From assembly GCA_017436865.1 (NCBI GenBank), contig JAFSCH010000070.1, positions 1 through 50,267 on the forward strand: 50,267 bases of DNA, read 5' to 3'. The notes under the pieces are model-generated. The model did no database searches. It was not told the origin of the DNA and saw only the letters and a program-made list of their open reading frames with translations. Positions 1-50,267 of this stretch are shown here, piece after piece. Position 1 is the stretch's first letter. Every line of letters begins with the position of its first letter. Origin of the DNA: Lachnospiraceae bacterium. GTDB taxonomy: Bacteria; Bacillota; Clostridia; Lachnospirales; Lachnospiraceae. A program made the translations under genes and the position numbers.

Positions 1-1938
1 ATCCTTGAATGGAAGCTTAGATACAGAAGCTAAGGAAGCTACTGCACCATGAGTATCACGTCCGTGCATTGGGTTAGCACCTGGAGCGAATGGCTGTCCC
101 TTCTTACGTCCATCAGGTGTGTTACCTGTTGCCTTACCATATGTTACGTTAGATGTAATAGTAAGGATAGATGTTGTAGGGATACCATTTCTGTAAGTAT
201 GATGTCTTCTTACAGCTGTCATAAACTTGTGAACGATATCCTGAGCGATTAAGTCTACACGGTCATCGTCGTTACCATACTTAGGGAAGTCGCCTGTTGT
301 CTTGAAGTCAACGATGATACCATCTTCGTCACGAACAACTTCAACCTTAGCATACTTGATTGCTGATAAAGAGTCAGCAACGATAGAAAGACCAGCAACA
401 CCTGTAGCGAAGTAACGCTTAACGTCTCTGTCATGAAGTGCCATCTCAGCTCTTTCATAGCAGTACTTGTCATGCATATAGTGAATGATGTTAAGAGTAT
501 TTACATATACATCTGCCTGCCATTCAACCATGTCCATAAACTTAGAATATACATCATCGTAATCAAGTACATCGCCTTCAACTGCACGGTACTTAGGACC
601 TACCTGCTTCTTAGTAACTTCGTCTACACCACCGTTTAAAGCATAAAGTAAACACTTAGCTAAGTTAGCACGAGCTCCGAAGAACTGCATTTCCTTACCA
701 ATAACCATGGAAGATACACAACAAGCGATACCGTAGTCATCACCATGTGTTACTCTCATAAGGTCATCGTTTTCGTACTGGATAGAAGATGTTTCGATAG
801 ACATCTTAGCACAGTACTTCTTCCAAGCTTCTGGAAGTCTTGTAGACCAAAGAACTGTTAAGTTTGGTTCTGGAGATGGTCCAAGGTTTGTTAATGTGTG
901 TAAGTAACGGAATGACATCTTTGTTACTAATGGACGTCCGTCAACACCAACACCAGCTAATGATTCTGTTACCCATACTGGGTCACCAGCGAAGATCTGG
1001 TTGTATTCTGGTGTACGAGCAAACTTGATAAGACGTAACTTCATGATGAAGTGGTCTACGAATTCCTGAATCTGCTCTTCTGTAAATGTTCCGTTAGCTA
1101 AGTCTCTCTGTGCATAACAATCAAGGAAAGTAGATGTACGTCCTAAAGACATAGCAGCACCGTTCTGTTCCTTAACTGCACAAAGATATCCGAAATATGT
1201 TGCCTGAATAGCTTCCTGAACGTTAGAAGCTGGCTTAGAAATATCACAACCATAAGAAGCTGCCATTTCCTTCATCTGCTTTAATGCAACGATCTGCTCA
1301 GAGATTTCTTCACGAAGACGGATAACGTCATCTGTCATAACACGTCCTGTAGAATCCTTCTGCTCTAACTTATCTTCGATAAGTCTGTCGATACCATATA
1401 AAGCAACTCTTCTGTAGTCACCGATGATACGTCCACGTCCGTAAGCATCAGGAAGACCTGTAATGATGTGAGAAGAACGACAAGCTCTCATCTCAGCGTT
1501 ATAAGCATCGAAACATCCAGCGTTATGTGTCTTTCTATGTGTAGAGAAGAACTCGCTGATTTCTGGATCTACTTCGTATCCATTATCTGCACAAGCTTTC
1601 TCTGCCATTCTGATACCGCCGTATGGCTGTAAAGAACGCTTGAAAGGCTTATCTGTCTGGAATCCTACGATCTTCTCCTTATTCTTGTCTAAATATCCTG
1701 GTCCGTGAGAAACGATTGTAGAAACAACCTTTGTGTCCATATCAAGAACACCGCCTGCTTCTCTTTCCTTCTTCTGAAGTTCAAGAACCATGTTCCATAA
1801 ATCAGTAGTATCCTGTGTAGGACCTGCTAAGAAGGATTCATCTCCTTCATATGGAGTATAGTTCTTCTGAATGAAGTCACGTACGTTAACTTCACTTTCC
1901 CATTTGCCACCTACAAAATCTTTCCACTCTGGTCTCAT
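1..1938 (-). CDS. pflB: Pyruvate formate-lyase (formate C-acetyltransferase), 3' end cut by window edge
   Basis: Cytosolic glycyl-radical enzyme converting pyruvate and CoA to acetyl-CoA and formate in anaerobic fermentation. The frame reads open from the ATG at 1936-1938 to the window edge, 646 codons against about 750-760 for the family. The N-terminus reads [20 protein letters not shown]. The twin active-site cysteines lie in [10 protein letters not shown] (Cys406-Cys407, codons at 718-723), followed by the family stretch [20 protein letters not shown]. The Gly-radical loop near the C-terminus lies outside the window, so integrity there cannot be judged. An AGGAGGC ribosome site (complement of 1947-1953) precedes the start, and a consensus promoter lies about 120 bp upstream. 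The activase pflA, usually adjacent, would be off-window to the left. Confidence 0.97.
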
Positions 1939-2004
1939 TTTGCAAAGCCTCCTAAAAATATAAAATAATTAAATATGCGGAATACACCGCTAGTTACTCT
2001 AGTT

Positions 2005-2047
2005 AGAATGTTTCTCTCTTTTGTACTTAATAAAGTATTAACATTCT
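2005..2047 (-). promoter_or_regulatory. Stem-loop at the start of the pflB leader RNA
   Basis: AGAATGTT (2005-2012) pairs with AACATTCT (2040-2047), and inside it TACTT pairs with AAGTA. The structure lies immediately downstream of the predicted pflB transcription start, so it would form the very 5' end of the mRNA. A 5' stabilising or regulatory role is inference. Confidence 0.4.
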
Positions 2048-2055
2048 GTAAGTGT

Positions 2056-2085
2056 ATTATAGACTTAACTTTGTATACACGTCAA
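2056..2085 (-). promoter_or_regulatory. Sigma-70 promoter of pflB
   Basis: On the minus strand TTGACG (complement of 2080-2085) is followed by an 18-bp spacer and a perfect TATAAT (complement of 2056-2061). Transcription would start near 2049, giving a 5' UTR of about 110 nt before the pflB ATG. Seen directly; activity is inferred. Confidence 0.75.
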
Positions 2086-2325
2086 CACCTTAATTTGTAC
2101 TTTTTCTTGTACAGAAAGGAAGAATCAAGATTATGTAAATACAGTACTTAGCATTTGTAGACAAGTGTGTGAAAAAAATAGCAAGATTATGTAAAAATCA
2201 ATTTTTATATGTATGCAAAATAGCGGAGAAAATAAAAAAAACAAAACGTATATTTCTGTCTATGATGGTGACAGGGTAAAGAACAAAGAATACAATATAA
2301 AAAAATGTTAAAAATAATGAAAGAC

Positions 2326-2354
2326 TTGCACCTCATAAAAGAATGAAGTATTAT
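2326..2354 (+). promoter_or_regulatory. Promoter for the DUF1858 gene
   Basis: TTGCAC (2326-2331), a 17-bp spacer, then TATTAT (2349-2354). A small hairpin repeat at 2366-2392 would lie at the start of the transcript. The downstream gene begins at 2485. Confidence 0.5.
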
Positions 2355-2365
2355 ATTGAAGAGTT

Positions 2366-2392
2366 GTAATTATGAAGGTACTGAATAATTAC
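2366..2392 (+). repeat. Short dispersed hairpin repeat, copy 1
   Basis: A perfect 8-bp stem (GTAATTAT / ATAATTAC) encloses the loop GAAGGTACTGA. Two other intergenic copies with the same architecture and a related loop occur at 4232-4256 and 10578-10603. The stem bases covary between copies (AATTAT versus AACTAT), which points to a conserved structure rather than only a sequence. Confidence 0.6.
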
Positions 2393-2484
2393 GATGAGTT
2401 GTTCAATTAGTATTTAGTAATTAAATTTTAGATGTTTTTGTTGCTGAAACAAAAACATTGATACAAATAAAGGAGGAAATAGTA

Positions 2485-2679
2485 ATGGCAGCAGTAAGCA
2501 AAGAAATGACAATTGGAGAAATTTTAAGAGTGAAACCAGAAGTTGCACCAGTTTTATTAGAAATGGGTATGCATTGTCTTGGATGTCCATCTGCACAGGG
2601 AGAGTCTCTCGAAGAAGCAGCAATGGTACATGGAATGGATATTGAAGTGCTTATGGCTAAGATTGATGCATTAAACTAA
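2485..2679 (+). CDS. DUF1858 domain protein (hybrid-cluster-protein-associated disulfide domain)
   Basis: A 64-residue cytosolic protein that is essentially one DUF1858 domain. The family signature is visible as [20 protein letters not shown] followed by [16 protein letters not shown]. The CxxC pair (Cys-Leu-Gly-Cys) is the feature linked to redox or metal-related roles in this family, and such domains occur alone or fused to hybrid-cluster or other redox proteins. The start at 2485 is chosen because AGGAGG at 2471-2476 is 8 nt upstream; an in-frame ATG at 2458 has no such site. The gene stands alone between its own promoter and a strong terminator shared with mecA. The exact biochemical role is unknown. 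Confidence 0.85.
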
Positions 2680-2700
2680 TTGAAAAATAGATTATGCTAG

Positions 2701-2736
2701 AAAAAGCTGTGGTTCATAAAGAACCACAGCTTTTTT
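2701..2736. terminator. Bidirectional rho-independent terminator
   Basis: A perfect 15-bp stem, AAAAAGCTGTGGTTC, with loop ATAAA and its complement running into TTTTTT. It lies between two convergent genes (DUF1858 on +, mecA on -), and the A-run on one side and T-run on the other let it serve both. Confidence 0.9.
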
Positions 2737-2752
2737 AATTCGTTATTCCACT

Positions 2753-3538
2753 TTATACCATGGCAAGTGACTGAACAGCTTTGTCTTTGATAACTGGTTC
2801 AAAATGTTCTTCCATATAAGCTTCACTTGCTGTAACAAATTTCTCAGGATTACCGTATTCAGAAAGCATATTGCAAATCTTATTAAATTCCTGAGGAGTA
2901 TGCTCAGACTGTGTTACTACAAGTACATAAGAAGAAGTTTTCTCATTCTTGTAGAGAGAATTCTTGCCATTATAGTGTACAGAAAGCACATGAGCAAGAC
3001 GAATTACCTGAGCTAGAGAACCAAAGGAATAGATTCTGGTTAATTCAACAGAAACCTTAACTGGCTTTTTGGTGTTTTCTTTATTGCGTGTTTGCTTGGT
3101 AAGGGAATCCGCTGCCTCAGCAATGGTATCGGTAACCTTTGTATCATGAAGCTTTTTAAATAAGTCTAAAACATCGTCAGCACCTTCGGATAAGCTCTGA
3201 AGCATACTGTCCAATGTATTTCCTTCATTATCTTCATCCTCATCATGAATAGAAGGAGCAAACTTGGAAAATCTGGTATCCAGTTCTTCCGGATCTTCCA
3301 CCTTGGTGATTACTAAAACGATACACTCTGAATTTAGAGGAATCGCTTCAATCATAAGCGGTATATCTTCAGCGTCAAATCCAAACTCATAAGATGCCTG
3401 CTGCATCATATCCTTGAAAAGACTTTTTGCTTTTTCAGTTCCATATGCGAGTTCACTGATTTTTAATTCACGGTCTGCTAAATCAGCTTTGGTAAGGGTA
3501 CAACGAATCTGATGGTCATTTACTTTTTCGATTTTCAT
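2753..3538 (-). CDS. mecA: MecA-like adaptor protein of the ClpC protease
   Basis: A 261-residue cytosolic protein resembling MecA/YpbH, which binds ClpC and delivers substrates such as ComK for ClpCP degradation. The N-terminal substrate-binding part begins MKIEKVNDHQIRCTLTKADL and has the family's FDAEDIPLMIEAIPL stretch near residues 54-68. An acidic linker follows (about 97-105), and the C-terminal ClpC-binding half contains an EDVIRLA-like segment (SFGSLAQVIRLAHVL) and AYMEEHFEPVI. Length is normal for the family. The gene is monocistronic and convergent with the DUF1858 gene. Family assignment is firm; substrates in this organism are unknown. Confidence 0.88.
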   Translation of the reverse strand: MKIEKVNDHQIRCTLTKADLADRELKISELAYGTEKAKSLFKDMMQQASYEFGFDAEDIPLMIEAIPLNSECIVLVITKVEDPEELDTRFSKFAPSIHDEDEDNEGNTLDSMLQSLSEGADDVLDLFKKLHDTKVTDTIAEAADSLTKQTRNKENTKKPVKVSVELTRIYSFGSLAQVIRLAHVLSVHYNGKNSLYKNEKTSSYVLVVTQSEHTPQEFNKICNMLSEYGNPEKFVTASEAYMEEHFEPVIKDKAVQSLAMV

Positions 3539-4170
3539 AATATCACATCCTCACTCTATTGATATTACAGTATAATACATAGCTAAAAGTGTCTATGTTA
3601 AGTTATCATATACTGTCAAATAAGGGAAGTCAATAGGACTAACCCGTTGTTTTTAAAAAATTCATAAACTGGAAGCGAATTATTACATTTCAAGTTGCAC
3701 GATTGTGTGTTATGTGTTAATAATTCACTTATAAGATGTTCCGGGAACAAATCTGTACAGACAGGAGGGTTCGAGGAATCAAAACTTAAGGTAATAAAAT
3801 TCTGAAATTCAATTTCAAATCTTAATCGTTTTAACGTTATTAGTTTATATATCGGTAAAACAGATAGTCTTATTAGCTTATGTGCTTTGCTTGGAGAATA
3901 TTTTTCCAAACTTTTCATGTTTATATATCCATTATACAATATTTTGAAAATAAATGATACATGTTCTCAGACATCTTTTTGAAAAAAATATATATCACGA
4001 AAAACTTTTGGTCTTTAGATTCAGTAAAAAGCCATGGTGTGAGCTGTTTGATTTTTATAATGCCAATTTCTTCCTTATTATTATATCTGTTATGGTAAAC
4101 CAAATTATAACTGTTCAGTAGGAATACGCATTTACTGCGGATTCCGTGAGAAAAGGTAGTATGTATAATC

Positions 4171-4257
4171 AAAAATCCTATTTGCGAAGCAAATTTTGTA
4201 TGGATTATTGCAAGACATCAAAGATGTCTCGTAACTATGAAGGAACTGAATAGTTAA
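4171..4257 (+). repeat. Composite hairpin cluster containing dispersed repeat copy 2
   Basis: Three hairpins follow each other: TTTGC-gaa-GCAAA (4181-4193), AGACATC-aaa-GATGTCT (4213-4229) and TAACTAT with loop GAAGGAACTGA and ATAGTTA (4232-4256). The last matches the repeats at 2366 and 10578. It looks like a small non-coding dispersed element; its function is unknown. Confidence 0.55.
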
Positions 4258-4401
4258 ACCAATTATATTTTGTCTGATTAGAAGCCCCTCTATGTATGAC
4301 AAAAGCAAAAATGGATCATTACAAATAGTATATGCAGTATTTAATAGGGATGGAACAAATCATTACAAATCAAGAAATTTCAAAATAACATCATTTTGGT
4401 A

Positions 4402-4430
4402 ATGACGATAAATCAATAGTTTGCTATAAT
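4402..4430 (+). promoter_or_regulatory. Promoter of the GH18 gene
   Basis: A perfect TATAAT at 4425-4430 is preceded by TTGC, giving an extended -10 element, with a partial -35 ATGACG 17 bp upstream (4402-4407). The ribosome site AGGAGG follows and the ATG is at 4454. Confidence 0.6.
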
Positions 4431-4453
4431 GAGAACGATTAGGAGGATACCGT

Positions 4454-6178
4454 ATGAAGAAAAAAATGATACCGGTGCTTCTGGCAATTGTTCTCATTTT
4501 TTTAATTGTGGGAATAGCTTTTGGAAGCAAGATTTTAGAGAGATATTCGTATTCAAAGGAAAGAGCAGATTTAAATAGTTATTTCAATATAACCTCAGAT
4601 AATGAGATAGCAATTGTTTTGCAGGATGAAATCGTAGAAGAAAAGGCAAAGCTGATAGATGGTGTATGCTATTTTGATATTGCAACGGTAGAAAAGTATT
4701 TTACAGATCGTTTCTATGTCAATGTCGAAGAGAAAATCCTTCTTTTTACAACAGCGAGTGAGGTGATTCGTATTGAAATAGGCGAAGGTAGCGATGTCAT
4801 ATATGTTTCAGACTCGGGCACTTCTATTGATTATAAAGCGGCTTTGTATGAAGGAGAAAGCCTATATATTGCGGCAGATTATGTGAAGCGCTATGTGAAT
4901 TTTAGTTATAGTTTGTATGATGCACCACTTCGCATGCAGGTGTATACACAGTGGAATACGGTTACGGAGGCAGAGATTACGAAGGATACCAGTATCCGAC
5001 AGCGTGGAGGAGTCAAGAGTGAGATTCTGACAGATGTGATGGCAGGAGATAAAGTTATTATTCTTGAGGAGATGGAAAACTGGACGAAGGTTAAGTCTAC
5101 CGATGCCTTTATCGGTTATGTACAGAATAAGCATCTTGGCAAAAAGACAAGTGTAGAAATGTTACCAGTTACCGATGCGATGGAGATTACTTATAACAGC
5201 GTTCGTAAGGAAGGCAGAATTAATATGGTATTTCATCAGGTTTTTGAAGGAAGTGCAGTAGGAAATGTTGCTGATGTACTGAAAAATACAAAGGCTGTGA
5301 ATGTAATCTGCCCTACATGGTTTCGTTTAAGTGATAATGCAGGTAACTTTACAAGTATAGCTTCTTCGTCTTATGTGAATCAGGCACATAATCTTGGTGT
5401 GGATGTATGGGCGTTAATTACCGATGTAGACAGCAAGGATTTGTATGGAGTGGATATCAACTTTTATGAGATATTATCATCAAGTGAAAACAGACAACGT
5501 TTGATTCAGGGATTGATGCAACAGGTAGACACGTATGATATTGATGGTATCAACATTGACTTTGAAAAGGTAAAAAATGATGCCGGCACTCATTTTGCGC
5601 AGTTCTTGCGAGAGCTTTCCATAGAGACAAGAAAACGTGGAGTTGTTCTTTCGGTTGATAATTATGTTCCAACCGAATATACGGCACATTATAATCGAAA
5701 AGAGCAGGGAATTGTGGCTGACTATGTTGTCATTATGGGCTACGATGAATATTATTCCGGTTGTGGCGAGGCTGGGCCGAATGCATCCATTAACTATGTG
5801 GAGAATGGTATTCTCAAGACGAAGGAAAGTGTTCCGGCAGACAAGATTATCAATGCAATTCCGTTCTATACTCGAGTATGGGAGAGTGGAGAAGGAGAGC
5901 CAACCTCTGCAACGCTTACGATGGCAAATCAGAACACATGGGTAGCAAATTCCGGTGTAGAGCCTGTATGGCGTGAGGAATATTGTCAGAACTATGTAGA
6001 ATATCAGAGCAATGGCAAGACGGTTCAGTGCTGGCTTGAAGATGTAGAGTCTATCAAGGTTAAGTTGCAGGTTATGAATACACAGCAGATTGCAGGAGTA
6101 GCTGCATGGAAGCTTGGCTTGGAAGATACTTCCGTTTGGGAAGTAATGGAACAGTATACAAATGGAACATTGAATTAA
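4454..6178 (+). CDS. Membrane-anchored or secreted glycoside hydrolase family 18 protein with SH3-like domain
   Basis: 574 residues. Residues 5-23 form an N-terminal membrane or signal segment after MKKK. Residues 45-165 resemble a copper-amine-oxidase-like stalk domain, and about 175-230 an SH3b domain (RQRGGVKSEILTDVMAGDKV). From about 255 to the end is a GH18 barrel with the catalytic motif DIDGINIDFE, giving Asp362, Asp364, Asp369 and the acid Glu371. Relatives such as SleL/YaaH and YvbX act on spore or vegetative peptidoglycan, cleaving beta-1,4 bonds at N-acetylglucosamine. The next gene encodes a CwlD-like amidase, which supports a cell-wall or spore-cortex role. Chitinase activity on external chitin cannot be excluded, but the stalk and SH3 domains favour peptidoglycan. 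The start is set by AGGAGG just upstream. Confidence 0.85.
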   Translation: MKKKMIPVLLAIVLIFLIVGIAFGSKILERYSYSKERADLNSYFNITSDNEIAIVLQDEIVEEKAKLIDGVCYFDIATVEKYFTDRFYVNVEEKILLFTTASEVIRIEIGEGSDVIYVSDSGTSIDYKAALYEGESLYIAADYVKRYVNFSYSLYDAPLRMQVYTQWNTVTEAEITKDTSIRQRGGVKSEILTDVMAGDKVIILEEMENWTKVKSTDAFIGYVQNKHLGKKTSVEMLPVTDAMEITYNSVRKEGRINMVFHQVFEGSAVGNVADVLKNTKAVNVICPTWFRLSDNAGNFTSIASSSYVNQAHNLGVDVWALITDVDSKDLYGVDINFYEILSSSENRQRLIQGLMQQVDTYDIDGINIDFEKVKNDAGTHFAQFLRELSIETRKRGVVLSVDNYVPTEYTAHYNRKEQGIVADYVVIMGYDEYYSGCGEAGPNASINYVENGILKTKESVPADKIINAIPFYTRVWESGEGEPTSATLTMANQNTWVANSGVEPVWREEYCQNYVEYQSNGKTVQCWLEDVESIKVKLQVMNTQQIAGVAAWKLGLEDTSVWEVMEQYTNGTLN

Positions 6179-6185
6179 GGGAGTG

Positions 6186-6218
6186 CCCCGTATCAAGTAA
6201 GATACGGGGTATTTTTTT
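6186..6218 (+). terminator. Rho-independent terminator after the GH18 gene
   Basis: CCCCGTATC, loop AAGTAA, GATACGGGG, then TATTTTTTT. The stem is perfect over 9 bp and begins 8 nt after the GH18 stop. It also rules out a start of the next gene inside the GH18 frame. Confidence 0.9.
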
Positions 6219-6270
6219 ATTTGTCCTACTCATATATATGATAACAACAAGGTTTGCATGGAGCTTAGAA

Positions 6271-6984
6271 ATGACGGAAAAACAAAGTAGGGTAATGGGA
6301 GCGGTTATGTCGTTTTTGCTGATTTTTGCTATGTTATTAGTAGCCAAGGAGTCGGCAGAGCTGGTAAAGGTATGGAATCAGCAGGAAAAACAGAAGGAAG
6401 TGACAACTGTTGTGATTGATGCAGGTCATGGCGGCATTGATCCGGGAAAGGTTGGAATCAATGATGCATTGGAAAAAGACATTAATCTGTCTATTGCCTT
6501 AAAACTAAAAAAATACTTGGAGCAGCAGGATATCAGGGTAGTGATGACAAGGGAAACGGATATGGGGCTTTATGAGGAGAGTGATTCGAATAAAAAGGTT
6601 CGTGATATGAAGAATCGTCTGGCGATTATGGAGGAGATAAAACCGGAGCTGGTTATTAGTATTCACCAGAACAGTTATCCGGAGGAATCGGTCAGCGGTA
6701 TGCAGGTCTTTTATTATGAGACCAGTACAGAAGGAAAGGCATTGGCTGAGATTATGCAGCAGACCATGATAAAGAGTTTGAAGCCACAAAAGGAGCGTAC
6801 CGCTAAGGCAAATGATACCTATTATTTGTTAAAAAAGACAACGGTGCCAATTGTTATTGTAGAGTGTGGTTTTTTGTCTAATCGGACAGAAGCTGAAATG
6901 CTGGTAAGTTCGGAGTATCAGGAAAAAATGGCATGGGCAATTCACATGGGAGTGCTACGATACCTGAATCAAAGTGAGCAGTAA
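6271..6984 (+). CDS. cwlD: N-acetylmuramoyl-L-alanine amidase, CwlD-like
   Basis: 237 residues. A single N-terminal transmembrane anchor (VMGAVMSFLLIFAMLLVA) is followed by an Amidase_3 domain. Zinc-binding and catalytic elements visible are VVIDAGHGGIDPG (His, then Glu of EKDINLSIALKLKKYL), ISIHQNSYP (second His) and VECGFLSN (catalytic Glu). Amidase_3 enzymes remove the stem peptide from muramic acid; CwlD of this size prepares muramic-delta-lactam in the spore cortex. The start at 6271 is chosen because GGAG lies 7 nt upstream; longer in-frame starts lie in the upstream gene or in its terminator. Whether it is truly CwlD or a vegetative amidase is not decided by sequence alone. Confidence 0.8.
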   Translation: MTEKQSRVMGAVMSFLLIFAMLLVAKESAELVKVWNQQEKQKEVTTVVIDAGHGGIDPGKVGINDALEKDINLSIALKLKKYLEQQDIRVVMTRETDMGLYEESDSNKKVRDMKNRLAIMEEIKPELVISIHQNSYPEESVSGMQVFYYETSTEGKALAEIMQQTMIKSLKPQKERTAKANDTYYLLKKTTVPIVIVECGFLSNRTEAEMLVSSEYQEKMAWAIHMGVLRYLNQSEQ

Positions 6985-7011
6985 CATTACACTTTCTAAT
7001 TACGGATGTTT

Positions 7012-7021
7012 GTGCTACAAT
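7012..7021 (+). promoter_or_regulatory. Possible extended -10 promoter of the Sua5 gene
   Basis: TGTGCTACAAT contains TACAAT at 7016-7021 with a TG one base before it, about 50 bp ahead of the 7070 start. No good -35 hexamer is visible. Confidence 0.35.
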
Positions 7022-7069
7022 AAGCTTAAGTGTGGCTTTTAGCATATAGAAACGGAGTTAGAACAATCC

Positions 7070-8140
7070 ATGAAAACAAAATTGATTCGTGTGGATGCGC
7101 AGGAATTGCACGATGGAAAAAACGAAAGCAGAGAGGCCCTTAGGGAGGCCGGTGAGATAATCAGACAAGGAGGCCTGGTGGCGTTTCCGACAGAGACGGT
7201 ATATGGTCTTGGCGGAGATGCACTAAATCCGGAATCATCGAAGAAAATCTATGCTGCAAAGGGACGTCCATCGGACAATCCACTGATTATTCATATAGCA
7301 GATATAAAGGATTTGGAGAAGATTGTAAAAGAAATCCCTCAGAGTGCATATCAGTTAGCTGATGTCTTTTGGCCGGGACCATTGACCATGATCTTGCCAA
7401 AGTCGGAGGAAGTACCCTATCAGACAACAGGTGGACTGAATACGGTAGCAGTTAGAATGCCAAGTCACCCGGTTGCGCTGGAATTCATTCGGGAGGCCGG
7501 TGGTTATGTAGCGGCTCCAAGTGCCAATTTATCAGGAAAGCCAAGTCCGACCAAGGCAAAATATGTTGTTCAGGATATGGATGGCAGAATTGATATGATT
7601 ATAGATGGTGATGGTGTGGATATCGGTTTGGAATCAACGATTGTAGATTTGACAGGTGATAAGCCGATGATTTTGCGCCCGGGATATATTACAAAGGAAA
7701 TGCTGGATATTGTTTTGGGACAAGTAGAGACAGACCCGACACTTTTCGATTTGGATTCCAAGGAAGCACCAAAGGCTCCAGGAATGAAATATAGACATTA
7801 TGCGCCAAAGGGCGAGCTGGTGCTTGTAGAAGGAAGTCCGGAAGCAGTTGTTTCATATATTAACGAACAGACAAGCCTGCATAGACAGCAAGGGGAGAAG
7901 ACAGGAGTCATTGGAACCAGCGAGATGACAGGCAGATATGAGGCGGACAGTGTTAAGATTGCAGGCAGCCGAGAGGATGAAACGGCGATTGCAAGACAAT
8001 TGTATACCTTCCTGCGTGAGTTTGATGATGAGGATGTGGCATATATGTATGCAGAATCCTTTGCAGGTACAGGTATGAGACAAGCTATTATGAACCGGCT
8101 GTTAAAGGCAGCTGGTCATAAAATAATAAAAGTAAATTAA
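7070..8140 (+). CDS. tsaC: L-threonylcarbamoyladenylate synthase (Sua5 type)
   Basis: 356 residues: a Sua5/YciO/YrdC domain (about 20-210) plus the C-terminal Sua5 domain (about 235-350), the long form common in Firmicutes (YwlC). It makes threonylcarbamoyl-AMP from threonine, bicarbonate and ATP, the first step of the universal tRNA t6A37 modification. Visible motifs are GGLVAFPTETVYGLGGDA, KGRPSDNPLIIHI and APSANLSGKPSPTKA, which line the nucleotide-binding cleft, and PGMKYRHYAPKGEL, which opens the Sua5 domain. It is followed after 19 bp by rpiB and then upp, so it probably heads a housekeeping operon. Confidence 0.95.
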   Translation: MKTKLIRVDAQELHDGKNESREALREAGEIIRQGGLVAFPTETVYGLGGDALNPESSKKIYAAKGRPSDNPLIIHIADIKDLEKIVKEIPQSAYQLADVFWPGPLTMILPKSEEVPYQTTGGLNTVAVRMPSHPVALEFIREAGGYVAAPSANLSGKPSPTKAKYVVQDMDGRIDMIIDGDGVDIGLESTIVDLTGDKPMILRPGYITKEMLDIVLGQVETDPTLFDLDSKEAPKAPGMKYRHYAPKGELVLVEGSPEAVVSYINEQTSLHRQQGEKTGVIGTSEMTGRYEADSVKIAGSREDETAIARQLYTFLREFDDEDVAYMYAESFAGTGMRQAIMNRLLKAAGHKIIKVN

Positions 8141-8159
8141 TTTATTTGGAGGAAGAAAA

Positions 8160-8588
8160 ATGATTTCAATTGGATGTGACCACGGCGGATATGAATTAAA
8201 GGAGAAGGTTGTGGCCTTCTTAAAGGGAAAAAATATAGAAGTAAAGGATTGCGGATGCTATAGCAAGGATTCCGTTGATTATCCTATTTTCGGTAGAGCG
8301 GCAGCAGAGGCTGTAGCAAGCGGTGAATGTGAGAAGGGTATCGTAATCTGTACAACAGGTATTGGTATTTCTATTTCTGCAAATAAGGTAAAGGGTGTAC
8401 GTTGTGCACTTTGTAGCGATACTTTATCTGCAAAGATGACAAGACTTCATAACGATGCTAATATGTTGGCAATGGGTGCAGGAATGATAGGTGAGAATCT
8501 AGCCTATGATATTGTAGAGACTTTTATTGGAACAGAGTTCTCAGGCGAGGAACGTCATCAGAGAAGAATTGATTTAATCGAGGAATAA
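8160..8588 (+). CDS. rpiB: Ribose-5-phosphate isomerase B
   Basis: 142 residues, the normal size for RpiB/LacAB-family isomerases, which interconvert ribose-5-phosphate and ribulose-5-phosphate. Family motifs: [16 protein letters not shown] at the N-terminus (active-site Asp/His), GSxDYPxxG seen as [15 protein letters not shown], and [20 protein letters not shown] with the catalytic Cys. [17 protein letters not shown] completes the site. GGAGGAAG lies just upstream of the ATG. It sits between tsaC and upp in one direction with short gaps, suggesting co-transcription. An allose-6-phosphate isomerase role is possible but not indicated by neighbours. Confidence 0.95.
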
Positions 8589-8629
8589 GAAGTAGCGCAT
8601 TTTTATCAAAACGAAAGAGAGGGATTGCT

Positions 8630-9259
8630 ATGGCAAAGGTTGTGGTAATGGATCATCCATTGATTCGTCATAAGATTGGTTATATCAGAAGAAAAGATAC
8701 CGGAACGAAGGATTTCAGACAGACCATCGGAGAAATTGCAAATCTTATCTGCTATGAGGCTACCAGAGACTTGAAAATGGCAGAGGTGGAGATAGAGACT
8801 CCAATCTGTAAGACAACAGTCGAAGAGCTTGCAGGTAAAAAGCTTGCCATAGTACCAATTCTTCGTGCCGGCCTTGGAATGGTGGATGGTATGTTACAGC
8901 TGATTCCGGCAGCAAAGGTAGGACATATTGGTTTGTATCGTGACCCGGAAACCTTAGAGCCTGTGGAATATTATTGTAAACTTCCGGCAGACTGTGCACA
9001 AAGAGAGGTGTTTGTCGTAGACCCTATGCTTGCAACAGGCGGTTCTTCGGTAGCTGCGATTAAGATGCTGAAGGATAAAGGCTGTAAGAATATTCATTTC
9101 ATGTGTATTATTGCGGCACCGGAGGGAATTGCAAAAATGCAGAAGGAACATCCGGATGTAGATATTTATGTAGGGGCTTTGGACGAGAAACTCAATGAAC
9201 ATGGGTATATCGTTCCGGGACTTGGAGATGCCGGAGACAGAATATTTGGAACGAAATAG
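8630..9259 (+). CDS. upp: Uracil phosphoribosyltransferase
   Basis: 209 residues, standard length. It converts uracil and PRPP to UMP in pyrimidine salvage, in the cytosol. Visible family signatures: [15 protein letters not shown] near the N-terminus, [14 protein letters not shown], the PRPP loop [16 protein letters not shown], and the uracil-binding C-terminus [17 protein letters not shown]. It follows rpiB by 41 bp and precedes the SleB-like hydrolase by 25 bp, all in one direction. No transmembrane permease (uraA) is next to it. Confidence 0.97.
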
Positions 9260-9284
9260 CAAAACACAAGCGTGGAGGGGACGT

Positions 9285-10451
9285 ATGAAATCGACGCGAA
9301 AGCATCGAAGAGCACTATTGATTTTGCTGGCAGCAGTTATGGTAACAGTAGCACAGCCGAACATTCCGGTACGGGCAGAAACAACATTGGAGAAGCTGCA
9401 AAAGGCAAAAGAAGAGAAGGAAAAAACAGAGGCTGCAAAGGGTAATACAGAGAAGCAGAAGGAATCGCTACAGATTACACAGAATTCGTTGCTTGGTAAG
9501 TTAGGAGCCTTAAATGATGATTTAGAGGTAGTGAGTAACAATCTGGCTGATTTGGAACGTCAGATTGATGTTAAGGAGCAGGAGATTGCACAAACGCAGG
9601 AAGCCTTAGCAGAGGCTATTGCGACAGAAGAGAATCAGTACGAATCCATGAAGCAAAGGATTCGTTTTATGTATGAACGAGGAAATCAGACTTATCTGGA
9701 TATGCTGTTATCGGCTACAGGATTTGGCGATTTGCTGAATAAAGGTGAGTATATCGAAGAGATAACACGTTATGATAGGGAGATGTTAATACAGTTTCAG
9801 GAGACAAGAGCTTATGTGGAAGAAGTGGAAGCCCAACTGAATGTAGAGCTTGAGGATTTGAATACCTTGAAGACAGAAGCAGAAGCGGAACAAGAAAAGG
9901 TTTCACAGCTTGTAAAACAAACGGCCAATAGTGTAGCTTCTTACGGAAATCAGATTGAGGATGCAGAGGCTACCATTGATGCTTTGGATAATATGCTCTC
10001 AGAACAGGAAGAAGATATTGCAGCATTACAAAAACAATATGAGGAAGAGCTTGCATTATCAAGACTTGCTGCACAGTCGGCATGGAGAGATATTTCTGAG
10101 GTTACCTTTGCGGAAGGAGACCGTTATCTGCTGGCCAATTTAATCTATTGTGAGGCCGGAGGAGAGCCATATGTTGGACAGGTAGCCGTTGGTTCGGTTG
10201 TTATCAACCGTATGTTAAGCTCACGCTATCCCGATACAATGGTAGGTGTAATCTATCAGAATAAGCAGTTTTCGCCAGTAGGAAATGGCAGACTTGCTTT
10301 GGCGCTTGCAAATAATAAGGCAACGGCAAGCTGTTATAAGGCAGCAGATGAAGCGATGAAGGGTATGACGAATGTAGGACATTGTCTCTATTTTAGAACG
10401 CCGATTCCAGGGCTAACAGGAACGCAAATAGGCGGCCATATTTTCTATTAA
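9285..10451 (+). CDS. Secreted coiled-coil protein with SleB/CwlJ-type cell-wall hydrolase domain
   Basis: 388 residues. The N-terminal signal peptide is KSTRKHRRALLILLAAVMV ending near PVRAET. A long coiled coil (about residues 35-265, rich in E/Q/K heptads) resembles the N-terminal half of PcsB/CwlO-type proteins. The C-terminal Hydrolase_2 domain begins at ANLIYCEAGGEPYVGQVAVG (about 285-304) with the catalytic Glu, and ends YFRTPIPGLTGTQIGGHIFY. SleB-family domains are lytic transglycosylases acting on spore cortex or vegetative wall. The start at 9285 is supported by GGAGGGG at 9274-9280 and by the signal peptide beginning there; a longer frame runs back into upp without a ribosome site. 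The coiled-coil plus Hydrolase_2 arrangement is common in Lachnospiraceae. Confidence 0.85.
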   Translation: MKSTRKHRRALLILLAAVMVTVAQPNIPVRAETTLEKLQKAKEEKEKTEAAKGNTEKQKESLQITQNSLLGKLGALNDDLEVVSNNLADLERQIDVKEQEIAQTQEALAEAIATEENQYESMKQRIRFMYERGNQTYLDMLLSATGFGDLLNKGEYIEEITRYDREMLIQFQETRAYVEEVEAQLNVELEDLNTLKTEAEAEQEKVSQLVKQTANSVASYGNQIEDAEATIDALDNMLSEQEEDIAALQKQYEEELALSRLAAQSAWRDISEVTFAEGDRYLLANLIYCEAGGEPYVGQVAVGSVVINRMLSSRYPDTMVGVIYQNKQFSPVGNGRLALALANNKATASCYKAADEAMKGMTNVGHCLYFRTPIPGLTGTQIGGHIFY

Positions 10452-10577
10452 GAATCAGTTTAAAAACTTTTTAAAATTTTAGGTATAAAGTACCATAGAA
10501 TTCTGCGAAAAAGAAGCGTATGATGTGTTTCTGACAGAAAATGGGAAATATACCTTTTTTTATGCATATGTTTACAT

Positions 10578-10603
10578 ATAACTATGAAGCACCCAATAGT
10601 TAT
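10578..10603 (+). repeat. Short dispersed hairpin repeat, copy 3
   Basis: ATAACTAT, loop GAAGCACCCA, ATAGTTAT: the same stem core and GAAG loop start as the repeats at 2366 and 4232. It lies in the short region upstream of the FHA gene. Apart from an AT-rich stretch, nothing else is seen between 10452 and 10668. Confidence 0.55.
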
Positions 10604-10668
10604 CTTGTATATTCATAATGGTAGAAAAGGTAGGAGATAGGGAATGGAAGAAAGGTAAGGTTAAAAGA

Positions 10669-11385
10669 ATGAAAAGTGTAAACAGCATAGAAAAGAAAAA
10701 GCTGGTATTTTACCGTAATCTGATAGACAGCCTGCTTAGCCTGGAAGAATACATAGAAGGAAAGGACGAAGAAATATCGGACATGCTTTTACAAAGAATA
10801 GAACAGCTTTATGAGAGAATGGACAAAGAAATGGGAAAAACATTGTCTGAGCTTGGTATGACAGTCATTTTGGAGGATATGCTTGGACTTGTGCAGAATG
10901 CACAAGGGGGACAAAGCAAGTATGGAACACAAAGGGAATGGGCTGAGCCAGAGGTTCAGCAGATGATACCGCCTATTTCATATTATGAAGATAATTCTTA
11001 TGGAGAAACGGAATTGTTTGAACCAGAGTGTAAGCCGGTTATGGAGGACACTTTTGCAGAAACCTGTTTGCTCCATGCACCGATGCGGTTACCCTATCTG
11101 ATACGCAAAAGTACAAAGGAAAAGATACTGATTAATCGAGACGTTTTTAAAATAGGCAAGGAAAAGAGCTATGTAGATTATTATGTAGAAAATGATGCAG
11201 TCAGTAGAACACATGCAGATATTGTGCGTAAAAAAGACCATTTCTATGTGGTTGATCAAGATTCGCTCAATCATACTTTTTTAGAGGGGAAAAGGCTTCC
11301 GGCGAAGAAGTATGTAAAAATAAAATCTGGTCAAAGCTTTGTATTAGCAGATGAAGAATTTACTTTTTATTATGAAGCCATATAA
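10669..11385 (+). CDS. FHA-domain protein
   Basis: 238 residues. The first 70 or so are helical and charged (IDSLLSLEEYIEGKDEEISD), with no recognised domain. The C-terminal part (about 145-235) is a forkhead-associated domain: DVFKIGKEKSYVDYYV, then AVSRTHADIVRKKDHFYVV with the Ser-Arg-x-x-His phosphothreonine-binding core, and DQDSLNHTFLEGKRLPAK. FHA domains bind phosphothreonine, and a PP2C phosphatase and Ser/Thr kinase are encoded next, so it is probably a reader or substrate of that kinase. The start at 10669 (MKSVNSIEKKK) is preferred for the AAGGTAAGG upstream; an in-frame ATG at 10618 would add 17 residues but lacks a ribosome site. Confidence 0.85.
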   Translation: MKSVNSIEKKKLVFYRNLIDSLLSLEEYIEGKDEEISDMLLQRIEQLYERMDKEMGKTLSELGMTVILEDMLGLVQNAQGGQSKYGTQREWAEPEVQQMIPPISYYEDNSYGETELFEPECKPVMEDTFAETCLLHAPMRLPYLIRKSTKEKILINRDVFKIGKEKSYVDYYVENDAVSRTHADIVRKKDHFYVVDQDSLNHTFLEGKRLPAKKYVKIKSGQSFVLADEEFTFYYEAI

Positions 11386-11426
11386 ATGGCAGACTTTATA
11401 TCTTACAGAAAGGCAAGGTTATTAGA

Positions 11427-12233
11427 ATGAAGATACATTATATGGCAGCAGCGCAGACAGATATAGGTCTGGTAAAACAGGTGAATCAGGATAGTTTAAC
11501 AGTAAAAGTAGTTGATACTGAGCTTGGCGAAGTAACACTTGCTGTTTTGTGTGATGGTATGGGAGGCTTGACGAAAGGAGAGCTTGCAAGTGCCATTGTA
11601 GTCAGAGCATTTGAAGCATGGTTTATGGAAAAGCTTCCATATCAGTTAAGAAGCATAACAGCAGAAATGTTAAAAGCGGAATGGGAAAGGCTTGTTACAG
11701 ACTGCAATGATAGAATCCGCAAGCAGGGAAGTCAAAACATGGGAACGACTCTTACGGCAATGCTTTTTTATGAAGATGCATATTATATTATACATGTCGG
11801 AGATTGTAGGGCTTATGAACTAACAAGTGAAGTTTTTCAACTGACAAAGGATCAGACTTTTGTGGAACGTGAGGTCGCTTCCGGGCGAATGACAAGAGAA
11901 CAGGCAAAAACGGACAGCAGAAGAAATGTACTCTTACAATGTATTGGTGTGAAGGAAGAAGTAGAGCCGGAATTTATAGCAGGAAATCTGGTTCCGGGAG
12001 CATGCTATTTGCTTTGTTCGGACGGGTTTCGCCATGAGGTATCAAGAAACGAGATACTTGCAGCAGTGGAAAAGATGGCGTGGGAGCCTGTACGGAAGCA
12101 GCAACCGGAAAATGAGATTGTGACCGGTATGAATAAGGCATTGAATATGCTGATAGAAGAGGCAAAGACACGTGGAGAGAGGGATAATATCTCCGCGATT
12201 CTCATACAAACACTGGAAGAAGAAACATGTTAA
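11427..12233 (+). CDS. PP2C-family serine/threonine phosphatase (Stp/PrpC type)
   Basis: 268 residues, a single PP2C domain. Metal-binding and catalytic motifs are in order: DIGLVKQVNQDSL, VLCDGMGGLTKGELAS, MGTTLTAMLF, HVGDCRAYEL, CSDGFRHEV and RGERDNISAILI. The aspartates of DGMGG, SDGF and ERDN are present, so it should be active. It removes phosphate from Ser/Thr and typically opposes the co-transcribed kinase. It follows the FHA gene by 41 bp and overlaps the kinase start by 7 bp, indicating translational coupling. Confidence 0.93.
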   Translation: MKIHYMAAAQTDIGLVKQVNQDSLTVKVVDTELGEVTLAVLCDGMGGLTKGELASAIVVRAFEAWFMEKLPYQLRSITAEMLKAEWERLVTDCNDRIRKQGSQNMGTTLTAMLFYEDAYYIIHVGDCRAYELTSEVFQLTKDQTFVEREVASGRMTREQAKTDSRRNVLLQCIGVKEEVEPEFIAGNLVPGACYLLCSDGFRHEVSRNEILAAVEKMAWEPVRKQQPENEIVTGMNKALNMLIEEAKTRGERDNISAILIQTLEEETC

Positions 12234-13912
12234 AATTAGGTTCGATTATTGATGGAAAATATAAGATTTTAAATGAAATCGGTCATGGTGGCATGAGTAC
12301 GGTGTATCTTGCTATCAATGAAAAGGCAAATAAACCATGGGCAATCAAGGAAGTGAGAAAGTCCTGTAGAAAGGATTTTCAAGTGATTCGTCAGAGTCTC
12401 CTAATGGAGATGGAGCTACTAAAAAAGTTAAAACATCCAAGACTACCAAGTATCGTTGATGTGATTGATGAAAAAGAGAATCTTCTTATTGTCATGGACT
12501 ATATAGAAGGTAATACCTTGGAAAAGATTTTGCTAGAGCAGGGAGCGCAGAAGCAGGAAACGGTGGTAGAATGGGCGATTCAGCTTTGCGAAGTGTTGGA
12601 ATACTTACATACTAGAGAACCAGCGATTATTTATCGGGATATGAAACCGGCAAATGTAATGTTAAAATCTGACAATAGTGTCGTTTTGATTGATTTTGGG
12701 ACGGCAAGAGAATATAAGGAACAGAATACAGGAGATACGACTTGCCTGGGAACACAAGGATATGCGGCACCCGAGCAGTTTGGAACAATGGGACAGACCG
12801 ATGCAAGGACAGATATTTATTGTCTGGGAGCAACCATGTATCATCTGGTTACGGGACATAATCCATCAGAGCCACCGTATGAAATGTATCCGATTACAAA
12901 ATGGAATTCAAAACTGTCAACAGGGTTAGAGCAAATTATTGAAAAATGTACTAGTAGAAATCCACAGGATAGATACCAGTCTGTAAGTGAACTACGTTAT
13001 GCATTAGAGCACTATCGTGATATGGATATTTCCGCAGTGGAAGCATATCAGAAAAGGTGGAAGGTGTTTATAGGAATAGCAGGAACTTCTATGCTATGCC
13101 TTTTGACTGCAATAGCACTGTGGATTTCTTCGTTACATAGGCAAAGGGACATCTATGCGGAGATTATGGAAACAGCAGGAAGGACAACGGTGGATCGGGA
13201 AGCATTGGGGGGGTATATGCAGGCAATTGCTACCGACAGCACTAGAGAAGAGGCGTATGACAGATATTGCGAGCATATTATTGAAGATGGTGTGTTTTCC
13301 GATGAGGAAGAGAATTATCTGTTGGAAATGAATATTAGTACAGAAAAATATTTACGTGCTTTTTCAGAAAAAAATCCCGCATCCTATGGTGATTTCTGTT
13401 ATGATATAGGAAATGCATACTGGTTCTATTATGAGCAGGAGGAGAGCAGACAGGCACATGCAGTGGTCTGGTTTGAGGAAGCGGCAAGAATCTATGAAAA
13501 GTTACCGCAAAAGGATAGAGAGTTGCAACGAAGTAAGCTGTATATCGAGATAGGGAGCTTTTATAAGAAAATTGTTGCGGCACAGATAGCCGGCTCGGAT
13601 GTAGGAATGTATGGAGAATACTGGAGAAAGCTCATAACATGGAAAGCATGGAATGATGAGAATCCGGATAGGGAGCTGATTACGTTACGTATGTATCGGG
13701 AATTGGTAACCCGTTCTATGGAATATGCAAAATATTTACGAGAGGACGGCATTACGAAACAGGAGATATTGGGAGTCTATATGGAGATAGAGGCAGATAT
13801 GTTACAAATGAAGAAACAGGCAACGGAAAACGTGAGACAGGAAATCGCTGCTATTATGGAACTATTAGATGGAGCAGATGAATTGCTGGCTTCCAGTTAT
13901 TCGGACAAATGA
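12227..13912 (+). CDS. Transmembrane serine/threonine protein kinase (PknB/PrkC-like, no PASTA repeats)
   Basis: 561 residues. A Hanks-type kinase domain spans about 1-265: glycine loop IGHGGMSTVYLAI, ATP lysine Lys41 in WAIKEV, catalytic loop IIYRDMKPANVML (Asp138, Asn143), IDFGTA (Asp156), the activation segment TTCLGTQGYAAPEQFG, and a DARTDIYCLG helix. One transmembrane segment follows (about 284-306, FIGIAGTSMLCLLTAIALWI), then an external domain of about 250 residues without PASTA repeats and with TPR-like helices (EEYLRAFSEKNPASYGDFCY region). The Arg before the catalytic Asp marks an RD kinase activated through its loop. It forms a unit with the FHA and PP2C genes. Substrate and signal are unknown. 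Confidence 0.92.
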   Translation: MLKLGSIIDGKYKILNEIGHGGMSTVYLAINEKANKPWAIKEVRKSCRKDFQVIRQSLLMEMELLKKLKHPRLPSIVDVIDEKENLLIVMDYIEGNTLEKILLEQGAQKQETVVEWAIQLCEVLEYLHTREPAIIYRDMKPANVMLKSDNSVVLIDFGTAREYKEQNTGDTTCLGTQGYAAPEQFGTMGQTDARTDIYCLGATMYHLVTGHNPSEPPYEMYPITKWNSKLSTGLEQIIEKCTSRNPQDRYQSVSELRYALEHYRDMDISAVEAYQKRWKVFIGIAGTSMLCLLTAIALWISSLHRQRDIYAEIMETAGRTTVDREALGGYMQAIATDSTREEAYDRYCEHIIEDGVFSDEEENYLLEMNISTEKYLRAFSEKNPASYGDFCYDIGNAYWFYYEQEESRQAHAVVWFEEAARIYEKLPQKDRELQRSKLYIEIGSFYKKIVAAQIAGSDVGMYGEYWRKLITWKAWNDENPDRELITLRMYRELVTRSMEYAKYLREDGITKQEILGVYMEIEADMLQMKKQATENVRQEIAAIMELLDGADELLASSYSDK

Positions 13913-13951
13913 TAACAGCAGGATAGAAGTAGGAAGGACATAGGTAGGAAT

Positions 13952-14233
13952 ATGACAATAGAAGAAATGACAATAATGTCATATATATTTCTAATCATAG
14001 CAGTTGTTTTGGGAATTGTTGCGATTGTGTTGTTTTTTGTTTGGAAGATTCCCAAAGGATATCGGACAGTAAAAGGGCAAAAGCGTTATAGGAAAAGAGT
14101 GCATCATAAGCAAAGAACATGCAAGCCTGAGACAGCGCAGACGGAAACGATAAAACTGGATGTAAAGCAACAAGAAAAGGTGCAGTTTACAGTCTTGCAG
14201 GATATTACCTTTGTGCATGCGGAGGAAAAGTAA
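13952..14233 (+). CDS. Small single-pass membrane protein of the kinase operon
   Basis: 93 residues of no recognised family. An N-terminal hydrophobic segment (about 9-30, YIFLIIAVVLGIVAIVLFFV) is followed by a basic, Thr-containing cytoplasmic tail (GYRTVKGQKRYRKRVHHKQR then TAQTETIKLD). It follows the kinase by 39 bp in the same direction. The threonine-rich tail inside a kinase/FHA operon could be a phosphorylation target that the FHA protein reads, but that is only inference from position. Confidence 0.65.
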   Translation: MTIEEMTIMSYIFLIIAVVLGIVAIVLFFVWKIPKGYRTVKGQKRYRKRVHHKQRTCKPETAQTETIKLDVKQQEKVQFTVLQDITFVHAEEK

Positions 14234-14236
14234 TAT

Positions 14237-14265
14237 TTGTATATTTTCCACGGGAATAGTATACT
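14237..14265 (+). promoter_or_regulatory. Promoter of fchA
   Basis: TTGTAT (14237-14242), a 17-bp spacer and TATACT (14260-14265), about 30 bp before the fchA start and just past the preceding gene's stop. GGAGG precedes the ATG. Confidence 0.6.
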
Positions 14266-14295
14266 GAGAGAAAAGAACGTAGTTGGAGGTTATTT

Positions 14296-14925
14296 ATGAG
14301 CTTTACGACATATTCATGTGAAGATTTTGTGGAAGTATTATCGACAAAGGCACCGGTACCGGGTGGCGGTGGAGCATCTGCGCTGGTAGGAGCAATCGGA
14401 ACAGCACTTGGCAACATGGTAGGAAGTCTTACCGTTGGCAAGAAGAAATACGCAGAAGTTGAAGCAGACATTATCGTTTTAAAGGAAAAGGCAGATGCTT
14501 TGCAGATGGATTTTCTTCGTCTGGTAGAAGAAGATGCAAAGGTGTTTGAGCCATTATCCAAGGCGTATGGAATGCCAAAGGAAACAGAGGAAGAAAAGGC
14601 AGAGAAGGCACGAGTGATGGAAATCGTGTTGAAGGATGCCTGCTCGGTTCCAATAGAAATCATGAGAAAATGTTGTGAAGCAATTGATATTATAGAAGAA
14701 TTTGCGGCTAAGGGAAGTGTAATCGCCCTTAGTGATGCCGGTGTAGGTGCGGCTTTTTGTAAGGCTGCTTTACTTGGTGCATCCTTAAACGTATTCATCA
14801 ATACAAAATCCATGGCAAACCGTGAATATGCGGAAGAGTTGAATGCAGAGGCAAACGAGATGATTCGCGTATATTCCGAAAAAGCAGATAAGGTATTCAA
14901 CAGCGTAAATGAGCGTTTGAAATAA
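14296..14925 (+). CDS. fchA: Formiminotransferase-cyclodeaminase family protein, probable methenyl-THF cyclohydrolase
   Basis: 209 residues, the length of stand-alone cyclodeaminase/cyclohydrolase proteins (FTCD_C domain). Family signatures: YSCEDFVEVLSTKAPVPGGG with GGASALVGAIGTALGNMVGS near the N-terminus, a central helical core with DAKVFEPLSKAYGMPK, and SDAGVGAAFCKAALLGASLN. In acetogenic and other clostridia FchA converts methenyl-tetrahydrofolate to formyl-tetrahydrofolate. The next gene is a FolD whose cyclohydrolase residues are missing, so FchA probably supplies that activity. Histidine degradation genes (hutI, hutH) are not adjacent, which argues against a formimino role. Confidence 0.85.
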   Translation: MSFTTYSCEDFVEVLSTKAPVPGGGGASALVGAIGTALGNMVGSLTVGKKKYAEVEADIIVLKEKADALQMDFLRLVEEDAKVFEPLSKAYGMPKETEEEKAEKARVMEIVLKDACSVPIEIMRKCCEAIDIIEEFAAKGSVIALSDAGVGAAFCKAALLGASLNVFINTKSMANREYAEELNAEANEMIRVYSEKADKVFNSVNERLK

Positions 14926-14986
14926 ATGCGAAAAATCCATAAACGGAAGATTTTTCGCATACAAATTTATACTTTGCATAAATTTG
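14926..14986 (+). other. Two back-to-back hairpins between fchA and folD
   Basis: ATGCGAAAAATC (14926-14937) pairs with GATTTTTCGCAT (14949-14960). Directly after it CAAATTTAT pairs with ATAAATTTG (14962-14986). The first has its T-run inside the stem and may act as a leaky terminator or mRNA-processing signal; neither is a classical terminator. Confidence 0.5.
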
Positions 14987-15013
14987 AGTGATTTGAGAAA
15001 GGTAGGATGAAAC

Positions 15014-15865
15014 ATGGCAAAGCAGTTATTAGGTAAAGAAGTTACCGCCGCTATGAATGAGAAGATAAAGGCTAACGTAGCCAAATTACAGGAAAAGGGC
15101 ATCACACCAACACTTGGAATTATTCGTGTGGGTGAGCGTGATGATGATATTTCCTATGAAAGAGGAGCTACTAAAAGATGTGAAACACTCGGTGTGGCTT
15201 ATGAAAAGTTCCTGCTTCCACAGGATGTTGCGGAAGAGGAATTATTAGCAGTGATTGACCAGGTGAATAAGAATGATGCGATTCACGGTGTGTTATTATT
15301 TCGTCCATTGCCAAAGCACTTAAACGAAGAAAAGATTATCAATGCTTTAGACTTTGAAAAGGATGTAGACGGTATTACGGATGGCTCGATGGCAGGTGTA
15401 TTTGCAGGCAAGAAGCAGGGCTTTCCACCTTGTACACCACAGGGCTGTATGGAGATTCTCGACCATTATGGAATTGACTGTACAGGCAAAAAGGCAGTTG
15501 TGGTTGGAAGAAGCCTTGTAGTAGGAAAACCGGCTGCGATGATGTTAATTCAGAAGAATGCAACGGTTACTATTTGCCATACTAAGACCGTGGATATGCC
15601 ATCTGTAGTAAAAGAGGCAGATATCGTAATTGTGGCAGCAGGTAGAGCCGGTGTTATTGATGGTTCTTATCTAAGAGAAGGACAGGTTGTTATTGATGTT
15701 GGAATCAATATCAATGAAGAAGGTAAGCTTTGCGGTGATGTAAAGTATGACGAAGCAGAGAAAATAGTAGATGCCATTACACCGGTACCAGGTGGAGCAG
15801 GAAGTGTTACAACATCTGTACTTGTTGGACATGTGGTAGAAGCAGCGATGAGAAAGTATCTGTAG
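15014..15865 (+). CDS. folD: Methylene-THF dehydrogenase (FolD family), cyclohydrolase residues not conserved
   Basis: 283 residues, full FolD length. The N-terminal catalytic domain and the NAD(P)-binding domain are both intact: KDVDGITDGSMAG, FPPCTPQGCMEILDHYGID, VVGRSLVVGKPAAMML and TPVPGGAGSVTTSVL. The FolD motif YxxxK, whose lysine is essential for cyclohydrolase activity (Lys54 in E. coli, Lys56 in human), reads Tyr48-E-R-G-Ala52 here, so the lysine is gone. The usual VQLPLP glutamine is also replaced (LLFRPLPKH). Family knowledge says loss of these residues abolishes the cyclohydrolase step while dehydrogenation can remain. With fchA next door, this is inferred to be a dehydrogenase-only FolD. 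Confidence 0.9.
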   Translation: MAKQLLGKEVTAAMNEKIKANVAKLQEKGITPTLGIIRVGERDDDISYERGATKRCETLGVAYEKFLLPQDVAEEELLAVIDQVNKNDAIHGVLLFRPLPKHLNEEKIINALDFEKDVDGITDGSMAGVFAGKKQGFPPCTPQGCMEILDHYGIDCTGKKAVVVGRSLVVGKPAAMMLIQKNATVTICHTKTVDMPSVVKEADIVIVAAGRAGVIDGSYLREGQVVIDVGININEEGKLCGDVKYDEAEKIVDAITPVPGGAGSVTTSVLVGHVVEAAMRKYL

Positions 15866-15931
15866 TGTAAAAAGTAACTTAATCTGTGGTATCATATAAA
15901 TATATAGTGTTGACGAAAGGAGTAAATAATT

Positions 15932-16021
15932 ATGCGAAGTATTGTTATGGTTATTATTAGGTTTGTTAATACAGTAAAGAATGTTTATAAAGTATGTACA
16001 GGGAAAGAAGTTAAGAAATAG
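15932..16021 (+). CDS. Small ORF, 29 residues, unknown
   Basis: It begins MRSIVMVIIRFVNTVKNVYK and ends CTGKEVKK. The ribosome site GAAAGGAG at 15915-15922 is well placed 9 nt before the ATG. The product has a short hydrophobic amphipathic N-terminus and a basic tail, so it could be a small membrane-associated peptide. It lies 29 bp before the first AAA-ATPase-like gene. There is no known family that I recognise, and it could be a leader peptide. Confidence 0.5.
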   Translation: MRSIVMVIIRFVNTVKNVYKVCTGKEVKK

Positions 16022-16050
16022 AAAATTCCGGTTGTGGAGGTGTAACGTTC

Positions 16051-17748
16051 ATGGCGAGAGGTGTGGCAATAGGAATACAGAGCTTTGAGGAATTGAGAAA
16101 AGGAAAGTATTTCTATGTTGATAAAACTGATTTTATCAAAGAATGGTGGGACTGTGGAGACAGTGTCACCTTGATTACACGCCCACGCCGTTTTGGAAAG
16201 ACCTTAAATATGAGCATGCTGGAGCAGTTTTTTTCGATAAATTATAATGGTAGAAGTGAACTGTTTGAAGGGCTTTCTATATGGCAGGATGAGAAGTATA
16301 GACAGATACAAGGCACTTATCCGGTCATATCACTATCGCTTGCCGGAGTAAAAGAAACGAATTATAAAACAGCGCGAGAAAAAATATGTCAGATATTAAC
16401 CAATCTCTATATTAAATATTCCTATCTAAGAGATAGCGATGTCTTAACAGATGCAGACCGTTTGTTTTTTGATAGAATCTTAGCACTGGAAATGCGAGAT
16501 AGTGATGCGACCTCGGCAATTTATCAACTATCGGATTTTTTATATCGCTATTATGATAAAAAAGTAATTATTTTATTAGATGAATATGATACACCGATGC
16601 AGGAGGCATATATAAATGGATATTGGGATGAGCTGGTGGCATTTACCAGAAGCTTATTTAACTCGACCTTTAAGACGAATCCATATCTTGAAAGAGGGAT
16701 TATGACGGGGATTACGAGAATCAGTAAAGAATCTGTTTTCTCAGATCTGAATAATCTGAAGGTAGTAACGACAACGTCCGATGAGTATGCAACCAGCTTT
16801 GGATTTACAGAGGAAGAAGTGTTTGCAGCACTGGATGAGTGTGGTCTTGGAGAGGAAAGAGAAGGCGTAAAAGCATGGTATGATGGATTTGTGTTCGGAA
16901 AACATTCTGATATCTATAATCCATGGTCTGTTTTGAATTTCTTGGATACGAACGGACAGTATGATACGTATTGGGCGAATACCAGTGGAAACCGTCTGAT
17001 AGGCAGACTTATACAGGAAGGCAATAAAAATATCAAAGTATCCTTTGAACGATTATTGAAAATGGAGAGGATAACATCCCCTATTGATGAACAAATCGTT
17101 TATAACCGTTTGGGCGACAATGAAGTTGCCGTATGGAGCTTGTTGCTAGCAAGTGGATATTTAAAGGTAATTGAAAAAGAAAAATTAACGACACCGGGAA
17201 TGCGGCCAAAATATACACTAAGTATTACGAACGGTGAAGTATTAGATATGTTTTACAACATGGTTCATGACTGGTTTATGGAAACAGAAGTCCATTATAA
17301 CGATTTTGTGTCGGCCATGTTGTATGGTAATGTTGAGGAAATGAATGTATGTATCAATAAGATTTCTAAAAATGTGTTTAGTTACTTTGATACAGGAAAG
17401 GAGCCTTCTGATTCCGAGCCGGAGAGATTCTATCATGGGCTGGTATTGGGGTTGTTGACAGAGCTCAATCAGGAATATATACTTACCTCCAATCGAGAAA
17501 GTGGACTTGGCAGATATGATGTTATGATAGAGCCAAGGGATAAGAGTAAAGCAGCATATATCCTGGAATTCAAAGTGCATAATCCAAAAAGAGAAAGCTC
17601 ACTAGATGAAACCGTAAAAAATGCTTTGAAACAAATAGAAGAAAAGCAGTATAAGACAGAACTGATAGCCAGAGGATTTCAAGAGGAACAAATTCGTAAG
17701 TATGGGTTTGCTTTTGCGGGTAAGGAAGTATTGATTGGAGAAGAATAG
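16051..17748 (+). CDS. AAA-ATPase-like / PD-(D/E)XK nuclease family protein (DUF1703-type), first of two
   Basis: 565 residues. The N-terminal AAA-ATPase-like domain opens with IGIQSFEELRKGKYFYVDKT and has a Walker-A-like TRPRRFGKTLNMSML (about 43-57) and Walker-B-like KKVIILLDEYDTPMQEA. The C-terminal PD-(D/E)XK-like nuclease domain has GRYDVMIEPRDKSKAAYILE followed by FKV (Asp...Glu-x-Lys). This family is abundant in gut Bacteroidetes and Lachnospiraceae, and its biological role is not established; a role with mobile elements or defence is often proposed. GGAGG precedes the ATG. A paralogue follows 24 bp later. Confidence 0.85.
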   Translation: MARGVAIGIQSFEELRKGKYFYVDKTDFIKEWWDCGDSVTLITRPRRFGKTLNMSMLEQFFSINYNGRSELFEGLSIWQDEKYRQIQGTYPVISLSLAGVKETNYKTAREKICQILTNLYIKYSYLRDSDVLTDADRLFFDRILALEMRDSDATSAIYQLSDFLYRYYDKKVIILLDEYDTPMQEAYINGYWDELVAFTRSLFNSTFKTNPYLERGIMTGITRISKESVFSDLNNLKVVTTTSDEYATSFGFTEEEVFAALDECGLGEEREGVKAWYDGFVFGKHSDIYNPWSVLNFLDTNGQYDTYWANTSGNRLIGRLIQEGNKNIKVSFERLLKMERITSPIDEQIVYNRLGDNEVAVWSLLLASGYLKVIEKEKLTTPGMRPKYTLSITNGEVLDMFYNMVHDWFMETEVHYNDFVSAMLYGNVEEMNVCINKISKNVFSYFDTGKEPSDSEPERFYHGLVLGLLTELNQEYILTSNRESGLGRYDVMIEPRDKSKAAYILEFKVHNPKRESSLDETVKNALKQIEEKQYKTELIARGFQEEQIRKYGFAFAGKEVLIGEE

Positions 17749-17772
17749 ATAGTAAGAAAGGGCAGGTATTCT

Positions 17773-19350
17773 ATGGGAATATATGTAAATCCGGATCATG
17801 CAAGCTTTAAGAAAGCAGTAGAATCACAGATTTATATAGATAAATCGGGATTAATTCCTATATTGAATGGATTATTAGGGACAGAGCAGTGCTATGTCTG
17901 TGTTAGCCGTGCCCGACGTTTTGGTAAGTCGGTTACTGCAGGCATGATAAAGGCATATTACAGTAAAGGTTGTGATTCCAGAGAACTTTTTCATGGACTC
18001 GAGATAGAAAAGGATAAAAGTTATGAGACATATTTGAATCAATATGATGTGATTCATGTTGATATGGCTGAGATGTGGTCGAATGTAGGAAAAAAAGAAG
18101 AACTGTTTTTATCAACTTTTAATAAGACAATATTAGAGGAATTGCAGAAAGAGTATAGTATGGTCGATATATCCCAGTGTAGTACAATTGCAATGGCACT
18201 TAGTCAGATTAATCATGTATGCAAGGCACAGTTTGTTGTTATTATAGATGAATGGGATACCGTTTTTCGTGAGGCAAAGCAGAACAAAAAGCTACAGGAT
18301 GAGTATATCAGTCTATTGCGTGCACTTTTTAAAGGCGAATCTTCAAAACGTTTTATTGCACTTGCATATATGACAGGAATCTTACCGATTAAGAAATACG
18401 GCATCGAATCGGCTATGAATAATTTCGATGAATATACCATGATAAGTCCGAAGATGCTTGCAAAATATTATGGCTTTACGAGTGATGAAGTCCAGAGGCT
18501 TTGTGAACAATATGGCATGGAATTTGATAAGATGTGCGAATGGTATGATGGTTATTCGTTTAAGAATGCAGAGCATATTTATAATCCGAATTCTGTAGTA
18601 AAGGCAATCCGATTTGAAGCATATGAATCGTATTGGTCGCATACAGAAGCATTCAGTTCTCTTTCAGGCTATATTTCACTCAATTTTGAAGGATTACGGG
18701 ATGATATTATTCGAATGTTTGCAGGAGAGAGATGCAGAGTCAAGGTAGGAAGCTTTGAGAACGATTTTGTGTCATATAAGAGCAAGGATGATGTCATGAC
18801 AGCGCTGATTCATTTAGGATATCTGGCATATGACCTAGAGAGCAAGGAGGCATATATTCCAAATAAAGAAGTGCAGGAAGCCTTTGAATATGCGATAGAA
18901 GGAGCAAAGTGGAGTGAGGTTGTGAATGCTATGGATGCATCCGAAAGACTTTTAAGGAGCACTTGGCAGAAGGATGTAGATGCGGTAGCGGATGCTATGG
19001 AAAAGGTTCATGCGGAAGCAGCATCTGTATTACAGTATAATGATGAAAATTCATTAAGCTGTGCTATAACATTAGCCTATTATCATGCTAGAGAATATTA
19101 TAAGATTATGCGTGAAGCGCCTTTCGGAAAAGGATATGCAGATCTTGTATTTGTGCCAAAGAAAAATAAGGATGTACCAGCCATGATTATTGAATTAAAA
19201 TGCGATAAAACGCCCGAAGAGGCAATTGCGCAGATTAAGGAACGTAACTATATGGATGGCATACAGGAATATAGAGGAAATATGCTATTAGTAGGCATTA
19301 GTTATGATAGAAAGACCAAAAAGCATAGCTGTGCTATAACAGAATGGTAG
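17773..19350 (+). CDS. AAA-ATPase-like / PD-(D/E)XK nuclease family protein, second of two
   Basis: 525 residues, the same architecture as its upstream neighbour but quite diverged. Walker-A-like CVSRARRFGKSVTAGMI is near residue 45, Walker-B-like FVVIIDEWDTVFREA in the middle, and a nuclease-like GYADLVFVPKKNKD then PAMIIELKCDK near the C-terminus, followed by an AIAQIKERNY helix. Both active-site sets look intact. The tandem arrangement may mean the two proteins work together or that one is a lineage-specific duplicate; sequence alone does not decide. It ends just before a clear terminator. Confidence 0.85.
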   Translation: MGIYVNPDHASFKKAVESQIYIDKSGLIPILNGLLGTEQCYVCVSRARRFGKSVTAGMIKAYYSKGCDSRELFHGLEIEKDKSYETYLNQYDVIHVDMAEMWSNVGKKEELFLSTFNKTILEELQKEYSMVDISQCSTIAMALSQINHVCKAQFVVIIDEWDTVFREAKQNKKLQDEYISLLRALFKGESSKRFIALAYMTGILPIKKYGIESAMNNFDEYTMISPKMLAKYYGFTSDEVQRLCEQYGMEFDKMCEWYDGYSFKNAEHIYNPNSVVKAIRFEAYESYWSHTEAFSSLSGYISLNFEGLRDDIIRMFAGERCRVKVGSFENDFVSYKSKDDVMTALIHLGYLAYDLESKEAYIPNKEVQEAFEYAIEGAKWSEVVNAMDASERLLRSTWQKDVDAVADAMEKVHAEAASVLQYNDENSLSCAITLAYYHAREYYKIMREAPFGKGYADLVFVPKKNKDVPAMIIELKCDKTPEEAIAQIKERNYMDGIQEYRGNMLLVGISYDRKTKKHSCAITEW

Positions 19351-19359
19351 TGATGGAGT

Positions 19360-19390
19360 AAAAAGAGGAACAGTGTGTTACCTCTTTTTA
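19360..19390 (+). terminator. Rho-independent terminator after the AAA-ATPase pair
   Basis: AAAAAGAGG pairs with CCTCTTTTT (19381-19389) around a 12-nt loop, directly after the stop of the second gene. An in-frame ATG at 19375 for the next gene lies inside this structure, which argues against using it as a start. Confidence 0.8.
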
Positions 19391-19488
19391 TTATGTGCAT
19401 AATAAAAAGTTATAAGAAATTAATATTATCATTCTATAAAAAACAACCGATATTGTATACAAAGAGAAAACAATGGAGGGGGATTTTT

Positions 19489-20565
19489 ATGGAAGTAAAG
19501 AAGGTAGGTGTGCAGGATACCATAAGGTCTGTAAGTGTTAGTACGAATCTTGTGATGGAAAGACAAGGAAATCAGATTAAGCCAAGCGTACCAAGTGATA
19601 CACAAGGTTATGCTGCCATAATGGAAATTTCCAAGGAAGGCTATGAAAAGTCGCTAAAGCGGGTAGACAAGGGAGATACATCACAAGATGAAAATATGAT
19701 GTCAGGCGAAGTAGTTAAAACACTGAAAGAACTGGTAGATACTGTAAAATGTGGCGGGGCATTAACGGAAGAAGAGGAAAACAGACTCCATACGGAAATG
19801 GAAAAAGAAATAAAGATACAATATCAAAGTGTTGTGGATATGCGTTTAGACAATGATGACGAGCGTGTGTTAAAGGAAATGAAGGATGATTATCTGCTCA
19901 AGCAACGTACATTAGCCGAGATGCAGGAGAAGATACAGCAGGAAAAGCTCGCAGAAGAAGCCAAGGAAATCCAAAAAACAAGTACAGAGAATGCAAATCA
20001 AATTGTAAATAAACTGAGTGAAATCGAAATGCTGAATCAGTCACTGGATATCGATACCAGTGCTGAGAAGAGCGTGAAAAAGGAAGATACCGAGCAAACA
20101 CAAGAGCAAGAGGAAGAGGCACAAAACCATCCTCTGGAAAAGGCAATGGTAAGTGTCGAAAAGAAAGAAGAGGCTGTAAAAGAACTGGAAAACAGACAAA
20201 TCCTTGCTGCAAAGGCAGAGAAGGAATATGGAAAGCTACTGACACAGGAATATGAAAAAACCATGCAGTCTCTTTCGAATAAAGAAATCACATTACAGGA
20301 AAAAGTAAAGAATTACGAAAGCTTTATGAAGGAGTCCGCAGAGCTTGGTGTAAAGCGAGAAGTAGAAAGACATCGAAAAATGTTTTACTACGAGGCAAGA
20401 CTAGAAGCAAAAAATGAACTACGGGCAAATCAGGAGATACAGGACACACAGGAAATGTTAGAAGAACAGAGAAAAATTCAGCAAGAAATGATGATAGAAG
20501 GAGTAGGACAGGAATTCGTGAAGGAGAAGCTGGAAGAGTCTTTATTGAGATGCAATGAAAGATGA
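19489..20565 (+). CDS. Cytosolic coiled-coil protein of unknown function
   Basis: 358 residues with no recognised domain. The N-terminal 25 residues (VGVQDTIRSVSVSTNLVMER) are less charged; from about residue 110 on it is almost entirely charged helix rich in Glu, Lys and Gln, predicted as coiled coil, with no transmembrane segment or signal peptide. The start at 19489 is set by GGAGGGGG at 19475-19482. It is monocistronic, bounded by terminators on both sides. Functions such as a structural or flagellar-assembly-associated protein are possible, but nothing in the sequence shows which. Confidence 0.7.
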   Translation: MEVKKVGVQDTIRSVSVSTNLVMERQGNQIKPSVPSDTQGYAAIMEISKEGYEKSLKRVDKGDTSQDENMMSGEVVKTLKELVDTVKCGGALTEEEENRLHTEMEKEIKIQYQSVVDMRLDNDDERVLKEMKDDYLLKQRTLAEMQEKIQQEKLAEEAKEIQKTSTENANQIVNKLSEIEMLNQSLDIDTSAEKSVKKEDTEQTQEQEEEAQNHPLEKAMVSVEKKEEAVKELENRQILAAKAEKEYGKLLTQEYEKTMQSLSNKEITLQEKVKNYESFMKESAELGVKREVERHRKMFYYEARLEAKNELRANQEIQDTQEMLEEQRKIQQEMMIEGVGQEFVKEKLEESLLRCNER

Positions 20566-20646
20566 TATTATAGAGATGAAACATCCAGAAGAATTTCTAA
20601 GTGAATAAGAAAAGCAGGTAGTGATACCTGTATCGAAGTGTAGACA

Positions 20647-20690
20647 AAGAACTCAAAAGTCAATGATAAGACGTTTGGGTTCTTTTTTTG
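20647..20690 (+). terminator. Rho-independent terminator after the coiled-coil gene
   Basis: AAGAACTCAAA pairs with TTTGGGTTCTT (one G-T pair), followed by TTTTTT. It separates the conserved left part of the window from the peptide island. Confidence 0.85.
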
Positions 20691-20698
20691 TTCCTTTA

Positions 20699-20784
20699 TA
20701 GGAAAGTGCTGTAGCGTAGTGGCAGTTAGACAAGAATTTCGTAAGAAATTCTTGCCAAAGTGCGTGCGCTGGCACGCACTATTT
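20699..20784 (+). repeat. 85-bp double-hairpin repeat, copy 1
   Basis: It contains CAAGAATTTC-gtaa-GAAATTCTTG and GTGCGTGC-gctg-GCACGCAC with a conserved flank AGGAAAGTGCTGTA. Further copies lie at 41080-41165 and 44031-44116. The copies frame the island segments, so they are candidate recombination sites or small non-autonomous elements. Confidence 0.8.
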
Positions 20785-20800
20785 GTTCATTTAAGAAGAA

Positions 20801-20973
20801 TTTATGCATAAAAATACACATTTCGTGCGGGAAATAAGATATAATGTCATAAATGTGGTATAAAGAAATGATATGCACAAAATATGAGAGAATGACACAC
20901 AGATAGGATATAGGAATGTTACGAGTAGGAATATGTGATGATGAACCGTTAATTATAGAGGCTTTGCAAAGAA
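20801..20973 (+). repeat. Duplicated promoter and start of the response-regulator gene, copy 1
   Basis: These 173 bp recur, with only scattered substitutions and no gaps, at 42449-42621. The segment includes a perfect TATAAT (20840-20845) with no good -35 box, the leader and the first 19 codons of the response regulator. It marks the left part of a duplicated regulatory locus. Confidence 0.85.
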
Positions 20974-21629
20974 CCATATTAGAAATCGCAGATAAGAATG
21001 GCTGGGAAATTAGTATAAGCTGTTTTGAGTCAGGAAGAACATTGTTGGAAGCAGTTGATACATTAGAAGCAGTTTTCTTAGATATCGATATGCCGGAACT
21101 GGATGGAATCGAAACAGGTAAAAGGATAGGGGAAAAGAATAAGGACTGTAAGATTATTATGGCAACCGGAAGAGCGGATAAGTTCAAGGATGCATTCCGC
21201 ATACAAGCATTTCGCTTTGTGACAAAGCCATTTGATGTAGATGAGATAGAAGAGGCTTTGCAAGCGATCTTCCATACACAGATAGGTATGAAAGTGATAG
21301 AGCTATATGAGAAGAGGAATTCTTATCAGATTCCTCAAAAGGATATTTCGTATATCACAGCGTATGATGGTTATTCTGAGTTTGTGGTGTCGGGTAGGAA
21401 TGAAAGTAGATTATTGAGGAAAGAATGTTCCTTATCTGAATTAGAGCAGGAACTTTCGAAGGAATTATTCTTTCGAGTAAGCAGACAGTATATTGTGAAT
21501 CTTGGGAAAATTACAGAGTATGCAAAAGGAAGTATTTTCATACAAGGTAAAAAGATACTGGTTTCAAGGCGCAGAAAAAAGGAATTTGAGCAAGCGTATG
21601 TGGAATATGACTTAAACTACAGAGAATAA
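20916..21629 (+). CDS. LytTR-family response regulator (AgrA/ComE type)
   Basis: 237 residues. The N-terminal receiver domain has acidic pocket ICDDE (residues 6-10), phosphoacceptor Asp56 in EAVFLDIDMPELDG, and TKPF with the conserved Lys. The C-terminal LytTR DNA-binding domain (about 140-235) has DISYITAYDGYSEF and FFRVSRQYIVNLGKI. LytTR regulators bind pairs of 9-bp direct repeats upstream of promoters, and matching repeats occur at four promoters in this window, so it is the likely activator of the island. The cognate kinase follows after 66 bp. Confidence 0.93.
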   Translation: MLRVGICDDEPLIIEALQRTILEIADKNGWEISISCFESGRTLLEAVDTLEAVFLDIDMPELDGIETGKRIGEKNKDCKIIMATGRADKFKDAFRIQAFRFVTKPFDVDEIEEALQAIFHTQIGMKVIELYEKRNSYQIPQKDISYITAYDGYSEFVVSGRNESRLLRKECSLSELEQELSKELFFRVSRQYIVNLGKITEYAKGSIFIQGKKILVSRRRKKEFEQAYVEYDLNYRE

Positions 21630-21695
21630 TGTGAAAAATATATATTGAAGTTTTTTTGCAAGTTTTATATGTAGATACTAGAAGGGTAAGAAATA

Positions 21696-22973
21696 ATGGA
21701 AAATATAATTTGGAGTGTTATATTCATTGTAGAGACAATGAAATATGTATTAGCAGAGAAAATATTTTTTAAAAGAGATATAAAACGGAAGTGGGGGGGA
21801 TATGTAGGATTTTTAGTATATATATGTCTTGTTAATTTTTTGCAAATAACAAGTGAGGAAGAACAACATATTGTTATGTATACATTAGCTGTAACAACAT
21901 CATATATAATGGTATATGAAAAAAAGATAGAGGATTTTGTACATATTTTAATATTATTTGTAGAAGTGGCATGCATAGAGGGCATTACAGAGAAATTAAT
22001 TATTTATATTGAGCAGAATATAGGAGTTTTTGATTTACTAAAGGAATATCAACTTTTGGTAAACGGGATAGCAGTTGTATTTATATTATTTATAGTATAT
22101 ACTATTTGTAAACGAAGAAGTATGTTTGCAATAAAAATGGACTATATATGGATTCTTGTATTGTGCATGGCAGTATGTATATTATTTAATGCTGCAGGAT
22201 TGTATGTTACTAAAGAATATGTTAGAAATCAAAGATTTCAATCTTTTGTTAGTATTACTAATATATGTTCGTATGCTTCAGTGGGGGTATTGATTCTGTT
22301 TATTACATATATAAGAAATACCAATCAAAGATTGCAACAATTGCTAATAACAGAAAAAAAATTAAAGGAGGCACAGAAACATTATTATAGCTCTTTGCTT
22401 CAGAGAGAAGAAGAGACTCGAAAAAATCGGCATGATTGGAATAATCATTTGATATGTTTGGCAGAGATAGCTCAAAAGGAAAGTGCAGATAATACAAAGC
22501 AGTATATAGATACATTGATGAAGCAAAATGCACATTTAAAAGAAAAGCAATATGATGTTGGGAATGATGTGTTGAATGCAATTTTATGTTGCTATTTAGC
22601 AGAATTAGATAATGATATTTCGGTAAATATTGTTGGGAAGTGTAAAAATAACATAAGTATTGATGCGGTTGATTTATGTGTTATTGTGTCTAATTTAGTG
22701 CAAAATGCTGTGGAATATCTAAGGGATAGTAATATGGAATCAAAAAAATTATCATTCTGCATAGAAGAAGGAAACGTATATAAAAGGATATCTGTTGTGA
22801 ATAGTGTAGATAAGAATGTGTCTGAACACACTATAAAAGCAACTACTAAATCTGATAAGAGAAATCATGGAATTGGTCTTAGAAATGTTCGAGAGACAAT
22901 AGAAAGAAATGGTGGGAAGTTGGAAATTAATATTCAAGAAGGGATGTTTAAAGCACAGGTTATATGGAATTAA
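21696..22973 (+). CDS. GHKL-type sensor histidine kinase (AgrC/ComD-like)
   Basis: 425 residues. The N-terminal half has about six membrane segments (IIWSVIFIVETMKYV to YASVGVLILFITYI, residues 2-205), as in peptide-pheromone receptors. A short helical linker precedes the phosphoacceptor His246 in KNRHDWNNHLICLA. The C-terminal GHKL ATPase has N-box CVIVSNLVQNAVEYL and G-box HGIGLRNVRETIERNGGK. In characterised systems such kinases sense secreted peptides. No AgrB protease or AgrD-like gene is visible, so the ligand is not obvious; the 25-residue peptide encoded just downstream is one candidate. Confidence 0.9.
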   Translation: MENIIWSVIFIVETMKYVLAEKIFFKRDIKRKWGGYVGFLVYICLVNFLQITSEEEQHIVMYTLAVTTSYIMVYEKKIEDFVHILILFVEVACIEGITEKLIIYIEQNIGVFDLLKEYQLLVNGIAVVFILFIVYTICKRRSMFAIKMDYIWILVLCMAVCILFNAAGLYVTKEYVRNQRFQSFVSITNICSYASVGVLILFITYIRNTNQRLQQLLITEKKLKEAQKHYYSSLLQREEETRKNRHDWNNHLICLAEIAQKESADNTKQYIDTLMKQNAHLKEKQYDVGNDVLNAILCCYLAELDNDISVNIVGKCKNNISIDAVDLCVIVSNLVQNAVEYLRDSNMESKKLSFCIEEGNVYKRISVVNSVDKNVSEHTIKATTKSDKRNHGIGLRNVRETIERNGGKLEINIQEGMFKAQVIWN

Positions 22974-22986
22974 AAGTAAGTGATTA

Positions 22987-23017
22987 AAAAGAGACTGGCA
23001 AATGGCTAGTCTCTTTT
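22987..23017 (+). terminator. Rho-independent terminator after the histidine kinase
   Basis: AAAAGAGACTGGC pairs with GCTAGTCTCTTTT. The stem ends exactly where the first LytTR-type repeat begins (23018). Related terminator sequences end two other cassettes at 31167 and 43999. Confidence 0.85.
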
Positions 23018-23080
23018 GCCGTTTAAGGAGTTAAGTGACCGTTCAAAGAGTTATGGTTGAAAAAAGATATGGTTCATGAT
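23018..23080 (+). promoter_or_regulatory. LytTR-type operator and promoter P1 (system A)
   Basis: GCCGTTTAA (23018-23026) and ACCGTTCAA (23038-23046) are direct repeats 20 bp apart. A -10-like CATGAT sits at 23075-23080, exactly 37 bp from the start of the second repeat. No consensus -35 is present, as expected for an activated promoter. The same geometry is seen at 31.2, 31.8 and 44.1 kb. Confidence 0.75.
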
Positions 23081-23127
23081 AGTTTCGATATGTTAATAAG
23101 TAACAATAGCAATTGAGAGAGGTACAA

Positions 23128-23205
23128 ATGATGAAATATAGTGTACAAACAATGGATATAATAGGTGATATAGTGAGTTGGATATTAGGTGGATTAAATA
23201 ATTGA
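23128..23205 (+). CDS. 25-residue amphipathic peptide, delta-hemolysin-like (possible pheromone or toxin)
   Basis: It starts MMKYSVQTM and continues DIIGDIVSWILGGLNN. GAGAGAGG lies upstream at a suitable distance. It is the first ORF after promoter P1, about 50 nt from the -10 box. The stretch IIGDIVSWIL visually resembles TIGDLVKWII of S. aureus delta-hemolysin (a phenol-soluble modulin), that is, a hydrophobic/amphipathic helix with a central Trp and no cleavable leader. It could be a leaderless secreted peptide sensed by the neighbouring kinase, a cytolytic peptide, or a leader peptide. A degraded relative may occur at 44236. Function is inferred only. Confidence 0.6.
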   Translation: MMKYSVQTMDIIGDIVSWILGGLNN

Positions 23206-23260
23206 GGTTATGTATGTATTAAGCAAGAAAATGTTAAATAAAGAGGAATAGGACAAAGAA

Positions 23261-24655
23261 ATGGAGAAGCCTTTTGTTAAATTAGTTAGAACACCAAACG
23301 GATATTATTGTTATGATGTGAATACTAATAGGATTATTTGTGTTGATAAAGTTCAATATGAAAAATTGGAAGAAATTCTTATTGGAAATATAAAATGGGA
23401 TGAGTCATTAAATACACTAAAGGATAGTGGATATTTATGTATGAGTAATATTAAAAAGATAGAACATCCTGAAACGGAGAACGTAGAATATTATTTGGAA
23501 AGACATATTAATCAATTAGTATTACAACTCACGCAAAATTGTAATTTAAGATGTTCCTATTGTGCGTATTCAAATGAAAATAATAAAACGCAACGAAATC
23601 ATACATCTAAAAAAATGGATATAGAAATAGCTAAAAAGGCAATTGATTTTATGGTATGTCATTCGTGTGATAGCAAGAATGTAGCAATTGGATTCTATGG
23701 GGGAGAACCTTTGTTAGAGTTCAAATTAGTAAAAGATATTATAGAATATGCAGAGAAACAATTTTTAGGAAAGCCTATTAGTTTCACTATAACAACGAAT
23801 GGAACACTTTTAACAAATGAAATATTTGAATATTTAGTTCAACATAATGTGTCGGTTGTTGTTAGTGTGGATGGACCTAAAAAGATTCATGATAAGAACA
23901 GGGTTTATATATCTGGACAGGGTTCATTTGAGACTGTTTATAGAAATTTGAATAGCATTTATCATGAGTATGGAGAAAAATGTTGTGACCATATTTCTAT
24001 AAATATGGTTGTAGATCCACAAAATAATATTGATGAAATTTGTTCCATTTTTAAAGAATCCATATTTAGTAAACTTAATGTAAGATATACAGTAGTAGAT
24101 GATGTTTATATAGATGAAAAGACAACTTTTTCGGAAGAATATATAAAAAAATATAGATATAAGTATTTTATGATGCTGTTAAACTATTTGAGTATTATAG
24201 ATGGTTTAGACTATGAAAAAATATTTGAAAATGAAAAAGTAAGAATGGAAGAAGATTACAATTATTTTAATAAAACATATCAAGGACTTCCGGAAGTATG
24301 GTCGCATTCGGGACCGTGCATTCCAGGAAAACGTAGATTGTTTGTTGATATTTATGGTAATTTGTTCCCATGTGAACGAGTAAGTGAGACATCGGAAATA
24401 ATGAATATTGGAACCTTAGATAAGGGATTCTATTACGAGAAAGTAAAACAAATATTGAATGTAGGAAAACTAACAGAAAAAGAATGTTCTACTTGTTATG
24501 CGATTAATAAATGTACTATTTGTGCCAGACTGGCAGATGAATGTGGTGTGCTTTCAGCAGAGAAAAAGAAAAAACATTGTGAATTGGTTAAAGCTAATAT
24601 GGAACAAATGATACGTAAAGTTTTGTTAGAAAAAGAATTAAGGAAATGTTATTAA
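23261..24655 (+). CDS. Radical SAM/SPASM peptide maturase (CcpM, CLI_3235 class)
   Basis: 464 residues. The N-terminal 85 residues look like a peptide-recognition region (VRTPNGYYCYDVNTNRIICV). The radical SAM cluster motif is CNLRCSYC (Cys94, Cys98, Cys101), with FYGGEPLLEF and ITTNGTLL following. The C-terminal SPASM region binds auxiliary clusters: SGPCIPGKRRLFVDIYGNLF then PCER, CSTCYAINKCTICARLADEC and a final Cys. With the TIGR04066-like protein, ACP-like protein and a Cys-rich 57-residue precursor following, it fits the Clostridial Cys-rich peptide maturation systems (TIGR04065-04069), as I recall those families. It probably installs crosslinks from Cys of the precursor. The product chemistry is unknown. 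Confidence 0.85.
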   Translation: MEKPFVKLVRTPNGYYCYDVNTNRIICVDKVQYEKLEEILIGNIKWDESLNTLKDSGYLCMSNIKKIEHPETENVEYYLERHINQLVLQLTQNCNLRCSYCAYSNENNKTQRNHTSKKMDIEIAKKAIDFMVCHSCDSKNVAIGFYGGEPLLEFKLVKDIIEYAEKQFLGKPISFTITTNGTLLTNEIFEYLVQHNVSVVVSVDGPKKIHDKNRVYISGQGSFETVYRNLNSIYHEYGEKCCDHISINMVVDPQNNIDEICSIFKESIFSKLNVRYTVVDDVYIDEKTTFSEEYIKKYRYKYFMMLLNYLSIIDGLDYEKIFENEKVRMEEDYNYFNKTYQGLPEVWSHSGPCIPGKRRLFVDIYGNLFPCERVSETSEIMNIGTLDKGFYYEKVKQILNVGKLTEKECSTCYAINKCTICARLADECGVLSAEKKKKHCELVKANMEQMIRKVLLEKELRKCY

Positions 24656-24671
24656 GGTATGAGGTGTATTT

Positions 24672-25787
24672 ATGGTGTCGTGTATTGCATATCCATTTTC
24701 GGAAATGGCGTTATCTACAATAAAGATATTGAAGGAAAAATCAATATATAAAGATATAAAATTGGTAGTTCCTAAGGGTTGGTTTCTTGTTGAACAGGAT
24801 AAGTTAGTTGATGCAGGAAGAATAACATGGGGAGAAGAAATTGGATATGTGATGACCAATGATTTTGAGGAAGCTTTAGAGGATGGAGATACAGTTATTT
24901 TTTTAGATTCTCCAAATGCTTCAGTAATAAAAAATGATTGTTATGAAAAGATGATAATGTCTGCAAAATTGGGGAAAAATATCATTTGTTGCATGAATGT
25001 TGAAAAAGAATTTGCAGAAGAAGTATCCAATATATGCAAGTCAAATAATAAAATATATGAAGATTATAGTGACAAAATAATTAGTGAATATGATATTAAT
25101 GATAAGTTGTACAATATAGAAACACCTATCGTGTGTATTGGATGTTTGTTTCCTAATATAGGATATCAGTGTGATGCGCTTTTTTTGGCCGAGATTTTGT
25201 CTAAGCAGGGATATAAGGTTAGTGTTGTTTCAAAAAATGGAAATATAAAATTAGCAGGCGGCTTTGTAATACCTGATGCGGAAGAAGGTATGTTAGATAG
25301 TTCGTATATAGTACAGATTAATCATTTTGTTAAGATGATAGAAAAGCGTACTTATCCGGATATCATATTAATAGATATTCCGGGCGCTATGATGAAATAT
25401 ACAAATGAAATACATAATGATTTTGCGATAGAGGCATTTTGTTTTTCACAGGCGTTAGATAGTGATTATTTTATTTTGAAGTCATTGATAGGAGAATACC
25501 CGGAAGAGTTTTATTGCAGGCTAAGTGAATGTTTTGAACATAAATATGGATTTGGTATTGATAAAGTATGTATTGATAATAGGATTATTGATTTTTCGGA
25601 ATCTCTTGAATTTCGTCAAGTTGTATATAACTATGTTCCAAATGAAATAGTTAATGATTATATTAAAGAAGTTTGTGAAGGTAGAACTTCAAATTATCTT
25701 CTAAATGCTCATGATCAAGAAACGTATCTTAATATTGCAAGTTCTATTGTTGAAAATTTATCTTCTGGGGAAAATGTTGCTGTATAG
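24672..25787 (+). CDS. Peptide maturation system protein, TIGR04066-like
   Basis: 371 residues, cytosolic, 16 bp after the radical SAM gene. It begins MVSCIAYPFSEMALSTIKIL; the middle has VCIGCLFPNIGYQCDALFLA and YPDIILIDIPGAMMKYTNE. The two halves look like Rossmann-type alpha/beta folds (VIFLDSPNASVI, IILIDIPGAM), and the GxxPNIGYQ loop could bind a nucleotide, but no classical P-loop Gly-Lys-Ser/Thr is present. It matches my recollection of a family known only from its place beside CLI_3235-type radical SAM systems. The biochemical role is unknown. Confidence 0.7.
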   Translation: MVSCIAYPFSEMALSTIKILKEKSIYKDIKLVVPKGWFLVEQDKLVDAGRITWGEEIGYVMTNDFEEALEDGDTVIFLDSPNASVIKNDCYEKMIMSAKLGKNIICCMNVEKEFAEEVSNICKSNNKIYEDYSDKIISEYDINDKLYNIETPIVCIGCLFPNIGYQCDALFLAEILSKQGYKVSVVSKNGNIKLAGGFVIPDAEEGMLDSSYIVQINHFVKMIEKRTYPDIILIDIPGAMMKYTNEIHNDFAIEAFCFSQALDSDYFILKSLIGEYPEEFYCRLSECFEHKYGFGIDKVCIDNRIIDFSESLEFRQVVYNYVPNEIVNDYIKEVCEGRTSNYLLNAHDQETYLNIASSIVENLSSGENVAV

Positions 25788-25867
25788 AGCGGATAGTGCT
25801 CTTAATTATATGTTAGTTAATAATGAATCAAAATAATAATATTAAATTAACCAAAAGAGGTCAGAAT

Positions 25868-26122
25868 ATGGAGAAAAAAGCAATTGAAGAAAAGATTTGG
25901 GAAATTATAAGCAATATCAAGGGAAAAGAAGTTAATTATAAAAAAAATGATGACGAATTAACAGGACGTTATTATAATTTGGATTCTGTCGACATGGTAT
26001 ATTTGGTTTTAGAGATACAAAAGTTTTTTATGGTTAAGATTGAGAAAAAGGACTTGGATAATTATGGTTTTTTAACAGTTGAAAAAATAAGTAATATTGT
26101 ATTTCAAAAAAAATTGATATAG
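25868..26122 (+). CDS. Acyl-carrier-protein-like maturation protein (TIGR04069-like)
   Basis: 84 residues. A four-helix acyl-carrier pattern is readable, with LDSVDMVYLVLEIQKFF carrying Ser40 in the position where phosphopantetheine is attached in true ACPs. The start at 25868 is chosen for AGAGG about 7 nt upstream; an in-frame ATG at 25823 would add 15 residues without a ribosome site. It lies between the TIGR04066-like gene and the precursor. ACP-related proteins are known companions of CLI_3235-type peptide systems, but what they carry is not established. Compare the ACP-like C-terminal domain of the system B subtilisin (35164-36129), which lacks the serine. Confidence 0.75.
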   Translation: MEKKAIEEKIWEIISNIKGKEVNYKKNDDELTGRYYNLDSVDMVYLVLEIQKFFMVKIEKKDLDNYGFLTVEKISNIVFQKKLI

Positions 26123-26172
26123 CAAGGGATAAAACATGCATGTTTATCATAAAAAAGGAAGGAGAGTATTAG

Positions 26173-26346
26173 ATGAAAAATCTAAATAAGAAACGTAATG
26201 TGCCAAATAACACGGTAGAGGCTTATGCTTTAGGATGTAGTTGTACATGTGTTTGTTATTGCATAAAAATTGGAAAATTAAATCTTTATGCAAGCTCATA
26301 TGGTGATAACTCAGCATCAATTACTATGACACCATGGGCATCTTAG
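26173..26346 (+). CDS. 57-residue Cys-rich RiPP precursor peptide (CLI_3235 class)
   Basis: The leader is MKNLNKKRNVPNNTVEAYAL and the core begins GCSCTCVCYC, four closely alternating and one further Cys, followed by a hydroxy-residue-rich tail ending SASITMTPWAS. GGAAGGAGAG lies upstream. The alternating Cys pattern, small size and position after the ACP-like gene match precursors of the Clostridial Cys-rich peptide class. The upstream radical SAM enzyme presumably links Cys sulfur to neighbouring residues. A terminator follows 15 nt after the stop, which would let the precursor be made in excess of the exporter. Confidence 0.8.
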   Translation: MKNLNKKRNVPNNTVEAYALGCSCTCVCYCIKIGKLNLYASSYGDNSASITMTPWAS

Positions 26347-26360
26347 GAATTATAGAAATA

Positions 26361-26387
26361 GAGTGGGATTTTCCCACTTTATTTTTT
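26361..26387 (+). terminator. Terminator/attenuator after the system A precursor
   Basis: AGTGGGA, loop TTT, TCCCACT, then TTATTTTTT. The stem is short (7 bp) so read-through into the ABC exporter is plausible, giving more precursor mRNA than exporter mRNA. Confidence 0.75.
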
Positions 26388-26443
26388 ATGGAAAAGTTTT
26401 TTCGCAGGAGAAAAGTTTTAGAAAAATAGTGAAGGATAAATAT

Positions 26444-28129
26444 ATGCGTAAATTTGCAGTTGATATTAAATATTTTAAAATTAAAATAGTTTCTATTATA
26501 TTGTTATTATTATTAAGTACAATAATTAATTTGATTCAGCCATTATTAACACAGTATATCATGGATGCAGGCATCTATAAGGCAGATACATATATTGTAA
26601 TAAAATATTCAGTGATTTCTATAGGGTTATACCTTATTTTATATGCGATAGGTCTAGTTAAAGAGGGAATTAGAATATCGATAAAGAATGATTTGAATTT
26701 AAATTTGTGGAGAAGAGCCATAAATCATATATCTTTAGCAAAATTGGATAAAATTAATGAAAAAAATTGTGTAGAATTAACTCATTGTATTGAAAGTGAT
26801 ATTTCGACGATTACTTCTGTTTTTGATGAAGGAGCTATGTTGGCGATTACAGAAGTATTAGGTATCATAGGAGGCATTATAGGATTATTTATTGTATCAA
26901 ATGATTTAGCAATCATAATATTACTAATTACTCCTATAAAGTTAGTTGGAACAATTTTTATGAGTAAAGAAAACATGAAATTGATGCAACAGTTAATGCA
27001 ACATAGGCAGATGTTTTCAAAATGGATAGGTGAATATATTACTGGTATAGAAGATATTAGATTGTGGGGAATACAAAAAAAATTACATTCAGTATTTGAA
27101 AAGATAAAACAAGAAGAATTGACATCCGTTAGTAAAAGAAACATATTTAATTATTTAAATATTAGTATTGATCAATTATTTATTGAAATTGTAATTGTAG
27201 TTATATATATATTAGGATGTCATGTTTATAAAAATGGAAATATATCAGTAGGAGGAATTATTGCCTACATTACGTTTAGTACATATATATTAACGCCGTT
27301 ATCCTCTATATTTAATATATTTTTTATATATGCAGGTGTTAAGCCTTCATTGGAAAGATTGGGTACTTTTCTAAATTGGGAAAAGGAATGTAATGAAGGA
27401 AAGTTAGCATTAGAAAAAATTGAAGAAATAAGATTTGATAATGTTTCATTTGCTTATGATAACAATAGAGAACTATTTCAACAGATAAATTTGAATATAA
27501 AAGAAAACCAAAAAATTATCTTATTTGGAAAAAACGGAAGTGGGAAAACAACCATTAATCGTTTACTTTTAAGATTATTTGATCCAAGTGAAGGCCATAT
27601 ATACATTAATAATATTGAAATAAAAGAACTGGAATTAAAAAAATATCGAGAGAAAATTTCAGTGATGAACACGGACTTTTATTTGTTTAATGATTCGATA
27701 TATAACAATATTTGTATTGAGAGAAATATTGATGAAGCTTTTTGGGATGAAATAATAAAGATATGTGGTTTAGAAGAAACAATAGATGAAAAAAAACTAA
27801 GTTACAAAATTGGAGAAAATGGAGAATTGCTTTCTGCCGGACAGAGACAAAAAATTGCTTTAGCACGTGCTTTAGCATGTGGACGTGAATTACTTATCTT
27901 AGATGAACCTACTGCCAATATGGATTATGACTCTAAAAGAAAATTTATTAGTAAGATTATGGATAGAAACTTTAGAAAAACTGTGATAATCATTTCTCAT
28001 GATATTGAATCGTTGAAAAAGGCAGATAATATAATCTATTTAAGCGAAGGGCAGGTTAGTGATATTGGTAGTTACGAAGAGATTTTTAATCGAAATGAAA
28101 AATTTAGAACGGAAATAGCAACATTATGA
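26444..28129 (+). CDS. ABC exporter, fused membrane and ATPase domains (system A)
   Basis: 561 residues. The membrane domain (about 1-300) has six hydrophobic segments, starting IVSIILLLLLSTIINLIQ. The ATPase domain (about 325-561) has Walker A LFGKNGSGKTT, signature LSAGQRQKIALARAL, Walker B LLILDEPTANMD and H-loop IIISHD. There is no N-terminal C39 peptidase, so leader removal must be done by another protein, most likely the subtilisin encoded next. The start at 26444 is preferred for GAAGG upstream; an upstream in-frame ATG overlaps the terminator. The stop overlaps the next ATG by 4 bp. Confidence 0.9.
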   Translation: MRKFAVDIKYFKIKIVSIILLLLLSTIINLIQPLLTQYIMDAGIYKADTYIVIKYSVISIGLYLILYAIGLVKEGIRISIKNDLNLNLWRRAINHISLAKLDKINEKNCVELTHCIESDISTITSVFDEGAMLAITEVLGIIGGIIGLFIVSNDLAIIILLITPIKLVGTIFMSKENMKLMQQLMQHRQMFSKWIGEYITGIEDIRLWGIQKKLHSVFEKIKQEELTSVSKRNIFNYLNISIDQLFIEIVIVVIYILGCHVYKNGNISVGGIIAYITFSTYILTPLSSIFNIFFIYAGVKPSLERLGTFLNWEKECNEGKLALEKIEEIRFDNVSFAYDNNRELFQQINLNIKENQKIILFGKNGSGKTTINRLLLRLFDPSEGHIYINNIEIKELELKKYREKISVMNTDFYLFNDSIYNNICIERNIDEAFWDEIIKICGLEETIDEKKLSYKIGENGELLSAGQRQKIALARALACGRELLILDEPTANMDYDSKRKFISKIMDRNFRKTVIIISHDIESLKKADNIIYLSEGQVSDIGSYEEIFNRNEKFRTEIATL

Positions 28130-28794
28130 GAATAGTAATTATAGATGGCTTAATAAATTCTAGTATATTAGTCAATTTGGATAAATTAACGTTATTAAAA
28201 GTGATAGATTCAAAGGTATGTAAAAAAAATCATAAGGATGAATGTAAAGGGATCACACATGCAACAATTGTAACCAGAATAATTGAACAATATGGGCATT
28301 ATGATAAATTAGATCATATTGAAATATTAAATCAAGAGGGTTTCGGGAATATTGATGATCTAATTGTAGCACTAAAATGGTGCATATCTCAAGATGTAGA
28401 TATTATTAATTTAAGTCTAGGAACAACATGTGAGGAGGATTTTGAAGAACTAGGTATTGTATGTGAACAATTAATTAATCAAGGAAAAATCATTATTGCT
28501 GCAGAACATAATCTTGGTTATTATGCAATGCCTTCTTCATTGAATAAGGTATTAAGTGTAAAAACGATAAGAACTCCATTTTTTATTATATGGGATAAAA
28601 AAAAGAATAGAATGTTGACAAATGGTAAGATATGGATAACCACTAAAGACAATGGGCATATAAAAACTCAAAGTTTCAATAGTTATGCATGTGCTTATAT
28701 AACTAGTCTAATATCAAAAAAAGGAACAGGAGTATATTGTGAAAAAATTAAGAATAGAAGAGGTTTCCAAGTGTTTTGGAAAAGGAGAAAATAA
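28126..28794 (+). CDS. Short subtilisin-like (S8) peptidase of system A
   Basis: 222 residues. A minimal S8 fold without signal peptide or propeptide: Asp7 in VIIDG, His45 in KGITHATIVTRII, oxyanion Asn129 in IIAAEHN, and Ser186 in FNSYACAYITSL. The usual HGT and GTSFAAP boxes are degenerate (THA, NSYACA), though the triad is present. Presumably a cytosolic leader peptidase for the Cys-rich precursor. The last 56 bp overlap the next gene, and the basic tail ([16 protein letters not shown]) is not typical of the family. The overlap may reflect a fused or truncated C-terminus. It starts with ATGA overlapping the exporter. Confidence 0.8.
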   Translation: MRIVIIDGLINSSILVNLDKLTLLKVIDSKVCKKNHKDECKGITHATIVTRIIEQYGHYDKLDHIEILNQEGFGNIDDLIVALKWCISQDVDIINLSLGTTCEEDFEELGIVCEQLINQGKIIIAAEHNLGYYAMPSSLNKVLSVKTIRTPFFIIWDKKKNRMLTNGKIWITTKDNGHIKTQSFNSYACAYITSLISKKGTGVYCEKIKNRRGFQVFWKRRK

Positions 28795-29407
28795 AGTTAT
28801 AGTGATAGATAACGTATCGTTTGAAGTAGAACAAGGAGCATTTGTGACAATATTAGGACCATCAGGAAGTGGTAAAACGACATTGTTAAGATGTATTTGT
28901 GGGATAGAAGATGTAGATAAAGGAAAGATATTTATTGGTAATACCGAGATTACAACAATGAATGAAGAAAAAAGAAAAAAATATCGTAGGGAAAACATTG
29001 GAATTGTATTTCAACAATATTCACTTCTTCCCATACTAAATGTACAAGAAAACATTTTACTGCCATTAAAATTCAATAGGATGAAGTTGGATGCAGAATA
29101 CTATAATAAAATCGTTGCTTTGTTAGGCATAGATAAAAAGTTGAAAGAGAAAATTACGTCACTTTCCGGTGGACAACAGCAAAGGGTAGCGATTGCAAGA
29201 GCACTAATTACAAAACCCATGTTAATTTGTGCGGATGAACCAACAGGAAATTTGGATCAGGGAAATTCTAGAGAAGTAATTCATTTATTTCAAGAAATCC
29301 GAAGCCAATTCGGAACAACTATTGTTATGATTACGCACGATGAAAACATTGCAAAACAATCAGATTATACAATAAGAATACAAGATGGAAAAATAATGAA
29401 GGAATAA
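28739..29407 (+). CDS. ABC transporter ATPase, MacB/LolD type
   Basis: 222 residues with a GTG start (28739), supported by AGGAG at 28728-28732. Walker [16 protein letters not shown], signature [15 protein letters not shown], Walker [13 protein letters not shown] and H-loop MITHDE are all present, and the Q-loop FQQYSLLPI fits the MacB/BceA subfamily. It pairs with the permease that follows by 6 bp. In bacteriocin clusters such pairs give self-immunity or resistance. It overlaps the end of the subtilisin gene. Confidence 0.92.
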
Positions 29408-29413
29408 TTAATT

Positions 29414-31153
29414 ATGATAAAGTTATTGGTAAGTTCACATTTTAAAAGTAAATGGTTGCAAAGCATAATATATATCATGATATATACTGTAGTTGTTGGA
29501 TTTTACAAGATGGCATTGTCGATTGCTATGGAAATACAGGGAAGCACAAGTGTAGCAATTATGATAATAGGAATATTATATGGCACTATGATTTTTGCTG
29601 TTGTGTTCAAAATGCAGATATTAACCAATAGAGATATTTGGTGTACTTATCATGAAATGGGAATGATTAAGAAGGAAGCAGCAAGAATAATTGTAATAGA
29701 GGATGCTATATTATTGACGTTTGGAGCTGCGTTGGGAATTATTTTGGGAAGCCACATAATTAGCTATTTATATCAGTCCACCATAAATGTAGTTATATTA
29801 GATTTATTAGTAATACTATGTATTTTGATAGCGTTTTCGATAGCTTTTTTTCTACAGGTGCAATTCTTATTTTCTCATATATGGTATAAGGAGTCTGTAG
29901 ACAGATACGATATTGCGTATAAAAGAGAAGGTATTCCTCTTTCTGTTAAAAATGTGATTCGTGAAAAGAGTAAATTGTATTTTATAGTTAGTGTTATTAC
30001 GTTTGGAATTGTAATCTTTAATACAATTATAATCGTGTTAAAGAGTGATGAAAGTGAGATTTATTTTGATAAAGCAATATGTGTTGATTTTTTTCTCTCT
30101 AATGTAGATACAAATGAGGATGTAATAAGAAAGGAAGAACAATATGTTTTAGAAGAAGATATTTTACAGGTAGAAAAGAGTAAATATTTTTTAGAAGGAG
30201 GTAGACTTTTCCACAATCTGAATAGAGAAAAAATCACATTACATACGACAAAGTTACCGGAAACATCATCTTTTGAACTTTTTTATGGACGCGAATTTGA
30301 AAGGGCATTAGATGGAAACTATTATCTGAATCTATATGGAGCAGATGACTTTATTATCGAAGAAATGGAGATTATCGAAGGTAATATTGATTTGGAAAAA
30401 CTAAAGTCAGGAAAGTATATTATATATGGGCTTGAACGAAGACCAACGGTTGAAGAATATTTTGGAAAAGTAAGCGATGAATGGAAATATTTTAATGTTG
30501 GTGATAAGATAACGCTCTGTGGAAAAGAGAAAACGCAGGAATATGAAATACTCTGTATTTGTGTAGTGAATCATTCATATGCAGAGCAAATAAATTATGC
30601 TTATCCAGGGCATGAATTAACATTTTATCTTCCAACGAATGAGTATTTGAGCTATGGCGATGATTATGCAATGCGGTATCTGTTCAATGCATCGGATGCA
30701 GAGGCAATGGAGAAAGAAATGGGAGCATTGCGGTATGAGTCTCAAGGCACGTGGAGAGAACGGTATGAGGAGGAGATGAATAAAATTAGAATGGTTGCTC
30801 AATATTTTTGCATAGCATGCGTAGGCATTGGGATATTTGTGTATTATAATACTATTTTTGTATCACTTATATCAAGAAAGGATGAGTTTATAATCCTGTC
30901 AGATATAGGTATATCGAAAAAACAGATTTTGCGAATGCTTTTAGCAGAGGGAGGACTATATGCTGTAATAGTATCCAGCGTAAGCATTGGTTGTACAATA
31001 TTGATGGCATATATGTGTAAATTTTTGTTGATTTCAGAATCATGGAGTTATCAGTTTACGTTAGAACCAGCGATGGGTATACTCATGATTATTATTTCGT
31101 TATCTTTATTAATTCCAATTGTTACGTATAGGATGGTTATTGAATCAAATTAG
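29414..31153 (+). CDS. FtsX-like ABC permease (system A immunity)
   Basis: 579 residues with clear hydrophobic segments in the N-terminal region (IIYIMIYTVVVGFYKM, ILIAFSIAFFLQVQFLF), around residue 190-210, and in a C-terminal set (YFCIACVGIGIFVYYN, YAVIVSSVSIGCTILMAYM, GILMIIISLSLLIPIVTY). Two large soluble segments lie between. This layout fits FtsX/MacB-type permeases partnered with the ATPase immediately upstream. It ends just ahead of a terminator and promoter P2. It likely exports or repels the peptide made by system A. Confidence 0.8.
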   Translation: MIKLLVSSHFKSKWLQSIIYIMIYTVVVGFYKMALSIAMEIQGSTSVAIMIIGILYGTMIFAVVFKMQILTNRDIWCTYHEMGMIKKEAARIIVIEDAILLTFGAALGIILGSHIISYLYQSTINVVILDLLVILCILIAFSIAFFLQVQFLFSHIWYKESVDRYDIAYKREGIPLSVKNVIREKSKLYFIVSVITFGIVIFNTIIIVLKSDESEIYFDKAICVDFFLSNVDTNEDVIRKEEQYVLEEDILQVEKSKYFLEGGRLFHNLNREKITLHTTKLPETSSFELFYGREFERALDGNYYLNLYGADDFIIEEMEIIEGNIDLEKLKSGKYIIYGLERRPTVEEYFGKVSDEWKYFNVGDKITLCGKEKTQEYEILCICVVNHSYAEQINYAYPGHELTFYLPTNEYLSYGDDYAMRYLFNASDAEAMEKEMGALRYESQGTWRERYEEEMNKIRMVAQYFCIACVGIGIFVYYNTIFVSLISRKDEFIILSDIGISKKQILRMLLAEGGLYAVIVSSVSIGCTILMAYMCKFLLISESWSYQFTLEPAMGILMIIISLSLLIPIVTYRMVIESN

Positions 31154-31166
31154 GTAAGTGATTAAG

Positions 31167-31195
31167 AAGAGGCTGGCAATATGCTGGTTTCTTTT
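31167..31195 (+). terminator. Terminator ending system A
   Basis: As RNA, AAGAGGCTGGCA pairs with TGCTGGTTTCTT over all 12 positions when G-U pairs are allowed, followed by TT. It is a diverged copy of the terminator at 22987 (same flanking AAGTGATTAA). The LytTR repeat starts directly after it. Confidence 0.65.
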
Positions 31196-31258
31196 ACCGT
31201 TGAAAAAGTTAAGTGACCGTTCAAGGAGTTATGGTTGAAAGGGATTATTTTATATGCT
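31196..31258 (+). promoter_or_regulatory. LytTR-type operator and promoter P2 (system B)
   Basis: ACCGTTGAA (31196-31204) and ACCGTTCAA (31216-31224) are 20 bp apart; TATGCT (31253-31258) lies 37 bp from the start of the second. About 145 nt of leader precede the first precursor. Confidence 0.78.
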
Positions 31259-31402
31259 AATTTTATGTAGTCAATAGATATACATAAGAAGTGGTAGATA
31301 TTTTAAACTTAATATTTAATGAAGTTCTATAATAATACCGTAATATTATAGTTGATTGGTATATTTTTACATATATCAAAATAAAAGAAGGAGGATGCTA
31401 TA

Positions 31403-31549
31403 ATGGAAAAGAACATTTTAGAGACTTTGGAACCATTAACGGAGGATGATGTTAAGGTGCAATATTGTGATCGCAAAGATTGTTTGCATGATTGTCCGCC
31501 AATCGGAGGTGGGGCAAATTGTGGTCCAATAATTACATTAAGCTTTTGA
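31403..31549 (+). CDS. RiPP precursor peptide B1, 48 residues, four Cys
   Basis: The leader is MEKNILETLEPLTEDDVKVQ and the core runs from Tyr21: YCDRKDCLHDCPPIGGG then ANCGPIITLSF. Cys at 22, 27, 31 and 40 (CX4CX3CX8C). AAGGAGG precedes the ATG. A paralogue lies at 32009 with the same Cys positions. Two SPASM radical SAM enzymes and a subtilisin follow in the same direction, so Cys-centred crosslinks (sactipeptide- or ranthipeptide-like) are likely, possibly with disulfides given the thioredoxin-like gene. I do not recognise the core as a characterised class. Confidence 0.8.
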   Translation: MEKNILETLEPLTEDDVKVQYCDRKDCLHDCPPIGGGANCGPIITLSF

Positions 31550-31673
31550 TTAAAAAGGGTGATTTATTCAATGTTTTGAATAGGTCATCCTTGTATTCTG
31601 GTTCGTAGGAAGAAAGTAGAAGCGTAATAAGCATAGTAACGCAAGCAATTATTGCAATATAGAAAGAGGATAA

Positions 31674-31815
31674 GCCTGAAAAAGATACAAAAATGTTTAT
31701 TATTATAAAAAGGATTGTTCCTATTGCGCAAGAATAGAGAATCTGATTAGGCAACTAGCAGAATCAGAGGAACCTCTTTACGTTGTCAGTATGGGAAAAA
31801 CAGAATACAAAGTCT
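31674..31815 (+). pseudogene. Remnant of the thioredoxin-like gene (first tandem copy)
   Basis: Matches the start of the intact gene at 32283, but the GTG start is CTG here, about 145 bp after codon 5 are deleted, and the copy stops at the equivalent of codon 85, where it joins the next promoter unit. The reading frame runs into TAA. Recognisable codons for KKDCSYCARIENLIRQLAES remain in another frame. Confidence 0.85.
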
Positions 31816-31820
31816 TATTT

Positions 31821-31863
31821 ACTGTTCAAGGAGTTATGGTTGAAAGAGATTATTTTATATGCA
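31821..31863 (+). promoter_or_regulatory. LytTR-type half-operator and promoter P3
   Basis: ACTGTTCAA (31821-31829) lies 37 bp before TATGCA (31858-31863). The upstream repeat was lost at the junction with the pseudogene, so only one LytTR site remains. Activation may be weaker than at P2. Confidence 0.6.
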
Positions 31864-32008
31864 GATTTTATGTAGTCAATAGATATACATAAGAAGTGGT
31901 AGATATTTTAACCTTAATATTTAGTGAAGTTCTATAATAATACCGTAATGTATAATTTGCTTGGTATATTTTTTACATATATCAAAATAAAAGAAGGAGG
32001 ATGCTATA

Positions 32009-32155
32009 ATGGAAAAGAATATTTTAGAAATCTTGGAACCATTAACAGAGGATGATGTTAAGGTGCAATATTGTGATGGTACCAATTGTTTGCATGATTG
32101 TCCACCAATTGGACCTGGTCCAAATTGTGGTTCATTATTCACAACAAAAGAGTAA
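32009..32155 (+). CDS. RiPP precursor peptide B2, 48 residues, four Cys
   Basis: Paralogue of B1 with an almost identical leader (MEKNILEILEPLTEDDVKVQ). The core is YCDGTNCLHDCPPIGPG then PNCGSLFTTKE. All four Cys, CLHDCPPIG and NCG are kept, while residues 24-26, 37, 39 and the C-terminal seven vary. The pattern of constant leader and variable core positions is typical of RiPP precursors processed by the same enzymes. AAGGAGG precedes the ATG, and the intact thioredoxin-like gene follows. Confidence 0.82.
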   Translation: MEKNILEILEPLTEDDVKVQYCDGTNCLHDCPPIGPGPNCGSLFTTKE

Positions 32156-32282
32156 TCAAAATGGGGTGATTTGTTCAAGGTTTTGAGCAGGTCATCCCTG
32201 TATTTTAATTAGTAGGAAGAAAGTAGAATTGTAATAAGTATAGTAATGAAAGTAATCATTGCAATATAGAAAGAGGATAAGC

Positions 32283-32936
32283 GTGAAAAAGATACAAAAA
32301 TATATATGGATAGTGGGAGTAGTAATTATAGTTTTTTTATTTGGTATGTATTGGTTAATTCATATGAAAGATCCGTATACCGCTTTAAATAGTATACGAA
32401 ATAAAGATATATTTGAGCAAGAGGAAGAAGAGTATTATGTTTATTATTATAAAAAGGATTGTCCCTATTGCGTAAGAATAGAGAATCTGATTATGCAACT
32501 GGCAGAATCAGAAGAATCTCTTTACGTTGTTAATATGGGAAAAGACCAGAATACAAAGTCTTATGACTGGAATAAGATGCATGCGGAAGAAGATAAAGAA
32601 ATAGGAATATTAAATTTGGATAGTTCGATAACTTTTTATGAAGGGGAAAGTAAAGAAAAATATCAAAATCAAACAGATAAAAATAAATATGGAAAGATAA
32701 AGAGATATGACATTGTAGAAGCTGATGATAGATATGTTTTAAAAAATAGTAATGCTAGAATCGGTTATGTTTATGCATCCATTCAGACTCCTGAGATTGG
32801 CTATGAAGAGATGACAGATGCTGAAGAGATTGTAATTGCAGGTGTACCTACCCTTTTACATATAAAAAATGGAAAAATCGATGGCTTTTACTTTGATGCC
32901 CCTGAGATTGCAGAGCATTTAGAAGACATACAATAG
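32283..32936 (+). CDS. Membrane-anchored thioredoxin-like thiol oxidoreductase with CPYC motif
   Basis: 217 residues from a GTG start (32283) supported by AGAAAGAGG just upstream; a TTG at 32259 would add 8 residues. The N-terminal transmembrane anchor (about 8-26, WIVGVVIIVFLFGMYW) places the thioredoxin fold outside the membrane. The active site is KKDCPYCVRIENLIMQLA (Cys60, Cys63), and the cis-Pro loop appears as VIAGVPTLLHIKNGK. It resembles the PedC/BrcD bacteriocin disulfide-isomerase type. In the cluster it could oxidise or shuffle Cys of the exported peptide. The CPYC dipeptide is of glutaredoxin type. A degraded copy lies upstream. Confidence 0.85.
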   Translation: MKKIQKYIWIVGVVIIVFLFGMYWLIHMKDPYTALNSIRNKDIFEQEEEEYYVYYYKKDCPYCVRIENLIMQLAESEESLYVVNMGKDQNTKSYDWNKMHAEEDKEIGILNLDSSITFYEGESKEKYQNQTDKNKYGKIKRYDIVEADDRYVLKNSNARIGYVYASIQTPEIGYEEMTDAEEIVIAGVPTLLHIKNGKIDGFYFDAPEIAEHLEDIQ

Positions 32937-32947
32937 GGGGGAGCAAT

Positions 32948-34141
32948 TTGTTTGAATTCAGTAGATATACTCACATAATGCCGTTTGATAAATATGTAAT
33001 TGTATGTAATGTGAGAACTGGAAGCTATATGCGGGTTCCTAAGAGTTATTATAACCTTCTTAAGGATTCTAATTTAGATGAGATGGTTATATGTAATCAT
33101 GCAGATTTACAAAAGGTATTCAATAACTTGATACAACTAGGATGTATTGATAAGAAGTCAACAATAGCAGAGAAAGATACTAAAAAAGTGGATATGATAT
33201 ACTTTTCGATTACAAATAAGTGTAATTTAAAGTGTATTCATTGCTGTACAGATGCAATTAGTAATTATAGTGAAGAACTATCAGAGGAAGATGTTTTAAG
33301 TATTATTGATAAAATCATTACCTTAAATCCTAAAACACTGTGTATAACAGGCGGTGAGCCTCTAATGAGACAAAACTTTTTTAATATACTGGAGAGAATA
33401 AGGGGAAAGTTTCAGGGAAAGATTGTCTTATCCACGAATGGAACATTGATAAATCCGAGCAATGTGGAACATATAATAAAAAACGTTGATAGCATATCTA
33501 TTAGTTTGGATGGATATGATGAGGAAAGCTGTTCTGTCATAAGAGGTTCCGGAGTATTTTCCAAGTGCTGTAAGACAATAGAGCTTTTACATGAGCATGG
33601 TTTTAAAAAGATATCATTATCTATGATTGTAACAAAACATACCACAGAGAAGAGAGAAAACTTCGAAAGGCTATGTGAAAAGTATGAAGCAGAACCTTTA
33701 TTTAGGATATTAGAGCCGCTAGGACGAGGAGAAGAAATATATCAGGAATTAAAGGGAGATATGGTAGGCAAGCATGATGAAATATCTCTTGGATGTAGAG
33801 TATGTTTTCCGGGATTTAAAGAACTACATATTAATTATAATGGAAAAGTATATCCTTGTGGAGGAACAGTTGGAATTGATGAATTTGTTATTACAAATGC
33901 AAAAAATGAAGATTTTGTACAAGTGATACAAGAATTCTTGAAGGAAAGCGAACTTCCCTGTATATCACCATATAGGTCTTGGAATTGTAAATCATGTAAG
34001 GACTGTAGTATACAGTTATTTTGTCCGCTTTGTATAGGAGAAAAATATGTATTGCTTCAACAAGGTAATCTAGAGGAGGAATTTTGTAGTAGATACAGAG
34101 AAAGAATTGCAAAAGCAATGAAAGAGGAGTTATATGGATAA
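32948..34141 (+). CDS. Radical SAM/SPASM peptide maturase B1
   Basis: 397 residues from a TTG start (32948) 4 nt after GGGGGAG. The N-terminal 80 residues (FDKYVIVCNVRTGSYMRVPK and an LIQLGCIDKK helix) could be a PqqD-like peptide-binding domain. The cluster motif is CNLKCIHC (Cys92, Cys96, Cys99), with CITGGEPLMRQ and LSTNGTL following. The C-terminal SPASM region has GCRVCFPGFKELHINYNGKV, YPCGG, NCKSCKDCSIQLFCPLC and a last Cys. It is only distantly similar to the system A enzyme. It overlaps the next radical SAM gene by 8 bp, so the two are translated together. Confidence 0.9.
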   Translation: MFEFSRYTHIMPFDKYVIVCNVRTGSYMRVPKSYYNLLKDSNLDEMVICNHADLQKVFNNLIQLGCIDKKSTIAEKDTKKVDMIYFSITNKCNLKCIHCCTDAISNYSEELSEEDVLSIIDKIITLNPKTLCITGGEPLMRQNFFNILERIRGKFQGKIVLSTNGTLINPSNVEHIIKNVDSISISLDGYDEESCSVIRGSGVFSKCCKTIELLHEHGFKKISLSMIVTKHTTEKRENFERLCEKYEAEPLFRILEPLGRGEEIYQELKGDMVGKHDEISLGCRVCFPGFKELHINYNGKVYPCGGTVGIDEFVITNAKNEDFVQVIQEFLKESELPCISPYRSWNCKSCKDCSIQLFCPLCIGEKYVLLQQGNLEEEFCSRYRERIAKAMKEELYG

Positions 34142-35183
34142 GATTAGATTTACATTTTGGGTTACAGAAGAATGTAATTTGCGGTGCAATTACTGCTATG
34201 TTTCCAAGCAGCCTATAAAAATGGATAGAGTGGTAGCAGATCAGAGTATTAAGTTTGCGAAACAACAGATAGAGGAAAGAGATAATGCGGAGATTGTGGT
34301 TAGCTTTCATGGTGGAGAGCCAACTATGAATTTTGAGATTATAGAGTATCTTACAGAATATTTTACCAAGCAATATGGTAAAAGAGTATCCTTTCAACTG
34401 ACGACAAATGGGGTATTAGAGAAAGAGCATATATATGATTATTTTATGAAGAATCATTTTATGATTTCGGTTAGCTTGGATGGAGCAAAAGAATGCAATG
34501 ACCTTAACCGAATCAAGCAACAAGGCGAGAGCACTTATGATCATGTAATGCGTACGTTAGCTTATTTCAAGAAGCATGAATATGATGTCCGGTTAAGAAT
34601 GACTATTAATGCCTCCAATGTACATTTATTCTCGGAAAGCTTTAGGTTTCTATTTGATCAAAATGTGGGACCGGTAGCGTTTGCGGTGGATATGCTTCAT
34701 GACTATGATAAAAAGTTTTGGGAAACTCTTTCTATGGAGTTAGAAAAAACAATGGACTATTTATATGAACACGCATATACATGGTATGAATATTACATAA
34801 AGGCACTAGAACAAGAGTATTTATCGATTAAGAAGATTTGTGTAGGTGGAAAAGATAGCTTTCATATAGATGGAAAAGGTTGCATCTATCCGTGTATGCT
34901 TGCAGTTGGTTATGAGGAATTTTGCATTGGGGATATAGATACAGGAATTTGTGAAGAAAAAATGTGTGAAATGAACGATATAAATGAAAAGAAAAATCCT
35001 GCGTGTGAGAAATGTGCTGCAAAGCAAATATGTGCAGGAGAATACTGCAAAATAATCAACAAACGTTGCTCAGGAGATTATTTATTGCCTTCTATTAATA
35101 ATTGTAAAATGACAAAAGTTTTCAGTGAATTGATTCGAAAGAGTAAAAAAAGGTTGAAGTTGAATGGAAGTTGTTCTGATTGA
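34134..35183 (+). CDS. Radical SAM/SPASM peptide maturase B2
   Basis: 349 residues. Unlike B1 there is no N-terminal recognition domain: the cluster motif CNLRCNYC (Cys14, Cys18, Cys21) is at the very start, then VSFHGGEPTMNF and LTTNGVLEKE. SPASM-type cysteines follow: GCIYPCMLAVGYEEFCIGD, CEKCAAKQICAGEYCKIINK, RCSG and NNCK. It may rely on B1 or another protein for leader binding, or act at a second site or in sequence with B1. It resembles the anSME/QhpD-type SPASM architecture. It overlaps the following subtilisin gene by 20 bp. Confidence 0.9.
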   Translation: MDKIRFTFWVTEECNLRCNYCYVSKQPIKMDRVVADQSIKFAKQQIEERDNAEIVVSFHGGEPTMNFEIIEYLTEYFTKQYGKRVSFQLTTNGVLEKEHIYDYFMKNHFMISVSLDGAKECNDLNRIKQQGESTYDHVMRTLAYFKKHEYDVRLRMTINASNVHLFSESFRFLFDQNVGPVAFAVDMLHDYDKKFWETLSMELEKTMDYLYEHAYTWYEYYIKALEQEYLSIKKICVGGKDSFHIDGKGCIYPCMLAVGYEEFCIGDIDTGICEEKMCEMNDINEKKNPACEKCAAKQICAGEYCKIINKRCSGDYLLPSINNCKMTKVFSELIRKSKKRLKLNGSCSD

Positions 35184-36129
35184 TAGCGGTATATCTCAAA
35201 GATTACAAGACAGATGTGTCGGGGGAATGGATATTAAGTGGAATAATAATACATTTGTTTATGGAACAGATATACTTGATGAAAATGGACATGGTTCATA
35301 TTGTGCAGATGTCATCATGCGTGTTTGTCCGGATGCTTCTTTTTATGTTATTAAAATAGTTGATGGTAATGGATATTCATCTTCTGGTTTATTGTATAAG
35401 GCGTTTGAAGCCTGTAAAAAAAGAAATACAAGAATTATTTGCGTAAGCTTATCTGTTATTAAAGAGTTAGAACAGGAAAAGATAACAGATGTAATTAAGG
35501 AATTAAGGGATATGGGAAAAATTATTTGTGTCTCTGTAGAAAATGGAAAAGAGTGTAGTTTTCCCGCAAATCTATCTTCCGTAATAGGGGTTAAAGGGAG
35601 GATTTTTTATAATCAATCTTTTTACATACATGAAAAAGAAGATAGTAATATTGTATATTTTGATAGTACGCCTATAGTAGTAAGGCATCCGGAAGGAGAA
35701 TACAAATTCTTCTATGGGAATTCTAAGGCAAATGCGGTATGTGTAGGAATGATAGCAAACATATTGAACAAAAGTCCAACTATGTCTGTAGAGGAATGCT
35801 GGACTCTTCTTATTAGTAATGCAAAGGTAGAGTTTCCGGTTTTGACAGCGAATGAGATGTCTTATTTTACAAAAAAAATAAGTTATCAAGATGCAGAACT
35901 GTTTAGAAGGTTGGTATGCAAATATAATGGAAAGGATATTGGATTGGTACAGGATTACTTAGCACCAGTATTGTCGAAAAGTACAGGCATCAATATGGAT
36001 AACGTGATTTGTTTTTTACAAGTGGTAGAAAGGGAACTGCAAGTTAAAATAGATTATAAAAATCTTTCTTTTTCAAATATATTTTATTTGGGAGAATTAA
36101 TAGAGTACTTAGAAGGAATTGCTAAATGA
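35164..36129 (+). CDS. Subtilisin-like (S8) peptidase fused to an ACP-like domain
   Basis: 321 residues. The peptidase part (about 1-225) has Asp7 in VVLIDSGI, His43 in DENGHGSYCADVI, oxyanion Asn127 in VSVENGKECSFPA and Ser187 in FFYGNSKANAVCVGMIANIL. No signal peptide or propeptide, so it should act in the cytosol, probably removing the leader of the four-Cys precursors. The C-terminal 65 residues (about 255-320) read like an acyl-carrier helix bundle: LVQDYLAPVLSKSTG, INMDNVICFLQVVERELQV, KIDYKNLSFSNIFYLGELIE. The Asp-Ser attachment site is Asn-Met, so no pantetheine is expected. System A encodes these two functions as separate proteins. The last 4 bp overlap the next gene. Confidence 0.85.
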   Translation: MEVVLIDSGISQRLQDRCVGGMDIKWNNNTFVYGTDILDENGHGSYCADVIMRVCPDASFYVIKIVDGNGYSSSGLLYKAFEACKKRNTRIICVSLSVIKELEQEKITDVIKELRDMGKIICVSVENGKECSFPANLSSVIGVKGRIFYNQSFYIHEKEDSNIVYFDSTPIVVRHPEGEYKFFYGNSKANAVCVGMIANILNKSPTMSVEECWTLLISNAKVEFPVLTANEMSYFTKKISYQDAELFRRLVCKYNGKDIGLVQDYLAPVLSKSTGINMDNVICFLQVVERELQVKIDYKNLSFSNIFYLGELIEYLEGIAK

Positions 36130-37076
36130 AAAAGTCATGGTTATTAAAAGGAATCTTAAGATATAAAACAAAACTTATGGTAGCATTGATATTTATTATA
36201 TTAGATGGAATAGCAACCTTTTTGTTTCCAACATTTATCTCTGAAATAGTTGATATTGCAGTACCGTACAAGGATATCAGATATTTAATAGAGAATGTTT
36301 TGGGATTGCTGTTGGTTTCCATTCTATCTATACTTTCGGGTATAAGTGTGGACTATTTGTTTTATCATATTTCTAATAATTTTGTTTTTGATGTTAAGAA
36401 GCAAATGATTTCAGAAGCGTTTACTTATAATGGATTGAAAGTTCAAAATCGGAAATCAAAGTTAATGACATGTATGGTGGAAGATGCATATATGATAGAA
36501 ATAATCGCTTCACGGTTATTGGCTTCAACATTGTTAGACATCGTAACATTAGGAATCATGATTTATATAATGGTAAAGATAAATGTTTCCATACTTATTT
36601 TTATATGCATAGCTTATCCATTTTTGCTCTATATGCAATTTCTCTTGAATAGAAAAATAAAACAGGCAAACAGTGAGTTAATGGAAAAGAGCGATGAATC
36701 TAATTCGTTATTAACGGAATTTATTCAATATATCTATCAATATATTGCTAATAATGGGCAAAGATATTTTCAAAATAGATTTTTTGGAGTAGAGGAACAG
36801 GTAAAAGATAAAAAAATAGAAATATGTATGTTAAAAACTTATAATTCCTATATTCCGCAGTTTGTGAATGCAATAGCATTTGCATTAATTGTTGGCTATT
36901 GTGCTTATAAAGTGATATATGGAGAGATATCCATTGGAGAATTGACAATCATTATTATGTATATACGACAAATTTCAACTAGTTTTATTAGGATTGTAAT
37001 GGCAATTAGTGAATTCCAAAGAATCGAAATATCCGTAAGACGAATCAATGAGGTAATGAATGAAGAAGATGAATAA
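36126..37076 (+). CDS. ABC exporter membrane subunit (split type, system B)
   Basis: 316 residues, only a membrane domain. Six hydrophobic stretches are visible: LMVALIFIILDGIATFLF, NVLGLLLVSILSILSGI, two near 130-175 (LLDIVTLGIMIYIMV, ILIFICIAYPFLLYM), FVNAIAFALIVGYCAY and ELTIIIMYIRQISTSF. The C-terminus EISVRRINEVMNEEDE corresponds to the linker before the ATPase domain in fused exporters. The ATPase is encoded by the next gene in the +1 frame with a 17-bp overlap. In system A the equivalent protein is a single chain. Confidence 0.85.
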   Translation: MKKSWLLKGILRYKTKLMVALIFIILDGIATFLFPTFISEIVDIAVPYKDIRYLIENVLGLLLVSILSILSGISVDYLFYHISNNFVFDVKKQMISEAFTYNGLKVQNRKSKLMTCMVEDAYMIEIIASRLLASTLLDIVTLGIMIYIMVKINVSILIFICIAYPFLLYMQFLLNRKIKQANSELMEKSDESNSLLTEFIQYIYQYIANNGQRYFQNRFFGVEEQVKDKKIEICMLKTYNSYIPQFVNAIAFALIVGYCAYKVIYGEISIGELTIIIMYIRQISTSFIRIVMAISEFQRIEISVRRINEVMNEEDE

Positions 37077-37710
37077 TGTGATTAGCTCATTATGTTTTAA
37101 AAGTGTTAATTTTGCATATGAAGAGAGCAAGAATATATTTGCAGAAAGTATATCTGTTGAATTTCAGATAGGAAGCATAAATGTTGTGACAGGGGAGAAT
37201 GGTTGTGGTAAATCTACATTATTGAACTTGCCATTAGGAATTTGGGATAACTATAGTGGGTCTATCTATATGGATAAGGAAGAGGTGAGGGCTTTCGATA
37301 AGGAGCATTTACGCAATTTAGTATCCTATGCTTTCCAGATGCCGGCAATAGTAAAGGACACTATTCTAAATAATATTGCCTGGGGAAAAACGATAGAGAT
37401 AGAAAGAATCGCTCGTTTAGTAGAAGCAATTAATTTTCGTGATGATATAGAATCCAAACCACAATCCTTTCACACGATAATTGACCGTGAGGCGCTCTCA
37501 CAAGGACAGTTGCAAAAGATGGAGATTGCTAGAGTTTTATATACAGATAGTCCGATTATGATATTTGATGAACCAACTTCGAATTTAGATGTGAAATCAG
37601 TTCATGCATTGATCAGATTGTTGAAGGAAATAAAGCATCAACATTTGATTATTATCATATCGCATGATGATAGAATCGTTCAAGAGGCTGATTATAAGCT
37701 TAGACTGTGA
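37060..37710 (+). CDS. ABC exporter ATPase subunit (split type, system B)
   Basis: 216 residues, only an ATPase domain. Walker A VTGENGCGKSTLLNL, Q-loop YAFQMPAI, signature LSQGQLQKMEIARVL, Walker B IMIFDEPTSNLD and H-loop IIISHDD are all present. It presumably assembles with the membrane subunit upstream to export the mature peptide. The 17-bp overlap, with an internal start inside the upstream reading frame, indicates translational coupling. No N-terminal peptidase domain is present, consistent with leader removal by the subtilisin. Confidence 0.9.
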   Translation: MKKMNNVISSLCFKSVNFAYEESKNIFAESISVEFQIGSINVVTGENGCGKSTLLNLPLGIWDNYSGSIYMDKEEVRAFDKEHLRNLVSYAFQMPAIVKDTILNNIAWGKTIEIERIARLVEAINFRDDIESKPQSFHTIIDREALSQGQLQKMEIARVLYTDSPIMIFDEPTSNLDVKSVHALIRLLKEIKHQHLIIIISHDDRIVQEADYKLRL

Positions 37711-37768
37711 TGTATGGTAGTTATATTTGTGAAAAGAGAATCGAAAAACGTAGATAGGGAGGAAAAGT

Positions 37769-38440
37769 ATGTCACTTATTTTGGAAGCAACAGAACTAAA
37801 AAAATATTATGGTAGTGGAAGTAATCTTGTTAAGGCGGTGGATCATATATCATTTTCTGTTGAGAAGGGAGAGTTTGTTGCGATAGTAGGAAAATCCGGC
37901 TCAGGAAAAAGCACCTTATTAAATCTCATAGGGGGACTTGACTCGGCTGATTCGGGAAGTGTAATGATACAGGGAAAGGAACTTTTTGATCTTTCGGAAG
38001 AAGAACGAACGGTGTTTAGAAGAAGAAATATTGGATTTGTTTTTCAGAATTATAATTTATTACCTACGGCAACGGTATACAAAAATATTATACTACCGAT
38101 ACAGTTAGACAATAAAAAAGTAGACAAAACATATCTGGATGAAGTAATAGAGAAGCTGGAGTTAGCAGAGAAGCTACAGTTGAAGCCGAATCAGTTATCC
38201 GGTGGACAGCAACAGAGAGTTGCCATTGCACGTGCACTTGCTGCAAAGCCGGCTATTATACTGGCAGATGAACCAACGGGGAATTTGGATTCTGAAACAA
38301 GTGGAAATGTTATGCAGCTTCTACAAAAGACCATTAAGGATTTCGGACAGACCATGATTATGATTACGCATAATGATGAGATTGCCGCTATGGCGAATCG
38401 AATATTACATATAAAGGATGGAAGAATATTGGAGGAGTGA
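37769..38440 (+). CDS. ABC transporter ATPase, MacB/BceA type (system B immunity)
   Basis: 223 residues. Walker A IVGKSGSGKSTLLNL, Q-loop VFQNYNLLPTA, signature [15 protein letters not shown], Walker [13 protein letters not shown] and H-loop MITHND. Very typical of BceA/MacB ATPases that work with a large permease. AGGGAGG precedes the ATG. It follows the exporter ATPase by 58 bp without a visible terminator, so it is probably co-transcribed. It precedes the 836-residue permease by 4 bp. Confidence 0.93.
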   Translation: MSLILEATELKKYYGSGSNLVKAVDHISFSVEKGEFVAIVGKSGSGKSTLLNLIGGLDSADSGSVMIQGKELFDLSEEERTVFRRRNIGFVFQNYNLLPTATVYKNIILPIQLDNKKVDKTYLDEVIEKLELAEKLQLKPNQLSGGQQQRVAIARALAAKPAIILADEPTGNLDSETSGNVMQLLQKTIKDFGQTMIMITHNDEIAAMANRILHIKDGRILEE

Positions 38441-38444
38441 CAGA

Positions 38445-40955
38445 ATGGATAAAAAACACAGTCATAAAACGATATTAAAGGAACTGGCATGGGGACAGCT
38501 ACGCTCTCATAAGGGACGTAACTGTGTTATGAGCATTGCAGTCATGCTGACAGCCATGCTATTGTCCTTTGTATTTACAGCAGGATTTAGCTTTCTTACG
38601 ACCATGGAAAATTCTGTACAGGCGTCACCGGGTCCCATGGAAGATGGTGGAGTCATTGGGACAGCGGAACAATTTGAAGAAATTCAAAAAATGGATATGG
38701 TGGAATGGGCAGATTTTGTACAGATTTGCAGTGCTTATGTTTTAAAAAATGATCTCTTTGCAGGAATACAGACGCACTTATATGCTCCGGATGAAAATTT
38801 CTATTTGCATAATGAAATCCATGTACTAGAGGGAGAATACCCTCAAAAAGAAAATGACATCATGATATCGGATACATTGGCAAAGCGTCTTATGATTGAG
38901 CAGATAGGCAAAGAGTTTGATCTTCAGGTAATGATAGAATCAGAATCAGGACCGGAAGAGAAAATAATGACCATGAATATCTGTGGAATTTATAATAATC
39001 CGCTTAGGAATATAAGTGATATTTATGAAGAGATTTACACAATGCCCGAGTTTGTGAATCGATACAATCCTGAATTAAGAAGAGACCAGAATTTTATTTA
39101 TGTCAAATTAAACAATCTCAATCCTTTCGCACTAAAGACAGATGTCTATCAGGTTCTGGTGGATATAAAGGAAGCGGTCGGAGCAAATGGTATTGTTACA
39201 AGGCATTACAATAATTTTATTTTTGCTCTCATAGCAATCCTACCGATACTCCTTGTAGTATTGCTTATTATGCTGAGTGGATACTTTTTGATCTATAATG
39301 TGTTCTCTATTTCTCTTGCTATGGATGTTGCATGGCTTGGACTAATGAAAACGATAGGAACGACACACAAGCAGCTTAATTACATATATCGTTATCAGAT
39401 ATCGGTTTTATCAGTGCTTGGTATGTGTGGTGGTATCATACTAGGATATGTAATGGGTGCCTTTCTTGGACCGGGTATACTTGCGATGACATCGTTTGCT
39501 TTATTTTATGAAAATACGAATCCTTTATGGGTAATTCTGTTTACTGTTGCTTTTACCAAGGCGACAACATGGATTGGAGTCTCCAAAGTAGTGAGGAAGG
39601 TAGCAGCCTTATCTGCCATAGAGGCGGCAAAGTATGTCCCACACCATAAGAAGAAAATTGTTACCGTTATGTCCTTTGCACTAAGTGGAATCATATTTAT
39701 AGCAGTAGGAAATGCGGTTTTTGGTTATCAGATTGAGCGAAAGGTAGAACGTTTTAATCAAGAGGATTGCAGAATATGGCACGCTGCTAGGTTTTGGGAG
39801 TTAGAGGAGGCGTATCAGCCAATTTCTGTCGGAGCCTATGAAAGCATAGAGAAGCTGCCGTTTGTGAAACATGTGGATATTATTTATAAAGGAAAGACAA
39901 GACCGGATGAAATAGATTATGATGGAATAAAATATTATGAACCATTTTTGGCGGAGGTTTCCATGGATACAGAACTGGAAGCAGAACTAGAGGCGATGCG
40001 CCGTAATAACATAGATATAACGGCATGGAATCGGCTTGAAAATGGCAATGTTAAATTGGAAATTATGGGTATCACGGCAAGCAGATTAGAAAAAGAACTG
40101 GCATATGTTGATATCCTGGAAGGGGCAATTAATGTAGATTTATTCGCCCAAGGAAACTATATACTATATCAGACACCGCGGTTTTATAAAAATGATGGGG
40201 AAGTGCCGGAGGAAGATAAGGTACATGCCGGTGATCTGTTAAGCTTGCGCTTCTATGATGACAAGAAGGACTGCTATATACCAAGAGAAATGAAGGTTAT
40301 GGCTGTAATAGAGCAAATCGATCCTTATGGAACAGGAAATATCAATAACAGTAATATTGTGATGGTAGATGATGCATTTCAAGAAATATATTCAGGATAT
40401 GAAGAAAACATTGCAGCAATGGAAGTAAGTACAAAGTATGAGTTGGGCAAAGAGGAGATAGAAGCAGTTAGGGAAATCATACGGAAGGAAAATAATGTAC
40501 AGCTTTATTTTGACTCCCGATATCAAAGTTATGAAGAACATACGGCGGAAAGAAAAACGTTTATTATTATTGGATTGTTTCTCTCTGCGGTATTAGGAAT
40601 GATAGGAATCTCTAATCTGCTGAATACCTTGGTAATGGATACGTTATTTAGGAAGGAGCAGATTGCGGTGCTGCAATCCATCGGTATGACAAAAGCACAG
40701 CTTAGAAGAATGTTATTTTTCGATTATATGAAGATAGGATTTGCAGCAATGGTCATTATCTTGCTTGCTGGTAGATATGTAGCAGTAGCCATTGCATCAA
40801 GTTCTACTTTTACAGGATTTAGTGAAAATATTTTTGTGAAAGAAGCAATAGGAATTGTTCTGTTTATTATTATCTTATCAGGGGGATTAGCTTGTATCCT
40901 AACAAAATGGTTGAATCGTAAAACGATAGTGGAGCGATTAGGAATCTTAAACTAG
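38445..40955 (+). CDS. Large MacB/FtsX-type ABC permease (system B immunity)
   Basis: 836 residues. Start at 38445 (MDKKHSHKTILKELAWGQLR) with GGAGG upstream. Ten or so hydrophobic segments are arranged as in two-half permeases: one near 27-48 (NCVMSIAVMLTAMLLSFVF), a group around 265-390, one near 405-425, and a C-terminal group from about 705 (IIGLFLSAVLGMIGISNLL) to the end. Large extracellular regions lie between. Residues 735-755 (KEQIAVLQSIGMTKAQLRRM) match the conserved FtsX-family cytoplasmic loop. With the upstream ATPase it likely protects the producer against the peptide made by system B. Confidence 0.88.
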   Translation: MDKKHSHKTILKELAWGQLRSHKGRNCVMSIAVMLTAMLLSFVFTAGFSFLTTMENSVQASPGPMEDGGVIGTAEQFEEIQKMDMVEWADFVQICSAYVLKNDLFAGIQTHLYAPDENFYLHNEIHVLEGEYPQKENDIMISDTLAKRLMIEQIGKEFDLQVMIESESGPEEKIMTMNICGIYNNPLRNISDIYEEIYTMPEFVNRYNPELRRDQNFIYVKLNNLNPFALKTDVYQVLVDIKEAVGANGIVTRHYNNFIFALIAILPILLVVLLIMLSGYFLIYNVFSISLAMDVAWLGLMKTIGTTHKQLNYIYRYQISVLSVLGMCGGIILGYVMGAFLGPGILAMTSFALFYENTNPLWVILFTVAFTKATTWIGVSKVVRKVAALSAIEAAKYVPHHKKKIVTVMSFALSGIIFIAVGNAVFGYQIERKVERFNQEDCRIWHAARFWELEEAYQPISVGAYESIEKLPFVKHVDIIYKGKTRPDEIDYDGIKYYEPFLAEVSMDTELEAELEAMRRNNIDITAWNRLENGNVKLEIMGITASRLEKELAYVDILEGAINVDLFAQGNYILYQTPRFYKNDGEVPEEDKVHAGDLLSLRFYDDKKDCYIPREMKVMAVIEQIDPYGTGNINNSNIVMVDDAFQEIYSGYEENIAAMEVSTKYELGKEEIEAVREIIRKENNVQLYFDSRYQSYEEHTAERKTFIIIGLFLSAVLGMIGISNLLNTLVMDTLFRKEQIAVLQSIGMTKAQLRRMLFFDYMKIGFAAMVIILLAGRYVAVAIASSSTFTGFSENIFVKEAIGIVLFIIILSGGLACILTKWLNRKTIVERLGILN

Positions 40956-41003
40956 ATATTCACATAAAAGGGGGCGGTTAACGGGAGCAATGATGTTGTA
41001 AAG

Positions 41004-41073
41004 AAGTTATAGAAAAAGATCTGACAGGCATCCGAAGCGTGGCACAACTGTCAGATCTTTCTATAACTTTTTT
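41004..41073 (+). terminator. Very long terminator ending system B
   Basis: AAGTTATAGA plus AAGATCTGACAG (41004-41027) pair with CTGTCAGATCTT plus TCTATAACTT (41048-41069), interrupted by only two unpaired bases, then TTTT. The 20-nt loop has no recognisable feature. Confidence 0.9.
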
Positions 41074-41079
41074 GAATAT

Positions 41080-41165
41080 TAGGAAATTGCTGTTACATAG
41101 TGGTGGTTAAACAAGAATTTCGATAGAAATTCTTGCCAAAGTGCGTGCGCTGGCACGCACTATTT
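41080..41165 (+). repeat. 85-bp double-hairpin repeat, copy 2
   Basis: AAGAATTTC-gata-GAAATTCTT and GTGCGTGC-gctg-GCACGCAC, with the flank AGGAAATTGCTGT. Directly adjacent to the long terminator of system B and 25 bp from the end of the minus-strand HipA-like gene. Confidence 0.8.
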
Positions 41166-41190
41166 TTATAGAGTAGCATAAAAAATCTGT

Positions 41191-42267
41191 TCATAGCAAT
41201 AACAGTCTCTTATGCACGTAATCATTATCACACATTTCCAACATTTTATTTATATCTATACTCAGATATTTCACTGCTTTTTTTGCAACATCCAACATAC
41301 TTACCATTTCACCTGTTAATAACTGATGCGACAGACTATTATACTCTAGTGGCGCTTTAAATGCATGATCAAAATCGAAAATAGGTGTCAATCCTGTCAA
41401 CTTGCAATCTTTGTCAAACATCAATCCCCAATTATCCTGATGTCTATCACTATTTCCTATCAAATAATCACATAATACCATTGTGTAATACTCTTTTAAA
41501 TACTTTGCTGTCACTTCGACATTCAAATCATAATTCATATTGTAATCTCCAGCCGTGACAAATCCTGTATTTTCATCCGTAAAACACTCACACTTAGACA
41601 CTACCCCATCTTTAAGCTTCGCTAGTTCATACTCTAATACATCAAATCCTAATCTCCTTAAAACGCGTGATGCTTCTACTTCGTTATATATTACATCTTC
41701 TGTTCCGCCTTTTAACATATATAAATTATTTCCATCACGAACCCACGCTTTAGGTGCCACACCGTCTGTTGCAATATCTTTGTCTGCAAAAGATGTAGCA
41801 TTAAGAGTAAGCGCCTTTCCTCTTAATGCAATATCTACAATCTCACCAACTGAATTTTTAAACAGATTTATACTTTCCCATGTGTCACCTGCATCAGTTC
41901 GTACCCAATAAAAATCTTTAATTGATAAGCACTTAAATAGTAAAGCTATCCTTGCTCTATCTGAATCATTCTTTGCCTGCTTAACATTTATAGCATTTAA
42001 AATCTCTTTTGCGTACTTCCTATCTAAGCACAGTATTCTGTTTGCACACCAGGCTTCAAAATTAATTCTATTATTAAACATAATATCGAAATCATTATCA
42101 TCCTGCTCCAAATATAAATCTTTAGGCAATAATTTAATATCTAAAAATTTAACGTTACCTTTTGATGTAATGATGCAAATCTCTCTGTTTTGAGCCATCA
42201 ACGTCCATGACATTATTGGTTTGCATTTAGATTTTAACTCTCCACAAGTATTTTCTAAATCTGTCAT
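41191..42267 (-). CDS. HipA-like serine/threonine kinase
   Basis: 358 residues on the minus strand. The C-terminal half carries a HipA/CtkA-type kinase fold: LYMLKGG with a probable ATP lysine (Lys186), catalytic loop DYLIGNSDRHQDNWGLMFD (Asp274, Asn279) and PIFDFDHAF with the metal-binding Asp (298-300). The N-terminal half has no recognised domain. No HipB-type antitoxin is next to it. GGGAGG (complement of 42277-42282) precedes the ATG. Orientation opposite to everything around it and placement between two repeat copies suggest an insertion. Toxin function is not established. Confidence 0.8.
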   Translation of the reverse strand: MTDLENTCGELKSKCKPIMSWTLMAQNREICIITSKGNVKFLDIKLLPKDLYLEQDDNDFDIMFNNRINFEAWCANRILCLDRKYAKEILNAINVKQAKNDSDRARIALLFKCLSIKDFYWVRTDAGDTWESINLFKNSVGEIVDIALRGKALTLNATSFADKDIATDGVAPKAWVRDGNNLYMLKGGTEDVIYNEVEASRVLRRLGFDVLEYELAKLKDGVVSKCECFTDENTGFVTAGDYNMNYDLNVEVTAKYLKEYYTMVLCDYLIGNSDRHQDNWGLMFDKDCKLTGLTPIFDFDHAFKAPLEYNSLSHQLLTGEMVSMLDVAKKAVKYLSIDINKMLEMCDNDYVHKRLLLL

Positions 42268-42448
42268 TTTTAACCTCCCTCAATGTAACAGTAGTCTATA
42301 TAATTACTATATATTCTTATTTAACTATAGTATATTTTCCACATACAAACAATAGCAGTTATTTTGAATGAGGAAGAATCATATAAATGACGTGGAAATA
42401 GACTTTACTATTTCGAATAATATTAACCTATATTCGTGTAGAAATAAT

Positions 42449-42621
42449 TTTATGCATAAAAATACACACTTCATGCGGGAAATAAGATATAATGTCATAA
42501 ATGTGGTATAAAGAAACAATATGCACAAAATATGAGAGAACGATACGCAGATAGGATATAGGAATGTTACGAGTAGGAATATGTGATGATGAACCGTTAA
42601 TTATAGAGGCTTTGCGAAGAA
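42449..42621 (+). repeat. Duplicated promoter and start of the response-regulator gene, copy 2
   Basis: Gap-free match with 20801-20973, including the TATAAT box (42488-42493) and the first 19 codons. Homology ends at 42621; the sequence that follows is not found in copy 1. Confidence 0.85.
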
Positions 42622-42671
42622 TTACTAAGTTTCACGCAGAGAATTTGTGCATATCAGCCCAAATTCTGTAG
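42564..42671 (+). pseudogene. Truncated LytTR response regulator
   Basis: It starts MLRVGICDDEPLIIEALRRI, matching the intact regulator at 20916, then switches into unrelated sequence and stops at 42669-42671, a total of 35 codons. The phosphoacceptor Asp, the rest of the receiver and the whole LytTR domain are missing. The ribosome site and promoter remain, so a short peptide may still be made. The kinase start follows 22 bp later. Confidence 0.9.
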
Positions 42672-42693
42672 ATGTATAAGCATGGAGGCTGGC

Positions 42694-43977
42694 ATGGAAA
42701 ATTTAGCTTGGGGTATTGTATTCATTATGGAAGTAATGAAATATATATTGGCAGAGAAAATCTTTTTCAAAAGAACAATAGAGAGAAAGTGGGGAGGCAC
42801 TATAGTTTTCCTTGTATATATGTTGATTATTTGGTTAGTACCAACTTCTAAAGAGGAAGTGCAGTATATTGTTATGTATGCAATGGCAATTATAACAGTA
42901 TATATAATGATACAGCAGAAAAAGGCGAAAGACTTTGTGCACATTTTGATATTGTTGATTGAATTATCATGTATAGATGGAGTAGTAGAGATTTTTATAA
43001 GAGCTATTCTAAAAAGAATAGAATGTACTAATTTATTATATGAATATCAGATTCTGTTAAATAATAGTATTGTTTTAATATTGTTTTGTGTGGCATATAT
43101 ATACATAAAACAGAAGAAAGTTATGAGAAGAAAAATAAAAATTGAATATATTTGGATTATCATACTGTGTATGATGGTAAATATTTTATTGACGGCAGCA
43201 GGGTTGTATGTTGCTAAAGAGTATGTTAGAAATGATTTATTTGATTCGTTTTTTACTATTACAAATATATGCTCTTATATTTCGGTTGGATTAATGATTT
43301 TTTTTATGATATATATAAAAAACACAAATCAAAAAATGCAACAATTATTAATTACTGAAAAGCAACTGAAAGAAGCACAGGAACACTATTATCGTTCTTT
43401 GTTAAAAAAGGAAGAAGAAACTCGAAAGAGCCGGCATGATTGGAATAATCATTTGATATGTTTGGCAGAGCTGGCGAAAAAGGAGAATGCAGATAATACC
43501 AAGCAGTATATTGATGCATTAATGAAGCAAAATGCCTATTTAAAGGATAGGCAATATGATGTGGGAAATGATATATTAAATGCAATTTTATGCTACCACT
43601 TATCCGAGTTAGATGATGATATATCAGTAAGAATAGCGGGGAAATGCAGAAATGATATAAATATAGCTGCGGTTGATTTGTGTGTTATTGTATCTAATTT
43701 GGTTCAAAATGCAGTAGAATATTTAAAAGGTAATAATATAGAATCAAAAGAATTAACGGTTTCCATAGAAGAAGGAAATGTATACAAAAGGATATCTGTT
43801 GTAAACAGTGTAGATCCAAATATGTCTGAGCGCAATCTGAAAACAACTACAAAATCAGATAAAAGAAATCATGGAATTGGATTTAGAAATGTGAAAGAGA
43901 CAATAGAAAAAAATGGTGGGAAACTGGAAATTAACATTCAAGAAGGCATGTTTAAGGCGGATGTTATATGGAAATAA
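42694..43977 (+). CDS. GHKL-type sensor histidine kinase, orphan paralogue
   Basis: 427 residues, a close paralogue of the kinase at 21696 (MENLAWGIVFIMEVMKYILA versus MENIIWSVIFIVETMKYVLA). Membrane segments occupy about 2-205, His248 lies in KSRHDWNNHLICLA, and the ATPase part has VIVSNLVQNAVEYL and HGIGFRNVKETIEKNGGK. The catalytic half is strongly conserved, while the membrane half is more diverged, which would fit a changed ligand. The start at 42694 is set by GGAGG at 42684-42688. Its own regulator is truncated, so it may signal through the regulator at 20916. Confidence 0.9.
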   Translation: MENLAWGIVFIMEVMKYILAEKIFFKRTIERKWGGTIVFLVYMLIIWLVPTSKEEVQYIVMYAMAIITVYIMIQQKKAKDFVHILILLIELSCIDGVVEIFIRAILKRIECTNLLYEYQILLNNSIVLILFCVAYIYIKQKKVMRRKIKIEYIWIIILCMMVNILLTAAGLYVAKEYVRNDLFDSFFTITNICSYISVGLMIFFMIYIKNTNQKMQQLLITEKQLKEAQEHYYRSLLKKEEETRKSRHDWNNHLICLAELAKKENADNTKQYIDALMKQNAYLKDRQYDVGNDILNAILCYHLSELDDDISVRIAGKCRNDINIAAVDLCVIVSNLVQNAVEYLKGNNIESKELTVSIEEGNVYKRISVVNSVDPNMSERNLKTTTKSDKRNHGIGFRNVKETIEKNGGKLEINIQEGMFKADVIWK

Positions 43978-43998
43978 AATAGATAAGTGATGAAGAAG

Positions 43999-44024
43999 AG
44001 ACTGACAGTTTGTCGGTCTTTTTT
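43999..44024 (+). terminator. Terminator after the second histidine kinase
   Basis: AGACTGACA, loop GTT, TGTCGGTCT, then TTTTT. Related to the terminators at 22987 and 31167 (shared flank AAGTGAT, AAGAGACTG). Confidence 0.85.
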
Positions 44025-44030
44025 GTTGAT

Positions 44031-44116
44031 AGGAAAGTGCTGTAATGTGGTGGTAGTTAGACAAGAATTTCGTAAGAAATTCTTGCCAAAGTGCGTGCCA
44101 GCGCACGCACTATTTT
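44031..44116 (+). repeat. 85-bp double-hairpin repeat, copy 3 (second hairpin inverted)
   Basis: Same flank AGGAAAGTGCTGTA and the same CAAGAATTTC-gtaa-GAAATTCTTG hairpin, but the second hairpin is GTGCGTGC-cagc-GCACGCAC. Its loop CAGC is the reverse complement of GCTG in copies 1 and 2, so this hairpin is inverted. It abuts operator P4. Confidence 0.8.
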
Positions 44117-44179
44117 ACCGTTCAAGGAGTTAAGTGACCGTTTAAGGAGTTATAGTTGGAAGGAAAAATATCCTATGAT
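44117..44179 (+). promoter_or_regulatory. LytTR-type operator and promoter P4 (system C)
   Basis: ACCGTTCAA (44117-44125) and ACCGTTTAA (44137-44145), 20 bp apart, then TATGAT at 44174-44179, again 37 bp from the start of the second repeat. It drives the C39 exporter region. Confidence 0.78.
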
Positions 44180-44235
44180 ATGTTCAGTTTGTTGAACAAT
44201 TATATTTAGTAAAAACAAGAAAGAGGCGCAAAAGA

Positions 44236-44286
44236 ATGATATATGGTATACAACTAATGAATATATGGATAGCAATCGCAGAATAA
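44236..44286 (+). CDS. 16-residue hydrophobic peptide ORF, possible relative of the peptide at 23128
   Basis: It reads MIYGIQLMNIWIAIAE, with AGAAAGAGG upstream. It has the same position relative to P4 (about 60 nt after the -10 box) as the 25-residue peptide has to P1. The DNA aligns over the first 10 codons (MxYxxQxMxI), but it stops earlier. It may be a decayed or shortened pheromone-like peptide. Evidence is weak because of the length. Confidence 0.35.
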   Translation: MIYGIQLMNIWIAIAE

Positions 44287-44366
44287 ATAATAGGGAGCTG
44301 AGAAAGACAAGAAGAATTAAGAGAATAAATTATGAAGTAAGTTAGAAAAAGAAGGATCATAACATA

Positions 44367-46601
44367 ATGCGATATACATATGTGAAACAACATGATGCAA
44401 CAGACTGTGCAGCGGCTTGCCTTGCCATGGTCTGTTTGCATTATAAGAAAGAAACAACCATTACAAAGCTAAGAGATATGATGGGAACGGATTTGAAGGG
44501 GACAAACCTCATAGGGTTAAGTAAAGGGGCAGATAGACTAGGTTTTACTTCACAGGCAATAAGAGTTGATAAGGAAGGTTTTTTAAGTGAGTACACATTA
44601 CCTGCTATAGCCAACATACTCACGAAAGAGGGATTAAGTCACTTTGTTGTCATTTTTAAGATTACCAAAAAGTATGTAGTAATAGGAGACCCGGCAAAAG
44701 ACCTTATCAGAATGGAGATAGATGAATTCTATAAGACTTTTACGGGAGCCATGTTGATATTAAAACCGAATAATGAATTTACAAGAGAAAAAATAAAAGG
44801 GGAGCAAATTTTTCACAGATATTTAAGGCTATTATTACCACAGAAGAAGTTGTTCTTTTATGGGATTTTAGCCTCTTTTCTTATGACCCTACTCGGGATA
44901 GTATCTTCCATATTTAACAATATGATATATGATGAAATATTGCCATATAAACAGGAAAATGTTCTTAGGATGGTGTTGCTTGTCTTTCTCGGCGTTTCAA
45001 TTGTGCAAATCATGATTGAATTTGTAAGACAATGGATGATGATGCATTTGTCCATTCGCATAGATATACCACTTATGTTAGGGTATTTTGAACATATCTA
45101 TAAGCTTCCTATGAAATTTTTTGCAACAAGAAAAACGGGTGATATTACAACAAGATTTTCCGATGCATTTACAATCAAAGAAGTGTTCACGAACATTGCA
45201 CTAACCTTAGTTATGGATATTGGAATGGCACTTGTAACAGGAGTCATTCTCTTTCGTATGAATGCTTCCTTGTTTGCAATTATTATATTCATGACACTTA
45301 TCAGTATCTTACTTGTTTTCATTTTTAAACAGCCATATAAAAAGATTAATGAAGAACAAATGCAACAGGCTTCGGTATTAAATTCTCAGATTATAGAGGG
45401 ACTTCGAGCCGTAGAGACGATAAAAGGAAATGCGAATGAAGATACCGAACTGGAGAATATAGAAAGAGAATATGTTAGAAGCTTAAGAATTGGTTACAAA
45501 GAGGGGATGCTCTCTAATGTACAGGGAACTATATCAAGCTTAATATCGGGAGTTGGCAACTTGATTTTAACGTATGCAGGAATTATGCAGGTAATTGAGG
45601 GAAATATCACCCTTGGAAGTATGATGGCGTTTACAACATTATCGGGCTATTTTATGAATCCGGTAGGACGTTTAATCAGTTTGCAGTTATCCATACAGGA
45701 AGCAAATATTTCTATGAAACGAATGGCTGAAATTATGGATTATGAAAGAGAGCAGGATAGTGAAGATGAACAGTGTTTTCAAGAGTTGGAAGAGATAGAT
45801 GGCGATATAGAGTTTAAAAATATAACCTTTCGTTATGGAAGTAGAAAACCGGTGCTTCACAATGTCAGCTTTACCATACCAAAAGGACAGAAGGTTGCTT
45901 TGGTTGGTGGAAGTGGTAGTGGTAAATCTACCATTGCTAAGCTTCTCTTGAAATATTATGAACCAGAAGACGGAGAGATTACGATAGACGGTGTGGATAT
46001 TAATGAGTACACCAATGATTCTCTAAGACGTCGGATTTCATATGTTCCACAAAATATCGAGTTATTTTCAAAAAGTATTTATGACAACATTAGAGTAAGT
46101 CGTATGAATGCCACATTAGACGAAGTGAAAGAGGCTGCAAAAGCGGCGGATGCACATGATTTTATAAAGAAGCTTCCGATGCAGTATTACACATTTCTGG
46201 AAGAAGCAGGAAATGGTTTAAGTGGTGGTGAAAAGCAGAGAATTGCATTGGCAAGAGCTTTCCTTAAGAAAAATGAATTCTATATCTTAGATGAGAGTAC
46301 CAGCAATTTGGATTTTGCAACAGAAAATATCATTTTTGATATGATATACAACAAATTTAGGAAGAAATCCATGCTGATTATAGCGCATAGGCTTGCAACG
46401 ATTAAAAATTGTGATGTGATTATTGTCTTGGATAAAGGTGAGATTGTAGAGCAGGGAACACATGAAGAATTACTTGCAAAAGAGGGAAGATATTATGAAC
46501 TGTGGGAGATGCAACAAGGCAATTTTGTGATAAGAGAAGAGGAAAAAGAGCAGGAGACTGTAGAAGAGGTGTTTGATGAAAACGAAATGAGCTACATCTA
46601 G
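44367..46601 (+). CDS. Bacteriocin ABC exporter with C39 peptidase domain
   Basis: 744 residues. The N-terminal C39 cysteine peptidase (1-130) has YVKQHDATDCAAACLAMV (Gln8, Cys14), His92 in GLSHFVVIF and Asp108 in VIGDPA. The membrane domain spans about 155-440. The ATPase has Walker A LVGGSGSGKSTIAKLL, signature GLSGGEKQRIALARAF, Walker B FYILDESTSNLD and H-loop LIIAHR. Such exporters cut leaders after a double glycine and secrete the peptide; two matching precursors are encoded downstream. No HlyD-type accessory protein is seen, as is usual for Clostridial PCAT types. Confidence 0.95.
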   Translation: MRYTYVKQHDATDCAAACLAMVCLHYKKETTITKLRDMMGTDLKGTNLIGLSKGADRLGFTSQAIRVDKEGFLSEYTLPAIANILTKEGLSHFVVIFKITKKYVVIGDPAKDLIRMEIDEFYKTFTGAMLILKPNNEFTREKIKGEQIFHRYLRLLLPQKKLFFYGILASFLMTLLGIVSSIFNNMIYDEILPYKQENVLRMVLLVFLGVSIVQIMIEFVRQWMMMHLSIRIDIPLMLGYFEHIYKLPMKFFATRKTGDITTRFSDAFTIKEVFTNIALTLVMDIGMALVTGVILFRMNASLFAIIIFMTLISILLVFIFKQPYKKINEEQMQQASVLNSQIIEGLRAVETIKGNANEDTELENIEREYVRSLRIGYKEGMLSNVQGTISSLISGVGNLILTYAGIMQVIEGNITLGSMMAFTTLSGYFMNPVGRLISLQLSIQEANISMKRMAEIMDYEREQDSEDEQCFQELEEIDGDIEFKNITFRYGSRKPVLHNVSFTIPKGQKVALVGGSGSGKSTIAKLLLKYYEPEDGEITIDGVDINEYTNDSLRRRISYVPQNIELFSKSIYDNIRVSRMNATLDEVKEAAKAADAHDFIKKLPMQYYTFLEEAGNGLSGGEKQRIALARAFLKKNEFYILDESTSNLDFATENIIFDMIYNKFRKKSMLIIAHRLATIKNCDVIIVLDKGEIVEQGTHEELLAKEGRYYELWEMQQGNFVIREEEKEQETVEEVFDENEMSYI

Positions 46602-46713
46602 AAATGAAAAAGGGGATTATGGTAGGTGTTAAACTTAAGTTTTACATATATTTACGACTGAATGCATGCAGGAGTAAAACACAAAAATCAAAAAATAAGG
46701 AGGAGTAAGTACA

Positions 46714-47115
46714 ATGGTAATGGTTTACGATGGGGCATTAGTAATGCCAAGCAGTTATGCTGTGATGGAACAAGAGGAAATGACATATGTTGAAGGTGGA
46801 ATTGCAGTTCCAAATTGGTTAGTATCTGGTGCCACTAATTTAGCTATATCTGCGCTATTTGGTGGAGTGGGTGCTTTTGCGGGAAAGGTTGCAGCAGGAT
46901 ATTTTGCCAAGGCAGCAGCAAGAAAAATGTTTGCAGAACAATTATCAAAACAACTTTTTGCTAAAGGAGTTGCTAGCAAGGCGGTTTCAGTAATCTGTGG
47001 ATATCTTCCTTCAGCTCTAACTCTTATAGGAGCTTTTGTAGATCCAGGAAAATCTTTTGCTGAATTTCTTGATGGTCGCGATAAGAAACCAAATAATGGA
47101 TATTTTGATTTATAA
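46714..47115 (+). CDS. Double-glycine bacteriocin precursor C1
   Basis: 133 residues. The leader MVMVYDGALVMPSSYAVMEQ continues EEMTYVEGG with Gly-Gly at 28-29; the core of 104 residues begins IAVPNWLVSGATNL. The core is alanine- and glycine-rich and hydrophobic (ISALFGGVGAFAGKVAAGYF) with a charged C-terminus (DGRDKKPNNGYFDL). GGAGG precedes the ATG. The precursor at 48582 has nearly the same leader but a different core, the hallmark of substrates of one C39 exporter. At 104 residues the core is long for class II bacteriocins and resembles Blp-like or large Gly/Ala-rich peptides. Confidence 0.88.
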   Translation: MVMVYDGALVMPSSYAVMEQEEMTYVEGGIAVPNWLVSGATNLAISALFGGVGAFAGKVAAGYFAKAAARKMFAEQLSKQLFAKGVASKAVSVICGYLPSALTLIGAFVDPGKSFAEFLDGRDKKPNNGYFDL

Positions 47116-47132
47116 GTCATAGAATTAGTAAA

Positions 47133-47175
47133 ACTATCTTATCTGATATTTATTCAAAATATTGGATAAGATAGT
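47133..47175 (+). other. Long hairpin after bacteriocin precursor C1
   Basis: ACTATCTTATC pairs perfectly with GATAAGATAGT, with an inner ATA/TAT extension. No T-run follows, so it is not a standard terminator. An equivalent hairpin follows precursor C2. It may protect the 3' end of precursor mRNA or attenuate the immunity genes. Confidence 0.6.
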
Positions 47176-47216
47176 AAGAAATATAACCTCGTTAAATATA
47201 AGATATGGGAGAAGAT

Positions 47217-47720
47217 ATGGATTATATATTAACAGAAAAGGGATTGATACTTCCGATAATGATACCCTTGGTTTTTGAAATGATTGTAATTATTGAAATA
47301 CAGAGATGTATGTTTCCTAGGATGAAGTGGATATTTGTTGCGACATGGTATTTGTTTGGAATTATTATAGAATGTTTTTTGTTTTTCTATCATTTTGACT
47401 TCTATATATGTTATATATGGATTTTGGGTGTTATAGCAGGATATCCCATACTCTACTTTTTCTCAAAATTGGGCGATTTTGTAAACAAGGATTTAACTTT
47501 GGAAGAACAAAAAATATATTATAGATTTTCGCGTGTTTGGGTCGGTATTATAGGAATTTGTATTTTGCTTTTTGTTCTTTTTGGAAAGTTTAGCGAAATT
47601 GTTTGTAAAAATCTAGATAGTAAAACAGTATTTTTTTCAAAATGCTTATATCTGTTGCTGGGGTTATCATGCGTGTTAAGTAGTGTTGTATTGAAAAGGA
47701 TTGAGAAAATGAAATGTTAA
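47217..47720 (+). CDS. Small membrane protein, possible bacteriocin immunity
   Basis: 167 residues with about four hydrophobic helices (LILPIMIPLVFEMIVII, WIFVATWYLFGIIIECFLFF, YICYIWILGVIAGYPILYFF, VWVGIIGICILLFVLFGKF) and a fifth near the C-terminus. The start at 47217 is preferred for GGAGAAG just upstream; an ATG at 47205 lacks a site. It directly follows precursor C1 and overlaps the next membrane gene by 7 bp. Position suggests self-immunity against C1. No known family is recognised. Confidence 0.65.
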   Translation: MDYILTEKGLILPIMIPLVFEMIVIIEIQRCMFPRMKWIFVATWYLFGIIIECFLFFYHFDFYICYIWILGVIAGYPILYFFSKLGDFVNKDLTLEEQKIYYRFSRVWVGIIGICILLFVLFGKFSEIVCKNLDSKTVFFSKCLYLLLGLSCVLSSVVLKRIEKMKC

Positions 47721-48517
47721 ACAAAAATTTTAGTTTCATTATTGCTTTATCAAATTTGTTATTTTACATAGGAATTGTTATTACAATATTTTTATGCGAT
47801 TTACAGGATAATTCACCAATATTTTTAGTTGGTTATGTATGTATCATAATGGGATTGATAGGAACGGTATTAACAGATTCTGTAATCAACTCAGACGCAG
47901 AAGGTATAAATATTATGGCTTTTCAAATAATATTGTTACTTAAAGAAGCAATACTCATTATGTTATTTGTTGTTATGAGAAAAAATTTTAATGTTTCACT
48001 ATGCATTCTATTTGGGTTATCAATTGCAGACAATGTTTTAGAGATAATCCTTATAAAACAAATTTATAGAAAACAAATATCGGTAAAGCAGTTTCTTATG
48101 CAGGAAAATCCAGTCGACAGAATAACACTGTCAAAAATAAGACGTAGCTATTGGATAAATATAATTTTTATATTTTTGTTTTGTGATATTCATAATAATA
48201 TATATGAAACAATGACGATGTTAATACTTGCGCTTTTGGTACATATGATTACGGTAAGAAAAACAATAATATGTATTCGTGATTATACAGGATTGCAAAG
48301 AAAAAGCTTAAATCATATTATAGCCATCTTTTGGTTTATAGAACTTATAGGATTAGCAATGGTTTATTTGGACGTAGATAGGATATTAATATGTAGCATT
48401 TTTGGCTATTATTACATGATTATAACAGATTGTGTAAATCCTCAAAGAACATCAATTATAAAAATAGATAGAAATAAAAAGAGAGAGGAACATCATGAAG
48501 AAAATACAATTCAATGA
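47714..48517 (+). CDS. Multi-pass membrane protein, possible bacteriocin immunity
   Basis: 267 residues with about seven hydrophobic segments (FIIALSNLLFYIGIVITIFL, FLVGYVCIIMGLIGTVL, IILLLKEAILIMLFVVM, ILFGLSIADNVLEIILI, ININIIFIFLF-like region, MLILALLVHMITV, IIAIFWFIELIGLAMVYL). It ends in a charged tail (NKKREEHHEENTIQ). It is translationally coupled to the upstream gene and overlaps a 24-residue ORF by 23 bp. Between two precursor genes, it is likely part of immunity or accessory function, but no family is recognised. Confidence 0.65.
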   Translation: MLNKNFSFIIALSNLLFYIGIVITIFLCDLQDNSPIFLVGYVCIIMGLIGTVLTDSVINSDAEGINIMAFQIILLLKEAILIMLFVVMRKNFNVSLCILFGLSIADNVLEIILIKQIYRKQISVKQFLMQENPVDRITLSKIRRSYWINIIFIFLFCDIHNNIYETMTMLILALLVHMITVRKTIICIRDYTGLQRKSLNHIIAIFWFIELIGLAMVYLDVDRILICSIFGYYYMIITDCVNPQRTSIIKIDRNKKREEHHEENTIQ

Positions 48518-48569
48518 GAGCAAAACATTAAAGTTAACTAATGTCTTGAAATACAAAATATTAATGTAG
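48495..48569 (+). CDS. 24-residue ORF, repeated at 50062
   Basis: It begins MKKIQFNESKTLKLTNVLKY and ends KILM. GAGAGAGGAA lies just upstream. The first 21 residues match the ORF at 50062 (MSKIQFSESKTLKLTNVLKY). It ends 12 bp before precursor C2. Either a small conserved peptide or the retained N-terminus of a lost larger gene. Confidence 0.5.
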   Translation: MKKIQFNESKTLKLTNVLKYKILM

Positions 48570-48581
48570 GAAGTAAGTACA

Positions 48582-48983
48582 ATGGTAATGACTTACGATG
48601 GGGCATTAGTAATGCCAAGCAGCTGTGCTGTGATGAATGAAGAGGAAATGACATATGTAGAAGGTGGAATTAAAATTGCAACATGGGTGGGCACGGCAGT
48701 AATTGATGCGGCAGTAACAGTAGCGTTTGGTGGTGCAGCAACTACAGCTGTGGGTTGGTTATTAGGTAAAGGAGTAGGAGCTGTAACAAATGCATTAGTA
48801 AGTGGAACGTCAGTTTGGGCAGGACTATTAAAAAATGCGTTAGGAAATGGAATGGCAAGTTTTCTGACTTCTAAGTTAGGAATGGTTGGAACAGTTATTA
48901 GTTTTACTAGTGTTGGAGGAACTATCATGAATCTATGGGATATGTGTGACAATGGTAAAATTGATGGATATGTAAATCTTTAA
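48582..48983 (+). CDS. Double-glycine bacteriocin precursor C2
   Basis: 133 residues with leader MVMTYDGALVMPSSCAVMNE continuing EEMTYVEGG (Gly-Gly at 28-29), nearly identical to C1. The 104-residue core starts IKIATWVGTAVIDAAVTVAF and is rich in Gly, Ala and Val with GGAATTAVGWLLGKGVGAV and a charged end (DNGKIDGYVNL, compare NNGYFDL in C1). Core sequences of C1 and C2 differ almost completely, yet lengths are equal, so they might act as a two-peptide bacteriocin or as separate activities. AGGAAG lies upstream. Confidence 0.88.
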   Translation: MVMTYDGALVMPSSCAVMNEEEMTYVEGGIKIATWVGTAVIDAAVTVAFGGAATTAVGWLLGKGVGAVTNALVSGTSVWAGLLKNALGNGMASFLTSKLGMVGTVISFTSVGGTIMNLWDMCDNGKIDGYVNL

Positions 48984-48993
48984 TAAATAGTAA

Positions 48994-49037
48994 GCTGTTG
49001 AAGTTCTAGGGTAATATAATTTTAGGACTTCAACAGC
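48994..49037 (+). other. Long hairpin after bacteriocin precursor C2
   Basis: GCTGTTGAAGT pairs perfectly with ACTTCAACAGC, loop about 22 nt, no T-run after it. It is in the same position as the hairpin after C1, with an unrelated sequence, so the structure rather than the sequence is kept. Confidence 0.6.
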
Positions 49038-49054
49038 CTATAAAGGGTGGAAAG

Positions 49055-49987
49055 ATGACAGTTAATTATGGGAAAACACAGTTGAAAAAATGCATGTATT
49101 CAGCAATATTTTTGACTATATTGTTGGGAAGTATAACAGTATTGTTGATAAAAGATAAAAGTATAGCAGTATTAATGGTGTGTACACCAATTGTTCTATA
49201 TTTTGAGGTGAGGTCAATAGCACTTATATTTCGAATATTAAAGAGAATAAAAAGGCATAGTATATTTCTTAAATGCAACGATGAGGAAATTTATATATAT
49301 TCGATAGATGGGGAAAGAGAGTGTATTAATCGTTCGCAGATTAAATATTTAATGTGGGATACAGGGAAGATGTATATCCAGACAGAAACCATGGAGCAGC
49401 AATATAAAAATTCTAAATTGCGCAAGTTTTTGAGGTATTATCTAGAGAATAATACGAATAAGTTGATATCCCCATTATGGTGTGAAAGTGAGGAGTTGAA
49501 GAAATTTTGTGCTTATGTTGGAATTGAACATAAGAAAAAAGTAGAAATAAATGTGAATGATTATGTAAATTTATGTAGTCGATATGTGGTTATTTTAGTA
49601 GGAATTTGTATGTTTTTTTTGTGGACTACTATAAGTGGGCAAAACTTAAAAATAGCAATTATAGTATTGGTGATACATGGAATAATACAGATGATTTTAC
49701 ACAAAAAAGATACAGTATCACTTTGTGTGGATAAAGTTAATTTTGGATTAATATTAAGATGTGTAATGTGCAGTGCTTTTTTGGCACAATATATTTTCGT
49801 AGCATGCAAAGTAGAGGAGCTATTCATGAATAATGATATTTTAGGTGCATGTTCAGTTAATACAGTTATTTTATCAATAGTGGTATATTTGTTTTTTGGA
49901 CTCCTATTCATGCCACAAAAGGGCTTTGGAAGACGGATGACGTACTATATGGTTAGAAGGAGTCAAAATAAATTGTATAACATGTAA
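49055..49987 (+). CDS. Membrane protein after precursor C2, possible immunity
   Basis: 310 residues. Two N-terminal hydrophobic segments (YSAIFLTILLGSITVLLI, IAVLMVCTPIVLYFEVRSIA), a cytoplasmic middle (about 65-165) with ECINRSQIKYLMWDTGKMYI that looks like a PH/YcxB-like sheet, then four more hydrophobic segments (YVVILVGICMFFLWTTI, IAIIVLVIHGIIQMIL, LILRCVMCSAFLAQYIFVA, VNTVILSIVVYLFFGLLFM). It follows C2 as the 47217 protein follows C1, so immunity is the likely role. GGGTGG precedes the ATG. No family is recognised with certainty. Confidence 0.65.
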   Translation: MTVNYGKTQLKKCMYSAIFLTILLGSITVLLIKDKSIAVLMVCTPIVLYFEVRSIALIFRILKRIKRHSIFLKCNDEEIYIYSIDGERECINRSQIKYLMWDTGKMYIQTETMEQQYKNSKLRKFLRYYLENNTNKLISPLWCESEELKKFCAYVGIEHKKKVEINVNDYVNLCSRYVVILVGICMFFLWTTISGQNLKIAIIVLVIHGIIQMILHKKDTVSLCVDKVNFGLILRCVMCSAFLAQYIFVACKVEELFMNNDILGACSVNTVILSIVVYLFFGLLFMPQKGFGRRMTYYMVRRSQNKLYNM

Positions 49988-50061
49988 TAAAAAGGGGATT
50001 TTGTGGAATTTGTGATGGGGACTTTTGTATAGGAACATAAATAAGATGGAGAAAAAATATC

Positions 50062-50169
50062 ATGAGTAAAATACAATTTAGTGAAAGCAAAACATTAAAG
50101 CTAACTAATGTTTTGAAATATAAAATACTCAACTTTCCCAGCAGATATTTCCAAATAAAGCTTGAATAA
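50062..50169 (+). CDS. 35-residue ORF, second copy of the 48495 element
   Basis: It begins MSKIQFSESKTLKLTNVLKY, matching the ORF at 48495, then diverges after codon 22 into NFPSRYFQIKLE and stops. GGAG lies upstream. The divergence point (about 50127) coincides with the end of a minus-strand frame, which looks like a breakpoint where other DNA has been joined. Confidence 0.45.
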   Translation: MSKIQFSESKTLKLTNVLKYKILNFPSRYFQIKLE

Positions 50170-50267
50170 ATGAGGCTTGAGAGCCAATCCATTCACTTAC
50201 TTTACATTTGATTACAGATGTGATATCTGCTGACAGGCTGGAAATGTGCTCCACAAATAAAGCCATA
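50129..50267 (-). other. Possible junction with another element; partial minus-strand frame at the right edge
   Basis: A minus-strand frame of at least 45 codons ends at 50129-50131; from an internal ATG it reads MALFVEHISSLSADITSVIK and ends FGNICWES. Inside it CAGCAGATAT (50139-50148) and ATATCTGCTG (50223-50232) form a 10-bp inverted repeat. It could be the end of a mobile element or a converging gene. Not identifiable from the visible part. Confidence 0.3.

Follow-up and report, generated by a model that had tools for sequence, protein, structure and literature searches.

What is made by a Lachnospiraceae locus that encodes two short cysteine-rich peptides together with two radical SAM enzymes, and does the product belong to a known class? 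The locus lies in the window, namely the whole stretch of 50,267 nucleotides analysed here, and its preferred reading, with a probability of roughly 0.7, is that of a RiPP pathway of an unnamed family. The gene set and gene order proposed in the preliminary description were recovered on the plus strand with all listed ORFs open, and a short precursor with a leader, modifying enzymes, a probable leader peptidase and an exporter, which broadly define RiPP loci, are encoded together:

31216..31559, +, duplication copy 1 (upstream region and precursor 1), from direct repeats D2 and D1
31403..31549, +, precursor 1, 48 aa, core YCDRKDCLHDCPPIGGGANCG, from ORF and alignment
~31690..31818, +, disrupted CPYC gene fragment left behind by the tandem duplication, from repeats D4/D6
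32009..32155, +, precursor 2, 48 aa, core YCDGTNCLHDCPPIGPGPNCG, from ORF and a relative's peptide
32259..32936, +, thioredoxin-like protein bearing CPYC and, further on, V-P, putatively membrane-anchored, from weak Trx/Grx profile matches
32948..34141, +, R1, radical SAM/SPASM enzyme with CNLKCIHC and an N-terminal domain of ~90 aa (PF04055, 87.5 bits)
34134..35183, +, R2, PapB/QhpD-like radical SAM/SPASM enzyme with CNLRCNYC, without the N-terminal domain (NF047865 PapB, 193.4 bits)
35164..36129, +, S8 peptidase whose C-terminal helical domain is ACP-like but has no attachment Ser (PF00082, 40.3 bits)
36126..37076, +, ABC exporter, membrane half (PF00664, 84.2 bits)
37060..37710, +, ABC exporter, ATPase half (PF00005, 86.1 bits)
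37769..38440, +, LolD/MacB-type ABC ATPase (NF038007, 232.3 bits, cut-off 375)
38418..40955, +, FtsX-type permease, 845 aa, partner of LolD (PF02687, 45.4 bits)

Overlaps were found between R1 and R2, R2 and S8, S8 and the ABC exporter, the two ABC halves, and LolD and FtsX, while short gaps separate the CPYC gene from R1 and the ATPase half from LolD.

The two 48-residue precursors have exactly the C-x4-C-x3-C-x8-C spacing described for them, are 75% identical and are each preceded by AGGAGG. Both are carried by a tandem duplication of ~606 bp, in which part of the CPYC gene was copied along and whose pieces are 85-92% identical. Between repeats D2 and D1 and their counterparts 605-606 bp further downstream, identity is 92% and 85%, respectively; for D4 and D6, whose counterparts lie at 32437-32543 and 32542-32564, it is 93% and 91%. 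A precursor profile run against the whole 4.2 Mb genome matched these two places only (E up to 1). Precursor 2 shares 72% identity over 43 aa with a peptide of Clostridium sp. E02, in which the gene order is as here (41-72% identity). The CLHDCPPIG core had been put forward as the hallmark to be looked for beside paired SPASM enzymes; the full string did not hold as such, since of the precursors found only those here and in Clostridium sp. E02 contain it, and the constant part is C-x2-D-C with at least one further Cys. In a ten-row precursor alignment, only Cys and Asp are invariant. Scans of both precursors against NCBIfam and Pfam gave no match, nor did a scan against NCBIfam (E up to 1) covering ten family members among the precursors found.

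The precursor motif and the enzymes recur together in many other Firmicutes. Searching genome contigs with an R1 alignment returned at least 79 loci (best 80 matches), while a pattern-based contig scan with the single R1 sequence found no relative. The census comprised 47 distinct loci picked by R1 alone among the matches listed, and 43 control radical SAM loci. Nine duplicates were left out of the counts (L056, L057, L059, L060, L063, L065, L069, L079, L087), and four pairs of close kin, which are not independent, were kept (L022/L024, L054/L085, L080/L082, L023/L077). R2 was present in 39/47 R1 loci versus 0/43 controls, S8 in 36/47 versus 2/43, and a small ORF with C-x2-D-C in 35/47 versus 1/43. 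Among the 39 loci with both enzymes, 34, this one included, have such an ORF no more than 8 kb from R1, so the expected pairing does exist in related genomes. When the Asp was swapped for nine other residues, the patterns were found in only 0-5 of these 39 loci. Of the five loci lacking the motif, two lie on short contigs (L068, L083), and in L054 the sequence stops short of the site at which its kin L085 has the peptides. Neither applies to L038 and L071, the latter of which encodes a Cys peptide that lacks the motif, and also an S8-LolD fusion. Regarding the eight loci without R2, three carry R1 and S8 (L041, L075, L076), two are weak R1 matches (L042, L043), and the other three are a locus beginning at a contig end (L026), one with a partial R1 (L077) and a fragmented one (L088).

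In one genome (L039), R1 and R2 are fused into a protein of 753 aa. The co-occurrence and this fusion support the earlier proposal that two maturases work on one peptide, and maturation of the peptide by R1 and R2, which would act as a pair, is close to certain. Hosts include gut Blautia, Claveliimonas and other Lachnospiraceae as well as Paenibacillus, and some loci are on plasmids; in two plasmid records the maturases are annotated as "radical SAM protein" and the precursors as "hypothetical protein". A copy in P. sordellii adjoins agr signalling genes. A phylum-wide search scoring 4 candidates per genome recovered 1/398 genomes, the own genome; this sample misses some loci, because named Paenibacillus and Peptostreptococcaceae loci exist.

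R2 would form a bond between the Asp of C-x2-D-C and the first Cys of this motif. Its best-matching family is PapB (NF047865, residues 6-316, 193.4 bits, below the cut-off of 340) and, by profile, its nearest solved structure is that of CteB (5wgg, E 2.3e-59). Matches to QhpD (112 of 453 bits), RumMC (67.9 of 720 bits) and the SCIFF maturase TIGR03974 (115 bits, cut-off 425) were also below cut-off, and no SCIFF precursor was matched, which sets the locus apart from SCIFF/thermocellin systems. None of the 25 NCBIfam families listed for R1 or R2 reached its cut-off, and R2 is far below that of PapB, so the activities could differ. Three unannotated R2-like matches with 26-30% identity were seen in phage records. 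The freyrasin/PapB ranthipeptides are alike in having Cys followed by Asp and in that the PapB profile, like R2, begins at the radical SAM motif; they differ by six repeated C-x3-D motifs, absent here where a single C-x2-D-C is found, and R2 is paired with R1. According to PMC9413430, PapB accepts C-Xn-D with n = 0-6 and the transposed D-x3-C gave no product. By analogy with such enzymes, formation of a Cys-Asp thioether by R2 is slightly favoured.

R1 would make a second bond from another Cys. Its SPASM domain scored 21.1 bits, just below the Pfam cut-off, and its best Foldseek matches were 5why/5wgg (CteB) over 401-415 columns with a TM of 0.49. An RRE domain consists of three strands followed by three helices. 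The AlphaFold model of the R1 N-terminus shows this b-b-b-a-a-a order (pLDDT 63-83 in the block, 72 for the whole model, which is poor beyond the core), and the domain is thus possibly an RRE through which the precursor leader would bind R1; on its own, it matched no PDB sequence meaningfully, and Pfam gave no match to PqqD.

Several described systems share parts of this arrangement. In PMC7876137, the QhpC-QhpD-QhpE-QhpF system of quinohemoprotein amine dehydrogenase provides a worked model in which Cys-Asp/Glu crosslinks are made by a radical SAM enzyme (QhpD), a subtilisin-like peptidase (QhpE) removes the leader in the cytosol and ABC export (QhpF) follows. The S8 peptidase matches QhpE (NF049966, 86.5 bits, below the cut-off of 165); unlike Qhp, the locus has a short peptide and two radical SAM enzymes, and no dehydrogenase subunit was recognised among the genes scanned in this stretch. 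According to PMC11002830, two radical SAM enzymes also act on one peptide in bicyclostreptin biosynthesis (HghB/HghC). That system differs by its His-Gly-His motif, O-C crosslink and separate RRE protein. The open-licence literature gave no recognisable description of C-x2-D-C with paired radical SAM enzymes. The claim of an undescribed product thus stands within the NCBIfam scans and this literature.

Could R1 and R2 instead be sactipeptide synthases in one complex, like TrnC/TrnD of thuricin CD, with bonds from Cys to alpha carbons and the Asp serving for recognition? R1 does match StsB (101.6 of 625 bits) and SkfB (E 3.9e-26), the StsB match and that to AlbA (61.2 of 850) being below the sactipeptide maturase cut-offs. 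In thuricin CD and thuricin Z, two radical SAM enzymes cooperate on Cys peptides according to PMC12093266, although their thioethers are to alpha carbons; this comparison is by description. However, R2 is nearest to PapB and CteB, which according to PMC11002830 make bonds to non-alpha carbons, and the scarcity of Asp replacements is more in keeping with an acceptor than with a recognition role, which leaves the sactipeptide proposal rather unlikely. It is less probable again that the product serves in redox reactions, metal binding or signalling, with the Cys of CxxDC free or in a disulfide and binding metal, and with the enzymes modifying other residues (epimerisation, or C-C bonds close to the C-terminus, which is often aromatic). 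The last residue of many precursors is W, F, Y or L, the agr genes noted above would fit a signal, and R1 is related to MftC (TIGR03962, 112.6 of 265 bits, below the level for mycofactocin), an enzyme that acts on C-terminal residues. Yet only Cys and Asp are invariant in the precursor alignment, and Cys-rich cores next to SPASM enzymes usually give thioether peptides.

The locus (system B) might also be a second copy of the neighbouring system A, of the CcpM/CLI_3235 type such as SacP23. Common to both are a QhpE-like S8, an ABC exporter, LolD/FtsX, a Cys-rich precursor and an ACP-like element. Nevertheless, R2 scored 122 bits against the CcpM cut-off of 500 (TIGR04068), the precursors had no TIGR04065 match and R1 is extra, whereas system A itself reaches or nearly reaches these profiles. 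In addition, such systems have one CcpM enzyme, TIGR04066 and a separate ACP-related protein (with the Ser in system A), as described in PMC10731318. The copy was rejected as highly improbable. Returning to the RiPP pathway of two cooperating maturases, we infer its bond types, order and activity. A bolder version can be offered only tentatively: the five residues of C-x2-D-C would be the target of both enzymes, with the first Cys joined to the Asp beta carbon by R2. By different chemistry, R1 would link a neighbouring residue to either the second Cys of this motif or the third Cys, and the mixed crosslinks would yield a knot of fused rings. S8 and C39 would be exchangeable, a disulfide would form outside in one clade, and together these traits would make up a new class of RiPPs with a wide distribution in Firmicutes.

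After crosslinking, S8 would remove the leader in the cytosol, as had been supposed. Its catalytic triad is D7, H43 and S187, and in a 24-row alignment the catalytic Ser and His are kept in 24/24 and the Asp in 23/24. With the Asp at residue 7 there is no room for a signal peptide, which argues for a cytosolic enzyme. Four loci with R1, R2 and C-x2-D-C have no S8; three of them carry a C39 peptidase-exporter and GG-type leaders and the fourth stops at the contig end. This exchange makes it very probable that the leader is cut by S8. The motif of five residues, two co-travelling radical enzymes and this natural peptidase swap define a testable family, and enzyme pairs of this kind can be used to produce crosslinked peptides.

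S8 had also been described as a subtilisin-ACP fusion. The AlphaFold model (pLDDT 88.9) shows the ACP helix order, with tail helices at 241-255, 281-292, 303-306 and 309-320, and the tail matches real ACPs weakly by profile (hhalign probability 26.6). It had no NCBIfam match and no relevant Pfam match for ACP, and only subtilisins were found by Foldseek among the matches listed (50 of 1292), which speaks neither for nor against an ACP fold. The functional ACP did not stand, and a working acyl carrier was rejected for this copy, since its residues 274-284 at the start of helix II contain no Ser. The column taken as the phosphopantetheine site has Ser in 0/24 rows and Asn in 13 (here Asn280); in L022 and L024 a Ser lies one position ahead of it. 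The tail may hold substrate or enzymes, which is a guess.

The core would then be exported by the split ABC protein. The split is genuine, as had been noted, and a frameshift was rejected as its origin because the two-part form is kept in relatives. The LolD/FtsX pair, of which the permease has homologues in many of the loci, possibly serves as a second exporter or in immunity.

Finally, an extra upstream Cys of the precursor is a trait of one R1 clade whose loci carry an exported thioredoxin-like protein. The earlier idea that the peptide is disulfide-adjusted outside thereby becomes more specific: the CPYC protein would oxidise or reshuffle the left-over Cys, namely this extra one. Judged from sequence, the odds that it acts on that residue are even, and the link, seen in a single clade, perhaps reflects one event. 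Thioredoxin-like proteins were counted over 47 loci with seven known members as queries and a loose pattern. The search by eye was confined to L055 and L085, chosen for the extra Cys in their precursors; a differently built protein elsewhere could therefore have been missed. Matches of the CPYC protein to Trx/Grx profiles were weak and under cut-off, and its closest solved match, also weak, was the bacteriocin transport accessory protein 1zma (E 0.015). CPYC or CPFC is present in 5/5 aligned homologues, the later V-P is probably the cis-Pro, and the N-terminus reads as a membrane anchor. The probable start of this protein is an in-frame GTG at 32283, for which the ribosome-binding site is better.

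As far as searched, system B belongs to a real RiPP family that is undescribed in the open-licence literature: no description of it was found in the open-licence papers covered, which leaves standing the candidate for an undescribed product proposed in the preliminary description. The gene set noted there, namely two peptides, a CPYC protein, two SPASM enzymes, an S8 peptidase and ABC genes, is present in the stated order on one strand (31.2-41.0 kb).

31403-31549, + strand: precursor 1, 48 residues, at the start of system B
32009-32155, + strand: precursor 2, 48 residues
32259-32936, + strand: CPYC protein, thioredoxin-like and membrane-anchored
32948-34141, + strand: R1, radical SAM/SPASM enzyme with an N-terminal domain
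34134-35183, + strand: R2, PapB/QhpD-like radical SAM/SPASM enzyme
35164-36129, + strand: S8, subtilisin-type peptidase with an ACP-like tail
following S8, + strand: ABC membrane protein, then ABC ATPase
end of system B, + strand: LolD-type ATPase, then FtsX permease of 845 aa

A tandem duplication with a unit of about 606 bp underlies the two peptide genes and takes in the region upstream as well as a segment of the CPYC gene, whose copy behind precursor 1 is a remnant. Eighteen codons differ between the peptide genes (6 silent, 12 non-silent), with a single non-silent difference located in residues 1-23, and the cysteines and the core Asp are unchanged. A peptide profile (E up to 1) found no third precursor site in the 4.2 Mb genome.

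Relatives were sought with R1 in sampled genomes, from which true frequencies cannot be derived. The R1 query gave 2 matches in 200 genomes of the family (its own and one other) and 6 in 38 of the genus, while an eight-row R1 profile, with four candidates per genome scored, matched 8/397 genomes of the family at E 1e-45, 5/392 of the order at E 1e-60, all within the same family, and 1/398 of the phylum at E 1e-60, the own genome being counted each time. A profile scan of named genome contigs yielded at least 79 R1 loci, the matches listed including Clostridium sp. E02, Clostridium saudiense, Velocimicrobium porci, Tepidibacter, Peptostreptococcaceae, Paenibacillus maysiensis, P. tritici, P. 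ottowii, P. silagei, Blautia sp. Marseille-P3201T and Claveliimonas monacensis. The family reaches several families of Firmicutes, and one locus, L071, is labelled Muribaculum. R1 was also found on two P. sordellii plasmids and one from C. difficile (3/72,556 records); in the one plasmid of each species examined, it is clustered with one more radical SAM gene, with S8 and with a C-x2-D-C peptide. On a P. sordellii plasmid (L139), three radical SAM genes adjoin agrB and a cyclic lactone autoinducer gene. R2-like proteins at 26-30% identity are encoded in three unannotated phage records from human faeces (H4-H6).

Selection by R1 alone, after removal of nine duplicates, left 47 distinct loci for annotation, and 43 further radical SAM loci taken from the same scan served as controls. 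R2 was present in 39/47 loci versus 0/43 controls, S8 in 36/47 versus 2/43, and a small C..DC ORF within 8 kb in 35/47 versus 1/43. Of the 39 loci having R2, 34 have the C..DC ORF. When nine alternative residues were placed at the Asp position, only 0-5 of these 39 loci matched. Across a first alignment of ten precursors, the invariant residues were the two Cys and the Asp of C-x2-D-C, together with a further Cys. R1 and R2 lie at most 26 bp apart in 34/39 loci and 0.4 to 5.6 kb apart in L021, L049, L058, L073 and L086. No C..DC peptide was found at L038 and L071, which hold R1, R2 and S8, and three loci (L041, L075, L076) carry R1 and S8 without R2. At L071, a small Cys peptide without C-x2-D-C (12214-12408) adjoins R1, R2 and an S8-LolD fusion and may be a divergent substrate or belong to another family. 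L088 (9947-11473) has R1 and R2 broken into pieces in several frames, as in a decaying copy. In Blautia sp. Marseille-P3201T, L049 (1310-15096, same contig as L056) contains eight different C-x4-C-x2-D-C precursors, arranged in three groups around a single R1/R2 set.

R2 is nearest to PapB, matched at 193.4 bits over nearly the full model length, yet this score is far under the cut-off of 340; its nearest solved structure by profile is 5wgg (CteB). The closest profiles to R1 are MftC and StsB, and its closest fold is CteB (TM 0.49). Median start positions of the CX3CX2C motif are about residue 105 among 47 R1 proteins and 14 among 38 R2 proteins, so that R1, unlike R2, usually has space for a candidate leader-binding domain. 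The leader-binding RRE has three strands followed by three helices, and the predicted model of the R1 N-terminal region comprises three strands and three helices. On these grounds it is proposed that R1 would hold the leader on behalf of both enzymes. PapB links Cys to Asp or Glu, accepts C-Xn-D with n of 0 to 6 and gives no product from transposed D-x3-C (PMC9413430). The system B family probably works like PapB and Qhp, and its peptides are probably crosslinked; the distance of R2 from the PapB cut-off and the loci that lack R2 or a C..DC peptide count against this. It is a variant among radical SAM peptides that falls outside both families by their own cut-offs.

S8 retains the catalytic His and Ser in 24/24 aligned rows and Asp in 23/24, the exception being the shortened L073. 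By profile, intracellular serine proteases take the first two places among solved proteins and subtilisin BPN' comes next; by fold, secreted subtilisins occupy the top rows (best 50 of 1292). The closest named family is QhpE (86.5 bits, cut-off 165), a subtilisin-like protease cutting the leader off a Cys-Asp/Glu crosslinked peptide ahead of ABC export (PMC7876137). The tail, read as an ACP in the preliminary description, is predicted to form four helices in ACP order and aligns weakly by profile with real ACPs; the presumed Ser column holds Asn, Asp, Lys, Glu or Met, and hhalign puts the ACP Ser two positions further towards the N-terminus, at a residue that is Met in the window.

Three natural experiments inform these roles. 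Fusions occur at L039, where R1 and R2 are joined as one 753-aa protein, and at L071, where S8 is fused to LolD. S8 is absent from 11/47 loci, four of which hold R1, R2 and a C..DC peptide: in L025 the contig ends shortly after R1, and in L081, L084 and L086 the exporter starts with a C39 peptidase (110-116 bits) and the precursors carry leaders of the double-glycine type, which read SEEELNxYYGG at two of these loci and show a G-K variant at the other. No C39 match was found in the four S8-type exporters checked. Finally, six loci have two R1 genes. From the precursor list read by eye, five of them carry an extra Cys upstream of C-x2-D-C and none downstream, the sixth (L078) has extra Cys on both sides, and single-R1, S8-type loci have Cys downstream.

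A thioredoxin-like ORF with an N-terminal hydrophobic stretch was detected in 8/47 loci, using known members as queries and a loose pattern; only L055 and L085 were searched by eye, and another make elsewhere could be missed. In Paenibacillus the protein is of a different make, with CYYC or CSDC, and was initially spotted by eye; it matches Pfam Thioredoxin at 24.4 bits in L055, above the cut-off of 23.5, and at 22.0 in L085. The eight loci form one R1 clade (support 100/94), and all seven with visible precursors have an added Cys four places upstream, C-x4-C-x2-D-C, L055 having one such peptide and one with C-x3. By eye, C-x4 before the motif occurs in no locus outside this clade; L067, outside it, has C-x3. 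This association makes it likely that the thioredoxin-like protein acts on the extra Cys, although it comes from a single clade.

System B has peptide systems on both sides. System A (23261-31153) is of the CcpM/CLI_3235 (SacP23) type, with CcpM at 493.9 bits (cut-off 500), TIGR04066 at 179.6 (cut-off 200), the ACP-related TIGR04069 at 34.5 (cut-off 70; 25823-26122, intact DSVD) and a precursor (26173-26346) at 32.3 bits to TIGR04065, above the cut-off of 26. A third system, C (44367-48983), has a C39 peptidase-exporter (C39 122.9 bits) and two 133-aa proteins without an NCBIfam match, whose closely similar N-terminal stretches end in EEMTYVEGG and are likely double-glycine leaders. The peptide systems are flanked by a LytTR response regulator and two alike GHKL kinases (20916-22973 and 42682-43977), which suggests quorum-sensing control. 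A HipA-like kinase (41191-42267, minus strand, 36.1 bits) lies between systems B and C.
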